NCBI GenBank assembly: GCA_031292215.1
Contig: JARLHO010000110.1
Span: 1 to 47,241 of the forward strand
DNA length: 47,241 nt
Origin: Syntrophobacteraceae bacterium
GTDB lineage: Bacteria > Desulfobacterota > Syntrophobacteria > Syntrophobacterales > Syntrophobacteraceae
Direction of reading: 5' to 3'
Under the pieces are notes generated by a model that had not been told where the DNA came from, did no database searches, and was given only the letters and a program-made list of their open reading frames with translations. Shown piece after piece: positions 1-47,241 of this stretch. Position numbers and translations under genes: made by a program. Within the stretch, counting starts at the first letter, position 1, and the number at the start of each line of letters is the position of its first letter.

Positions 1-29
1 TCAGACAAACCTGCCGCCTTCACGGAAAG

Positions 30-772
30 TCAACTTTCGATGTCCTCGTAGATGCAATGAATTGTTTTTTCAAAGGACAGAAGCCTGACCTCTCTTGGAT
101 TTATCAGGCTTAAAGCCTTGACCCTGTGATCAGTTACCTTCGACCTTGGGTAACCAGGATATCAGGATCGAGGATCGCAATCTCTTCAGCAATATATTCA
201 CGGCGGCTATTAAAAATAGAGGCCGATATTGTCGCGACCTCTCTATTATCAGTGCTGCATTTGACGCAATTGACGTGGGCGAAGCAAGAGCGAGCATCTT
301 CCCATGTCATACCCGGTTGAAATCTCTGCAACAATATCTGCACCAACTCAACGGTTGAAAGCCAGTGCCAATTCTTTAGATTCCGCAATTCGGCATGAGT
401 AAGATTTTGGCAACGGTTCCTTATACCCGCAGCGGTTCTCCCGGGTTTACCGGGAGAGGCTGTGCCGGGAGCCGGGGAAAGAATCAGCAGACGGGGGAGT
501 CTTCTCTCTTCGTAATCCGTCCCCACAAAGGCAGCAGCGGCTTCTGTGGGCAGATTGCAAGCCCGCGAATGGCGACAACGAAAATCCGTGGAACATATGC
601 CCTTAGCCTGATAGTAGGTTTCAAGATTTTCGCAATCGTTCACCATGAAGAACTGCCGTGGCTTTTTAGCCCGCCCTTTCGCACTTTCTTCGCGTGGTTG
701 GCCCCGATGCAACCCGTTAGCCGCTGCATCATTACGGACAGACTGCTTTTCCGCCAACGTCGACGATTCCAC
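30..772 (-). pseudogene. Uracil-DNA glycosylase-like protein, frameshifted near its C-terminus
   Basis: The minus-strand frame from 772 stops at 134, but the reading continues one frame over to a stop at 30-32, giving a sensible C-terminal tail. The join lies just after a stretch ending PDILVTQG. The protein resembles iron-sulfur uracil-DNA-glycosylase-like proteins: Cys-rich N-terminal segment (GICSTDFRCRHSRACN), a PRLLILSPAPG motif, FAHVNCVKCS, then a helix ending ILDPDILVTQG. In such proteins I expect NCRxYI, but here the Cys is Ser (NSRREYI), which could be a further sign of decay. The true start may be the internal Met at 646, because residues before it look unlike the family. The family call is from motif resemblance only. 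The frame break could also be a sequencing error. Confidence 0.45.
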
Positions 773-780
773 TTACCACA

Positions 781-1797
781 TAATTAGACAAGTTCATCTA
801 GATGTTTCAAAGCAGTCAATAACAGCCTTACAACGCAAAGAAATTGCTCTATCGTTTTTCCAGGCTGAATTATTCGTAGCGGCGCAGCCCTATTTGGCCT
901 CGTTCCGACCCCACTAGATAGAGCGTAGAACAGGTAAAGCGAAGTAAACGACTCCGAACGCGGCCTTACGTAAACCCTTTTCTTTCGCGGACAAAGACAA
1001 ATGATCCCCTGCTCGGGCCGTCAAATTCTTTTGGGTCCCGCCGCACAGACAACCTCTTGTGCTAATTCGAGTGTATCACCCCAAACAATGCGAACATTTC
1101 ACTCCGCTGTCACTAATGGATAGCGAATATTGCGATAATGGCCAAAAGTCTTACAGGATTTCATCAACATGAATTCTTCGTATCGTCGCCACCAACATCC
1201 TGTCTCTATATAATCTTTCCGGGATTATCACTTGCGTATCACGTGGCCGCTTTGTAAATATTTATTTCATTAATAAATCTTATATCTTGCTTATTCATAA
1301 CGAGATATCGACATGTGACTACCGATACCATAATAGATTTATCTGTAGTCATATGCCTTTCGAACACAGTATATGTTTGACTATGTCCTTCCATATGGCT
1401 GCAAAATTATATATAACTTCCTGTCAACACCAATATAAATCATGCAATTACACATGGCTTCACTATTCAGTTCATGAACATCCTTTTTTAAAAAGCGCCA
1501 CGCAGGTAATCAGGACCAGTGAAGGTCTTCTCGCCACTACATGATCCACCTCGCATATACCATATCTTATCGATAGGAACTTTGAGACTTTGCAAACTTT
1601 TAAAAGTCGAGTAAAATGCGCCTTTACTTTGATCGAAAATGAACACTTGTTAGGAAGTGCAGAGCGAACCGCACACAATTAAACAGCCTGCCGAAGTTTG
1701 GGTGCTCAATTGTCCGAATATCTCAGGAGGCGCGCTACAATGTGTTGCCGAGTATTGGGATTGATCCGAAAACATTTCGACTAGGAGTTCAGGTCAA
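781..1797. other. Gene-poor, partly AT-rich spacer
   Basis: No convincing gene is seen in this kilobase. Bases 1090-1690 are clearly richer in A and T than the rest of the window, with many short stops in all frames. The last 100 bases hold the leader of the molybdenum hydroxylase operon, including an AGGAG ribosome-binding site about 10 bases before the ATG at 1798 and a TACAAT hexamer near 1735. No matching -35 box at a normal spacing was found. Confidence 0.5.
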
Positions 1798-2292
1798 ATG
1801 AAGCATGTTATAACATTAAATGTGAACGGCGACCCGTACACCGTTGCCGTCAATCCATCGCAAACGTTAAATGAGGTGCTGAGGGAAAATCTCAATCTTA
1901 CAGGAGTAAAATTCGGCTGCGGGGAAGGAGACTGCGGGGCGTGCACGGTCATGGTTGACGGGCGGGCGGTCAGTTCGTGTCTTAGCCTGGCAGTGGAGAT
2001 GGAGGGAAAGCAAATCCTGACAGCAGAAGGCCTTGCCCCAACGGGTGAGACGCTTCATCCCATACAGGAGGCATTCATTGAAAAGGGGGCCATCCAGTGC
2101 GGGTTTTGCACCTGCGGGATGGAAATGGCAGCCCTTAATCTTCTTACGAAAAATCCCTCTCCTACAGAAAACGAGATACGGGAAGGCATCGCCGGAAACC
2201 TTTGCCGGTGCACGGGTTACACCAAAATCGTGGAAGCTATTGGAGCGGCCGGCGAAAAGATGAGGGAATCCTCGGAAAGGAAGACATCATGA
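1798..2292 (+). CDS. Molybdenum hydroxylase, 2Fe-2S subunit (CoxS/XdhC-type)
   Basis: This is the small electron-transfer subunit of a xanthine oxidase family molybdenum hydroxylase; it passes electrons from the molybdenum site to FAD. It is 164 residues, the normal family length. The plant-ferredoxin-type cluster is bound by Cys41, 46, 49 and 61 (CGEGDCGAC ... C). The second cluster is bound by Cys101, 104, 136 and 138 (CGFC and LCRC). The second motif reads CGFCTCGM where the family usually has CGFCTPGM, so an extra Cys replaces a near-invariant Pro. The stop overlaps the start of the FAD subunit (ATGA), indicating translational coupling. The substrate cannot be read from this subunit. Confidence 0.93.
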   Translation: MKHVITLNVNGDPYTVAVNPSQTLNEVLRENLNLTGVKFGCGEGDCGACTVMVDGRAVSSCLSLAVEMEGKQILTAEGLAPTGETLHPIQEAFIEKGAIQCGFCTCGMEMAALNLLTKNPSPTENEIREGIAGNLCRCTGYTKIVEAIGAAGEKMRESSERKTS

Positions 2293-3167
2293 AGAGGCTC
2301 TCCTACTTTGAATACCGCGTTCCCAAAACTGTTGAGGAAGCGATCGAACTCTTCGAATCGGGGGGGGCGGACGCAAGGCTTATGGCCGGCGGAACGGATT
2401 TATTGATGAAGATGAAGCACGGGGCAATGACCCCTAAGATTCTCATCTCCCTAAAGAAGATCGATGGACTAGACACTATAGCATTTAGCGAAAAGACCGG
2501 CCTGACCATTGGCGCAACGGCTCTTCTAGCCGATGTGGCAAGCCACCCCGATATCGTCGAGCACTATCCGGCGGTGGCCGAGGCCGCCCGGGGAACGGCC
2601 AACGTGCAGGTGCGAAACATGGGAACAGTGGTTGGAAACCTGTGCAACGCCTCACCGGCCGCAGACAATGCGCCAACACTTCTCGCGATGGGGGCAACGG
2701 TCCACATCCAGGGGGCCGGAGGCAAAAGAGACCTTCCGCTGGAGGAGTTTTTCAAGGGTCCCGGCCTTACCGCTCTCAGGGGAGCAGAGATGGTGACATC
2801 CCTTAGCGTGCCGCTTCCGCCGGCAGGCGCGGGGGCTGCCTACCTCAGTCTTTCCGCCCGGGGCAAACTCGACTGCACAGCGGTTGGGGCCGCGGCGATG
2901 GTGACCATGAAAGGGGATGTCTGTGACGATGTACGGCTGTTCATAGCGTCCTGCGGTCCCACACCTCTTCGGGCGCCCGGGGCCGAGCAGATCATGCGGG
3001 GAAAGCCGATTAGCGACGATATCCTGGAAAAGGCCGGAGAAATAGCCACCGGGGAGGCTTCGCCGATTACCGATCTCAGGGCCAGCGCCGATTACCGGAC
3101 CAGGATAATTGCCGTTCTGGCAGGCAGGGCGATAAAGGCGGCAAGCAAAAGGGCGCTGGCACGATGA
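2289..3167 (+). CDS. Molybdenum hydroxylase, FAD-binding subunit (CoxM-type)
   Basis: This 292-residue subunit binds FAD and links the iron-sulfur clusters to the external acceptor. The start chosen is the ATG overlapping the previous stop; an upstream in-frame extension would run into the 2Fe-2S gene and is not family-like. FAD-binding motifs are visible: AGGTDLL near residue 35, and NMGTVVGNLCNASPAAD in the middle, followed by the CO dehydrogenase flavoprotein C-terminal domain ending in DLRASADYRTRII. It lacks the inserted Cys loop that carries the extra 4Fe-4S cluster in 4-hydroxybenzoyl-CoA reductase, which argues against that enzyme. It is the second gene of a three-gene operon. Confidence 0.92.
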   Translation: MKRLSYFEYRVPKTVEEAIELFESGGADARLMAGGTDLLMKMKHGAMTPKILISLKKIDGLDTIAFSEKTGLTIGATALLADVASHPDIVEHYPAVAEAARGTANVQVRNMGTVVGNLCNASPAADNAPTLLAMGATVHIQGAGGKRDLPLEEFFKGPGLTALRGAEMVTSLSVPLPPAGAGAAYLSLSARGKLDCTAVGAAAMVTMKGDVCDDVRLFIASCGPTPLRAPGAEQIMRGKPISDDILEKAGEIATGEASPITDLRASADYRTRIIAVLAGRAIKAASKRALAR

Positions 3168-3177
3168 ACCGGAAGTG

Positions 3178-3324
3178 GGAAGCGAGAAGCGAGAAGAAGA
3201 CAGGGTGCGCTCCATTCCCGCTCCTTGCTTCCGGCTTCCCCCAAAGAGCTGGGAGCAGGAAGAAGACAGGGGTGACGCTCCATTCCCGCTTCTTGCTCCT
3301 TGCTACCAGCTTCCCCCAAAAAGG
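3178..3324 (+). repeat. Imperfect tandem repeat inside the hydroxylase operon
   Basis: Two related units, 3193-3245 and 3259-3320, share a GAAGAAGACAGG start, a CGCTCCATTCCCGCT core and a CTTCCCCCAAA end. They separate the FAD subunit stop from the ribosome-binding site of the molybdopterin subunit. GAAGC-rich stretches of this style look like intergenic spacer repeats. No protein similarity is seen in any frame. Confidence 0.7.
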
Positions 3325-3333
3325 ATGGAATTA

Positions 3334-5628
3334 ATGAAAAAATTCAGCATAGTAGGAAAACATGTCCCCAGAAACGATGCCAGGGCCAAGGCAACGGGAA
3401 CCGCGGTCTATACCGACGATATCAAGCTGCCCGGAATGCTTCACGGCAGGATCTTAAGAAGCCCTTTGGCCCACGCCCGCATAGTGAGCATCGACACCAG
3501 CAAAGCGGCAGCTCTTCCGGGTGTAAAATGCGTGATAACCGGGCAAGACATCCCGAAGGTAAAGTACGGCAACTGGAGGCTTTTTCCTGACACTCAGGAC
3601 GAGTATGCCCTGGCCGTGGACAAGGTGCGCTTCATCGGCGATGAGGTGGCAGCGGTGGCAGCAGTCGACCTGGACATAGCCGAAGAGGCTCTTAGCCTTA
3701 TCGATGTGGAATACGTTGAGCTTCCGGGAGTCTTCGATGTGGATGCGTCGATCAAGGAAGGCGCCCCCGTCCTTCATGACTATTGTCCGACCAACATAAG
3801 CGTAAATCGCAAAATTCACTACGGCGATGTCGAGAAGGCCTTTGCCGAATCCGACTATGTCCGGGAGGATATCTTTACCGTCCATGCGGTGTCGCACGCC
3901 TATCTGGAGCCCTGCTCCTCGATTGCTCAATGCGATCTGGACGGCAGGATCACCCTTTGGACCTCGACCCAGGTCCCCTATATCATCCAATGTCTCCTGG
4001 CTTCGACCCTCGAGATGCGCGAAAACGACGTGCGCATCATAAAGCCGTTCGTTGGCGGGGGCTTCGGGGGGAAAATGGAACTAAGGACCTGGGAATTCTG
4101 CTCGGCCTTTATGGCCAAAAAGACGGGCAAGCCGGTGAAATTCACCCTTTCAAGAGAAGAGGAATTTCTCGCCGGAAGAAGGCGGCACCCGATGAAGCTC
4201 TACTCCAAGGTGGGGTTTAAAAAGGATGGGACCATCACCGGAAAGGACTTCCGGGTCCACCTCGATGGCGGGGCCTATAACGCTATGGGGCCTACCGCCA
4301 CTTTTCTTTGCGGAAACTTCGGGGCGATGCTCTACCGCTACCCGAGCTACAGTTTCCAGGGAGAACATATCTACACCAATAAGCCGCCGGCAAGCGCCAT
4401 GAGAGGCTTTGGGGCTCCGCAGGCTATTTTTGCGACCGAAACCCAGATGAGCATCGCCGCCGAAGAACTGGGCATGGATCCTATAGAGCTAAGGATTAAG
4501 AATGCCCAGGTAAGCGGGGATAAGATTCCGGGGGTTGCCACCATCTCCACCTGCGGCTTTATCGAGGCCCTGGAGAAGGTGGCCCAGATGAGCGACTGGA
4601 AGGAAAAAAGAGCCAACCCCAAAGAAGGCCGCGGCATCGGGATCGGCTGCTACTCCTTCATCTCGGGGGGGGCGTTTAACTGGTTTAACACGCAGTACCC
4701 TTACTCGGCCGCCGAGGTCAGGGTCTTTGACGACGGGACGGCGCATCTTCTCACCATGGCTGCCGATATCGGCCAGGGATGCGATACTGCGGTAAAGCAG
4801 ATCCTCGCCGAATCTCTTGGTCTCAAAATGGAGGATATACGGATCACCTCGGCCGACACCGCGATGACCCCGCAAGCCGACCTCGGGGCGTGGGGAAGCA
4901 GACTCACCCTGTTTAACGGAAACGCGGTGCTAAACGCGGCCGAAAAGATAAAGGCAAAACTTTTCGGCGCCGTGTCCGCGCGGTTTAACCTGAATGTCAT
5001 CCACGAGTTTGAATGCAAGGACGGCAAGGTGTACCCCAAGGGCAGACCCGATCGCGGCCTCACCTTCGGCGAAGCTGTCGGGCTGGTGCAAAAGGCCAAC
5101 CGGGGTGAACCCCTCATTGCGCACGGCTATTACACGCCAAGAGATAAGGGGCTCGTTACCCCGGCCTTTAGTTTCGGGGCGCAGGTGGCCGAGGTCGAGG
5201 TGGACAAGAAAACGGGCATCGTCGATGTGAAAAAATTCTGGACGGCTCACGACTGCGGCACGGTCATAAACCCCAGGGCCGCGGAAGGCCAACTTGAGGG
5301 TTCGATCCAGATGGGGCTGGGCTATGCCCTGTCGGAACAGTTCATAATGGACGGGGGAAAGACTTTAAATACCAATTTCCTCGACTACAAGATGCCCAAC
5401 GCGATGGACATGCCTCCAAGCGAGGTCGTACACATCGAGACCTATGAACCCGAGGGGCCGATGGGAGCAAAGGAAGCGGGCGAGGGGCTGGCCATTCCCA
5501 CCGCTCCGGCGATCGCCGAAGCCGTCTTTAGCGCGACGGGCTACCGGTGCCGGGACCTTCCCATTACTCCGGAAAAGATTCTTAACGCGATTGAACCACG
5601 TGAGCGCCCGAAAAGCGCCGTGAAATAG
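3334..5628 (+). CDS. Molybdenum hydroxylase, molybdopterin-binding catalytic subunit
   Basis: This is the large catalytic subunit, 764 residues from the ATG at 3334, which has AGGA eight bases upstream. The open frame extends upstream through repeat sequence, which is not coding-like. The N-terminal hammerhead domain starts GKHVPRNDARAKATG. Cofactor-binding motifs include GGGFGGK (about 241-247) and AMRGFGAPQ (about 355-363). The expected catalytic Glu lies in GAKEAGEG near residue 717. The CO dehydrogenase form I signature AYXCSFR is absent, so CO oxidation is unlikely. The substrate is unknown: aromatic, heterocyclic or aldehyde compounds are all possible. Cofactor and transport genes for Mo/W lie a few kilobases downstream. 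Confidence 0.92.
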   Translation: MKKFSIVGKHVPRNDARAKATGTAVYTDDIKLPGMLHGRILRSPLAHARIVSIDTSKAAALPGVKCVITGQDIPKVKYGNWRLFPDTQDEYALAVDKVRFIGDEVAAVAAVDLDIAEEALSLIDVEYVELPGVFDVDASIKEGAPVLHDYCPTNISVNRKIHYGDVEKAFAESDYVREDIFTVHAVSHAYLEPCSSIAQCDLDGRITLWTSTQVPYIIQCLLASTLEMRENDVRIIKPFVGGGFGGKMELRTWEFCSAFMAKKTGKPVKFTLSREEEFLAGRRRHPMKLYSKVGFKKDGTITGKDFRVHLDGGAYNAMGPTATFLCGNFGAMLYRYPSYSFQGEHIYTNKPPASAMRGFGAPQAIFATETQMSIAAEELGMDPIELRIKNAQVSGDKIPGVATISTCGFIEALEKVAQMSDWKEKRANPKEGRGIGIGCYSFISGGAFNWFNTQYPYSAAEVRVFDDGTAHLLTMAADIGQGCDTAVKQILAESLGLKMEDIRITSADTAMTPQADLGAWGSRLTLFNGNAVLNAAEKIKAKLFGAVSARFNLNVIHEFECKDGKVYPKGRPDRGLTFGEAVGLVQKANRGEPLIAHGYYTPRDKGLVTPAFSFGAQVAEVEVDKKTGIVDVKKFWTAHDCGTVINPRAAEGQLEGSIQMGLGYALSEQFIMDGGKTLNTNFLDYKMPNAMDMPPSEVVHIETYEPEGPMGAKEAGEGLAIPTAPAIAEAVFSATGYRCRDLPITPEKILNAIEPRERPKSAVK

Positions 5629-5730
5629 CCGATCTCCATCCGGGGTCCCTATCATGAGGGCGGCGGGCGCGAGGGTAACCACCCCTGGCTTTGCGCCCCC
5701 GCCCTCTTCACCTCTCCCGGCGCCGATCCG

Positions 5731-5780
5731 GGGGTATCGGCCTTACGGCCTCAACCACCCGGCTAATGGCTTTGATCCCT
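5731..5780 (+). repeat. Interspersed repeat family 2, copy 1
   Basis: The core GGCCTTACGGCCTCAACCAC followed by CGGCTAATGG and TTTGATCCCT recurs with small changes at 25005-25061. It sits in the spacer after the molybdenum hydroxylase operon. The GGCCTTACGGCC portion is a near-palindrome. The flanking spacer 5629-5910 holds nothing else recognised. Confidence 0.65.
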
Positions 5781-5910
5781 CCGGGATCTGTTCAAGCTTA
5801 ACGAACCCGGCTTGCCGGCAGAGCCTGAGAATCTGCACAAAAAGACCGGCAATCGCTTTTCGGTGGCGCTTCCTGAAATCGCAGAGAGAGTCATGATCGG
5901 GGCGCCTTGG

Positions 5911-6318
5911 TTAGCCCGAGTTCGCGCGGGTCAAATGGTTATGCGACACTACGGAGTCCATCCGGTTTGGTTCAGGGCGTCCTTTAACCGAAGGAAGCCA
6001 GCGTTCGAGCATCGCCGCCAATCCCTTCAGTTGCACCGGCTTGGGCAGATAGTCGCTCATTCCGGCGCGCAGGCATTGCTCCCGGTCGCTCTGCATGGCG
6101 TTGGCCGTCATTGCGATGATGGGCAGATGCGGGTTGAGCACTCCCGGGGAGCCATCGCGAATGTGTTTGGTCGCCTCCAAACCGTCCATTTCGGGCATTT
6201 GGCAATCCATGAGGACCAAATCATAAGGAATGCGCGAAAGGGCCTCCCCCGGTTGTTTTCCCGGCGTCCCTGACTGCTTGTCAGCCATTTTGGTCAAACC
6301 CCAAAAACAGTCGTACAA
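5911..6318 (-). pseudogene. Response-regulator receiver domain fragment
   Basis: The frame carries the second half of a CheY-like receiver domain: YDLVLMDCQMPEMDGLEATK contains the phosphoacceptor Asp, followed by LPIIAMTANAM (conserved Thr/Ala region) and DYLPKPVQL (conserved Lys). The first half, with the acidic pair and helix 1, is missing: the sequence before GEALSRIPYD is unrelated. The best reading is a decayed remnant of a hybrid sensor kinase or response regulator. No complete partner gene lies nearby. Confidence 0.65.
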
Positions 6319-6420
6319 TCATTATGTGAATTTTTTTCCGGCTGCTTAGAGGCGCCCTATCCGTTACCTCTTCGTTTTATAAATTTCATCGCCACATCCG
6401 CAAAAATTATTGTCCCCGCG

Positions 6421-6658
6421 CTACAAGCCACGGAATTGACCAGCCCAAATGATTTGTCGGCCGGTGAGATCGAAGCCATTGGTTTCCCTAAGACCCGGAT
6501 AGTTGTCTATATCCTTGGTGATCGCCATTTGTCCGCCGGGCGGCGCCCTTTCGATCAGGACAGTCTTCGTTGCCGCCCTCATGGCGAAAATTCCGGCGGA
6601 AAGGCCCGCCGGCCTCCCCCCCGACGATTACAACGTCCAAAATATCGAGATTTTCCAT
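6421..6658 (-). pseudogene. Thioredoxin-reductase-like N-terminal relic with a frameshift
   Basis: From the ATG complementary to 6656-6658 the frame reads MENLDILDVVIVGG and then meets a run of seven G. Shifting one base restores the FAD-binding Rossmann fold: PAGLSAGIFAMRAATKTVLI, then APPGGQMAITKDIDNYPG, both typical of thioredoxin reductases. It ends at a TAG at 6421-6423 after fewer than 80 residues, against roughly 300 in the full enzyme. The redox-active CxxC part is gone. The family assignment is strong; function is very unlikely. Confidence 0.6.
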
Positions 6659-6719
6659 CTGCTTTCCAAATAAGGGGAAAAACAAGCCGTCAAAGTTGGG
6701 GCTCTCCTTCAATTATTTT

Positions 6720-7260
6720 GTAATGTCGAAGTTTTGGGGCAATACAGGAAATTGTCTCCGATCAGGAGAGATTCTGTCAAAAATACCGTTCGGGATTACA
6801 GCGGTTTGCGGGCCGCGAGATAATCAATTATCGGCATCACCCAGCCCTAGGGCGCCCCTGAGTTGCTCAATGCAGGCCGAAGAATATCATTGTAAGCCGC
6901 CATCGGAGCTCCCTTCCGAATCTGAAATGCGTCATCGCAAAAGAGGATCAAATTGGCGCCGCAATACATGTCGGTATTCCGGCAGCGCACCAATCGGACA
7001 CAGCATGGGCACTAACCGTGCCATCGAGGACGGAAAAACTTTTCCCGTGAGGTCCAGGTTGCCCCGTTGGCGTCGGGCAGTTCGTTTGCATCCCGGCCTT
7101 GATCGTATGAAAAAAGGTGAACCGGACGCAAATTTTGTCTCCGGCAACAGGGACGATAACCCAAAGGAAAGAATAGTGATTACCGTAAGAACAGGAATGA
7201 GGCGGTTCTTTCAAAAATGAAATTGGAGAGTAAATCGATCGGAGTGGAGAACTTCACCCT
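6720..7260. other. Spacer with no recognisable gene
   Basis: Short open frames occur on both strands but none carries a recognisable motif or a good ribosome-binding site. Given the relics immediately upstream this may also be decayed coding sequence, though I cannot name a source. Confidence 0.4.
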
Positions 7261-7301
7261 GGTTTGGTTTATTCCCCACCTTTCCCGGGAGGAACTAAAA
7301 A

Positions 7302-8468
7302 ATGGCTTTAGCGGATCAGACTTTTGGTTTTTACATTCCCACGGTCACCCTCATGGGAATCGGCGCACACAAGGAACTTGGCGAACAGATCAAGTCGCTG
7401 GGCGGGAAAAAACCCTTTATCTGTACGGACAAGGGAATAACCCAGGCAGGCATTACCGCACGGATCGTGGAATTGATCGAAAAAGATACGGGCCTGCAAC
7501 CTGTTGTCTTCGATGAAACCCATCCCAATCCAACGGATAAAAATGTCCATGACGGCCTCAAAGTCTTTAAAGACAACAATTGTGACATGATTATTTCCCT
7601 TGGGGGCGGCAGTTCGCATGACAATGGCAAGGGCATCGGGATAACGGCCTCCAACGGCGGCAATATCCGAGATTACGAGGGGATAAACAAGTCCTCCAAG
7701 CCCATGCCTCCCTTCATAGCCATAAACACCACGGCCGGCACCGCAAGCGAGATGACACGCTTTTGCATCATCACCGACACCGGTCGCAAGGTGAAAATGG
7801 CCATTGTCGATTGGAGAGTCACCCCCAACCTGGCGATAAACGATCCTTTGCTGATGGCGGGCATGCCCCCCCTGTTGACCGCTGCCACAGGGATGGACGC
7901 CCTGACGCATGCAATCGAAGCTTATGTCTCCACCATAGCAACGCCTGTCACGGATGCATGCGCCCTGAAGGCCATCGACCTCATCAGCAAGTACCTGCGG
8001 GCGGCCGTGGCGTACGGCCAGGACATGGAAGCCCGCGATAAGATGGCCTACGCCGAGTACCTCGCCGGTATGGCCTTCAATAACGCGAGCCTGGGACATG
8101 TGCACGCGATGGCACACCAGTTGGGCGGTTTTTACGATCTGCCCCACGGGGTGTGTAATGCCATTTTGCTGCCTCATGTCGAGCGATTCAACATGATAGC
8201 GAAGATGGGCCGTTTCGCTGACATCGCCAAAGCCATGGGGGAGCCGTTGGAGGGATTGTCCTTGCGTGCAGCGGCAGAACGTGCCCTGGACGCCATAACG
8301 ACCCTTTCTCGCGATGTGGGCATCCCCACGGGGCTAAAGGAGCTGGGAGTAAAGGAAAAGGATCTGCGTGTCATGGCGGAAAACGCGCAGAAAGACGCCT
8401 GCGGATTGACCAATCCACGGTGTCCAAAACTCGATGACGTTATAGAAATTTATAGGTCGGCGCTTTAG
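7302..8468 (+). CDS. Iron-containing alcohol dehydrogenase (type III)
   Basis: This 388-residue protein oxidises primary alcohols or reduces aldehydes with NAD(P). The nucleotide-binding motif is GGGSSHD at 101-107. The metal-binding set is present: Asp199 and His203 in GMDALTHAIEAY, His268 in GHVHAMAHQLGG, and His282 in DLPHG, matching the ligand spacing of E. coli FucO. His272 corresponds to the conserved non-ligand His. The start at 7302 has a GGGAGGAA ribosome-binding site seven bases upstream. It converges on the Wtp transporter genes with only about 34 bases between. Together with the downstream aldehyde oxidoreductase it could oxidise an alcohol to an acid, which is inference from proximity. 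Confidence 0.93.
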   Translation: MALADQTFGFYIPTVTLMGIGAHKELGEQIKSLGGKKPFICTDKGITQAGITARIVELIEKDTGLQPVVFDETHPNPTDKNVHDGLKVFKDNNCDMIISLGGGSSHDNGKGIGITASNGGNIRDYEGINKSSKPMPPFIAINTTAGTASEMTRFCIITDTGRKVKMAIVDWRVTPNLAINDPLLMAGMPPLLTAATGMDALTHAIEAYVSTIATPVTDACALKAIDLISKYLRAAVAYGQDMEARDKMAYAEYLAGMAFNNASLGHVHAMAHQLGGFYDLPHGVCNAILLPHVERFNMIAKMGRFADIAKAMGEPLEGLSLRAAAERALDAITTLSRDVGIPTGLKELGVKEKDLRVMAENAQKDACGLTNPRCPKLDDVIEIYRSAL

Positions 8469-8502
8469 GCTGGAATAGCCGAGGTGACCGGGGGAAGCCT
8501 CT

Positions 8503-9588
8503 TTACCGCGGTGTTTCGTGGGGCACCCAGTGCGCCCCTTGGGCGAGCAGGCCGACGGGCACGCTCGTCCCGCGGTTCAAAGAGGCTGAAAGAGCTTGCG
8601 CTTCGCGTCGCGAGAGGTGAGTCCTTAGTAATTCTCCCCCTTCGTGGCCCAGGGTCAGTTCGACGATTCCCGTGCCGTTGCCGGGGCGAACATCTCTTAC
8701 GGTCAAGGTTCCCCGCCAGATGTATTCCTTGGGTTTTCCCGCGGGAAACAGTTCGATGCTCCAGCCCGGCAAGGTCAGGTAGACCCGAGCGGGCAGATCG
8801 CCCGCCTCGGCTGCAAGGGGCCAAAAATCGGCATAGCCCATCGAAGTAGCCAGCCGTCCGTTTTCCACCCTGGCCTCGATCAGGTTTTCGATGCCCGTCA
8901 GTTCAGCGACACTACGGCTTGCGGGACGGTTGCACACTTCATCGGGGGCGCCTTCCTGCAGGATGCGCCCGCCTTTCATCACCGCCAACCGATCGGATAA
9001 CAGGAAGGCTTCCGCCACATCGTGGGTGATGTGGATAATCGTTACTCCGAGCTCCTCGTGGATCCTTTTTAGTTCGTTTTGAACGCGGCGGCGCAGGGCG
9101 CGGTCAAGAGCGCTCAATGGCTCGTCGAGGAGCAGCACGTAAGGCTTGATCACCAAGGCCCTGGCGAGCGCCACCCGCTGGCGCTCGCCGCCGGAGAGTC
9201 GATTGGGGCGCCGTTTGAGCAGCGGCTCGATTTCAAGAAAGGCGGCCATGTCTTCGACGGCCTTTTTGATTTCCCCGCCCGGACAGCCTTTGAGCCTTAG
9301 CCCGAAGGCAATATTACTGAAAACCGTAAGGTGGGGAAAAAGGGCGGAGTCCTGATAGACTATGCCAAGGCGCCTTTTTTCCGGCGCCAGGCGTGTAGCG
9401 TCCTGGCCCCTGATGTAGATGCGCCCGCTCCTTGGCGTGTGCATTCCGGCGATTGTTTCCAGAAGGACCGTTTTCCCCGTACCCGTGGAACCGAGCAACG
9501 CCAGGTAGGTTCCGGCTTCGACGTGCAACCGGATGTCCCGGAGTTGGAAGTGGCCCAGGTTCAGGCAGATATCTTCAAGTCTTAGCAC
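8503..9588 (-). CDS. wtpC: Tungstate/molybdate ABC transporter ATP-binding protein
   Basis: This 361-residue ATPase powers oxyanion import. Walker A is GSTGTGKT at 33-40, the ABC signature LSGGERQRVALARAL starts at 131, Walker B is LLLDEP near 152-157, the D-loop is SALD, and the switch His is His189 in ITHD. A C-terminal extension after about residue 285 fits the TOBE/Mop-like regulatory domain of ModC/WtpC proteins. The start is a GTG lying 4 bases after the permease stop. Gene order on the minus strand is wtpA-wtpB-wtpC. Tungstate is preferred as substrate because the binding protein is WtpA-like and a W-enzyme is nearby, but molybdate is possible. Confidence 0.87.
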   Translation of the reverse strand: MLRLEDICLNLGHFQLRDIRLHVEAGTYLALLGSTGTGKTVLLETIAGMHTPRSGRIYIRGQDATRLAPEKRRLGIVYQDSALFPHLTVFSNIAFGLRLKGCPGGEIKKAVEDMAAFLEIEPLLKRRPNRLSGGERQRVALARALVIKPYVLLLDEPLSALDRALRRRVQNELKRIHEELGVTIIHITHDVAEAFLLSDRLAVMKGGRILQEGAPDEVCNRPASRSVAELTGIENLIEARVENGRLATSMGYADFWPLAAEAGDLPARVYLTLPGWSIELFPAGKPKEYIWRGTLTVRDVRPGNGTGIVELTLGHEGGELLRTHLSRREAQALSASLNRGTSVPVGLLAQGAHWVPHETPR

Positions 9589-9592
9589 CCGC

Positions 9593-10366
9593 TCAGCGAT
9601 CCTCTTTCTGTGCTGCCAGCCAGCGCAGTCCGGAAAAAATGACCAAACACAGCAAGATCAAAATCGCCGACACGGGAGTCGCATACCGTAGCCCGAAATT
9701 TTCGAAACGCTCCCAGATCAAAATGGGGGCCACCATGGGGTGATAGGTGAGCATCACCACTGCTCCGAATTCGGCGATTCCCCTCGCCCACATAAGGGTT
9801 GCGCCCGAGAGAATCGAGCGCCAGGAGAGCAGCAGACTCACTTTGAAAAACGTCTGCCACGGTGAAGCCCCAAGGGTCCTCGCCACGCATTCCAGGCGCG
9901 GATCGACGGCCAGAAAGCCATCCCTTGCGGCATTGACCAGAAAGGGCAGGGAGACAAAGGCCATGGCCAGGCTGATGCCCGCAACGGTTCCGGTAAAAGT
10001 GATGCCGACCAGGGCAAAGGCCTTGCCAACCCAAAACTCGCGTCCATAGACCATCAGCAGGGCGACTCCCGCAGCGGTATGGGGAATCATCACCGGCAGA
10101 TCGACGATGCCCTGGACCAGGGAGCCTCCCGGGAAATCCCAACGGGCCAGGGCGTAGGCCAGAGGCACTCCCAGCAAAAGGCAGCCCAGTGTCGCCCACA
10201 GGGCCGCGCGCAGGGTCAAAAAGATCGAGTGAAGAACCTCCGGGTCGCAGGCGGTGGATCGCAGGAGCGAAGGGGCCGAGGACACGATCACCTTGGCCAG
10301 CGGCGCCACGATGACAAGAATCAGCACTCCGCCCAGGGCGGCGATAACGATCCTGAAACTTTTCAT
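9593..10366 (-). CDS. wtpB: Tungstate/molybdate ABC transporter permease
   Basis: This 257-residue inner-membrane protein has about six hydrophobic segments. The coupling (EAA) loop is visible as ECVARTLGASPWQTFFKVSL, which contacts the ATPase. A segment EFGAVVMLTYHP further on is typical of ModB/WtpB/CysT permeases. Its ATG overlaps the stop of the binding-protein gene (ATGA), so translation is probably coupled. It forms the channel for the oxyanion delivered by the binding protein upstream in the operon. A sulfate-type permease cannot be excluded from this subunit alone, but the cofactor genes alongside favour Mo/W. Confidence 0.87.
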   Translation of the reverse strand: MKSFRIVIAALGGVLILVIVAPLAKVIVSSAPSLLRSTACDPEVLHSIFLTLRAALWATLGCLLLGVPLAYALARWDFPGGSLVQGIVDLPVMIPHTAAGVALLMVYGREFWVGKAFALVGITFTGTVAGISLAMAFVSLPFLVNAARDGFLAVDPRLECVARTLGASPWQTFFKVSLLLSWRSILSGATLMWARGIAEFGAVVMLTYHPMVAPILIWERFENFGLRYATPVSAILILLCLVIFSGLRWLAAQKEDR

Positions 10367-11337
10367 TTCACCAGCGGCTTGAGTTCCGGCGGCACCTGCG
10401 CGGGATCTCCCGAAACACCCGCCGGATAAATCGCATGCTGCCCGTTTTTCTCCATGATGGCCCGTCCCTGAGGTCCCAGGACGAAAGCCAGGTACTTAAC
10501 CGCCCACTGCCGGTCCGGGGCATCTTTGGGGATCGTAAGGCCGTAGACCATCGGCGCTCCCTTTACGGCAACGAACTCGCCCGGCTTTTTGCCGGAAATC
10601 CGAAGAGAAGCCTGCCGGTAGAAGTCCGCGGAGGCGGGAGAGCCCAGGTTGATTTGATCCGGAAGACGGACGCAGGGCATGTGGTGCTGTTCGCATACCG
10701 ATCTGTAAATAAACACGTAGTCGAGCTGGCCCGACTCCAGAAGAGCGATCAGGTCCGTTTCCTTGGGGCGCACGTTCTCAATCGGGCAGTTGGCCACGAG
10801 TTTTTTGTAAAGCCCGGGAACCTTAAGGTATTTTTCAGCCAACTGCCATGTGAGCAGGGTTCTGTACCCGCACGGATCGGCGTTCGGGTCGGAGTGTCCG
10901 TACTGCACTCCTTTTTCGAGGAGGATCTTGTACCAGTTCGCGCTGTTGATCTCCTTGGCATGTTTTGAATCGGGCCGGTACATTATGGCCATTTCATTGG
11001 TGGCAAAATGGATGTCCCAGGACGCATGGTCGGGGATCAACAGGTTGTCGATGACCGAGTAGTCGGCTGAAGCCATGATGTCGCAGGGCTTTTTGAGGTC
11101 CGTGATTTTCCTGGCGCAAACCCTCGACCCCGCAGCTTCTCGTAACACTTCCACATTCGGATACAATTTATTGAAGGCCTCCGACATCTCCTTTAGGGGA
11201 ATGGACAGGGAACCGGCATTAAAGATGATGATTTTTTCCCGGGCTCTTGCCAACGATGGAAAGGCGGCAAAGGCCGCGCATACAAAGCCAATCAGAAGCA
11301 TAAGGGCGATCTCTTTAAAAAATCCGGTCTTTTTCAT
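10363..11337 (-). CDS. wtpA: Tungstate/molybdate-binding periplasmic protein
   Basis: This is the 324-residue substrate-binding component of the Wtp importer. The start used is the ATG at 11337, six bases after GGAGGG; it begins MKKTGFFKEIALMLLIGF and has a Sec signal peptide probably cut after SLARA. The mature protein has the WtpA-like signatures IIIFNAGSLSIP, KPCDIMASADYSVID and FATNEMAIMY, which line the oxyanion pocket in the archaeal and bacterial WtpA/ModA group. It is the first gene of the wtpABC operon, preceded by a good promoter candidate. Both tungstate and molybdate can be ligands in this family. Confidence 0.88.
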   Translation of the reverse strand: MKKTGFFKEIALMLLIGFVCAAFAAFPSLARAREKIIIFNAGSLSIPLKEMSEAFNKLYPNVEVLREAAGSRVCARKITDLKKPCDIMASADYSVIDNLLIPDHASWDIHFATNEMAIMYRPDSKHAKEINSANWYKILLEKGVQYGHSDPNADPCGYRTLLTWQLAEKYLKVPGLYKKLVANCPIENVRPKETDLIALLESGQLDYVFIYRSVCEQHHMPCVRLPDQINLGSPASADFYRQASLRISGKKPGEFVAVKGAPMVYGLTIPKDAPDRQWAVKYLAFVLGPQGRAIMEKNGQHAIYPAGVSGDPAQVPPELKPLVK

Positions 11338-11392
11338 ACTCCCTCCCTGGTTTTTCCGTTGCAAGACCCTATCCCCTGTCGCACAAATTTGA

Positions 11393-11422
11393 ATCCTAAT
11401 GTGGCGCTCCGTTACTTGTCAA
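11393..11422 (-). promoter_or_regulatory. Candidate sigma-70 promoter of wtpABC
   Basis: On the minus strand a perfect -35 box TTGACA (complement of 11417-11422) is followed after 18 bases by TAGGAT (complement of 11393-11398), four of six matches to TATAAT. It lies about 55 bases before the wtpA start, in the spacer after the QmoA-like gene. The transporter may thus be transcribed separately from that gene. No ModE-type palindrome was recognised. Confidence 0.5.
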
Positions 11423-11473
11423 TACAATCCAGTCGAGTCGGTTAACTCAAAAACATTGCAGTCGGGCCGCGGG

Positions 11474-12745
11474 TTAGTCTTTACTCCTGCAGACCTGGAT
11501 GGCGCGAAGAACGGCGGCGCTCGCTCCCTGAACGCTCGAGGCGACATCGCTTGGACTCGTTGCGCACCCGGCGCCAAATATTCCCGGGATATTGCCCTTG
11601 GCCGAAAGGAATCCATACTCATCGTATGCGGCGGGAGCAGGGATTTTATCCCTGGCCGTGTTCGGAACCATGCCTGCGGCAAGGACTACGAGCTCGAATT
11701 CATCGCGAAGAATTTTCCGAGTGGCCTGGTTTTCAACGACCACGGCGACCAGGCCCGTTTGGGGGTCTTCAGTGATTTGCTCCACTTTTCCTCTTACAAG
11801 GGTAATCCCATCCTCTTGCTCAATGCTTTTGAACTGGGCTTCATAGTTGCCGGGAACACGGATATCGGTGCAAAAGATGGTGATCTGCGCTTTGCGATCT
11901 TGCTTGAGCATATAAATAGCCTGCTTAAGAGAGGCCAGACAGCATACCCCCGAGCAATAGGGCAGAAAGTTTTCATCCCTTGATCCGGCGCACTGAACGA
12001 AGGCAATCTTTCTGAGAGCCTTTCGGTCCGAGGGTCTTGAAAGTATGCCGCCGGTCGGCCCGTTTCTGGATGCTAACCGTTCCAGCACGACATTGGTGAT
12101 CACGTTCCGGAGCTTTCCGGCGCCATGGCGCGGGATGGCGCAAGCATCGAAGGGCGTCCATCCCGTGGCCCATATTATGGCGCCGGCTTCCACCTCGATG
12201 GCGTCAAAGACCATATCGAGATCGACGGCCCCATACCCGCAGGCCGCTTCCACCGCTGCCGCTTCCGGTGTGCCGATGATCCGGGGATCTATCACATAGC
12301 GCATCGGGTATGCGAATTCGTGCGGGAGGTAGGCGGCTTTTAGCGTGCTCAGGCCGTAATCGAACGGGTTCGGGATTCGGGTAACGGCGGTCTCGGAGCA
12401 TTTTCCGCATGCCGTACACTTTTCATTTACATACCGGGGACGCAGCCGGATTGCGACGGTAAAATCTCCCGCTTCCCCTTTTATCTTTTCCACCTCGGAC
12501 ATCGTAAGGACACGGATGAGCGGGTTACTGCGGATGCGGCGAAAATTTATCTCGAGACCGCACGCAGGCGGACAAAACTTTGGAAAGTACTTCTTCATGC
12601 CGGCCACACGCCCGCCAAGCGAGGCCTCCCGTTCCACCAAGATTACCGGGAAACCCGCTTCGGCGGCTTCCACCGCCGCGCTCATTCCGGCTATGCCGCC
12701 TCCGGCGACAAGAATCGTCCGGTTGCCACCCTTAGCCTCACCCAT
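11474..12745 (-). CDS. QmoA/HdrA-like FAD and iron-sulfur oxidoreductase
   Basis: This flavoprotein of about 423 residues resembles QmoA of sulfate reducers and heterodisulfide reductase HdrA. The start at 12745 is preferred because GGGGAG lies eight bases upstream; the open frame before it is not family-like. The FAD fold is GGGIAG at 15-20. QmoA-like stretches follow: KYFPKFCPPACGLEINFRRI (53-72) and RPRYVNEKCTACGKC (102-116). The HdrA-type cluster motif is CAGSRDENFLPYCSGVCC (252-269). Unusually, the 4Fe-4S motif has Cys110, 113 and 116 but no fourth Cys where ACP or VCP is expected. No qmoB, qmoC or aprAB is adjacent. It probably transfers electrons for a neighbouring oxidoreductase; the AOR is the best candidate, by inference. 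Confidence 0.8.
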   Translation of the reverse strand: MGEAKGGNRTILVAGGGIAGMSAAVEAAEAGFPVILVEREASLGGRVAGMKKYFPKFCPPACGLEINFRRIRSNPLIRVLTMSEVEKIKGEAGDFTVAIRLRPRYVNEKCTACGKCSETAVTRIPNPFDYGLSTLKAAYLPHEFAYPMRYVIDPRIIGTPEAAAVEAACGYGAVDLDMVFDAIEVEAGAIIWATGWTPFDACAIPRHGAGKLRNVITNVVLERLASRNGPTGGILSRPSDRKALRKIAFVQCAGSRDENFLPYCSGVCCLASLKQAIYMLKQDRKAQITIFCTDIRVPGNYEAQFKSIEQEDGITLVRGKVEQITEDPQTGLVAVVVENQATRKILRDEFELVVLAAGMVPNTARDKIPAPAAYDEYGFLSAKGNIPGIFGAGCATSPSDVASSVQGASAAVLRAIQVCRSKD

Positions 12746-12872
12746 TGCACATTCTCCCCTACAAAGGACACCTCCCCTGGCGCCGGCCATTTCTTCGGCG
12801 CGGGGGGGAAATGGTGGTTTTGACATTCTGTTGCCAAACCGTTTTACAGGCTGTAGACTTCCCTGTACGGGG

Positions 12873-12902
12873 TTGCCTATCCTCTGGTTAAGCGTGTAGT
12901 AT
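12873..12902 (+). promoter_or_regulatory. Candidate promoter of the moeA operon
   Basis: TTGCCT at 12873-12878 and TAGTAT at 12897-12902 are separated by 18 bases and lie about 100 bases before the moeA start. The match is moderate. The 255-base spacer between the divergent QmoA-like gene and moeA must also hold a minus-strand promoter, which I could not place with confidence. Confidence 0.3.
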
Positions 12903-13000
12903 ATAAGCGAGAATCGCGAATACGGCAATACGTTCCCGGTTCAAACCCTATCCCGCGGACGCGCCAGCCCAAAGAACGGGCTAGAGAAGAGCATCTGAGC

Positions 13001-14257
13001 ATGACGAATTTTCTCACAGTCAAAACGGCCGAAGAGGTCTTGGCATTGATAGAGGGTTTCGAGCCGCTGGCGCCTGAAAGAGTGGGGCTTCATGGCGCGG
13101 TTGGCCGCATCCTTGCCGAGGCGATTACCGCCCCCGAATCCGTTCCTCACTTCAACCGCGCGTTGATGGACGGCTTTGCCGTAAGGGCGCGGGATACCTT
13201 CGGGGCCTCCGAGTCTCAGCCGGCGCTCCTGCGAGATGGAGGCGAGGTGAAAATGGGTGAGGCTTGCGTACCGGAAGGGCTTCCCGGAAACGCTATTGCG
13301 ATTCCCACGGGAGCAATGGTTCCGGCCGGAACCGATTCGGTAGTCATGATCGAGTACACCAGCAGACTCGACAGCGAGTCGATAGAGGTCATGAAGCCGG
13401 TGGCGCCGGGAGAAAACATACTTTTGGCAGGAGAAGACATTCAGGCCGGCCAACCCGTGTTTTCCACCGGCCACTTTTTGCGGCCCCAGGATATCGGGGT
13501 CCTCGCGGTTCTTGGCATCGACTCGGTCAAAGTCTATTGCAAACCGCGCGTCGCCATCCTGTCTACCGGAGACGAAATCGTGCCGGTTTCCACCATTGCG
13601 CTTCCACCGGGGAAAATCAGGGACATCAATTCTTATACGCTGGCGGCCCAGGTCTTGGAGGTCGGGGCCATCACGGGAACCATCGAGGTGGTCGGAGACG
13701 ATCTGGATTGTCTTGTCGCAGCGTGCCGCCGGGCGCTGGCGGACCACGATGTCATTCTTATCTCCGGAGGAAGCTCGGTGGGCGTAAGGGATTTGACCGT
13801 CCTGGCCCTGGATTCTCTTGCGGAGGCAGACCTGCTCGTCCACGGGGTCGCGGTTCGCCCCGGAAAACCCACCATCCTCGCCCGGGCGGGCCGCAAGATC
13901 CTCTGGGGGCTGCCCGGTCACCCGATATCGGCCATGACGATCTGCCGGACCTTTGTCTTGCCTTGCCTCTACAGCCTACAGGGTCTCAAAGGGAAACCGG
14001 CCTGGAAAGATGCCGGCGCAGAGCGGGCGGTGCTCACCCGAAAGCTTCCATCGGTCCACGGGAGAACCGATTACGTCCCGGTCGTGTTACGCGAGACGCC
14101 GGAGGGGCTCGCGGCGACCCCGGTATTTGGAAAATCGGCCATGATTGGCGCTCTGGCAAGGTCGGATGGCTACATCGTAATCGATCGACACGTCGAAGGA
14201 CTGGATGCGGGCGCCGAGGTAAGGGTCCATCTTTTTCACGCAAACCTCGGCAGATGA
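13001..14257 (+). CDS. moeA: Molybdopterin molybdenumtransferase
   Basis: MoeA inserts molybdenum or tungsten into adenylated molybdopterin. The protein is 418 residues, normal for a stand-alone MoeA. The family motifs are in order: PHFNRALMDGFAVRARDT (the usual AMDGYA region), the domain III motif ILSTGDEIVP, SGGSSVGVRD, and the GLPGHPISAM motif before the C-terminal beta-barrel domain. It begins a plus-strand run followed by a MoaD-like gene, a ThiF/MoeB-like gene, a second MoeA fused to other domains and the AOR gene. Archaea and some anaerobes carry two MoeA copies, thought to split molybdenum and tungsten handling; which copy does which here cannot be read. Confidence 0.92.
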   Translation: MTNFLTVKTAEEVLALIEGFEPLAPERVGLHGAVGRILAEAITAPESVPHFNRALMDGFAVRARDTFGASESQPALLRDGGEVKMGEACVPEGLPGNAIAIPTGAMVPAGTDSVVMIEYTSRLDSESIEVMKPVAPGENILLAGEDIQAGQPVFSTGHFLRPQDIGVLAVLGIDSVKVYCKPRVAILSTGDEIVPVSTIALPPGKIRDINSYTLAAQVLEVGAITGTIEVVGDDLDCLVAACRRALADHDVILISGGSSVGVRDLTVLALDSLAEADLLVHGVAVRPGKPTILARAGRKILWGLPGHPISAMTICRTFVLPCLYSLQGLKGKPAWKDAGAERAVLTRKLPSVHGRTDYVPVVLRETPEGLAATPVFGKSAMIGALARSDGYIVIDRHVEGLDAGAEVRVHLFHANLGR

Positions 14258-14300
14258 CGCTTCGCGGTCGGTTCACGGGCCACCCGGGAGAAAAATCCCC

Positions 14301-14537
14301 ATGCGAATAGAGGTTCGGTTGTATGCCACTTTGAGGCGATTTGCTCCCACCGCGGAAGGGGGCATTCTTTTTGTCGATGTGGCCGAGGGCGCCACGGCGG
14401 CCGATGCGATCGCGACCGTCAAGGTCGATGCCGATGAAGTTCATCTCTTGATGATCAACGGACGAAACTGCCCTGCGGGCCAGGCGCTGTGCGAAGGGGA
14501 TCGATTGGGTCTATTCCCTCCGATAGGCGGTGGTTGA
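14301..14537 (+). CDS. MoaD/ThiS-like ubiquitin-fold sulfur carrier
   Basis: This 78-residue protein begins MRIEVRLYATLRRFAP, a typical MoaD first strand, and ends in PPIGGG. The C-terminal Gly-Gly is the site adenylated and thiocarboxylated by an E1-like enzyme; here it is followed by one extra Gly. LLMINGR in the middle matches the NG turn of the beta-grasp fold. The gene for an E1-like protein overlaps its stop by one base (TGATG), so the two are almost certainly partners. The likely role is to donate sulfur for the pterin dithiolene, perhaps specifically for the nearby AOR. A role in another sulfur-transfer pathway is possible. Confidence 0.85.
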   Translation: MRIEVRLYATLRRFAPTAEGGILFVDVAEGATAADAIATVKVDADEVHLLMINGRNCPAGQALCEGDRLGLFPPIGGG

Positions 14538-15268
14538 TGGGAAGGAAAAACTCGCTGGAGTTGCTTGCCGCAGGTGAAATCCCGCTAAGGTATCAAAGAA
14601 ATTTCGGAACTCTTGGCATCGAGGGGCAGATGCGTTTGCTAAAATCCCGCGTCGCCGTTGTCGGGGCGGGCGGTTTGGGCGGAAACGCGATCGAACTGCT
14701 CGCAAGACTGGGGGTGGGGTTTCTGCGCATTATCGACGGCGACTGTTTCGAGGTGCACAATCTCAACCGGCAGTTGCTCGCAACCGAGGCAACCCTCGGG
14801 ATGAACAAGGCGAGAGTTGCTGCGGCGAGGGTGGCCGAGGTTAACTCCGAGGTTCAAACCCACGCCCTGCCGGAGATGGTGACAGAGGAAAATGCGAGGC
14901 AATTGCTTACCGGGATGGACGTGGTTGTCGACGCCCTGGATTGCATAGACTGCCGGTTGCTGATTTCCCGAACGGCGCAGGAGCTAAAAATTCCGCTGGT
15001 CCACGCGGCCATTGCCGGATGCACCGGTCAGGTCGCGACGATTTTGCCCGATGGTCCCGGACTGGAAAAGATCTACCGGACAGCGGGCCCTTCGGGGAAG
15101 GGAATCGAGACCGTATTGGGAACGCCTGCGCCAACTGCGGCGCTTGCCGCGGCAATTCAAGCCCAGGAGGTGGTTAAAGTACTGACCGGGATTGGTGAAC
15201 CCCTTGCCGGCAAGTTGTTATATTTCGACACGGGGCTACATATTTATGAAATGGTGAATTTGGGATAG
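14537..15268 (+). CDS. ThiF/MoeB/HesA-like E1 adenylyltransferase
   Basis: This 243-residue protein would adenylate the C-terminal Gly of the MoaD-like protein encoded just before it. The ATP-binding motif is GAGGLG at 43-48, with IDGDCFEVHNLNRQ next, the Asp/Asn/Arg residues used by MoeB and ThiF. The four zinc-binding Cys of MoeB (two CxxC pairs) are absent, and no rhodanese domain follows, so it is a minimal E1. Its ATG overlaps the previous stop by one base. Similar stand-alone ThiF-like proteins are found beside AOR genes in anaerobes, which fits the location. The start was set by the overlap. Confidence 0.85.
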   Translation: MGRKNSLELLAAGEIPLRYQRNFGTLGIEGQMRLLKSRVAVVGAGGLGGNAIELLARLGVGFLRIIDGDCFEVHNLNRQLLATEATLGMNKARVAAARVAEVNSEVQTHALPEMVTEENARQLLTGMDVVVDALDCIDCRLLISRTAQELKIPLVHAAIAGCTGQVATILPDGPGLEKIYRTAGPSGKGIETVLGTPAPTAALAAAIQAQEVVKVLTGIGEPLAGKLLYFDTGLHIYEMVNLG

Positions 15269-15351
15269 TTGGAAAAGTCGCCCGTTGGCTGGAGGCGGCC
15301 GGGTGCGACATCGCGGGCAATAAACATAGTGTAGAAGGGGCTTATTTTTCC

Positions 15352-15384
15352 ATTGTACACGATTTTTACCAGCGCATGGACAAT
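15352..15384. promoter_or_regulatory. Imperfect inverted repeat upstream of the HTH-MoeA fusion gene
   Basis: ATTGTACA (15352-15359) and TGGACAAT (15377-15384) are inverted with one mismatch and a 17-base gap. The pair lies 50-80 bases before the start of the fusion gene whose N-terminus looks like a DNA-binding domain. An operator is possible; the evidence is position and symmetry only. Confidence 0.25.
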
Positions 15385-15434
15385 AGGCACGCTGCGTAGA
15401 TTGCAGTTGCTTTCCGCGCTTTACGGGGTGTAGA

Positions 15435-17687
15435 ATGTCACGGAACCACGGGATTGTAGACTGCATGAAAACAGGGCTGCAAAAGCAAATGGAACTCATT
15501 GAGAAACACTTGGGCGGAGCGGGGAAAGCGGCCCTGGCGGCCGGAGTCACGGCCACGTCGTGGTCGAGGTGGAAGGCGGGACATCCTCTGCCCGGGGGGT
15601 CGAGCCTAAAGCTCATAGAAAAGCTCCATGAGGAGGCATTGAGCTCCATGCCGGCTCAGCAGGAAGCCGACACTGCCGCGGATCGGGCCTCGGGCGATCC
15701 CATGACCGGGTCGGTCAAAAAGACTAAGAGAAACGTCTACCTCAAGATGAAAACTCTCCGGGACGCTCGCGCGATCTGGGAGGAGCGGACCGGGGCGCTG
15801 CGGACGGTGGTGGAAACGATCCCTGCGGCCGCAAGTGTTGGCCGCGTCACTGCAAAGCCGATTTTTTCGATTCGGTCGGCGCCCCACTATCATGGCGCCG
15901 CAATGGACGGCTATGCGGTTCGCGCCCGGGATACCTACGGGGCAGGCGATACCTCGCCCGTTGCGCTGCGTGTCGGGGAAACCGCCCGGGCGGTCGATAC
16001 CGGCGATATGCTTCCCGAAGGTACGGACGCGGTAATCATGATCGAGGATGTCGAAAATATCTCGGCCCGGGAGATAGAGATCCGAGCGGCGGCCTTCCCG
16101 TGGCAACACGTGCGCAAGGTGGGGGAAGACATCGTCTCAGGGGAATTGCTTCTGCCTCAAAATCATGTTTTGCGCCCGGCCGACGCGGGTTCTTTACTGG
16201 CGGCGGGAATCCTTTCCGTAGAGGTTTTTGGAAAGCCCAAAGTATTTCTCCAACCCACGGGAGACGAGATCATTCCGGCTGAAAAGGCTGCAGAGGCCAA
16301 GCCGGGGGATATAATAGAATTTAACGGCGCCATTTTGTTCGGGATGGTCGAGGAATGCGGCGGAGCGCCGACCCTGGGCGCCATTGAGCCCGACGAGTAT
16401 GAATCGTTAAAGGAAGCGCTGCTAAGCGGGACCGATTCGGCCGATGTCGTTTTGATGATGGCCGGCTCTTCGGCCGGGTCGGGGGACTTCATCTCGTCGG
16501 TCATCGAAGAGGTTGGTGAAGTGCTGACGCACGGCGTTGCCATGATGCCCGGCAAACCGGTCATACTGGGAATGGTGAACGGAAAACCCGTGGTCGGGCT
16601 ACCGGGTTATTCGGTGTCGGCGATAATGGCTTTCGAACAGTTTGTGAGGCCGCTTCTCTACTCTTTCCAGGGAACCTGCGACCCGGCTTTCCCGACCATT
16701 TCGGCAACCCTTGGACGGAAGCTGCCTTCCAAGCTGGGGCTGGAAGAATTTGCGCGGGTGATTCTTGGCAGAATCGAGGGCAAAGTCGTGGCAATGCCCC
16801 TGCAGAGGGGGGCGGCCATAATCACCTCGCTTACGCGCGCCGACGGAATCTTGCAGATCCCGCAGGAGTTGGAAGGCGTTGAGGAGGGGGCCGAAGTCGA
16901 AATCAGACTCCTTCGGCCCAAAGAGCTGCTCGATTACACTCTGCTGACAATTGGAAGCCACGACAACACCATTGACCTCATTGCCAATGAACTCAAAGGC
17001 CGTGACGGCAGGCTCCATCTTTCTTCGAGCAATGTGGGCAGCCTCGGAGGGTTGATGGCGCTCCGTCGAGGACAGGCCCATTTTGCAGGCTCCCATCTCC
17101 TCGACACGCAAACGGGAGAGTACAACTATTCGTACGTCGAACGTCATTTGAAAGGGACTCCCGTTCGGATTGTCCAACTGGCGATGCGGGAGCAGGGGTT
17201 GATCCTGGCCAAGGGCAATCCTAAGAAGATAACTGGAATAGAAGACATTCTGCGACCGGATGTGGTCTTTATTAATCGACAGGCCGGTTCGGGAACGCGT
17301 GTGCTTTTCGACTACAGTATCGGGCAGGTGGGCCTTTTAACCGATCAAATCAAGGGTTACGACCAGGAAGAATTTACTCACATGGGCGTTGCCATCGGGG
17401 TGCTTAGCGGACGGGCCGATACGGGGATGGCAATCTATTCGGCGGCCAGGGCCCTGGACCTTGATTTCATACCGTTTGCCCGTGAGCGCTATGACCTTGT
17501 GATAGCCGAGAGCGCCTGGCGGGATTTTAAGATCGAGACGACCCTGGAAATCGTCTCTTCGGATTCTTTCCGCCGCAAGGCGACCGCCATGGGAGGCTAC
17601 GATGTTTCCCACTCCGGCAAGGTAATGGGGGTCTGGGACGGGGAGCGATGGGTTTGCAGGGAAGAAGGAACCGATGGGGGCTGTTGA
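15435..17687 (+). CDS. HTH-MoeA-periplasmic-binding-domain fusion protein
   Basis: This 750-residue protein has three parts. Residues 11-70 resemble a helix-turn-helix of the XRE/phage-repressor type (AALAAGVTATSWSRWKAGHP). Residues about 105-495 are a full MoeA: HYHGAAMDGYAVRARDT, TGDEI at 275-279, GSSAGSGD, and GLPGYSVSA. Residues about 500-735 are a PBP-like domain (LLTIGSHDNTIDLIAN ... NRQAGSGTRVLFD), the type found fused to MoeA in archaea and anaerobes and thought to bind an anion or ligand. The N-terminal HTH is the unusual addition. A start at Met11 (15465) would keep all domains; neither start has a strong ribosome-binding site. A metal-sensing cofactor enzyme or repressor is a reasonable hypothesis. 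Confidence 0.82.
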   Translation: MSRNHGIVDCMKTGLQKQMELIEKHLGGAGKAALAAGVTATSWSRWKAGHPLPGGSSLKLIEKLHEEALSSMPAQQEADTAADRASGDPMTGSVKKTKRNVYLKMKTLRDARAIWEERTGALRTVVETIPAAASVGRVTAKPIFSIRSAPHYHGAAMDGYAVRARDTYGAGDTSPVALRVGETARAVDTGDMLPEGTDAVIMIEDVENISAREIEIRAAAFPWQHVRKVGEDIVSGELLLPQNHVLRPADAGSLLAAGILSVEVFGKPKVFLQPTGDEIIPAEKAAEAKPGDIIEFNGAILFGMVEECGGAPTLGAIEPDEYESLKEALLSGTDSADVVLMMAGSSAGSGDFISSVIEEVGEVLTHGVAMMPGKPVILGMVNGKPVVGLPGYSVSAIMAFEQFVRPLLYSFQGTCDPAFPTISATLGRKLPSKLGLEEFARVILGRIEGKVVAMPLQRGAAIITSLTRADGILQIPQELEGVEEGAEVEIRLLRPKELLDYTLLTIGSHDNTIDLIANELKGRDGRLHLSSSNVGSLGGLMALRRGQAHFAGSHLLDTQTGEYNYSYVERHLKGTPVRIVQLAMREQGLILAKGNPKKITGIEDILRPDVVFINRQAGSGTRVLFDYSIGQVGLLTDQIKGYDQEEFTHMGVAIGVLSGRADTGMAIYSAARALDLDFIPFARERYDLVIAESAWRDFKIETTLEIVSSDSFRRKATAMGGYDVSHSGKVMGVWDGERWVCREEGTDGGC

Positions 17688-17725
17688 AGCCAACTGCTTT
17701 TCATTTCAAGGGACAAGGAAACGAT

Positions 17726-19462
17726 ATGGACAAAATTCTGCGGATCGACATGGGCGCCGAAGCCGGGCCCAAAGTGACTGAGGAGCCTTTAGGAGTTTAC
17801 GCCGGGTTTGGCGGTCGAGCCCTTACCTCGGCGGTGGTCTCCAAGGAAGTTCCCCCTCTTTGCCACCCCCTGGGAGCCGAAAACAAGCTGGTTATCGCCC
17901 CAGGTCTATTGAGCGGTACGATAGCTTCGATGTCCGGGCGGCTGTCGGTGGGATGCAAGAGCCCGCTAACGGGGGGCATAAAGGAATCCAACGCAGGCGG
18001 ACAGGGTGCGCAGGTGCTGGCGCGCATGGGCTACGCCGCCATCGTACTGGAGGGAAAACCCGAAAAAGACGATCTCTATAAAATTGTCATAAACGGCGAC
18101 GGCGTAAAGATATCTGTCGACAACAGCCTGAGGATGCTTCCCAACTATGACCTGGTCGACAGGATGAAGCAGCAGCACGGAGAAAAGATAACGTGCATTT
18201 CCATCGGTCCGGCCGGGGAGATGAAAATGAGCGCCGCCTCGATTGCCGTGACCGACATGGAATTGAGGCCGACTCGCCATGCGGGCCGTGGAGGGGTTGG
18301 CGCGGTCATGGGCGCCAAATGCGTTAAAGTTATCGTCCTCGACGACACCGGCATGAAGATGCGCGCTCCCAAGGACCCCGAAAAGTATAAAGAGGCCAAT
18401 AAAAGGTGGGTGGAAGGGCTGAAGAAACACCCGGTTACCGGGCAGGGCCTGCCGGCCTACGGTACTAACGTTTTGACAAATGTTCTCAATGAGGCCGGGG
18501 GGTATCCGACTTACAATTTCAAGCAGGGCCGCTTCGACGGCGCCTCCAAGATCAGCGGCGAGACCCAGGCGGAAACCGAAACGGCCCGAGGCGGTCTGGC
18601 GACTCACGGATGCCATCGGGGGTGCGTCATTCAGTGCTCCGGGACATTTAACGACAAAGACGGCCATTTTTTGACCAAACAACCCGAATACGAGACCGTG
18701 TGGTCTCATGGCGGGCAGTGCGGGATCTGCGATCTGGACGCCATTGCGCAGATGGACTTCATGGAGGACAATTACGGCCTGGACACAATCGAGATGGGAG
18801 TAGCCCTCGGGGTGGCCATGGAAGGGGGCCTTCTTAAATTCGGCGACGCTCAGGGCGCCATCGGGTTGCTTGAGGAAGTTGGCAAAGGCACCCCGGTCGG
18901 ACGCATCCTGGGCAACGGCGCGGCGGTTACCGGTAAAGTCTTCGGCGTGGAAAGAGTGCCCGTGGTAAAGGGGCAGGCACTGCCGGCCTACGATCCGCGC
19001 GCGGTCCAGGGCATCGGCGTAACTTACGCCACAAGCACCATGGGCGCCGACCATACCGCAGGGTACGCCGTGGCGACCAACATCCTCGGTGTAGGCGGTA
19101 AAGTCGATCCGTTGAAACCCGAAGGCCAGGTGGAGCTGTCTAGGAATCTGCAAATCGCCACAGCCGCGATTGACGCCACGGGAATGTGTCTGTTCATTGC
19201 TTTCGCCGTGCTCGATCAACCCGAGACCTTCCAGGCTCTTTTGGATCTTTTGAATGCCTTCTATGGGCTGAACCTTACTGCCGACGGAGTCGTGACACTT
19301 GGCAAAACCATCCTGACCATGGAAAGGGATTTCAACGCCAAGGCAGGGTTTACCTCAGAGCACGACCGGCTGCCGCAATTTTTCAAAACGGAGAAGGTGC
19401 CTCCGCACAATGTGGTCTTCGAGGTTAAAGACGAAGATCTCGACAAAGTGTTCAACTGGTAA
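17726..19462 (+). CDS. Aldehyde:ferredoxin oxidoreductase, tungsten-containing
   Basis: AOR oxidises aldehydes to carboxylic acids and reduces ferredoxin, or runs in reverse, using a tungsten bis-pterin and one 4Fe-4S cluster. The 578-residue protein starts at an ATG six bases after AAGGAA. The cluster ligands are Cys296, Cys300 and Cys304 (GCHRGCVIQC) and Cys488 (DATGMC). The spacing of the first two is C-x3-C, as in some bacterial AORs, not the C-x2-C of Pyrococcus AOR. MGADHTAG at 439-446 contains the conserved His and pterin-site residues. Cofactor-assembly genes precede it and a conserved-looking companion follows. The preferred aldehyde is unknown. Confidence 0.93.
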   Translation: MDKILRIDMGAEAGPKVTEEPLGVYAGFGGRALTSAVVSKEVPPLCHPLGAENKLVIAPGLLSGTIASMSGRLSVGCKSPLTGGIKESNAGGQGAQVLARMGYAAIVLEGKPEKDDLYKIVINGDGVKISVDNSLRMLPNYDLVDRMKQQHGEKITCISIGPAGEMKMSAASIAVTDMELRPTRHAGRGGVGAVMGAKCVKVIVLDDTGMKMRAPKDPEKYKEANKRWVEGLKKHPVTGQGLPAYGTNVLTNVLNEAGGYPTYNFKQGRFDGASKISGETQAETETARGGLATHGCHRGCVIQCSGTFNDKDGHFLTKQPEYETVWSHGGQCGICDLDAIAQMDFMEDNYGLDTIEMGVALGVAMEGGLLKFGDAQGAIGLLEEVGKGTPVGRILGNGAAVTGKVFGVERVPVVKGQALPAYDPRAVQGIGVTYATSTMGADHTAGYAVATNILGVGGKVDPLKPEGQVELSRNLQIATAAIDATGMCLFIAFAVLDQPETFQALLDLLNAFYGLNLTADGVVTLGKTILTMERDFNAKAGFTSEHDRLPQFFKTEKVPPHNVVFEVKDEDLDKVFNW

Positions 19463-19551
19463 GGACTAGCTGTTCCCTGCCCTCCTTTCCGGGGTTTTCC
19501 GGGGGGGAGGGGGCGGGGAATTTTCCTCGGTTGTGGATGGGTAGCGTGCCA

Positions 19552-20160
19552 ATGAGCGAGAAAATAGAAGGTCTTCCCGCAGCGGAGCTTCAAGTCATGG
19601 TGGGCGCCGCCGGATTTCCGCGGTTTTTGCAGCTCCTGCAGCAGGGAATTATTCTTTGGAGGGAAGTTGGTTGCAGCGTACGTTCATTTTTGCATGACCA
19701 ACTGCGACTGAGTCCCCAATTTGTCGAGGAAAACATTCAAACGATATTTCTGGATGGAAAGCCGGTTGACGACCTGGACAGGGCCCGTGTGAAAGACGGA
19801 TGCACGATTGCCCTTTCCGCGGCGATGCCGGGATTGGTTGGCGCCACCATGCGCCGCGGCGGCTATTATGCATCGCTTCGCGCCCAGATTTCACACAGGC
19901 AGGAGGGGGAAAACGGCGGGGAAACGGCAAAGGGGCGCGTTACTTTGAAGCTTTTTAATCTCGTCGCCCGTTCACTGGGGAAAACGTTCCTGGAGGGTGG
20001 TTTTTTCGTTACGCGAAAGACTCTTGAAGATTTTATACGGTGGAGTCAACCGATGGGAGATATCCAGGCGGTCCTCGGGGGAGCGCCGTTCGACTGGAAG
20101 GCTTTCCAGGCGGGTAAGAGCGCAGACGAGCTTGTCCGTTTGCGGTTGAAGATCGTTTAG
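19552..20160 (+). CDS. Uncharacterised AOR-linked protein with a beta-grasp-like region
   Basis: I cannot assign a named family to this roughly 202-residue protein. It follows the AOR gene in the same direction after about 90 bases. Residues 41-93 look like a ubiquitin-type beta-grasp fold: a strand and helix (SVRSFLHDQL), a strand ending in a turn (TIFLDGKPVDDL) and a final VKDGCTIALSAAMPG, comparable to the NG and DGD turns of MoaD/ThiS. A double Gly (RRGGYY) follows near residue 103 but is internal, not terminal. The C-terminal 80 residues are mixed polar and hydrophobic. It might help mature or regulate the AOR; this is inference. The start is uncertain: TTG at 19531 and ATG at 19537 are alternatives, none with a strong ribosome-binding site. 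Confidence 0.65.
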   Translation: MSEKIEGLPAAELQVMVGAAGFPRFLQLLQQGIILWREVGCSVRSFLHDQLRLSPQFVEENIQTIFLDGKPVDDLDRARVKDGCTIALSAAMPGLVGATMRRGGYYASLRAQISHRQEGENGGETAKGRVTLKLFNLVARSLGKTFLEGGFFVTRKTLEDFIRWSQPMGDIQAVLGGAPFDWKAFQAGKSADELVRLRLKIV

Positions 20161-20345
20161 GTTCTTACATTACGGTTTGCGGGCAAAAAGCGCTGCCCCG
20201 CGCTCTTTGCCTGCAACGGCCACCTTGCAGGGGCTCCTGGAAGGTGACCATCCGAGGCGTGTTGTCCGAAGGCCGCTTTTGTGCAGGCTTCGATTTCCGT
20301 TGCCTTCGACGCCGCACGGTTCCCGGCGGCCCGGACGACACGCTA

Positions 20346-20651
20346 TCAGATTACCCCGGCCCGAATCAACATCTTTATCAAAGTATGTGTTTGCTTATTT
20401 CCACCCTGGATTCCGGCCGCCGGATGGGAGACGGAAATGGCGGGATTCCCGGGGGATGCTTTTTTCGGACCCGGGGCGGTCTTTACTTCGGCTTTGGGGG
20501 TTTGCCTTACCCAACGTGTGGCAGTGGCGCCTTCAACAAGCCGCCCCGATTGCTCCACGAAATCTTCCCTCCGCTCTGCCTGAGCACTCATTTCATTGGA
20601 GGCCGCGGCGGTTTCGTCGACCAGTTCGCCCGATTTTCCAACACCCGAGTT
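20346..20651 (-). pseudogene. Chemoreceptor C-terminal relic
   Basis: Read on the minus strand from 20651, the sequence ETAAASNEMSAQAE is the characteristic end of a methyl-accepting chemotaxis protein signalling domain, followed by a Pro/Lys-rich tail. A stop lies directly upstream in frame, and no start, membrane segment or signalling hairpin precedes it. The fragment is about 100 codons. It is not a copy of the intact chemoreceptor at 32665-34230, whose end has a different sequence. Confidence 0.5.
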
Positions 20652-20828
20652 TCACCTCATAAAATTTTCTGGCCGTTTTCTCTAGTAAAGTGGACCCCTA
20701 GGGCAAGACAAAAATCCACTTAGTTTAAGCTGCACATTCGACTTTACTCGCAGCTGGACGGCGCCGCCCCGTTTTTATACGGGGTTTTATCGGGAATGAA
20801 ACTTGGCGTTTCCTATAGAGATTTATTT

Positions 20829-20860
20829 GTTGGGTTTCGCTTCGCTCAACCTAACCTACA
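20829..20860 (-). repeat. REP-like element, copy 1
   Basis: A sequence of the type TGTAGGTTAGGTTGAGCGAA followed by GCGAAACCCAAC on the minus strand. Related copies occur at 32532-32559 and 32586-32613. Elements like this are common short intergenic repeats. Confidence 0.5.
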
Positions 20861-20940
20861 TTTGCTCTGGTCCAATGCAACCGAAGGCCGCCCGGGTCCC
20901 ATTTGCAGCTTACCAAGGAATCATCTTAACAGGATACATC

Positions 20941-21054
20941 ATGCCCAAAGCGATCAGGATACATGAGATCGGAGGAAACGCCCTCTATATTCGCAGGGAA
21001 GCGGGAATTACCGTGGCATGGGCTTTCACTCCAAGCATGGTGAAAAGATTGTGA
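20941..21054 (+). pseudogene. Possible quinone-oxidoreductase N-terminal relic
   Basis: The first twelve residues, MPKAIRIHEIGG, match the usual start of zinc-independent NADPH:quinone oxidoreductases, but similarity ends there and the frame stops after 37 codons. It may be a relic cut off after the first strand. The match is short, so chance similarity is possible. Confidence 0.25.
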
Positions 21055-21132
21055 AAAAGAGGGGGACGTCGATAAAGGGCCGGCGAGCAGTCGGCGGCCA
21101 TCCCTCTCGCAGGCAGGGAATTGCGTATGGCG

Positions 21133-21164
21133 CGCGGGGCGCGCCTGGAGTTGCGCGCCCCGCG
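21133..21164 (-). terminator. Strong stem-loop after the phosphoesterase gene
   Basis: CGCGGGGCGCGC at 21133-21144 and its exact complement at 21153-21164 form a 12-base perfect stem with an 8-base loop, about 30 bases past the phosphoesterase stop. No run of T follows in either direction, so it may be an RNA-stabilising hairpin rather than a classical terminator. Confidence 0.45.
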
Positions 21165-21194
21165 TAACACCGCCCGGGTCCCGGGATCGGTTTG

Positions 21195-23282
21195 TTAATA
21201 CGTTACAGCATCGGTGTGCGCGGTCGCGGGGTAGGTGCCGGGAAGCGGATTAAAGCCCTCGGGGATGTTGTTTTCGATTCCCTGGCGGACGTCTTCGGGG
21301 ACTATCCCGATCTCTTTGCAGCCGTGGCCGCCGTAGTGCGGAAATGTATTCACAACGGTTTCGGGAATTAGGGCAAAGGAGGCCGGTAGCGGCCGGGCTT
21401 TGCCGGAAAGGCGCCGGGGAGAAAAACCCGAAAGTAGGCTATTTGATACCTGCGACTCGATGTCATTGGGCCCCAGGTGTTTTTGGTGAAACCCGGCGGG
21501 TGCAAACCGGTTGAAATAGCGCGAATCGCCCTTCTTTAGCGCCTGTGCCTCATCGGGGAGACTGGCGAGGGCGGGCAGCCCGAAAATGTAGTTGATGGTT
21601 TCTATAACCGAGTTGTGATCGCCTTCGACATGCGAGACGACATGCGTTCGCGCATAGGGCGAGATAAGGATCAGCGGGACGCGCGAGCCGCGGGAGAGGA
21701 GCCCTTTCGGACCGTAGGCGAGGATGCGCGGCGGGACGTGGTCCCACTCACCGTCTGTCTCATCGTAGGTGATTATGATCGCGCACCGGCTCCAGATCTT
21801 GGGAGAGGATGCGACCGCGTTGATTACGCGGGCGGCCATGGCTTCGGTTAGTTGCCTGTCGGAGTAGGCCGGGTGATCGTCATCGCCCGCCTTGGCGGCA
21901 TCGATTGCTGCGATTTCACCGGCGGAAGTCTTGGGGTCGGTCACCACGGGCTTTTTCCCTATAAGATTTAGATAGCCGCCCCGAATGTAGAATACTCCGC
22001 CCTCGGGAAGAGAGTTTTTGGCCAAGGCGTTAAAAAAATCGGTCAGACCGTGCATGCCGGCCCGAACTGCGGGTGTATCGGCTATATAGCCGAAGTATTG
22101 CGCCGCATTGTGATGGCTCACATAGGAATTGTGCGAGGCCACCCCGGGGGGGTCGCTCGCCTCGTGATCGTAGCCCTCCTGGTACCAGCCCCAGTTAACG
22201 GGCTCTTTTCCAAGGTTTCTGATGTAGGGGATGTCCTGTTGGATATCGGGCAGATCGAGACCGGGATTGAGGTTACCCCCCATTGCCTTTACGATGTCTT
22301 TCCCCTGGAAAGTAAGCGGCAGGGTGGCGAAGGTAAGGTTCATGGTGATGTTGCCGTTCTTGTAGTGTTCACGCGTTCCGGCGGGCTCCCGGTCAACTCT
22401 TGCGGTGTCGAACTGGGAGCCGTAGAAGGGCTGACTATCACCTGTGATCGGGGGGCCGTGCAGCGTTCCACTGTTTTTGCCAACCGTTTCCGGTTCACCG
22501 CCGGCGCTTACCGGGTGTTTGACCCACTGGGTCTGGCCCACCTGTCCGGAGATCATCGCAATCGCGTTCGGGGTGGAGGGGCCGTCCTCGGTTGCAAAGA
22601 TATTGTCAAAGATCGTAAAGCGGCGGGCATACTGCCAGAAAAACGGAATAGTGTCGCAGTCTATGTGAGACATGACAAGGCGGGCAAACTGTGTGCCTTC
22701 TTCCTGCCCGGCAGCGGTGGGCCGGACGCCGGGGGCGCCCGCAAACCTCTGGTATTCCCGCCTCGCGTATCCGTCCATCCGCGGCGCGCCGCATGCCACG
22801 TCATACTTTGCGATCATGCCTTCGTTTGAGTGATCGACCGAGTCCATGACGCTCGAATTCTGTCCGGGACCGAGCCGGAAGGGATGGACGACTACGGTTG
22901 CACCGCTCAGATTATCCCTGTAGGTCTGGGTAAATCCGGGGGTACGAGCGGCCGAGCGCGGTTTCAACCCATCGGAGTAGATGCCGTTTACACCCGGAAA
23001 CGTCCCGTACTCGTTGTCAAACGAGTGGTTTTCATTGAAAATGACAAATACATACTTGATTCTTTTGCGCAGCAGCTTTACAAGCGCTGCCCGAGACACC
23101 CGCGGCTCTTTTGCCGGATCGATGAAGTACCTCGCCTCATAACGGCTCACGTTCGGCTGCGCCGTAACCTGTGGCTGCCTGCGCCCGTCTTTCTCCGAAC
23201 CGTATGCCGCAGCCATAACGGTCCACTGCAGCAAAGAAGCCGCAACGAACAATGCCGGAATGGTTTTTTTACAGCGCATCAT
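21195..23282 (-). CDS. Secreted phosphoesterase (phospholipase C/acid phosphatase superfamily)
   Basis: This 695-residue protein belongs to the phosphoesterase family related to bacterial phospholipase C and AcpA (alkaline-phosphatase fold). It starts with a Sec signal peptide (MMRCKKTIPALFVAASLLQW), so it acts outside the cytoplasm. Family motifs are IFNENHSFDNEYGTFPGVNG at 81-100, YDETDGEWDHVPPR toward the middle-end, and RVPLILISPYAR with HVEGDHNSVIETINYIFG after it; Asn, Asp, Glu and His residues there form the metal and phosphate site. The region between has long insertions. It stands alone, divergent from the DUF945 gene. Substrate (phospholipid, phosphate ester or sulfate-like ester) cannot be read. 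Confidence 0.85.
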   Translation of the reverse strand: MMRCKKTIPALFVAASLLQWTVMAAAYGSEKDGRRQPQVTAQPNVSRYEARYFIDPAKEPRVSRAALVKLLRKRIKYVFVIFNENHSFDNEYGTFPGVNGIYSDGLKPRSAARTPGFTQTYRDNLSGATVVVHPFRLGPGQNSSVMDSVDHSNEGMIAKYDVACGAPRMDGYARREYQRFAGAPGVRPTAAGQEEGTQFARLVMSHIDCDTIPFFWQYARRFTIFDNIFATEDGPSTPNAIAMISGQVGQTQWVKHPVSAGGEPETVGKNSGTLHGPPITGDSQPFYGSQFDTARVDREPAGTREHYKNGNITMNLTFATLPLTFQGKDIVKAMGGNLNPGLDLPDIQQDIPYIRNLGKEPVNWGWYQEGYDHEASDPPGVASHNSYVSHHNAAQYFGYIADTPAVRAGMHGLTDFFNALAKNSLPEGGVFYIRGGYLNLIGKKPVVTDPKTSAGEIAAIDAAKAGDDDHPAYSDRQLTEAMAARVINAVASSPKIWSRCAIIITYDETDGEWDHVPPRILAYGPKGLLSRGSRVPLILISPYARTHVVSHVEGDHNSVIETINYIFGLPALASLPDEAQALKKGDSRYFNRFAPAGFHQKHLGPNDIESQVSNSLLSGFSPRRLSGKARPLPASFALIPETVVNTFPHYGGHGCKEIGIVPEDVRQGIENNIPEGFNPLPGTYPATAHTDAVTY

Positions 23283-23534
23283 TGGACATCCCCCCTGGTT
23301 TTAAACCAAAAAACAGATGTAACGCAGCAACATCGGCCTGGGCAAAAAGCTATAATACAGGCGGAGTGTTACATTTGCGATTCCCTTTTGCCCCTTTTCC
23401 CTCGATTCGAAGCCATATCATTTTGATTTCCTTCCGCCTGGATTTGGGCTATTGATTACTCGTTCCAACAGCCCTTTACAGGCGTGCGCGGGACGTTAGA
23501 CCCGCCTGGAGGTTCGAATCCGGAAAGGAATTCC

Positions 23535-24920
23535 ATGAAAAAAACCGTGGCGATAGTAGTGTCCGTTCTTTTAGCGCTGGCTCTTTGCTATGTAGGCGTC
23601 AGCTACTGGATAGGGGGGCGGGCGCTACAGTTCCATGACCAAAGTATTGCTCGAATAAATGGTTCAAAGGGTCTTAAGGCCGAGGTCTTAAGCTATAAGC
23701 GGGGTCTTTTCAGTTCCAGGGCCCTTACGAAGCTCACCTTGGTCCTTCCCCGCCAGGGCCGCGAAATCAGTATCGACCTGGTCGACACGATCTACCACGG
23801 GCCTTTTGTCTTCCTGCGCGACCCACGCCTGAAAGGGGGCCTTCGCCCCGTTATGGCGGTTATCCGAACGAGCCTTGAGCCCGGGGGCGCCGATATGGGA
23901 AAGGCGCTCAGACAAATCCCCGAACTGGCCTCTTCGGAGGCGCTGACCGTTCTTTCAATCAACGGCGACGCCGTCTCCTATTTTGGTATCCCCTCTTTTC
24001 AACATGAGTTTAAGGACGCCAAGGGGGAACAGATGGAGGTCAAATGGGGGGGCCTATCGGGCAAGTTCCACTTCGATGCGCAGGCGGCAGCGGCCGTGTG
24101 CACTTGCGACTGCCCTTCGCTGCTCGTTACGGGAAAAAATCGCAAGCTTCAAATAGCGGGCGTTCGGGGACAGTTTGATTCGCATGCCGGGATAAAGGGA
24201 ATATCGGTTGGGTCCTCTCATTTTTCGATAGGCTCAATCGAGGCGGTCGAAAACGGCCAGAGCGCGTTCACCCTGGCTTCCCTCGGCCTCAAGACCAAAT
24301 CCATGGTGGAAGGAGATAAAATTAACGGCTCCATACGGCTGGGTTTTGGAAAACTCAATGCCGGAGGGCTGGGGGTTGGGCCCTTTTCGATGGATTTCGA
24401 GGCTCGAAAGCTCGATGCGTCCGTTCTTGCCAGGTTCGAAAAACTGGCGCCGGCGCTGCAGCGGGAAGAAATGGGAAATGACGAGGCGGCCAAAGCCCAA
24501 ATGAGGGGATTATTTGCCAAAATGGCGGCCGACCTGCTCGCCGGGCGCCCGGAACTCGAGATAAAGCAATTGAACTTACGAACGGACAAAGGAGATCTCA
24601 CTGGCAAAGCCCGGCTGGGTTTTGACGGCGACGGAAAGGAGTTTTCGCGAAACATCCTGGCGCTTTTGACCAGTGTGAACGCAAATGCCCAACTCTCCGT
24701 CTCGCAGGCCCTTTTCTACTTCATCGCCCAAAATGCGATCCAAAAAAACCGGCAAGGGGCCGAGGACCAGTCCAAGGACAGCGCCGGACAGCTTGCCGCG
24801 CGCCTTCTGGCCGCCAAGTACATTACTGCCGACTCCGGAGCGTTTACATCCAGCGCCGCTTTTAAACACGGCGTCCTAACCGTTAACGGCCACCGGCTGG
24901 GATTTTCAAACCTGCGCTAA
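23535..24920 (+). CDS. DUF945 (YdgA-like) membrane-anchored protein
   Basis: The 461-residue protein begins at the ATG at 23535, about eight bases after AAAGGAA. An N-terminal hydrophobic anchor (residues 3-25) is followed by a periplasmic region with the DUF945 features: a conserved segment after the anchor with YKRGLFSSRALTKLTLVL, an IYHGPF motif near residue 85, and repeated beta-strand-rich segments to the C-terminus. DUF945 proteins such as E. coli YdgA are cell-envelope proteins of unclear function. No operon partner is seen; the next gene is over 400 bases away. Function cannot be stated beyond an envelope location. Confidence 0.8.
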   Translation: MKKTVAIVVSVLLALALCYVGVSYWIGGRALQFHDQSIARINGSKGLKAEVLSYKRGLFSSRALTKLTLVLPRQGREISIDLVDTIYHGPFVFLRDPRLKGGLRPVMAVIRTSLEPGGADMGKALRQIPELASSEALTVLSINGDAVSYFGIPSFQHEFKDAKGEQMEVKWGGLSGKFHFDAQAAAAVCTCDCPSLLVTGKNRKLQIAGVRGQFDSHAGIKGISVGSSHFSIGSIEAVENGQSAFTLASLGLKTKSMVEGDKINGSIRLGFGKLNAGGLGVGPFSMDFEARKLDASVLARFEKLAPALQREEMGNDEAAKAQMRGLFAKMAADLLAGRPELEIKQLNLRTDKGDLTGKARLGFDGDGKEFSRNILALLTSVNANAQLSVSQALFYFIAQNAIQKNRQGAEDQSKDSAGQLAARLLAAKYITADSGAFTSSAAFKHGVLTVNGHRLGFSNLR

Positions 24921-25004
24921 AGTTTCTCGAAAAAAATCTGCACACGACCTTCATGATTTGCACCGCCGGGGGGAGCAGTCCCTCCGGGATCACGATCGTT
25001 GCCG

Positions 25005-25061
25005 GGGGTGTCGGCCTCACGGCCTCAACCACCGGTTAATGGAATGGTGGCTTCGATCCCT
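25005..25061 (+). repeat. Interspersed repeat family 2, copy 2
   Basis: GGGGTGTCGGCCTCACGGCC then TCAACCACCGG and TTAATGG match the repeat at 5731-5780, with a short insertion before GCTTCGATCCCT. It lies in a spacer beside a copy of the 55-base repeat. Confidence 0.65.
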
Positions 25062-25105
25062 TGTATGTTTGAGCGGAGCTTACTCGGTCCTGTACGAAAA
25101 GGCTT

Positions 25106-25160
25106 GAAATCCCCCCAACCCCCCTTTGAAAAAAAGGGGGGCGATTGAGCCAAGCCCCTT
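25106..25160 (+). repeat. 55-base interspersed repeat, copy 1
   Basis: The element starts GAAATCCCCCCAACCCCCC and ends CGATTGAGCCAAGCCCCTT. The middle CCCCCC-TTTGAAAAAAA-GGGGGG can form a hairpin. Copies of the same length are at 32388-32442 (same strand) and 47143-47197 (opposite strand). Confidence 0.85.
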
Positions 25161-25278
25161 TCGGTTTTTTGGGCTCTGGCCGGAAATGGTCTCCATTCCC
25201 AAACCCCACCTTGGCCCCCGCGAGGGGCGAACTGTCCCCGAATGGTTCGGCCCGAGCCCGATCTTGGGCCTGGAGGTC

Positions 25279-25307
25279 TTGTGCTTGCGTTTTCTCTTGC
25301 TTATATT
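25279..25307 (+). promoter_or_regulatory. Candidate promoter of the trehalose operon
   Basis: TATATT at 25302-25307 has a weak TTGTGC -35 box 17 bases upstream. It lies about 40 bases before the GTG of the DUF5752 gene, the first of a four-gene run. Confidence 0.3.
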
Positions 25308-25346
25308 TGCTACACTCAAACGTTTTCAGACCGCTGATATGTTGCG

Positions 25347-26066
25347 GTGACCGTCTTGCCTCTAAAATTTCAGGACGAGCTACAAATGGTAAGCCCCGAT
25401 CAGGTCGCGCTCAATCCCTTCTGGTTCAACGAATGTCTCATCTTGACCATGCCCACCGGAAAGACCGCGGTAAATCTGCGGGAGATGCTGCAGACAGTAC
25501 GGGAGGTGGACGCAGCGGTTTTGTCCTATCATCTGTGGCAATCGCGCATGGCGATCGCTCAACCCGAAGTCGAATATCCCAACGACTTCGCCATCTGGGC
25601 CGCCACATCCCTGCAGGACAGCCGACTGGCTGAAAAGCTGAGCGTCATCGATCCGTTCGGCTTCGAGGATATGGAGCAGGTACGGGAGGCGCTGGCGGAA
25701 ATCATGGAAGAGTACATGTGGAACCTTCCGTCCGTGCCGTGGGCAAGACCGGGGTATGAGTTCCACTTCTGCGAAGCCTCAACGGTCGTGTTGCTTCGGC
25801 CGCGAATTGTCGCCGGCTCGCTGTCCGAGTTCCGCTCCGGCCTTGCCAACGTGGGTATTGATTCGATCTATTATCATTTCGTGGACGCGCGCTGGCGGTT
25901 GAGAAAATCAAAAACCAACGACTTTTCGATTTGGATCCGGGACTCTTTTGGTTTGCCCAAGCTCGTTGCGGCCCTTCAGGGCATCGACGTGTGGTTCTAT
26001 ACGCTCGAAGGAGTTCGCAAAGCCATCATGGACCTGATCGACCAATACATGGAGAAGCCCCTATGA
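25347..26066 (+). CDS. DUF5752 family protein
   Basis: This 239-residue protein resembles the DUF5752 family, which is often found beside TreT-like glycosyltransferases. It has two similar halves: NPFWFNECLILTMPTGKTA with DFAIWAATSL, and EFHFCEASTVVLLRPRIVAG with DFSIWIRDSFG. The paired DFxIW motif suggests an internal duplication. A GTG at 25347 is used; an ATG at 25386 would trim 13 residues and is also plausible. It overlaps treT by four bases (ATGA), indicating coupled translation and probably a shared role in trehalose or sugar metabolism. The biochemical role of the family is unknown to me. No signal peptide is visible, so it is cytoplasmic. Confidence 0.75.
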   Translation: MTVLPLKFQDELQMVSPDQVALNPFWFNECLILTMPTGKTAVNLREMLQTVREVDAAVLSYHLWQSRMAIAQPEVEYPNDFAIWAATSLQDSRLAEKLSVIDPFGFEDMEQVREALAEIMEEYMWNLPSVPWARPGYEFHFCEASTVVLLRPRIVAGSLSEFRSGLANVGIDSIYYHFVDARWRLRKSKTNDFSIWIRDSFGLPKLVAALQGIDVWFYTLEGVRKAIMDLIDQYMEKPL

Positions 26067-27310
26067 CCTCGCGCCTGGAACAACTCGAGCAGATCGTGGG
26101 CGCTCCGGTTATCGACCAGTTGCGGCGCATGGCCGACCGCCTGAAGCCCCTTAGCCTGGCACATGTCAATTCGACCCGCATAGGCGGCGGGGTGGCTGAA
26201 CTTCTCAACGGGATCATCCCCTTGTGGAACGAGCTGGGGATAGACACCCGCTGGGAAGTCATCGAGGGCGACCAGGCGTTTTTCGAAGTCACCAAGGCGA
26301 TGCACAACGCTCTCCAGGGTTTTAGGACAATTATCGGCAAACCGATGCTTGACCACTACATCGAGGTCAATCGCCGCAACGCCGAAAGGCTCGACTTTGA
26401 CGTCGACTTCGTGGTGGTAAACGACCCGCAGCCCGCCTATTTGATCGAGTTTATGCGTAAACAGGCCAAAAAATGGATATGGCGCTGTCACATAGACGCC
26501 TCCAAACCCGACCGCCATGTCTGGAGATTTTTGCGGGAGGCGGTCAAACAATACGATGGTTCGATCTTTTCGATGCCCGGTTTTTCGCGCAACCTGCCTC
26601 ACCCCCAGTACCTGCTCTACCCATCGATCGATCCTTTAAGCGATAAGAACCGCGAGCTTTCCGCGCAGGAAGTCTCGGCGGTGATGGACAGGCTGAGGAT
26701 CAAAAGGGATAAACCCATCATTTTGCAGGTATCCCGGTTTGATTCGTTTAAGGACCCGGTGGGAGTGATCGAGGCGTTCCGAATGGTCCATGCCCATACG
26801 CCCTGCCGGCTCGTTCTGGCCGGAGGCGAGGCGACAGACGATCCGGAGGGGCCCCGGATTTTTGCCCAGGTCCAGGAAGCGGCCCATGGGGAACCCGACA
26901 TCACCCTTTTGCTCCTGCACCCGGAAAGCCACTACGAAGTAAACGCCCTGCAGCGGGCCGCCGACATCATCGTGCAAAAATCGGTGCGCGAGGGGTTCGG
27001 ACTGACCGTTACCGAGGCGATGTGGAAGGGAAAACCGGTAATCGGCGGGGCCGCGGGAGGCATAGTGCTCCAGCTTCGAAATTTCCGCACAGGGTTTCTC
27101 GTGAGCTCGCCTGAGGGGTGCGCCCTTCGCATCCGGTATCTGCTACGCCATCCGGAAGTGGGACAGCGCATGGGAAAATTCGCCAAAGAATTTGTCCGCG
27201 ACTATTTACTCGTTACTCGAAACCTCAGGGATTACCTGGCCCTGATGCTTTTGCTCCGGGGCGCCGGCGACGACGGCAAGGGCCTTCCGGGTCGAACTGT
27301 CGTGCTGTAA
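26063..27310 (+). CDS. treT: Trehalose glycosyltransferring synthase-like GT4 enzyme
   Basis: TreT joins an NDP-glucose donor with glucose to make trehalose, or works in reverse. The 415-residue protein starts at an ATG overlapping the DUF5752 stop. The N-terminal domain has LAHVNSTRIGGGVAELLNGI, the acceptor and donor loop typical of TreT. The C-terminal GT4 domain shows QVSRFDSFKDPVGVIEAF, ALQRAADIIVQKSVREGFGL with the EGFGLTVTEAMW donor-binding Glu motif, and PVIGGAAGGIVLQ. Other retaining glycosyltransferases of family 4 share the C-terminal motifs, but the N-terminal motif and the adjacent treZ and treY genes make trehalose the best assignment. Confidence 0.85.
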   Translation: MTSRLEQLEQIVGAPVIDQLRRMADRLKPLSLAHVNSTRIGGGVAELLNGIIPLWNELGIDTRWEVIEGDQAFFEVTKAMHNALQGFRTIIGKPMLDHYIEVNRRNAERLDFDVDFVVVNDPQPAYLIEFMRKQAKKWIWRCHIDASKPDRHVWRFLREAVKQYDGSIFSMPGFSRNLPHPQYLLYPSIDPLSDKNRELSAQEVSAVMDRLRIKRDKPIILQVSRFDSFKDPVGVIEAFRMVHAHTPCRLVLAGGEATDDPEGPRIFAQVQEAAHGEPDITLLLLHPESHYEVNALQRAADIIVQKSVREGFGLTVTEAMWKGKPVIGGAAGGIVLQLRNFRTGFLVSSPEGCALRIRYLLRHPEVGQRMGKFAKEFVRDYLLVTRNLRDYLALMLLLRGAGDDGKGLPGRTVVL

Positions 27311-27388
27311 GGCCGGGGGGGGAGGCGAGGCGATGAGCGCGGCAGTTTTTCTCCAGCTTTTACCCGGGCGCCCGTTGGGGGGGCGAAC

Positions 27389-29242
27389 GTGAGTGTTTCC
27401 CCAAGCCTTGGCGCTTCGCCAAGGGACGGATCGCGATGCGAGTTTTTCGTGTGGGCGCCCGCAGCCGGTCGCGTCGAGGTGGAGTTTCCGGCCATCTCGC
27501 AGGCCCGGGAAGGTTCCAACGAAAGGGGGGCGCTTGCGCTTACCCAAGTCGACCGGGGCTACTTCCACGGGATTTTCGAAAAAGTTGGGCCAAAGACCCG
27601 TTATTTTTATCTTCTAGACGGAGAGAAGCGTCGCCCCGACCCGGCCTCGCGGTTTCAACCCGAGGGCGTTCACGGTCCCTCCCGGGTGATGGACCCATCA
27701 TTTCCCTGGTCCGACGCTTCCTGGTCCGGTCTCGACCTTCGAGACTACATACTCTATGAACTCCACGTCGGCCTTTTCACCCCCGAAGGCACCTTCGATG
27801 GGCTTATCGGTCGCCTCGACGAACTCGTTCGTTTGGGCGTAACAGCAGTCGAACTCATGCCCGTCGGGCAATTCCCCGGGGGGCGAAACTGGGGCTATGA
27901 CGGGGCGTATCCGTTTGCCGCTCAGAACTCCTACGGGGGGCCGCTCGGGCTAAAGAGGCTTGTGAATGCGTGCCACCTAAGAGGGCTCGCGGTAACCCTC
28001 GATGTGGTCTACAATCACCTGGGACCGGAGGGGAACTACCTTGGCGACTTCGGCCCTTATTTTACCGACTGCTACCGCACTCCCTGGGGGATGGCCCTAA
28101 ACTTCGACGGCGCGGGATCCGACGAGGTCCGGCGTTTTTTTATAGAAAACGCCCTCTACTGGATCGAGGAGTGCCATATCGACGCCCTGCGCCTGGACGC
28201 CGTCCATGCGATCGTTGACCGGTCTGCGCGCACGTTCCTCTCCGAGCTCTCCGAGACTGTCGACAGACGTGCGAAGAGGCTGAACCGGCGAGTATATCTC
28301 TTCGCTGAAAGCGATCGAAACGAGATGCGCCTGATCGCTCCCCGGGAACTGGGAGGCCAGGGCCTGGACGGTCACTGGAACGATGACTTTCACCATAGCC
28401 TGCACACGGTTCTAACGGGGGAAAACAGCGGCTATTATGTGGATTTTGGCCGGCTCGGCCAGCTTGCCAAGGCTTTTCGCGAGGGTTTTGTCTATTCGGG
28501 GCAATATTCGGCCTACCGCCGCAGGCGCCACGGAACGCCCTCCCGGGGGACGCCGCCCGAAAGGCTGGTTGTTTTTTCTCAAAATCACGATCAGGTGGGA
28601 AATCGGTTCCAAGGAGAGCGGCTTAGCGCCCTTGTCCCCTTCGAGGCCTTGAAGACGGCTGCGGCCGCGGTCATCCTCTCCCCTTTCACCCCGCTTTTGT
28701 TCATGGGCGAGGAGTACAATGAGACGGCCCCTTTCCAGTACTTTGTGAGCCATTCGGACCCGGCGCTGATCGAAGCGGTAAGAAAGGGCAGGTTAGCCGA
28801 GTTCGGGGCTTTCGGAGGGGCCGAGGCGCCGGACCCCCAGGCGGAGGATACCTTCAGGCGCTGCAAGCTTAACCGTGACCTTGCCTTGCAAGGCAACCAC
28901 AATATCCTTTTGCATTTCTACACGGAATTGTTGCGGCTGCGCAAATCGATCCTAGCTTCGGCCAAGGTGCGCGAAGTCTTGTCCCGCGGGAGTGAAAATG
29001 TTCTGCTCGTTCACCTTGGCGGTGGCCGTGAGGCCATATCTTTTTTCCATTTCGGAAAAACCGCGGGACGCACCACCCTAGACCTGCCCCCCGGCGCGTG
29101 GACAAAGGAACTCGATTCGGCTCAAAAACGGTGGGGCGGCCCCGGAAGCCGCATTCCTCAGTTTTTAAGAGGAGAGGAACCGGCCGATTTTAGCTTCGAA
29201 CCCTGGTCTTTCGCATTTTTTATCGATCGCAAAAACTCTTAA
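27389..29242 (+). CDS. treZ: Malto-oligosyltrehalose trehalohydrolase
   Basis: TreZ releases trehalose from maltooligosyl-trehalose made by TreY. It is 617 residues, a normal length. An N-terminal CBM48-like domain (FFVWAPAAGRVEVEF) precedes a GH13 barrel. The catalytic residues are Asp270 (DALRLDAVHAI), Glu307 (LFAESDRNE) and Asp401 (FSQNHDQVGNR). ELMPVGQFPGGRNWGYDG is characteristic of the family. The start is a GTG with no strong ribosome-binding site; it leaves 78 bases after treT. Its neighbour treY follows after about 48 bases, forming a glycogen-to-trehalose pathway; no treX debranching gene is present here. Confidence 0.93.
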   Translation: MSVSPSLGASPRDGSRCEFFVWAPAAGRVEVEFPAISQAREGSNERGALALTQVDRGYFHGIFEKVGPKTRYFYLLDGEKRRPDPASRFQPEGVHGPSRVMDPSFPWSDASWSGLDLRDYILYELHVGLFTPEGTFDGLIGRLDELVRLGVTAVELMPVGQFPGGRNWGYDGAYPFAAQNSYGGPLGLKRLVNACHLRGLAVTLDVVYNHLGPEGNYLGDFGPYFTDCYRTPWGMALNFDGAGSDEVRRFFIENALYWIEECHIDALRLDAVHAIVDRSARTFLSELSETVDRRAKRLNRRVYLFAESDRNEMRLIAPRELGGQGLDGHWNDDFHHSLHTVLTGENSGYYVDFGRLGQLAKAFREGFVYSGQYSAYRRRRHGTPSRGTPPERLVVFSQNHDQVGNRFQGERLSALVPFEALKTAAAAVILSPFTPLLFMGEEYNETAPFQYFVSHSDPALIEAVRKGRLAEFGAFGGAEAPDPQAEDTFRRCKLNRDLALQGNHNILLHFYTELLRLRKSILASAKVREVLSRGSENVLLVHLGGGREAISFFHFGKTAGRTTLDLPPGAWTKELDSAQKRWGGPGSRIPQFLRGEEPADFSFEPWSFAFFIDRKNS

Positions 29243-29290
29243 AATAGAGGCGCATTCGCGGCCACCGGCCCGAACGCCCCTGGAGCCGAA

Positions 29291-32146
29291 ATGATAGTAA
29301 GGCCCCCCTCGGCAACCTACCGCATCCAGTTTAACCGAAACTTCGCTTTCAGCGCCGCCCGCACTCTCGTGCCCTACCTCCACGACCTGGGGATAACGGA
29401 TCTCTACGCCTCCCCCATTTCCCACGCCCGCAAGGGCAGCCTCCATGGCTATTCGGTGACTAATCCCACCGAAATCGACCCGGTGCTGGGTTCGCGCCAA
29501 TCCTTCGACTCCCTTACCCAAAAGCTCCAGTCGCGCGATATGGGCCTTGTAATCGACGTTGTTCCCAACCACATGGCGCTAAGCCGCGACAATCACTGGT
29601 GGGTGGACGTGCTGGAAAGCGGACAGGCGTCTCCGTATGCCGTTTTTTTCGACATCGACTGGCGCCCGCCGGGCAAGGTGCTCGATGGAAAAGTCCTGCT
29701 GCCGGTGTTGGGGAAATACTACAGCGAGGCGCTGGAAGCCGGGGAGTTGGAACTGGTGCTCGATGAAGGCGGATTTTCGGTCCGGTATTTCGATTCGAGT
29801 TTTTCGCTCGACCCCAAATCCTACGCGGACATCCTTTCGCTTGGCCTTGGCGAACTCGAAAAAACCCTGGGGGAAGAGGACCCGGCGGTGTTGGGTCTAC
29901 GAGGCATTGTCTCGCTTAGCGAGCACCTTCCCGCCCGCTCGCTTACCAGCCCCAAAAAGGTACGGGAGAGGCAAAGATTAAAGGGCATCATAAAAAAAAG
30001 CCTCTGGGTGCTCTATCGGGGGACGGCGGCGGTAAAGGAATTCATCGACGAAAACCTGAGGATCTACAATGGCAGAAAAGGTGAGCCCGAAAGCTTCGAT
30101 CTTTTGGACAGGCTGCTATCCGATCAGGCCTACCGCCTCGCCTTCTGGAAAGTCTCCCTCGAGCTGATCAACTATCGCCGCTTTTTCAGCATAAACGATC
30201 TGATAGGCATCCGGATAGAAGACCCGAAGGTTTTCGAGGCCTTAAACCACGGCCTTCAATTCGACCTGGTGCGGGAGGGTAAGGTCACCGGAACGAGGAT
30301 CGATCACATAGATGGCCTCTACAACCCGGGGGAATATCTCGAGCGTCTTCAGGCGTCTCTTAGCGGGGATTTCCCCAAGCAAAACGGTCGCGCCTCCCAT
30401 TATATCGTTGTCGAAAAAATACTTGCGCAAGGCGAAACCTTGCCCGCCGAGTGGCCGGTGTCGGGTTCGACCGGATACGATTTCCTAAACATCGTAAACG
30501 GACTGTTTGTCGATGAGCGCGGATACCGCAAGCTCGAAAAAGTCTACGCTTCTTTTACCTCGATACGGGCAAATGTATGGGACATGGTCTATGAGAGCAA
30601 AAAAACGGTCATGCGGACCCTGTTTGGCGGGGAGGTGGAAAACCTTGGTTTCTACCTGGGCCTTCTGGCCAGCCATGACCGGCTGAGCCGCGATTTGTCG
30701 AGGCGAGACGTTATCCAGGCGCTCGTTGAAGTTACGGCCTGTTTGCCGGTCTACAGGACCTATATCTGCAGCTATGAGGTTTGCGGGCGGGATAGAGATA
30801 CAATCGAGCGGGCCCTGGCCGAGGTTTCCCGCAGAAACCCCTCTCTTAACCCGCTGGCTCTTAGCTACATGCGGCGTTTGCTGCTCATGGATTTTCCGAC
30901 TTATTTTACCGCCGAACAAAAAGACGAACGGCTAAACTTCGTGATGCGCTGGCAGCAGTTTAGCGGTCCCATAATGGCCAAGGGCATGGAGGACACCGTC
31001 CTCTACGTCTACAATCCGCTGATCTCGCTAAATGAGGTGGGCACGAGTTTTACACCGGTATCGGTGGAAGCGTTCCACCAATTTAACGGGGAAAGGCAAA
31101 GGCTGTGGCCCCTTGCCATGAACGCGACTTCCACACACGACACCAAACGGGGTGAAGACGTTCGGGCCCGCATCAACATACTCTCCGAAATCGTCGAGGA
31201 GTGGGAGGAATTGCTCAAAGAGTGGAGACTTCTCAACGCGCCCCAAAAAGGCTCGGGCGCAACGGTTTCGGCCCCGGACCCAAACGAGGAGATTTTTTTA
31301 TACCAAACGCTTCTTGGCGCCTGGCCCCTTCAGACCAATGAAGTCCCCGCTTTCCGGCGCCGCCTCAAGGCCTACATGCTAAAGGCTGCCCGGGAAGCCC
31401 GGGTCCACACCATGTGGACGGCCCCCGACACCGACTATGAAAACGGTCTGCTTAGCTTTTGCGAATCCATTCTCGAGGAGAACGGGGAAAATGAATTTCT
31501 CGACCATTTCGCAGGGGCTCAATTGCGCCTTTCCTACCACGGGGCGCTTAACTCGCTTTCGCAGCTTCTTCTAAAGATCGCCTCCCCCGGCGTGCCCGAC
31601 TTCTACCAGGGCGCCGAACTTTGGGATCTAAGCCTTGTGGACCCGGACAACCGCCGCCCGGTGGAGTTCAGGAAGCGCGTGCGTTTTCTAAAAGATCTCA
31701 AAAAACGGGAGGCCAAAAATCCCGACACCCTCATAGCCGAGCTTCTAGACGGCTGGGAGGACGGACGCATCAAACTCTACGTGACGTATAAGGCGCTAAA
31801 CTTTCGTAGACTTCACCGGGACCTTTTCCTGGAAGGCGAATACATTCCCCTTACCTGTTCGGGGGATAGAGAAAACAACGTGGTGGCATTCTTACGAAAA
31901 AAAGATAAGAGCTGGGCGCTGGCAGCCGTTCCCAGGTTTACGAGCAAACTGGCCGCTCCGGGCGCCCCCCTTGGCGAAAAAGTCTGGGGGGAGAGTTTTT
32001 TAAAGATTCCCGCAGACGCCCCCGCATCCTGGAGAAACGTTTTCACCGGCGAGTCCGTGGAAACGATTGGCGAGCGCCGGGACCCGGGACTTCCTCTCCA
32101 TCGGATATTTGCCCACTTCCCGGTGGCGTTTTTGACCGGGGAATAA
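29291..32146 (+). CDS. treY: Malto-oligosyltrehalose synthase
   Basis: TreY converts the reducing-end bond of maltodextrins from alpha-1,4 to alpha,alpha-1,1. The protein is 951 residues. It opens with PSATYRIQFNRNF and YLHDLGITDLYASPI, family hallmarks. The family stretch NYRRFFSINDLIGIRIED is at 294-311. GH13 catalytic residues are Asp338 in GTRIDHIDGLYNP, Glu375 in IVVEKILAQGE, and a later Asp in TSTHDTKRGEDVRAR. An ATG with GGAGCC upstream is used. It is the last gene of the trehalose run, followed by a 500-base spacer of repeats. The large insert typical of TreY is present. Confidence 0.94.
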   Translation: MIVRPPSATYRIQFNRNFAFSAARTLVPYLHDLGITDLYASPISHARKGSLHGYSVTNPTEIDPVLGSRQSFDSLTQKLQSRDMGLVIDVVPNHMALSRDNHWWVDVLESGQASPYAVFFDIDWRPPGKVLDGKVLLPVLGKYYSEALEAGELELVLDEGGFSVRYFDSSFSLDPKSYADILSLGLGELEKTLGEEDPAVLGLRGIVSLSEHLPARSLTSPKKVRERQRLKGIIKKSLWVLYRGTAAVKEFIDENLRIYNGRKGEPESFDLLDRLLSDQAYRLAFWKVSLELINYRRFFSINDLIGIRIEDPKVFEALNHGLQFDLVREGKVTGTRIDHIDGLYNPGEYLERLQASLSGDFPKQNGRASHYIVVEKILAQGETLPAEWPVSGSTGYDFLNIVNGLFVDERGYRKLEKVYASFTSIRANVWDMVYESKKTVMRTLFGGEVENLGFYLGLLASHDRLSRDLSRRDVIQALVEVTACLPVYRTYICSYEVCGRDRDTIERALAEVSRRNPSLNPLALSYMRRLLLMDFPTYFTAEQKDERLNFVMRWQQFSGPIMAKGMEDTVLYVYNPLISLNEVGTSFTPVSVEAFHQFNGERQRLWPLAMNATSTHDTKRGEDVRARINILSEIVEEWEELLKEWRLLNAPQKGSGATVSAPDPNEEIFLYQTLLGAWPLQTNEVPAFRRRLKAYMLKAAREARVHTMWTAPDTDYENGLLSFCESILEENGENEFLDHFAGAQLRLSYHGALNSLSQLLLKIASPGVPDFYQGAELWDLSLVDPDNRRPVEFRKRVRFLKDLKKREAKNPDTLIAELLDGWEDGRIKLYVTYKALNFRRLHRDLFLEGEYIPLTCSGDRENNVVAFLRKKDKSWALAAVPRFTSKLAAPGAPLGEKVWGESFLKIPADAPASWRNVFTGESVETIGERRDPGLPLHRIFAHFPVAFLTGE

Positions 32147-32167
32147 TAGCCGGGTCACGTTCCTCTT

Positions 32168-32295
32168 ATGAAACTTCAGCGGCGTGTCGCCGCAGACGGG
32201 TTGCCAAGCCCCGAGCTGCCCGACTGGCTGCGCCGGCGGCAGCTCGGACGGCAGTCCGCACCGCCTGCCGGGTGATGTAGTCACCGAAGTTTCAT
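32168..32295. mobile_element. MITE-like compound palindrome
   Basis: Perfect terminal inverted repeats ATGAAACTTC (32168-32177) and GAAGTTTCAT (32286-32295) enclose 108 bases containing two further perfect hairpins: GCGGCG/CGCCGC around 32179-32193 and CCGAGCTGCC/GGCAGCTCGG at 32211-32220 and 32238-32247. It has no coding capacity. The structure suggests a miniature inverted-repeat element; a clear target duplication is not seen. Confidence 0.55.
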
Positions 32296-32387
32296 CTCGT
32301 TCAAACCGCATCCCCGTAGGCGGCGGCCCCGCTTGTATCTTAAAAGAGCATGGGATTAAGAATAGGGAGGGAGTTTACTCCCGAGTC

Positions 32388-32442
32388 GAAATCCCCCCAA
32401 CCCCCCTTTGAAAAAAAGGGGGGCGATCGGGCCAAGCCCCTT
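32388..32442 (+). repeat. 55-base interspersed repeat, copy 2
   Basis: This copy matches copy 1 (25106-25160) almost base for base, including the C-run, A-run, G-run hairpin, differing mainly in CGATCGGG versus CGATTGAG. It lies after treY. Confidence 0.85.
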
Positions 32443-32531
32443 CTTGCGCGTCTCCGTTAAGGGGTAAGTGTAAGGATAACGGGTGCGCCCACTCACAAGA
32501 GGCTTCAGGAGCTAAATTAAGACTCCCCGAA

Positions 32532-32613
32532 GATGGGTCGCACTTCCTCTCCACCCATCGCCAGTCCATATCGGTAACCATTGTAGGATGGGTGGAACGT
32601 AGCGAAACCCATC
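32532..32613. repeat. Inverted pair of REP-like elements
   Basis: GATGGGT...ACCCATC at 32532-32559 and GGATGGGTGGAACGTAGCGA at 32586-32605 (extending to 32613) are the same sequence type in opposite orientation, each able to form a short stem. A third related copy is at 20829-20860. Paired inverted units are typical of REP/BIME organisation. Confidence 0.5.
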
Positions 32614-32664
32614 TTTTTGACGTATCGTGAACGCATCTTTCTATAATACGTTTTGGCTGGAATC

Positions 32665-34230
32665 TTAAAAATCGGACATCTTCTCATCGTCATCGAAAGG
32701 AATACTATGAGTGGTTGAAAGGGTTCGCTGGATTTTTCCCCCTCTTGCCCTCATCTTTGGCTTGTTGATAACCTTTGGTTTTCGGGTCGCGTTCCTGCCG
32801 GTATTTCCATAGACCAAACCGGCCAACTCTGCCACCGACTGGTTCATAAGCCCTGCCTGCGCACTCATCTCTTGAGAGGTCGAAGCCGCCTCTTCGGCAA
32901 TCGCCGCATTTTGTTGAATTACTTTATCCATCTCGGCGACAGCGCTATTGATGTGGCCAATTCCAGTAGACTGTTCCTGGGAGGCCGAAGAGATCTCGGC
33001 CACCAATTCGGCAACTTTGCGGGCGCCGTCCGCCATTTTCCGGAAGCCCCCATCCGTTCTGCCCACAACTCCGGCCCCGTTTTTGACCTTGCCAACCGTT
33101 CCTTCGATCATACCTGCGGTGCTTTTAGCCGCATCCGCGGCCCGGCCCGCAAGGCTTCGAACCTCATCGGCCACAACGGCAAACCCTGCGCCGACCTCAC
33201 CGGCGCGCGCCGCTTCCACGGCGGCATTGAGTGCAAGCAAATTGGTTTGAAAGGCAATCTCGTCAATTGTCTTTATGATCTTGGCCGTTTCTTGACTTGC
33301 ATCTGAAATCTCACCCATTGACCGGGTCAAATCCACCATGGCGCAAGTTACCTCGCCCATCAACTTACTGGTATCGAGCATCATGCCATCGGCCTGGCGG
33401 GCGTTGTCGGCGTTGCGCTTGATCATGGCGGCAATCTCTTCGAGTGTCGCCGAAGTTTGCTCCACACTCGCGGCATTTTCCGAGGCTCCTTCAGCCAGAG
33501 ACTGACTGCTTGCCGATAGTTGCGATGCTCCCCGGGCAACCTGCCCGGCTGCTACTTTTAAGTCATTCATGACATTTACAATCGGCTTTGCGATCGAACA
33601 AGACATCATATATGACAGGATAAGACCGCCGAGGGTGACCAGGGAAATGGCAATTATAACTATATACAGTATATTGTTTAGTTCGGAATTAACATCGTCG
33701 ATATAGAGCCCCGAACCGATAATCCAGCCCCACTCGGGCAGCTTTTTCACATACGATACTTTAGGGACAGCCTTAGGGCTACCTGGTTTAGGCCAGTCGT
33801 AGCTAACGAATCCAGCTCCATTTTTCTTTACAACATCCACCATGGCAACAAATAAATACTTACCATTGGGATCTTTTATTTTAGAAATATCCTTACCATC
33901 CAGTGCGGGATTAACAGGATGCATGATCATGCGTGGTTCCATATCATTTATCCAAAAATATCCATCATGTCCGTATCGCAAATATCTAATTTCGTCAATT
34001 GCCCGCTGCTTGGCGTCTTTCACAGTCATTTTTTTTGCTTTTGCCTGCTCGGAATAATACTCGGCAATGTTCCAAGCTGTTTCCACCACTATTTTGGTGC
34101 TATCGTAGCGTTCTTGTAGAAAATCATATTTGATTTTAGGATATATATAGAGAAATACTAGTGTCATACAAAGTGATATCATAAGGCCGATTGAAAATAT
34201 TTTTGCGGAAAGACCTAATCTTTTTGTCAT
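32665..34230 (-). CDS. Methyl-accepting chemotaxis protein with a single Cache domain
   Basis: This 521-residue chemoreceptor starts at the ATG at 34230, preceded by AGGGGAA. A first membrane helix (about 11-32) and a second (about 186-207) bracket a periplasmic sCache-type sensor with [20 protein letters not shown] (86-105) and [14 protein letters not shown], the usual ligand-binding signature for small organic acids. The cytoplasmic part has the conserved hairpin [20 protein letters not shown] and ends in a coiled coil. The C-terminal pentapeptide NWETF for CheR is not present. It is monocistronic. A ligand cannot be read; this sensor type often binds carboxylates such as acetate or propionate. 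Confidence 0.9.
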
Positions 34231-34356
34231 TTCTGTATTCCCCTGATAACATCTATTTTGTTTACAAAAAAATGGAATCCCTGCAAGTCTTGCCCGAGGA
34301 GCCCATAACCTGGTTCCCCGTAACAACTAATTCGGCAAAATGTAACAAAAAATTAA

Positions 34357-34521
34357 CACAAATTTATTGGTTGCCCGAAAGAGCGCGCCGGCTTCACCAC
34401 CGTGGCCGGTAGAGCGCACTTTGGCGCCCAAGGCTATTGGAGAGCGGTGAGCGCCAATATTACGCTCAATTTCTCCTCGCCCGAGATTGCCGGAGCGAAA
34501 TCAGCCATTAACTTGCGTTGA
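34357..34521 (+). pseudogene. Possible C-terminal relic of an envelope protein
   Basis: A 54-codon open stretch ends in AHFGAQGYWRAVSANITLNF and a Lys/Arg tail before TGA at 34519-34521. The alternating pattern resembles the last strands of an outer-membrane or secreted protein. There is no start codon within it; a stop precedes it at 34354. I do not recognise the family. Confidence 0.2.
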
Positions 34522-34587
34522 GATTAGGACATGCAGGTCTTCAGCTTTTCTTGATTCCGCCCTCTACCCCGCAAACAGGGAGCCTAC

Positions 34588-36324
34588 ATGAAAACAACCG
34601 ATGGACTGGATTTCGACGATATCGATCGCATCTACCATGCCTGGGAATCCAATTTTACCCTCAGCATTTCCCCGAGATCCCTGGCGATCGCTTTTTATTC
34701 CTGGGCATTGCACATGATGGTTTTGCCCGGAAAAAGAACAGAGCTGCTAATGGAGCTATCGACGAAGTTTTCCCGGTACTGCGATTATCTTGGGTACGCC
34801 TACGAAAATCGCGAATATCCTCACTGTTTCACACCCACATCCCAAGACAGGCGTTTTCGCGGCCCCGAGTGGAACAAGTGGCCGTTTAATGCCATGGCCC
34901 AGGGGTTTCTCATGGTGGAGAGCTTCTGGCAAAGCAGTACGACCAACGTTCACGGCCTTTCCTGTCATCACGAAAACGTTGTCTCGTTTATGATACGGCA
35001 GTTTCTCGACATCTTTGCCCCCTCCAATTTCATTGCGACCAATCCCGAAGTCCTGGCCCGCACGCGAGAACAATCGGGGGCCAATCTCGCTCGGGGCTGG
35101 TTCAATTTTCTCTCTGATTTTAAACGGGCTCTATTCCGGGAGAAACCGGTCGGCGAGGAGGATTTCCGGGTGGGCGAAAACATTGCCGCTACTCCGGGCA
35201 AGGTGATCTTTCGCAACAGGCTAATCGAGCTTATCCAGTACAGCCCGGCTACCGGGCAGGTTTACGCCGAACCGCTTCTTATCGTCCCCGCATGGATAAT
35301 GAAATACTACATACTCGATTTATCCCCGCGCAATTCCCTTGCCGGGTACCTGGTGGAAAAAGGCTACACGGTTTTCATGATCTCCTGGAAAAACCCGGAT
35401 TCGGAAGATAGAGACATCTGCCTGGATGACTACCGCACCCTGGGGGTCATGGCTGCGCTCGAAGTCATTTCCTCGGTGGTCCCGGAGAGAAAAATCCATA
35501 CCCTCGGCTATTGCATAGGCGGAAACATACTGTCGATAGCAGCGGCGGCGATGGCCAGGGATGACGACGATCGAATCGGGAGTGTGACTCTTCTAACGAC
35601 CCAAAACGATTTTACCGAAGCAGGAGAACTCATGCTCTTTATCGACGAATGCCAGGTGACTTACCTCGAAGACATCATGTGGTACATGGGCTGCCTGGAT
35701 ACCCGGCAGATGTCGGGGGCCTTTCAGTTGCTAAGGTCCAACGACCTCATCTGGTCGCGCTATATTCAGGACTACTTGCTGGGGCAGCGCAGGCCTCTCT
35801 CGGATCTTATGGCCTGGAACGCCGATACCACTCGAATGCCCTACCGGATGCACAGTCAATATCTGCGGTCCCTTTTTCTGGATAACGATCTGGCCACGGG
35901 GCGCTACATTGCCGGAGGCCGTCCGATTTTTCTAAGCGATATAAAGGGACCGATTTTTCTGGTGGCTACCCTACGGGATCATGTGGCGCCCTGGCGCTCC
36001 GTCTATAAATTTCTTTTCCAAAATAACGCCGAGGAGATCACCTTTGTTCTCTGCAGCGGCGGCCACAACGCCGGTATAGTCTCCGAACCGGGCGGCCACG
36101 CCCGCTCCTTTCGCATGTCGACCAGGAAAGCCGGCGAAAAACACATAGACCCCGACTCCTGGCTGGAAAAGACCCCCGAGCAGATCGGCTCGTGGTGGAC
36201 GCCGTGGGAGCGCTGGCTTGCCAAAAGATCCTCTTCGCTTGTCGACCCGCCTCCAATGGGCGCGCCGGATAAAGGGCTCCAGCCGCTTTGCGATGCCCCG
36301 GGGACGTACGTGTACGGGCAGTGA
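34588..36324 (+). CDS. phaC: Poly(3-hydroxyalkanoate) synthase (PhaC-like)
   Basis: This 578-residue alpha/beta-hydrolase-fold enzyme polymerises 3-hydroxyacyl-CoA. The lipase-like box is GYCIGG with catalytic Cys309. Asp464 (LRDHVAPW) and His493 (SGGHNAGIVSEPGG) complete the triad. WNKWPFNAMAQGFLMVESFW near the N-terminus and SWKNPDSEDRDICLDDY are typical of class I/II synthases. The C-terminus ends WTPWERWLAKRS, also family-like. No phaR or phasin gene is adjacent; a small plus-strand ORF follows. The storage-polymer role is inferred from family. Confidence 0.88.
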   Translation: MKTTDGLDFDDIDRIYHAWESNFTLSISPRSLAIAFYSWALHMMVLPGKRTELLMELSTKFSRYCDYLGYAYENREYPHCFTPTSQDRRFRGPEWNKWPFNAMAQGFLMVESFWQSSTTNVHGLSCHHENVVSFMIRQFLDIFAPSNFIATNPEVLARTREQSGANLARGWFNFLSDFKRALFREKPVGEEDFRVGENIAATPGKVIFRNRLIELIQYSPATGQVYAEPLLIVPAWIMKYYILDLSPRNSLAGYLVEKGYTVFMISWKNPDSEDRDICLDDYRTLGVMAALEVISSVVPERKIHTLGYCIGGNILSIAAAAMARDDDDRIGSVTLLTTQNDFTEAGELMLFIDECQVTYLEDIMWYMGCLDTRQMSGAFQLLRSNDLIWSRYIQDYLLGQRRPLSDLMAWNADTTRMPYRMHSQYLRSLFLDNDLATGRYIAGGRPIFLSDIKGPIFLVATLRDHVAPWRSVYKFLFQNNAEEITFVLCSGGHNAGIVSEPGGHARSFRMSTRKAGEKHIDPDSWLEKTPEQIGSWWTPWERWLAKRSSSLVDPPPMGAPDKGLQPLCDAPGTYVYGQ

Positions 36325-36424
36325 TGTCCATCTTTCCTACTCGAAGAGGCGCCCGACTATAACAGTAAAGTAGATTTCTGATTTGACCGATATCTTTGCG
36401 AGGAACTTATTAGAGAGGTGGACC

Positions 36425-36682
36425 ATGGACATCATCATTGGAGAAAGCCCCCGGATCGGACCCTCGGACCAGTACAAGCGGGATGGGGACGGACCCGTTT
36501 CGGTGGAAGCAAGGTTTTTGGAAATAAGTGAAAAAAGGGAGAAGGGCGGTTCGGACAAAACGCTTCGCGGACGTATTCTCTCCGTTTTGATTCCGGAGGG
36601 GCAAAAAGTTCCGCAGGACCTCGAATCGGGCGACTACCGCATCTATTTGCGATTCGTACATCGCCCCCAGGCACGGTTTTAG
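36425..36682 (+). CDS. Small hypothetical protein
   Basis: An 85-residue frame starts at an ATG with GAGAGGTGG eight bases upstream. It is rich in charged residues, with VEARFLEISEKREK and RGRILSVLIPEG, and has no signal peptide or membrane segment. Its stop overlaps the stop of the convergent DUF362 gene by a few bases. I do not recognise a family. Support rests on the ribosome-binding site and length, so it may be spurious. Confidence 0.45.
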   Translation: MDIIIGESPRIGPSDQYKRDGDGPVSVEARFLEISEKREKGGSDKTLRGRILSVLIPEGQKVPQDLESGDYRIYLRFVHRPQARF

Positions 36683-37854
36683 GATCCGATGCTCAACAGC
36701 CGGTGCATGAGGCTTCGCCTGAGCTCTACGGCGCCCTCGGGGCAGAGTTCGTGGCAACAGTAACACCGTATGCACCGCTTGTCGTCTATTAGCGCTTTTC
36801 CGCGCCTGCCCTGCGCGATCGTGATTGCGCCCGCAGGGCATGCATCCCGGCAAATACCGCAGGCAACGCATCTTTTCCCCCCCACCCGGGGCGACTGCGA
36901 AAGCCAGTCCTTGAGATAGGGCGCAAGCGGTTTTTTCCACCCGGTGAGATGTTTGCCTAACCCCAACTCCTCGATGGTTGCCGGAAGCCTGTAGCCCGGG
37001 ACACGTACCTCCGATACATCGGCGCCCATCACCTCGACTTCTTCGATGCGCGAAGGGGTGAGTCCTCGCCTTGCCGCAGCGAGCAGCAACGGGTTTTGCT
37101 CACGCCCAAGGCCGACGATCTCGCTTGCCACAATATCTAAGGCCAAGGGATTTACCGATCCCAGCAGCAGGCCGACCCGGCGGGGAACACCCGAGACACC
37201 GGGGCCGTCGCCTTCCATGCCGACCACAGCGTCCATTATGGAGAGCCGTGGCGAAACATATTCGGCGAGGTCGAGCAGCATATCGGCGAACTGCGCCTTA
37301 TCGTGTAGCTTGGCGTGATAGCCCGGTTTGGAAAGCCCGGGGACGACTCCGAAATTATTTTTGACCGCGCCGGTGATGCTCATAAGCGTGTGGGTTTTGA
37401 GCTTGCAAAGCCCCAATACGCCATCCGCGGCGGTTACCGGATTTATCACATCGAAGCGCTTGACCAATTTCCCTGCGGGAAATGAGACCGGCTTGCAGGT
37501 TGTATCGAAGTTCAACTCGGCCCCGGAAGCCCGTGCGGCCTCAAACATTCCCGTTTTGCCGTAGAGGGTGTTTAGCGTTTTCGCAGTGTACTTATGGCCT
37601 GCGCCGGGGCTATCGGCGATAATTGCAAAAGAGCCGGCCTCCCGTACCATTCGCGCCGCCGCTGCCACAATCCGGGGATGAGTGGTCACCGCCTGCTCGG
37701 GCGCGGCCGGTTGGAGCAGGTTGGCTTTGAGCACGATTTTTTCTCCGGGTTTTACAAACCGGCTCATCCCGCCCAGAAGAGACAAAAGCGTCTCCATTTT
37801 TTCATCGGCTTGGTCGTAATCGGGACAACTCACAATGTATACCGGACCGTCCAT
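36679..37854 (-). CDS. DUF362 domain protein with a C-terminal 2[4Fe-4S] ferredoxin
   Basis: This 391-residue cytoplasmic iron-sulfur protein has a DUF362 domain over residues 1-300 (VLKANLLQP, ADSPGAGHKYTAKTL, LCKLKTHTLMSITGAVKNNFGVVPG) and a ferredoxin-type domain after 325. The two clusters are bound by CVACGICRDACP and CIRCYCCHELCP, with the second motif carrying an extra Cys. DUF362 ferredoxins are common in anaerobes and probably carry out an electron transfer or redox-linked reaction; the exact role is unknown. The ATG at 37854 has GGAGA upstream. It is divergent from hisB with overlapping upstream regions. Confidence 0.85.
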   Translation of the reverse strand: MDGPVYIVSCPDYDQADEKMETLLSLLGGMSRFVKPGEKIVLKANLLQPAAPEQAVTTHPRIVAAAARMVREAGSFAIIADSPGAGHKYTAKTLNTLYGKTGMFEAARASGAELNFDTTCKPVSFPAGKLVKRFDVINPVTAADGVLGLCKLKTHTLMSITGAVKNNFGVVPGLSKPGYHAKLHDKAQFADMLLDLAEYVSPRLSIMDAVVGMEGDGPGVSGVPRRVGLLLGSVNPLALDIVASEIVGLGREQNPLLLAAARRGLTPSRIEEVEVMGADVSEVRVPGYRLPATIEELGLGKHLTGWKKPLAPYLKDWLSQSPRVGGKRCVACGICRDACPAGAITIAQGRRGKALIDDKRCIRCYCCHELCPEGAVELRRSLMHRLLSIGS

Positions 37855-37979
37855 TGCTATTCTCCACTAATCCCTTGAATTTTGCGGGACATCTTGTATT
37901 GTGGCCAATCGGGCGCCGAAAAATCGGCAAATGGATCGGGACCATGATAAATACCTTAAGTTCCAGCGCGAGGGGTGTT

Positions 37980-38573
37980 ATGGCTGGTAAGCGAACGGGC
38001 CATGTGGAAAGAGCTACCAGAGAGACCAAAGTAAGCGTCGAGATTTGCCTCGATGGGACAGGCGGGGCCGATCTGGACACCGGGGTCCCGTTTCTCGACC
38101 ATATGCTGACGCTTTTTGCGGTTCACGGCCTTTTTGACCTCAAGGTAAAAGCCACGGGCGACCTCGAAATAGACGCCCATCATACGGTCGAAGACATCGG
38201 AATAGCTTTTGGCCAGGCCCTTTCGAAAGCGCTTGGCGATAGACTTGGCATAACCCGCTACGGCCACTTCACCCTCCCCATGGATGAGTCGCTGGCTTGC
38301 GTAACCCTTGATCTGTCAAACCGCCCGTTTCTCGTCTATGACACCCCGCCCCTGGCGGAGCGTTCCGGGGACTTTGAAACCCAGCTTGCGCCCGAGTTTT
38401 TCAGAGCCTTTTGCCAGCACGGCGGAGTCACCCTGCATATCCGGGTTCTCTACGGGGCCAATACGCACCACATGTTGGAAGCGGCTTTCAAGGCATTCGG
38501 GCGAGCCCTCGGAGCAGCCGTATCGCTCGACCCCCGCCGCAGCGGCATACCTTCCTCCAAAGGGACGCTTTGA
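37980..38573 (+). CDS. hisB: Imidazoleglycerol-phosphate dehydratase
   Basis: HisB removes water from imidazoleglycerol phosphate in histidine biosynthesis. The 197-residue length equals the stand-alone enzyme. Metal-binding His and acidic motifs are FLDHMLTLFAVHG, DAHHTVEDIGIAFGQAL, MDESLACVTLDLSNRP, and NTHHMLEAAFKAFGRAL. The start at 37980 is chosen for the GAGGGG five bases before it; an ATG at 37944 would add 12 residues not typical of the family. No other his gene is in the window, so it is a solitary member of a scattered pathway, or the rest lies outside. Confidence 0.93.
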   Translation: MAGKRTGHVERATRETKVSVEICLDGTGGADLDTGVPFLDHMLTLFAVHGLFDLKVKATGDLEIDAHHTVEDIGIAFGQALSKALGDRLGITRYGHFTLPMDESLACVTLDLSNRPFLVYDTPPLAERSGDFETQLAPEFFRAFCQHGGVTLHIRVLYGANTHHMLEAAFKAFGRALGAAVSLDPRRSGIPSSKGTL

Positions 38574-38578
38574 GATAG

Positions 38579-38720
38579 AGAACCATTCGGCGGGCGTTGT
38601 CAGGATCGATCCTGCCAAGCTCTTTTTCGGCCTGTGGTATAAAGTCGACGTGACCTTGGCAACCCTTGTCCATCGTTTCGCCAACTCGTCAGGAAGCCTT
38701 GGCGCATGCGTGTTTGGCAT
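38579..38720 (-). pseudogene. RelBE-type toxin-antitoxin relic
   Basis: On the minus strand MPNTHAPRLPDELAKRW reads like the start of a ribbon-helix-helix antitoxin. It is followed, in another frame, by VDFIPQAEKELGRIDPDNAR, which matches a RelE/ParE-family toxin (plasmid stabilisation family). The antitoxin C-terminal half and the toxin N-terminal part are missing, as if an internal deletion had joined the two genes. The remnant ends against hisB. It is not functional as it stands. Confidence 0.5.
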
Positions 38721-38779
38721 GCGCGCTACCTCGTATCGATTGCGATATAATTTATGCGAACTTTTGCGTTCGATCAAGG

Positions 38780-39148
38780 AACAATCGCGGATGTCTCTTC
38801 ATGTGAGACAAATAACGGTGTCACACGAGATAAAGGTAAGTCCCCCTGTGAAAGAAGCCTCTGCACTCCCCCGAAATTGATGTTCTTTGCCGGAGCGACT
38901 TTGATCCTGGCCGATAGAATTCATTAAGCCACTTGCGCCGGCAGTTCCTAATGCATAGTTTCACCGTCAGTGAAATTTCGCGTGAAATCACGCCATTTCT
39001 AAAGTCCTGAGACATTGTCCTTTGTATCGCTTGTCTTTTCGAGGACTCTAATTTGTTTTATCCCAACCATCGAGCACCGGCATCGCACCCAGATTTAGAT
39101 TGGCTAAGTTTTAATACTCATTAACCACAAGTACATGAGGTGGCTGAC
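38780..39148. other. Spacer with no recognisable gene
   Basis: No gene or motif is seen here apart from AT-rich stretches (around 39010-39130). It separates the toxin relic from the Tat-signal fragment. Confidence 0.4.
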
Positions 39149-39232
39149 ATGAGTGCGAAGAAAAAAGGCAACGGAGTTACCCGCCGCGATTTCGTGAAGA
39201 CCGTGGGACTTACCGGGATTGCAAAGACATAG
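39149..39232 (+). pseudogene. Tat-signal fragment of a lost exported protein
   Basis: The 27-codon frame MSAKKKGNGVTRRDFVKTVG ends LTGIAKT before a TAG. TRRDFVK is a twin-arginine signal motif, and the hydrophobic part has just begun when the frame ends. It looks like the start of a Tat-exported enzyme whose body was deleted. A tiny second start at 39259 (MSSCSASACP, preceded by AAGGAG) is probably debris as well. Confidence 0.4.
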
Positions 39233-39446
39233 CGGTCCTTTCATGCAAGGAGACGATAAATGAGTTCATGCTCTGCCTCGGCGTGCCCCCCGGAGCCACT
39301 CGCATTGAGTGTATGAGGCTCAACAGAGATTATCTTTCCCCACGCTGGAAGGCCGGGATCATCAATTTACTAACTGGCGGCGAGTAAGCTCCGGTCTTTA
39401 CCGTCTTGTCAGGTTCAGCAAGCAATTCGAGAAGGAGGATGGAGTC

Positions 39447-40412
39447 ATGAAGAAACTGTTTGTCTTCGTTATCGCCGTTTTCGCATTGAGCGTTTTTCTC
39501 GTTCAGCCTTCGAGTGTCTTTGCCGCAGAGGAGGGGACCGGTCATTACATACCGGGCGCGCTTGCCGATTTCGGGGACATGGCTCCGGCAGCCGGGTGGG
39601 CCGCGATTGATTGGTACAACCACTATAACGGCAGTATCGGGGCAGGCAGGCGAGTCGAATTCGGCGGCGATATCGCGACGAACATTAACGCCACAAGCAA
39701 CGCGGAAATGGTCGGAGCAATTTACACGTTTCCCTGCGGTATTCTCGACGCCAAGTACTCGGTCGGTATGTTGATCCCTTATGTCTGGATGGATGTGACA
39801 GGCACCATTACCGGCCCGCTTGGCAGGACATTCACTCGCACTGACACGACCAGCGGCCTGGGTGACATCACAATGATGCCTTTTTGGCTTACCTGGAACT
39901 GCGGCGATTTCAAATGGGGTACGCAGCTTAACGTCTATGCCCCGACCGGCGGATACGATGTCGGTCAATTGGCCAATGTGGGTCTCAATTACTGGACTTT
40001 CGAGCCGATGGCGTCCTTTAACTACATAAGTAAGAAGATAGGGCTCGAAATAACGACTACAGCCGGTCTCGACTTTAATACGAATAACAACGCAACCGAC
40101 TATCAGAGCGGTGACGTGTTCCACGCCGATGCTACCGTTGCCGAGCATTTGCCTTTGTGCAATTACGGCATTTTCGGGGTTGGCGTCAATGCCTTTTACT
40201 GGAAGCAGTTTACCGCCGATAGCGGCTCGGGCGCGAAACTTGGCTCCTTTGAGACCCTCATGACCGGGGTCGGGCCGGTAATTTCTTATATATCTCCGAC
40301 GTTTTGCGGAGGGCATAAAGTCGTGGCAGAGGTGAAATGGTTGCCTCAAATGGATACCCGCTACACTCTCAAAGGCGACTACATATGGTTCAAGGTCGCA
40401 CTTGGTTTGTGA
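39447..40412 (+). CDS. Outer-membrane beta-barrel protein of the MetA-pathway phenol degradation type
   Basis: This 321-residue protein starts at an ATG eight bases after GGAGG, with a clean Sec signal (MKKLFVFVIAVFALSVFLVQ ... VFA). The mature part alternates polar and hydrophobic residues over repeated Gly/Thr-rich segments (TTSGLGDITMMPFWLTWN, LNVYAPTGGYDVGQLANVGL) and ends VALGL, consistent with a barrel. The family, found with aromatic-degradation and other catabolic loci, is thought to transport hydrophobic substrates. No catabolic operon is adjacent except debris. Assignment is by resemblance, without a catalytic site to check. Confidence 0.75.
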   Translation: MKKLFVFVIAVFALSVFLVQPSSVFAAEEGTGHYIPGALADFGDMAPAAGWAAIDWYNHYNGSIGAGRRVEFGGDIATNINATSNAEMVGAIYTFPCGILDAKYSVGMLIPYVWMDVTGTITGPLGRTFTRTDTTSGLGDITMMPFWLTWNCGDFKWGTQLNVYAPTGGYDVGQLANVGLNYWTFEPMASFNYISKKIGLEITTTAGLDFNTNNNATDYQSGDVFHADATVAEHLPLCNYGIFGVGVNAFYWKQFTADSGSGAKLGSFETLMTGVGPVISYISPTFCGGHKVVAEVKWLPQMDTRYTLKGDYIWFKVALGL

Positions 40413-40541
40413 GTCACGGTTGCAGGTTGGGCGCGCAATCGAGAAGAAAACGAGACAGCTCGTGAGGAAGCCGCCCAAGGTGGCGCGCTGCTCACCTTTC
40501 CATCCCGGGGCGACGACAAGGCGCGCGCGTTGCGGCCCTGA

Positions 40542-40742
40542 TTGAATCCCAATGCGGAACATCTCCTGGACCGGTTTCACATCGCCATGCGACTTACCCT
40601 CATGGGCCAAACGGCGAAGGGGTCGGATACATCGGAGGCTAAATTGCAGGAGTTCGCCATGAAGGAACTGGAGCGGATGGAGCGTTTTTTGTGGAATGGC
40701 GACGTTTTTCAATCCGTTGCAAAGACCACGGCCAATGCTTAA
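40542..40742 (+). pseudogene. Transposase fragment (ISKra4-like)
   Basis: The frame, opening after a stop at 40539, contains LLDRFHIAMRLTLMGQTAKG and ends ELERMERFLWNGDVFQSV. ISKra4-family transposases have a segment of this kind (WFH..MRLT..GQ.AKG ... LWHGN). Both ends of the enzyme are missing and no inverted repeats were found. The remnant is about 66 codons. Confidence 0.5.
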
Positions 40743-40845
40743 ACCTTAAAGCAGACAGAATTCCGGTGTGTCTATTCACCATGAAGTAGCATTGTTTACC
40801 TACAGATACCTGCAAGCCTTTAAACCTTACGCAAGGAGTGTTCTC

Positions 40846-41637
40846 ATGCGAGCAAACAGAGTGTGTCTGGGCGCCATCCTGGGCCTTCTCATGGTTTTTT
40901 GCACGGCAGCGGTCTCCAGAGCGCAAGCGGCAGCCACAGCGACAAAGCCCGACCCGAAGGCAGTGCTGCGGCAAATGTGTGACTACCTGAAATCACTTCA
41001 AGAGTTTTCCTTTCACGCCGAGGTCGCCGACGACGAGGTTTACCGCGGCGGGAAAAAACTCCAGTACGGCATCGAGATGGAAACGTACGTGAAGCGGCCC
41101 GACACGATTCGCGTCAATGCCGTGGGAGACCTGGTGAACAAGGAGTTCTTTTTAAACGGCGAGACCCTCACCCTGTATGACAAGGACAAAGATGTCTACG
41201 CCACCCTGCAAGTTCCTGCCAACATCGAAGGCGCGCTTTCCAAAGCCAATAAAGACTACGGTCTGCGGGTGGCCTTGACCGACCTGGCCAGCCCTCAGCT
41301 TTGGGAGCATGTCTCCAGCAAAATAGAGCACTCGCTTTATGTAGGCCTGCATAAGGTGCGCGGCGTCTACTGCCATCACCTGGCTTTCGATGGCAAAGAG
41401 GTCCAAATCCAGATCTGGGTCGATTCAGGTAAGAAGCCGTTACCGCTAAAAGTAGTCTTGGTCCACAAGACACTGGAAGGCGAACCACAATGGAGCGCGT
41501 ATCTGAGCTGGAAAACAGCTCCACGCCTGTCCGGGGCTCTGTTTAAATTTACTGCGCCCGCGGGGGTCAAGAAGATAAGGTTCGTTAAGGTGAAGCAACC
41601 GGCTGCTCCCGGGAAAAAAACAGGAGAGAAGTCATGA
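40846..41637 (+). CDS. Secreted DUF2092 family protein
   Basis: This 263-residue protein has a Sec signal (MRANRVCLGAILGLLMVFCT ... SRA). The ATG is eight bases after AAGGAG. The mature region matches DUF2092, a periplasmic lipoprotein-carrier-like fold: LRQMCDYLKSLQEFSFHAEV, then YVKRPDTIRVNA, TLYDKDKDVYA, and VRGVYCHHLAF. The family is distantly like LolA/LolB beta-cup proteins, binding hydrophobic ligands; that is my inference. It overlaps the Gly-rich gene by four bases (ATGA), so the two are expressed together. Confidence 0.8.
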   Translation: MRANRVCLGAILGLLMVFCTAAVSRAQAAATATKPDPKAVLRQMCDYLKSLQEFSFHAEVADDEVYRGGKKLQYGIEMETYVKRPDTIRVNAVGDLVNKEFFLNGETLTLYDKDKDVYATLQVPANIEGALSKANKDYGLRVALTDLASPQLWEHVSSKIEHSLYVGLHKVRGVYCHHLAFDGKEVQIQIWVDSGKKPLPLKVVLVHKTLEGEPQWSAYLSWKTAPRLSGALFKFTAPAGVKKIRFVKVKQPAAPGKKTGEKS

Positions 41638-42209
41638 AACGGTCTGATTTCAAGTTGCTTATAACGGTTGTTCTGAGCGCAGCTTTGGCGGCCTTCCCTG
41701 TCAGCCTGGTCCAGAAGGCTGAGGCCAGGGGATTTGGGGGGTTCCACGGCGGCGGTGGATTTGGCGGCTTCCATGGCGGTGGCGGGTTTAGCGGCGGCAG
41801 TTTCCGTGGGGGAAGCATGCAGCACAGCTTCGGGTCCACGAGCCACGAGAACGCCTTTGGGGGCGGCACGTCCCACACAGCCGGCGAGGGGACCTCTCAT
41901 ACCAACGCCTATGGCGGCAGCACGTCCCACGCGTATGGTGGGGGGACCACTCATACCAACGCCTTTGGCGGCAGCACCTCCGGCGCCTATGGTGGGGGCG
42001 CCTATCATGCCAACGCCTATGGCGGCGGCAGTTATTACCACGGAGCCACCGTGAATGCGAATCAGGGGTGGGGCGCCTATATGGGAAGCGGTTGGGGCGC
42101 TGCAGCCGCCGGGGCCGCAACCGGGGCGGCGGTTGGCGCAGCCGCGAGCAGCGCTAGCTATCAACCCTGCTTTCAGGGGGCAGAAGTCGCCTACTGTTCA
42201 AATTATTAG
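41634..42209 (+). CDS. Secreted Gly/Ser-rich repeat protein
   Basis: The 191-residue protein has a Sec signal (to about residue 31, VQKAEARG) and a mature part of low complexity: GGFHGGGGFGG repeats, then units of the type GGSTSHAYGGGTTHTNAFGG repeated with small changes, and an Ala/Gly-rich hydrophobic segment at 150-175 (GWGAAAAGAATGAAVGAAAS). Two Cys lie at the very end. It is translationally coupled to the DUF2092 gene and the pair may work together in the envelope. No enzymatic family fits. Confidence 0.75.
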   Translation: MKRSDFKLLITVVLSAALAAFPVSLVQKAEARGFGGFHGGGGFGGFHGGGGFSGGSFRGGSMQHSFGSTSHENAFGGGTSHTAGEGTSHTNAYGGSTSHAYGGGTTHTNAFGGSTSGAYGGGAYHANAYGGGSYYHGATVNANQGWGAYMGSGWGAAAAGAATGAAVGAAASSASYQPCFQGAEVAYCSNY

Positions 42210-42387
42210 CGGCGGCCCTGCCGACCAATTTCATGTGGCCCCTATCCAGTCGATGAGCCCGAGCACATTCGGGCCAGGGTCAAGAATGAAACGATGACTA
42301 TTCCATCGGCTGCGAACTCACTACACCTTCCCCGGGGGCGAAAGCTCGCAGGGGATGCGGGCCGGAACCCCCTGAAAATTCCGGCCG

Positions 42388-42518
42388 TCATCCCCCCACC
42401 AGTCCGGCGACGATCTTATCCAGGTCAATGACCTGACCGGCGTCGCGCAAGGTGTAATGGCCGTTCAAAGAAATGTGCCGCCAGGCTGCCGGCCAAATCT
42501 TCTTACCCCTACAACGAG
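42388..42518 (-). pseudogene. Tn3-family-like transposase C-terminal relic
   Basis: On the minus strand the sequence PAAWRHISLNGHYTLRDAGQ continues VIDLDKIVAGL to a stop at 42388. A W-x-H-I-x-L-N-G-H-Y-T stretch followed by IDLD near the C-terminus resembles the end of Tn3-type transposases. Only about 40 codons remain. No terminal repeat or resolvase gene is present. Confidence 0.45.
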
Positions 42519-42552
42519 ATTAAACGATTCCTTTTGCTTTGACGGCGACTGG

Positions 42553-43527
42553 TTAGCGCTTTGCGGCCTGAGCCGGCTGGGCGCTGGCACCCACTATCTT
42601 CGTATTTTTCAACCCCCCCGCGTTCATTTGCGCCATTAACGTATAGGCGCTGCTCCTGGAGGAGGAAGACGTCACCACAAGATAGCCCGAGGCGCCGACA
42701 TGGCGGATCGAAGCCTTATAGCCCCTGGCCGCCAGATGCTTTCGGATCGACTCGGCCCGGCTGATATTTTTAAAGACCGACCCCACCTGGACGGCATAAC
42801 TCCCACTCGGTTTTTCGCAGGCGGCAGGCTTTGCCGCAGGCTTTGCGCAACGCAGGGTTTTGGGCTTTGGAGCCTTTTTTGCGGAAATAACCGTCTTTTT
42901 GCGGCGAACCGTCCCACCGGTCTCCTTTACGGCTTTGGGACGCGGATTTCGCGCCTCCGCCGGGGGAGCTTCGGAAGGGTTTTCACTTTTGGGGAAAAGG
43001 ACCTGTTGAGACGTCTGCCCCGGTTGGGTGGAAATCACATTTTGGGGAGCAGCAGCCGGAGGTACATTTTCCGTTTGCGAAGCCGCCATGCCTTTTTCGC
43101 CCGGTCCCGGCGCGGCGGCGGGCGGCGCTTGTTGGGGAGCAGATGGTTCCTGGGAAGCCGTCACGGCTTTGGGGGCCGGTTCGGGCGCGGACTGCGGTTG
43201 TTTCGGATTAACCGATTCGGGGCCCGCGTACGCCCCCCCGCCGGCCGGTCCGGCAGATTCGGGATTTCCCGCAGCGCCGGCCAAATCGGTTGGCTTCTCA
43301 GGGGCGGGTCGGGTCCGGACCTCGGTTGGCAACTCCTTGGTAACGACGCCGCTCTCCGGGACCGGTCTTTTCTTGGTCATCTCGTGGCTTTTGTCCCTTA
43401 AGAGGTAGGGCGTTATAACAACCAGAAAAATGAGACCGATTGCCGAAAACACCAGATACTTCAGATAGGGGGCGCCGCCGCCTTTAGTTCTTCGGAGATT
43501 TCTTTGCACGATAAGCTTTTTTGCCAT
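42553..43527 (-). CDS. SPOR-domain membrane protein
   Basis: This 324-residue protein starts MAKKLIVQRNLRRTKGGG with GGAGGGG upstream. One membrane helix (about 22-43, LKYLVFSAIGLIFLVVITPY) is followed by a long Pro/Ala/Glu-rich linker (45-230) and a C-terminal SPOR domain (about 244-310) with SYAVQVGSVFKNISRAESIR and GASGYLVVTS. SPOR domains bind denuded glycan strands of septal peptidoglycan, so a cell-division or envelope role is likely. It follows the aminotransferase gene by 25 bases on the minus strand and is probably co-transcribed. Confidence 0.88.
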   Translation of the reverse strand: MAKKLIVQRNLRRTKGGGAPYLKYLVFSAIGLIFLVVITPYLLRDKSHEMTKKRPVPESGVVTKELPTEVRTRPAPEKPTDLAGAAGNPESAGPAGGGAYAGPESVNPKQPQSAPEPAPKAVTASQEPSAPQQAPPAAAPGPGEKGMAASQTENVPPAAAPQNVISTQPGQTSQQVLFPKSENPSEAPPAEARNPRPKAVKETGGTVRRKKTVISAKKAPKPKTLRCAKPAAKPAACEKPSGSYAVQVGSVFKNISRAESIRKHLAARGYKASIRHVGASGYLVVTSSSSRSSAYTLMAQMNAGGLKNTKIVGASAQPAQAAKR

Positions 43528-43552
43528 CTTTGCCCCTCCACACTGTCTTGCG

Positions 43553-44743
43553 TCACATATTCCTGGAACGCTTCATTGCCCTTTCGAACCCCGGCAGCGC
43601 CCCTTCGATGGTAGCGTCGTCTACACAGTAGGCGATCCGGATATGGCCCGGCCCGGCAAACCCGCTCCCCGGCACGCAAAGGATGTTTTCCTCCTGGAGC
43701 AGTCCAACGAACGCCAGATCATCGGGAATCGGGCTTTTGGGAAAGAGATAAAAGGCGCCGCGAGGCGCCCTCAGTTCGTAGCCAAACCCGGAGAGCGCGG
43801 AAACGAGCCGGTCTCTTTTCACTTTGTAGACCTCGACGTCCACGCACACCCCCTGGAGCTCGGCGACCAGCCGCTGCATGATGGCGGGGGCGTTTACAAA
43901 CCCGAGGATCCTGTTAGCCAAAGTGAGCGCGTCGATCACCCTTTCGCCTTCCTCCGCCGTGGGGCTTAGCGCCACATAGCCGATGCGTTCCCCGGGTAAA
44001 GACAGGTCTTTGGAATAGGAACCGGTGATGATCGAATCGGGGTAGTGGGAAAAAACGCAGGGGACACAGCAGTTATCATAAATAATCTTGCGGTAGGGTT
44101 CGTCGGACACCAGGTAGATGACGTGGCCAAACTGGCTGCTCTTTTCCTTGAGAATTTCTCCCAGCCTCGCTATGGTCTGCTCCGGGTAAACCTGCCCGGT
44201 GGGGTTGTTGGGAGAATTTATGAGCACGACTTTTGTGCGCGTTCCGATCTCCTGCGCCATGCGCTCAAGATCGAGGTCGAAATCGGGCTCCAGGGTGGGA
44301 ACCGATTTTAGCACCCCCCCGTGATTATCGGCGTAAAAGCCGTATTCCACAAAATAGGGAGCAGGGCAAAGCACCTCGTCACCGGGGTCGAGCAGCGCTT
44401 TAAAGATAATGTTTAGCCCCCCCGCGGCCCCGCACGTGACAACTATCTGCTCCTGGGCCAGCGAGACGCAAAATTCCTTGCAAAAATAGGCGGACATCGC
44501 CGAACGGGTGGATAAAAGGCCCGCATTGGACATGTATGCATGTTTCCCCGGGGCCTTGCTCCGGGCCAGTTCCATCAGTTTTTCATCCACTATGTCCGGA
44601 GGCGGAACATTGGGGTTTCCCAGGCTGAAGTCGAAGACTTTGTCCTCGCCATAGATTTTTTTCAGCCGTGCGCCTTCCTCGAACATTTTGCGAATCCACG
44701 AGGATTTTTCGATAAAGTGACTCATTTTCGCGGCAACAGCCAT
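43553..44743 (-). CDS. Class I/II PLP-dependent aminotransferase
   Basis: This 396-residue enzyme transfers amino groups using pyridoxal phosphate. The family landmarks are LGNPNVPPP near residue 41, NSPNNPTGQVYP at 176-187, DEPY (Asp214), and the PLP Lys245 in SYSKDLSLPGERIGY. The C-terminal Arg that binds the substrate carboxylate is in GHIRIAYC. AGGAGG lies 13 bases before the ATG at 44743; Met7 is an alternative start. The substrate is probably an aspartate/aromatic or similar amino acid; the exact one is not readable. It is the first gene of a pair with the SPOR protein. Confidence 0.9.
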   Translation of the reverse strand: MAVAAKMSHFIEKSSWIRKMFEEGARLKKIYGEDKVFDFSLGNPNVPPPDIVDEKLMELARSKAPGKHAYMSNAGLLSTRSAMSAYFCKEFCVSLAQEQIVVTCGAAGGLNIIFKALLDPGDEVLCPAPYFVEYGFYADNHGGVLKSVPTLEPDFDLDLERMAQEIGTRTKVVLINSPNNPTGQVYPEQTIARLGEILKEKSSQFGHVIYLVSDEPYRKIIYDNCCVPCVFSHYPDSIITGSYSKDLSLPGERIGYVALSPTAEEGERVIDALTLANRILGFVNAPAIMQRLVAELQGVCVDVEVYKVKRDRLVSALSGFGYELRAPRGAFYLFPKSPIPDDLAFVGLLQEENILCVPGSGFAGPGHIRIAYCVDDATIEGALPGFERAMKRSRNM

Positions 44744-45028
44744 AGTGAGTTAAAAACCTCCTTAAACGGGGATATAGGCTGAATCCGTTGACTTTCCCGG
44801 AATGCGATTTTCGGCCACTATAAGAGAGATTTGCACCCTTATGCAAGCATTGTTTGACAATCGTTATCGCGCAGACTGAAGCGGGAAGTCTGCGAGCTTT
44901 CCAGGCCGTTTCGAAATAGACGTCGCAGGAGCAGGCGGGGTTTAGAGTGGAGCACATAATGCGTTTTTCGCGCCCCCCGCCAGGCAATAGCGAGGGGCTT
45001 TACAGGACACGCGTCATATCTGCCGGGG

Positions 45029-45793
45029 CTACTTTTTTAGCGCTGCAAGCCTGTCCGAAATACTGCCGGTATTGAGCGCAGGCTTCCCGGAGGCCTGCGT
45101 CATCGCAGCGGCGATATTTCCGTCTTCTTTTTCCCCACTGGTTGGGGTAAGCAGCCGCGATCGCGTATTGGCGGCGTCGGCCTTCAACCTGTCGGTATCG
45201 GCTTTTTTCTGCATCGCATCGAGTGCGACATTAAATGTTCCGCTGTCTTTCTTTATACCGGCAAGCACTTCCGCGGTGCGTGCCCGTTTCTCGGAGCGCT
45301 CTTTTTCCAACTCGGCCCGCCTCATCTCGGTTTTGGCATGATCCAGGCGTGCCCTGGCCTGCTTCAGGGCTTCAGCCGATTCCTCGACAAACTTGGTGAG
45401 ATCTTCCATCATCAGCCGGGCGTCTTGAACTTCCTGCTTTTCCCGCTCCACATCGGGCTTCATCTGCTCGAGCATGGCCACAAGTTTAGATAGACTTGCC
45501 GAAAGGGAGGCTTTCTGCTCGGGATCGCTCGCCTCGGAGTTCTGCCGGTCCAGGATGGTTGCGGCCTGGAGCCTCTGTTCGTAAAGGGCCGCGATATCAT
45601 CGGCCTCTCGGACATCGCGTTGATAATCGGCGCGCGCCTTGGCCAATTCAAGGCTGGCTTTGGACAACTGGTCGGAAAACTCCGCTATCTGGGCCTCGGT
45701 TGCGGTTTCGGGATCAATGGTCACCAAAAATTGCTGCACGGAGGTGATCGCATTTTCAGCGTGCTTCTTGAACAGATTTCCCAGAAAACTCAT
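45029..45793 (-). CDS. Coiled-coil protein of unknown function
   Basis: The 254-residue protein starts MSFLGNLFKKHAENAITSVQ, with AGGAG eight bases before the ATG at 45793. Almost all of it (about 35-200) is predicted from heptads and charge pattern to be long alpha-helical coiled coil rich in Ala, Glu, Lys, Arg and Gln. The C-terminal 50 residues are disordered. The amphipathic N-terminal helix and coiled-coil layout resemble PspA/IM30-like proteins, but no PspA signature was seen. It follows a Tim44-like gene by about 75 bases and is probably co-expressed. Confidence 0.7.
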   Translation of the reverse strand: MSFLGNLFKKHAENAITSVQQFLVTIDPETATEAQIAEFSDQLSKASLELAKARADYQRDVREADDIAALYEQRLQAATILDRQNSEASDPEQKASLSASLSKLVAMLEQMKPDVEREKQEVQDARLMMEDLTKFVEESAEALKQARARLDHAKTEMRRAELEKERSEKRARTAEVLAGIKKDSGTFNVALDAMQKKADTDRLKADAANTRSRLLTPTSGEKEDGNIAAAMTQASGKPALNTGSISDRLAALKK

Positions 45794-45867
45794 GGATTGC
45801 TCCTTTAACAAAAGGTTTTCAGCGATGTGCCCGCTTTGTCAACGTCCCCGTGGCGATCCTGCCAGGG

Positions 45868-46815
45868 TCAGCGCCCCTGGGCCTGCCCGACCTGACCTAT
45901 GGAGGTAAGCTGCCAGTCAAAAGAGCCGAGATCGCGGCAAAATGTCCAAAATTCCTCAAATTTTACGGGATTTAACCGGTCCCCGCTCACAAGTTGACCG
46001 GTATGTTCGTCTTCGGTATAGTCGAGCAGATTGGCGGTGATAAGCGCTGTGACATAATCGCGCCCCTCTTCCTGCCAAATCTCGGTAAATTCGACTTTCC
46101 TGATGGCGATGTTTTCAAGCCGGTTAATTTGCCCCAGGTTTTTCATCCCCTTAAATTCTTCCCCGAAATAGGCAACCATTTCCGGAGCGAGCATCCCGTA
46201 GATTCCATCGAGTTTGCGGTTCATCCATGCCGCCTGGACTCGAAAAAAGATATCCTGGAACTTTTCCTTAAGAGCCTCTTCCGAAAATCCCGGGTCAGTC
46301 ATACGAAACCTTTGCAACCCCTCCTCCACCTCGCCGGATCGAAGACTCTCGGCCGGTCCCATGCCGCTCGCGTCATCATAGGGCTGGGATTGGGAGGTGT
46401 TTTGAAAGATATCGGGGCGCCTCTTTTTGATGAACCTCCAGACCCAGAAAAAAATAAGCACTAAAACGATAAGATCGAGCAGCCCCATTCCGCTTCCGCT
46501 CGAGCCGTAACCGGGCCGTCCGAAAAACATGTTCCCGATCATTCCGCCCATAAAGCCGCCGGCCATTCCGGACATGAAGGAATTATTGCCCCGGGTGGGA
46601 GAACCGTAAGAAAATCCGGATCCAGACGAACCGGAGCCGGACGGCGATGACGACGAGGGCATTCTAGGCGATGAAAAACTCCTGCTTCCGCGACTTCCGC
46701 TGAAGCCACTTCTTCCGGCTCGGGCCCATGCGCTCGATTCCATGAGGAAAAAGGCCGCGCAAGATATCACGAGCAACAGTACTATGAAAGCGTTTCCCCT
46801 CGGACTGCGATTCAT
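45868..46815 (-). CDS. Tim44-like domain membrane protein
   Basis: The 315-residue protein has an N-terminal signal/anchor (about 9-28), a Ser/Gly low-complexity tract (34-108), a second hydrophobic helix (111-129, GLLDLIVLVLIFFWVWRFI) followed by KKRRPD, and a Tim44-like domain from about 160 to 310 with QDIFFRVQAAWMNRKLDGIY and ending QLTSIGQVGQ. Bacterial proteins with this architecture are conserved in Gram-negative bacteria but their function is not settled. It is the first gene of a minus-strand pair with the coiled-coil protein. Confidence 0.85.
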   Translation of the reverse strand: MNRSPRGNAFIVLLLVISCAAFFLMESSAWARAGRSGFSGSRGSRSFSSPRMPSSSSPSGSGSSGSGFSYGSPTRGNNSFMSGMAGGFMGGMIGNMFFGRPGYGSSGSGMGLLDLIVLVLIFFWVWRFIKKRRPDIFQNTSQSQPYDDASGMGPAESLRSGEVEEGLQRFRMTDPGFSEEALKEKFQDIFFRVQAAWMNRKLDGIYGMLAPEMVAYFGEEFKGMKNLGQINRLENIAIRKVEFTEIWQEEGRDYVTALITANLLDYTEDEHTGQLVSGDRLNPVKFEEFWTFCRDLGSFDWQLTSIGQVGQAQGR

Positions 46816-47142
46816 TCGATCATCCTCTCAATTGGTAAAATTCGATTGAGTGAGTTTACTAAATCTAATAACCCCGTCAATCGTGCAGGCAAGCAAACGG
46901 CTCCCGTTAGCCGCACGGTTGAAATGTCGTTTTCGTCCGGTCATCAGATATTACCATCATATCATTATCTCAACTTTTCCTGCAATGTCCGGATACCTTG
47001 CGGCAAAATTATGTAAACCCGGGAAGGGGCGACAAACCGGGTTAAAAGACCGTAGAGTACATTGGAGCACCCCCCCCTATATCCCTTTACAATTACCCAC
47101 ACATGCGCCCACCTACCTACTTTTGCAATGACTCGCGCCTAG
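46816..47142. other. Spacer after the Tim44-like gene
   Basis: No gene is supported. It should hold the minus-strand promoter of the Tim44/coiled-coil pair, which I could not place with confidence. Confidence 0.4.
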
Positions 47143-47197
47143 AGGGGCTTGGCTCGATCGCCCCCCTTTTTTTTGCAAAGGGGGGTTGGGAGGATTT
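47143..47197 (-). repeat. 55-base interspersed repeat, copy 3 (inverted)
   Basis: The reverse complement matches copies 1 and 2: C-run, AACCCCCC, TTTGCAAAAAAAA, GGGGGG, then CGATCGAGCCAAGCCCCT. One base in the loop and one in the C-run differ. It is the only repeat of this family on the opposite strand here. Confidence 0.85.
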
Positions 47198-47241
47198 ACT
47201 CTGCCGGCGCCAGAAAAAACGAAACAACTGTCCAATACACA

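What the first reader, a model, noticed from the sequence alone, without database searches (positions are those of the whole stretch)
7302..20160. Contiguous Mo/W uptake, cofactor-assembly and AOR block
Within 13 kb the window holds an alcohol dehydrogenase, wtpABC, a QmoA/HdrA-like flavoprotein, moeA, a MoaD-like protein, a ThiF-like E1, an HTH-MoeA-PBP fusion, an AOR and an unnamed AOR-linked protein. The mix of transport, metal insertion and sulfur donation suggests a self-contained supply line for tungsten enzymes. The individual families are known; the combination and the last protein are what deserve attention. The metal preference is inferred.
Basis: partly seen in the sequence, partly recalled or inferred. 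Interest (0 to 1): 0.7.

Follow-up and report, generated by a model that had tools for sequence, protein, structure and literature searches.

The report
Unnamed twin-domain partner of tungsten enzyme
Next to a predicted tungsten-dependent aldehyde enzyme lies a gene for an unnamed protein that looks like two sulfur-carrier-type domains joined together; it travels with one branch of that enzyme family through several groups of anaerobic bacteria and is a testable candidate for the helper that finishes the enzyme.

Summary
Most of it is known in kind: AOR beside MoaD, an E1 and MoeA was described in 2006, and the ThiS-like gene was recently named WorX. The full combination recurs in one near relative and, rearranged, in a few distant genomes. 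It is not self-contained: MoaC, MoaE and a third MoeA lie on other contigs.

The interesting part is the last protein (LP, 19552-20160, 202 aa). It reaches no Pfam or NCBIfam family. AOR is directly upstream of it in 65 of 80 named loci, from Desulfobacterota, Spirochaetes, Nitrospirae and others. In 297 genomes of the phylum LP occurs in 33 of 38 that hold a close AOR and in 7 of the other 259. Profile comparison and a predicted structure show an N-terminal MoaD/ThiS-like domain and a probable second copy, joined by the most conserved stretch of the family. None of 107 sequences ends in the Gly-Gly that a sulfur carrier needs. A 2023 review says no enzyme-specific chaperone has been found for AOR-family enzymes; LP is a good, untested candidate. 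The association is shown; the chaperone role is inferred.

The parts
19552..20160 (+). LP, the unnamed AOR-linked protein, 202 aa: MoaD/ThiS-like domain, conserved tail/linker, probable second beta-grasp domain
   Evidence: family; next to AOR; domains; conservation; start
19582..19818 (+). LP domain 1 (residues 10-88, counted from the Ser after the start Met): MoaD/ThiS-like beta-grasp
   Evidence: AF2 model; ThiS/MoaD chains lead the VIA list at modest Z; profile match to AOR-linked MoaD
19804..19890 (+). LP residues 84-112: end of domain 1 and tail/linker, the most conserved stretch of the family, mostly low confidence in the model from residue 91
   Evidence: 2.84 bits against 0.95-2.49 elsewhere; pLDDT about 60 for residues 91-120
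19927..20157 (+). LP domain 2 (residues 125-201): probable degenerate copy of domain 1
   Evidence: Same order of elements in the model; domain 1 against domain 2 and self-comparison; reverse comparison and MoaD comparison negative
17726..19462 (+). AOR (WorL type, no small or FAD subunit gene beside it)
   Evidence: AFOR_N and AFOR_C; tree
15435..17687 (+). MoeA-PBP_like fusion with about 95 extra N-terminal residues
   Evidence: HTH not confirmed
14537..15268 (+). ThiF/MoeB-like E1; start overlaps the MoaD stop by one base
14301..14537 (+). MoaD/ThiS-like sulfur carrier ending in Gly-Gly-Gly (WorX type)
13001..14257 (+). MoeA
11474..12928 (-). HdrA/QmoA-like flavoprotein, divergent from moeA
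   Evidence: HdrA2, below cut-off
10363..11364 (-). WtpA tungstate-binding protein
   Evidence: above cut-offs
9593..10366 (-). WtpB-like permease
   Evidence: best match, below cut-off
8503..9588 (-). WtpC-like ATPase
   Evidence: best match, below cut-off
7302..8468 (+). Iron-containing alcohol dehydrogenase

Best explanation
This is an AOR gene cluster with its cofactor genes; the part without a name is LP. Shown: LP is a conserved family with a MoaD/ThiS-like beta-grasp domain, a very conserved tail/linker and a second domain that is probably a degenerate copy of the first, and it is encoded directly behind AORs of one clade in several phyla. Inferred: LP is an AOR-specific maturation factor. 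A sulfur carrier such as the neighbouring 78-aa MoaD acts through a free C-terminal tail that enters a partner's active site (established knowledge). In LP that tail is not free: it runs on into a second domain and carries invariant Pro-Gly, Gly and Arg. The likely action is that LP docks on apo-AOR and uses this stretch and its basic residues to hold or guide the phosphate-bearing pyranopterin (W-bis-MPT) into the enzyme, then leaves. The neighbours would supply tungstate (WtpABC), sulfur (MoaD with ThiF) and metal insertion (MoeA proteins); Fe-ADH would exchange aldehyde with AOR.
For: AOR directly upstream on the same strand in 65 of 80 named loci (63; L083 and the edge fragment in L104) and 23 of 38 phylum-draw loci. 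LP in 33 of 38 genomes with an AOR of 64% identity or more, 6 of 73 with only a more distant one, 1 of 186 with none at E 1e-150 (Fisher p 1.1e-31, kinship ignored; 32 of 36 against 8 of 261 at a 69% cut). In a tree of 106 AORs one branch with support 100 holds 51 of 56 rows from LP loci, 6 of 6 from genomes with LP elsewhere, 6 of 44 without LP. 0 of 40 control AOR loci have LP. MoaD-like domain 1. The most conserved stretch is residues 84-112, mostly of low model confidence, as expected of a piece that orders on a partner or ligand. 0 of 107 sequences end in Gly-Gly. A review says no enzyme-specific chaperone has been found for AOR-family enzymes though one may be expected (PMC10609526, passage).
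Against: No binding or cofactor data. Four genomes of family f2 keep an AOR of this clade without any LP detected (G037, G073, G106, G233), so LP is not always needed; a fifth, G042, is 67% complete with its AOR at a contig edge. Eight of 38 phylum-draw LP loci have no AOR in the flank; seven of those genomes have one elsewhere, G276 only more distant AOR-family genes. Domain 2 is only weakly supported as a repeat: reverse comparison 6.4, against MoaD 4.4, poor isolated model and insignificant fold matches. Structure matches for domain 1 are at modest Z (at most 4.4) and Foldseek finds nothing at E 0.001. A subunit role fits the genetics nearly as well.
Confidence: 0.45

Rival explanations
1. 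LP is a stable accessory or regulatory subunit of this AOR clade rather than a maturation factor, for example controlling access to the active site or docking an electron partner.
For: Tight one-to-one linkage directly behind AOR and clade specificity are just as expected of a subunit.
Against: MoaD-like build next to MoaD and ThiF points to cofactor assembly. LP lies away from AOR in 8 of 38 phylum-draw loci and is absent from f2 genomes that keep the AOR. Characterised class I WORs consist of WorL alone (PMC13328260, passages); whether any of them belongs to the LP clade was not tested.
Confidence: 0.25
2. LP is a variant sulfur carrier or a decoy in the MoaD-ThiF sulfur path, perhaps cut after the internal Gly-Gly at residues 102-103 to free a carrier.
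For: Domain 1 is MoaD-like; the internal Gly-Gly is 86-87% conserved; ThiF and MoaD often lie beside LP (27 and 46 of 80). In L059 LP is fused to an inositol-monophosphatase-family domain that resembles CysQ of sulfur assimilation (name recalled).
Against: 0 of 107 sequences end in Gly-Gly. Divergent members have Asp-Ser, Asn-Ser or Gly-Ser at the internal site. A normal Gly-Gly-ending MoaD usually lies nearby. LP tracks an AOR clade, whereas MoaD and ThiF also accompany AORs without LP (19 and 7 of 40). No protease gene was recognised among recurring neighbours, though these were only partly annotated.
Confidence: 0.12
3. The whole block is a dedicated, self-contained tungsten supply line, with LP as one more part of it.
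For: Tungstate-binding WtpA passes its cut-offs; L069 keeps HdrA-like, MoeA, MoaD, ThiF, MoeA-PBP, AOR, LP in the same order; comparable sets in L064, L065, L199, L202, L205, L207, L210.
Against: MoaC, MoaE and a third MoeA are elsewhere; most block members are absent from most LP loci; a Mo-hydroxylase-type enzyme lies just upstream.
Confidence: 0.1
4. LP and AOR are neighbours by common descent only and share no function.
For: Gene order can be inherited; 8 of 38 phylum-draw LP loci have no AOR in the flank.
Against: Adjacency spans several phyla and holds next to AORs outside the main clade in divergent orientation (L057, L059, L060); seven of the eight unlinked genomes still hold an AOR.
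Confidence: 0.08

Closest known systems
AOR-linked MoaD/MoeB neighbourhoods (Iyer, Burroughs and Aravind 2006, PMC1779556, passages)
   Different: LP, WtpABC beside it and the MoeA-PBP fusion are not mentioned in the passages seen
WorX (ThiS-like) and thiF beside class I WORs (PMC13328260, 2026, outline and passages)
   Same: The window's 78-aa MoaD and its ThiF
   Different: WorX is described as ThiS-like; LP is longer, matches no ThiS family and does not end in Gly-Gly
MoaD/ThiS sulfur carriers
   Same: Domain 1 of LP by profile and predicted fold
   Different: No free Gly-Gly end; conserved linker and a second domain
AOR-N, two tandem beta-grasp copies that bind metallopterin, perhaps from MoaD-like precursors (Burroughs et al. 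2007, PMC1949818, sections 15 and 24 read)
   Same: Two beta-grasp-type domains in tandem, tied to tungstopterin
   Different: No sequence similarity between LP and AOR-N found
Moco chaperones of the XdhC and bisPGD-enzyme families (PMC10609526, passages)
   Same: Proposed role: enzyme-specific cofactor delivery
   Different: Other proteins, other enzyme families; the review says none has been found for AOR-family enzymes

Membership tests
MoaD/ThiS sulfur carriers (for LP) | Beta-grasp fold related to MoaD/ThiS | tested here: met
   Domain 1 only: profile score 28.6 against a best of 12.3 in 40 column shuffles, P 1.4e-5 with whole LP, ThiS and MoaD chains lead the VIA list at Z up to 4.4. Domain 2 inconclusive
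MoaD/ThiS sulfur carriers (for LP) | Free C-terminal Gly-Gly | tested here: not met
   0 of 107 sequences
MoaD/ThiS sulfur carriers (for LP) | Match to the Pfam or NCBIfam models above cut-off | tested here: not met
   73 members scanned; no ThiS/MoaD model among the listed matches at E up to 1
MoaD/ThiS sulfur carriers (for LP) | Adenylation and sulfur loading by an E1 | not testable with these tools
   ThiF near 27 of 80 named loci, but a normal MoaD is often there too
AOR-N domain (for LP) | Sequence relation to AOR-N | tested here: not met
   hhalign probability at most 2.5 in either direction for LP or its halves
AOR-N domain (for LP) | Same tandem beta-grasp arrangement | tested here: inconclusive
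   Two units in the model; no AOR chain in the VIA list, which excludes nothing
Enzyme-specific cofactor chaperone (for LP) | Needed for loading of its enzyme and not part of it | not testable with these tools
   Only genetic linkage and co-occurrence
Aldehyde ferredoxin oxidoreductase | AFOR_N and AFOR_C domains | tested here: met
   195.3 and 271.4 bits
Aldehyde ferredoxin oxidoreductase | Tungsten in the active site | not testable with these tools
   Inferred from family and from WtpA
WtpABC tungstate transporter | Curated WtpA, WtpB and WtpC cut-offs | tested here: inconclusive
   WtpA above both cut-offs; WtpB 282.9 of 340 and WtpC 309.3 of 440 bits
WorX-type ThiS-like protein (14301-14537) | ThiS/MoaD domain, terminal Gly-Gly, next to AOR with thiF | tested here: met
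HTH-MoeA-PBP fusion (15435-17687) | MoeA and PBP_like domains | tested here: met
HTH-MoeA-PBP fusion (15435-17687) | Helix-turn-helix at the N-terminus | tested here: inconclusive
   Pfam none, PDB best E 0.97, PHROGs best E 0.0064

The most novel reading that the evidence does not exclude
LP is the missing enzyme-specific chaperone of an AOR clade: a free-standing tandem of MoaD-like domains that holds the bis-pyranopterin tungsten cofactor and hands it to apo-AOR, and so resembles the MoaD-derived, dimer-recognising precursor from which the tandem beta-grasp N-domain of AOR has been proposed to descend.
Probability: 0.25. Interest if true: 0.85.

Novelty: new variant of a known kind. Interest (0 to 1): 0.58.

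Why it matters
Cofactor-loading chaperones are known for the xanthine oxidase and Mo/W-bisPGD families; a 2023 review (PMC10609526, passage) states that none has been found for AOR-family enzymes. LP gives a concrete gene, a defined clade and a conserved stretch to test. If right, it would help heterologous production of tungsten aldehyde oxidoreductases and bear on how AOR's own pterin-binding domain arose. The rest of the block is ordinary.

Tried and rejected
HTH in the MoeA-PBP fusion: not confirmed. LP as a stand-alone AOR-N domain: no profile similarity. AOR-LP fusion in L083 (one open frame of 753 aa): rejected, because runs of N in that record read as X and can hide the stop. In L059 the 1106-aa frame holds LP and a phosphatase-family domain at its end; only the last 467 aa are taken as a gene, since the part before runs opposite the AOR gene. 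Sub-threshold Pfam matches of LP (DUF2521, E 0.055; 12 scattered families in 73 members, each in 1-2 members) and NCBIfam matches (13 families, each in 1-3 members): treated as chance. PDB by sequence: none with single LP, two unrelated-looking matches with the profile (E 0.026 and 1.9). Foldseek with whole LP and with domain 2: no match at E 0.001. Viral contigs: 7 stretches matched a pattern, none encodes a relative. tRNA: none in the window. Promoter and terminator scans are at the shuffled level. Literature searches listed no paper that I could recognise as describing LP; the library is open-access PMC only, and I saw abstracts, outlines, passages or two sections of seven papers, so this is not proof of absence. 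PMC12096430 has no occurrence of six maturation terms. PMC13197769: outline and abstract only.

Limits of the counts. The named loci are the best 80 of 214 relatives, so biased towards the window's LP. The 64% identity line was chosen after seeing the table; at 69% the result is 32 of 36 against 8 of 261. The 40 control AOR loci are 40 of the 73 genomes with only more distant AORs, mostly the less distant ones. The tree is one FastTree run; every second named locus was used, five duplicates and short or gappy rows were dropped, and 'LPadj' means an AOR in a locus found through LP. Alignment A3 holds the window and 72 of 80 named loci: L074 (N), L093 (broken frame) and six near-duplicates or arbitrary omissions (L078, L082, L095, L100, L101, L124) were left out. 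One 468-aa sequence was dropped before the conservation count (106 of 107).
Full report
1. The observation. WtpA passes its NCBIfam cut-offs; WtpB and WtpC are the best matches but below theirs; the HdrA-like protein is far below the HdrA2 cut-off. The MoaD stop and the ThiF start overlap by one base. The last gene, called LP here, is best started at the ATG at 19552, 89 bases behind the AOR stop.

2. The block against its genome. It lacks the early pterin steps: MoaC is on C60, MoaE on C165, a third MoeA on C74, two more ThiS/MoaD proteins on C61 and C23. So it is not self-contained. A Mo-hydroxylase-type enzyme lies just upstream (large subunit 3175-5628; XdhB-like FAD subunit 2202-3167), so the cofactor genes may serve more than AOR.

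3. The block in relatives. Profile and phmmer searches over the fetched loci find, in 80 named LP loci, AOR in 65, MoaD in 46, ThiF in 27, and MoeA, MoeA-PBP, HdrA-like, WtpA and WtpB in 1 each. Forty AOR loci without LP hold MoaD in 19, ThiF in 7, MoeA and MoeA-PBP in 5, Fe-ADH in 1. In the 37 named loci with over 6 kb on both sides of LP the counts are AOR 31, MoaD 23, ThiF 15, MoeA, MoeA-PBP and HdrA-like 1, WtpA, WtpB and Fe-ADH 0. The close relative L069 keeps the order HdrA-like, MoeA, MoaD, ThiF, MoeA-PBP, AOR, LP, and comparable sets recur in L064, L065, L199, L202, L205, L207 and L210 in other orders. So MoaD and ThiF are common AOR neighbours, the MoeA pair an occasional one, the rest local. 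This kind of neighbourhood was described in 2006 (PMC1779556, passages), and a ThiS-like gene next to thiF and a WOR was called WorX in 2026 (PMC13328260, outline and passages). In Aromatoleum, aorD and aorE resemble MoaD (PMC6365974, passages).

4. LP is a family. A single-sequence search finds LP in 39 of 297 genomes of the phylum, one copy each; a profile finds 40, the extra one being cut off by a contig edge beside AOR (G113). The scan of the genome collection found 214 relatives and kept the best 80; by record titles 6 are Spirochaetes, 8 Nitrospirae, and one each Acidobacteria, Aminicenantes and Fermentibacteria, the rest mostly Desulfobacterota and Geobacter kin. Of 73 aligned members none reaches a Pfam or NCBIfam family convincingly.

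5. LP goes with one AOR clade. In the 80 named loci AOR is directly upstream on the same strand in 65 (63; L083 and the edge fragment in L104), directly downstream in L134, and not seen in 14, of which L092, L136, L138 and L141 have under 1.5 kb of contig upstream. In the 38 phylum-draw loci: 23 directly upstream (22, L040 by an edge fragment), 3 divergent and adjacent (L057, L059, L060), 1 directly downstream (L033), 2 at 0.7 and 4.3 kb (L065, L064), 1 at a contig edge (L044), 8 without AOR in the flank. Seven of those eight genomes have an AOR elsewhere at E 1e-150; G276 has only more distant AOR-family genes. By genome: LP in 33 of 38 with an AOR of 64% identity or more, 6 of 73 with only a more distant AOR, 1 of 186 with none at E 1e-150; Fisher p 1.1e-31 with kinship ignored. 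The five misses are G037, G073, G106 and G233, all of family f2, and G042. In a tree of 106 AORs one branch with support 100 holds 63 rows: 51 of 56 from LP loci, 6 of 6 from genomes with LP elsewhere, 6 of 44 without LP, four of these from f2. The LP label needs 7 changes against a shuffled mean of 35.7 (0 of 500 as low). None of the 40 control and 5 f2 AOR loci has an LP match. The window's genome has four AOR-family genes and a single LP, beside this one.

6. What LP looks like. The AF2 model (73 sequences; pLDDT 86.5, pTM 0.82) has two units with similar order of strands and helices, residues 10-88 and 125-201, joined by a stretch of low confidence. The second look at solved structures is led by ThiS (1zud, Z 4.4, 58 residues, rmsd 2.4) and lists many ThiS, MoaD, Urm1 and SAMP1 chains, on domain 1 and at modest Z; Foldseek alone gives nothing significant. 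Profile comparison of domain 1 with 26 AOR-linked MoaD sequences runs over the whole MoaD length (score 28.6; best of 40 column shuffles 12.3; P 1.4e-5 with whole LP). Domain 1 against domain 2 scores 18.4 (best of 39 shuffles 7.0), and LP against itself shows the repeat (P 7.9e-5). But domain 2 against domain 1 gives 6.4 and against MoaD 4.4, and domain 2 alone models less well (pLDDT 75.5, pTM 0.57) with insignificant fold matches. So domain 1 as MoaD-like is well supported; the duplication is likely, not proven.

7. The business end. In 106 aligned sequences the most conserved segment is residues 84-112 (2.84 bits; other segments 0.95-2.49), with Asp72, Pro92, Gly93, Gly96 and Arg109 at 100% (rounded) and Gly31, Ser88, Arg100, Lys132, Phe134 and Asn135 at 98-99%. 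In the profile alignment this region falls on the tail of MoaD. MoaD's tail works because its end is free (established knowledge); in LP it is not, and 0 of 107 sequences end in Gly-Gly. LP is thus MoaD-like in build but not a sulfur carrier of the usual kind unless it is cut, for which I saw no sign.

8. Interpretation. A free-standing MoaD-like protein with a probable second copy, encoded with an enzyme whose bis-pyranopterin cofactor must be inserted, with an invariant basic tail that is not ordered on its own in the model, is best read as a maturation factor of AOR. A review says that no enzyme-specific chaperone has been found for AOR-family enzymes although one may be expected (PMC10609526, passage). 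Burroughs et al. (PMC1949818, sections 15 and 24) describe AOR's own N-domain as two tandem beta-grasp copies that may have arisen from MoaD-like precursors recognising metallopterins as dimers; LP has that kind of build, but no sequence relation to AOR-N was found. A subunit role fits nearly as well. The f2 genomes, which keep the AOR and lack LP, show that any dependence is not absolute.

9. Verdict.

Noticed in passing
L041, L102, L106, L110, L113, L119, L125, L130, L133, L140, L142, L143, L146, L147, upstream of AOR-LP: Mycofactocin-type genes (MftF glycosyltransferase above its cut-off; EtfA/EtfB, FixC, FixX and OYE-like proteins) lie directly upstream of AOR-LP, mostly in Geobacter kin: a possible alcohol-to-acid route. 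Representatives only were scanned.
   Followed up: partly
L049, L051, L065, L085, L091, L104, L105, L115, L120, L121, L122, L123, L124, L128, L129 (cluster c9): A radical SAM/SPASM protein beside AOR-LP in 15 loci; the one scanned (L085) passes TIGR04311 (putative metalloenzyme maturase) and also matches the tungsten oxidoreductase maturase TIGR04317 below cut-off.
   Followed up: partly
L059:9446-10849 (+): LP is fused in frame to an inositol-monophosphatase-family domain (PF00459, 165.9 bits), similar to CysQ by recall; one genome only.
   Followed up: partly
L156, L157, L158, L159, L162: In relatives of the window where LP is not beside AOR, AOR lies next to Fe-ADH genes and clusters c5/c6 (c6 begins like a response regulator), suggesting regulated alcohol/aldehyde metabolism.
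   Followed up: no
2202-5628 (+): XdhB-like FAD subunit and Mo-hydroxylase large subunit just upstream of the block.
   Followed up: no
25931-32146 (+): Trehalose-synthase-type glycosyltransferase and two large proteins with partial alpha-amylase matches.
   Followed up: no
L070:6034-6153 (+): In the second-closest relative only a 40-residue match to the MoeA-PBP fusion is left before AOR, so the block varies already among near relatives.
   Followed up: no
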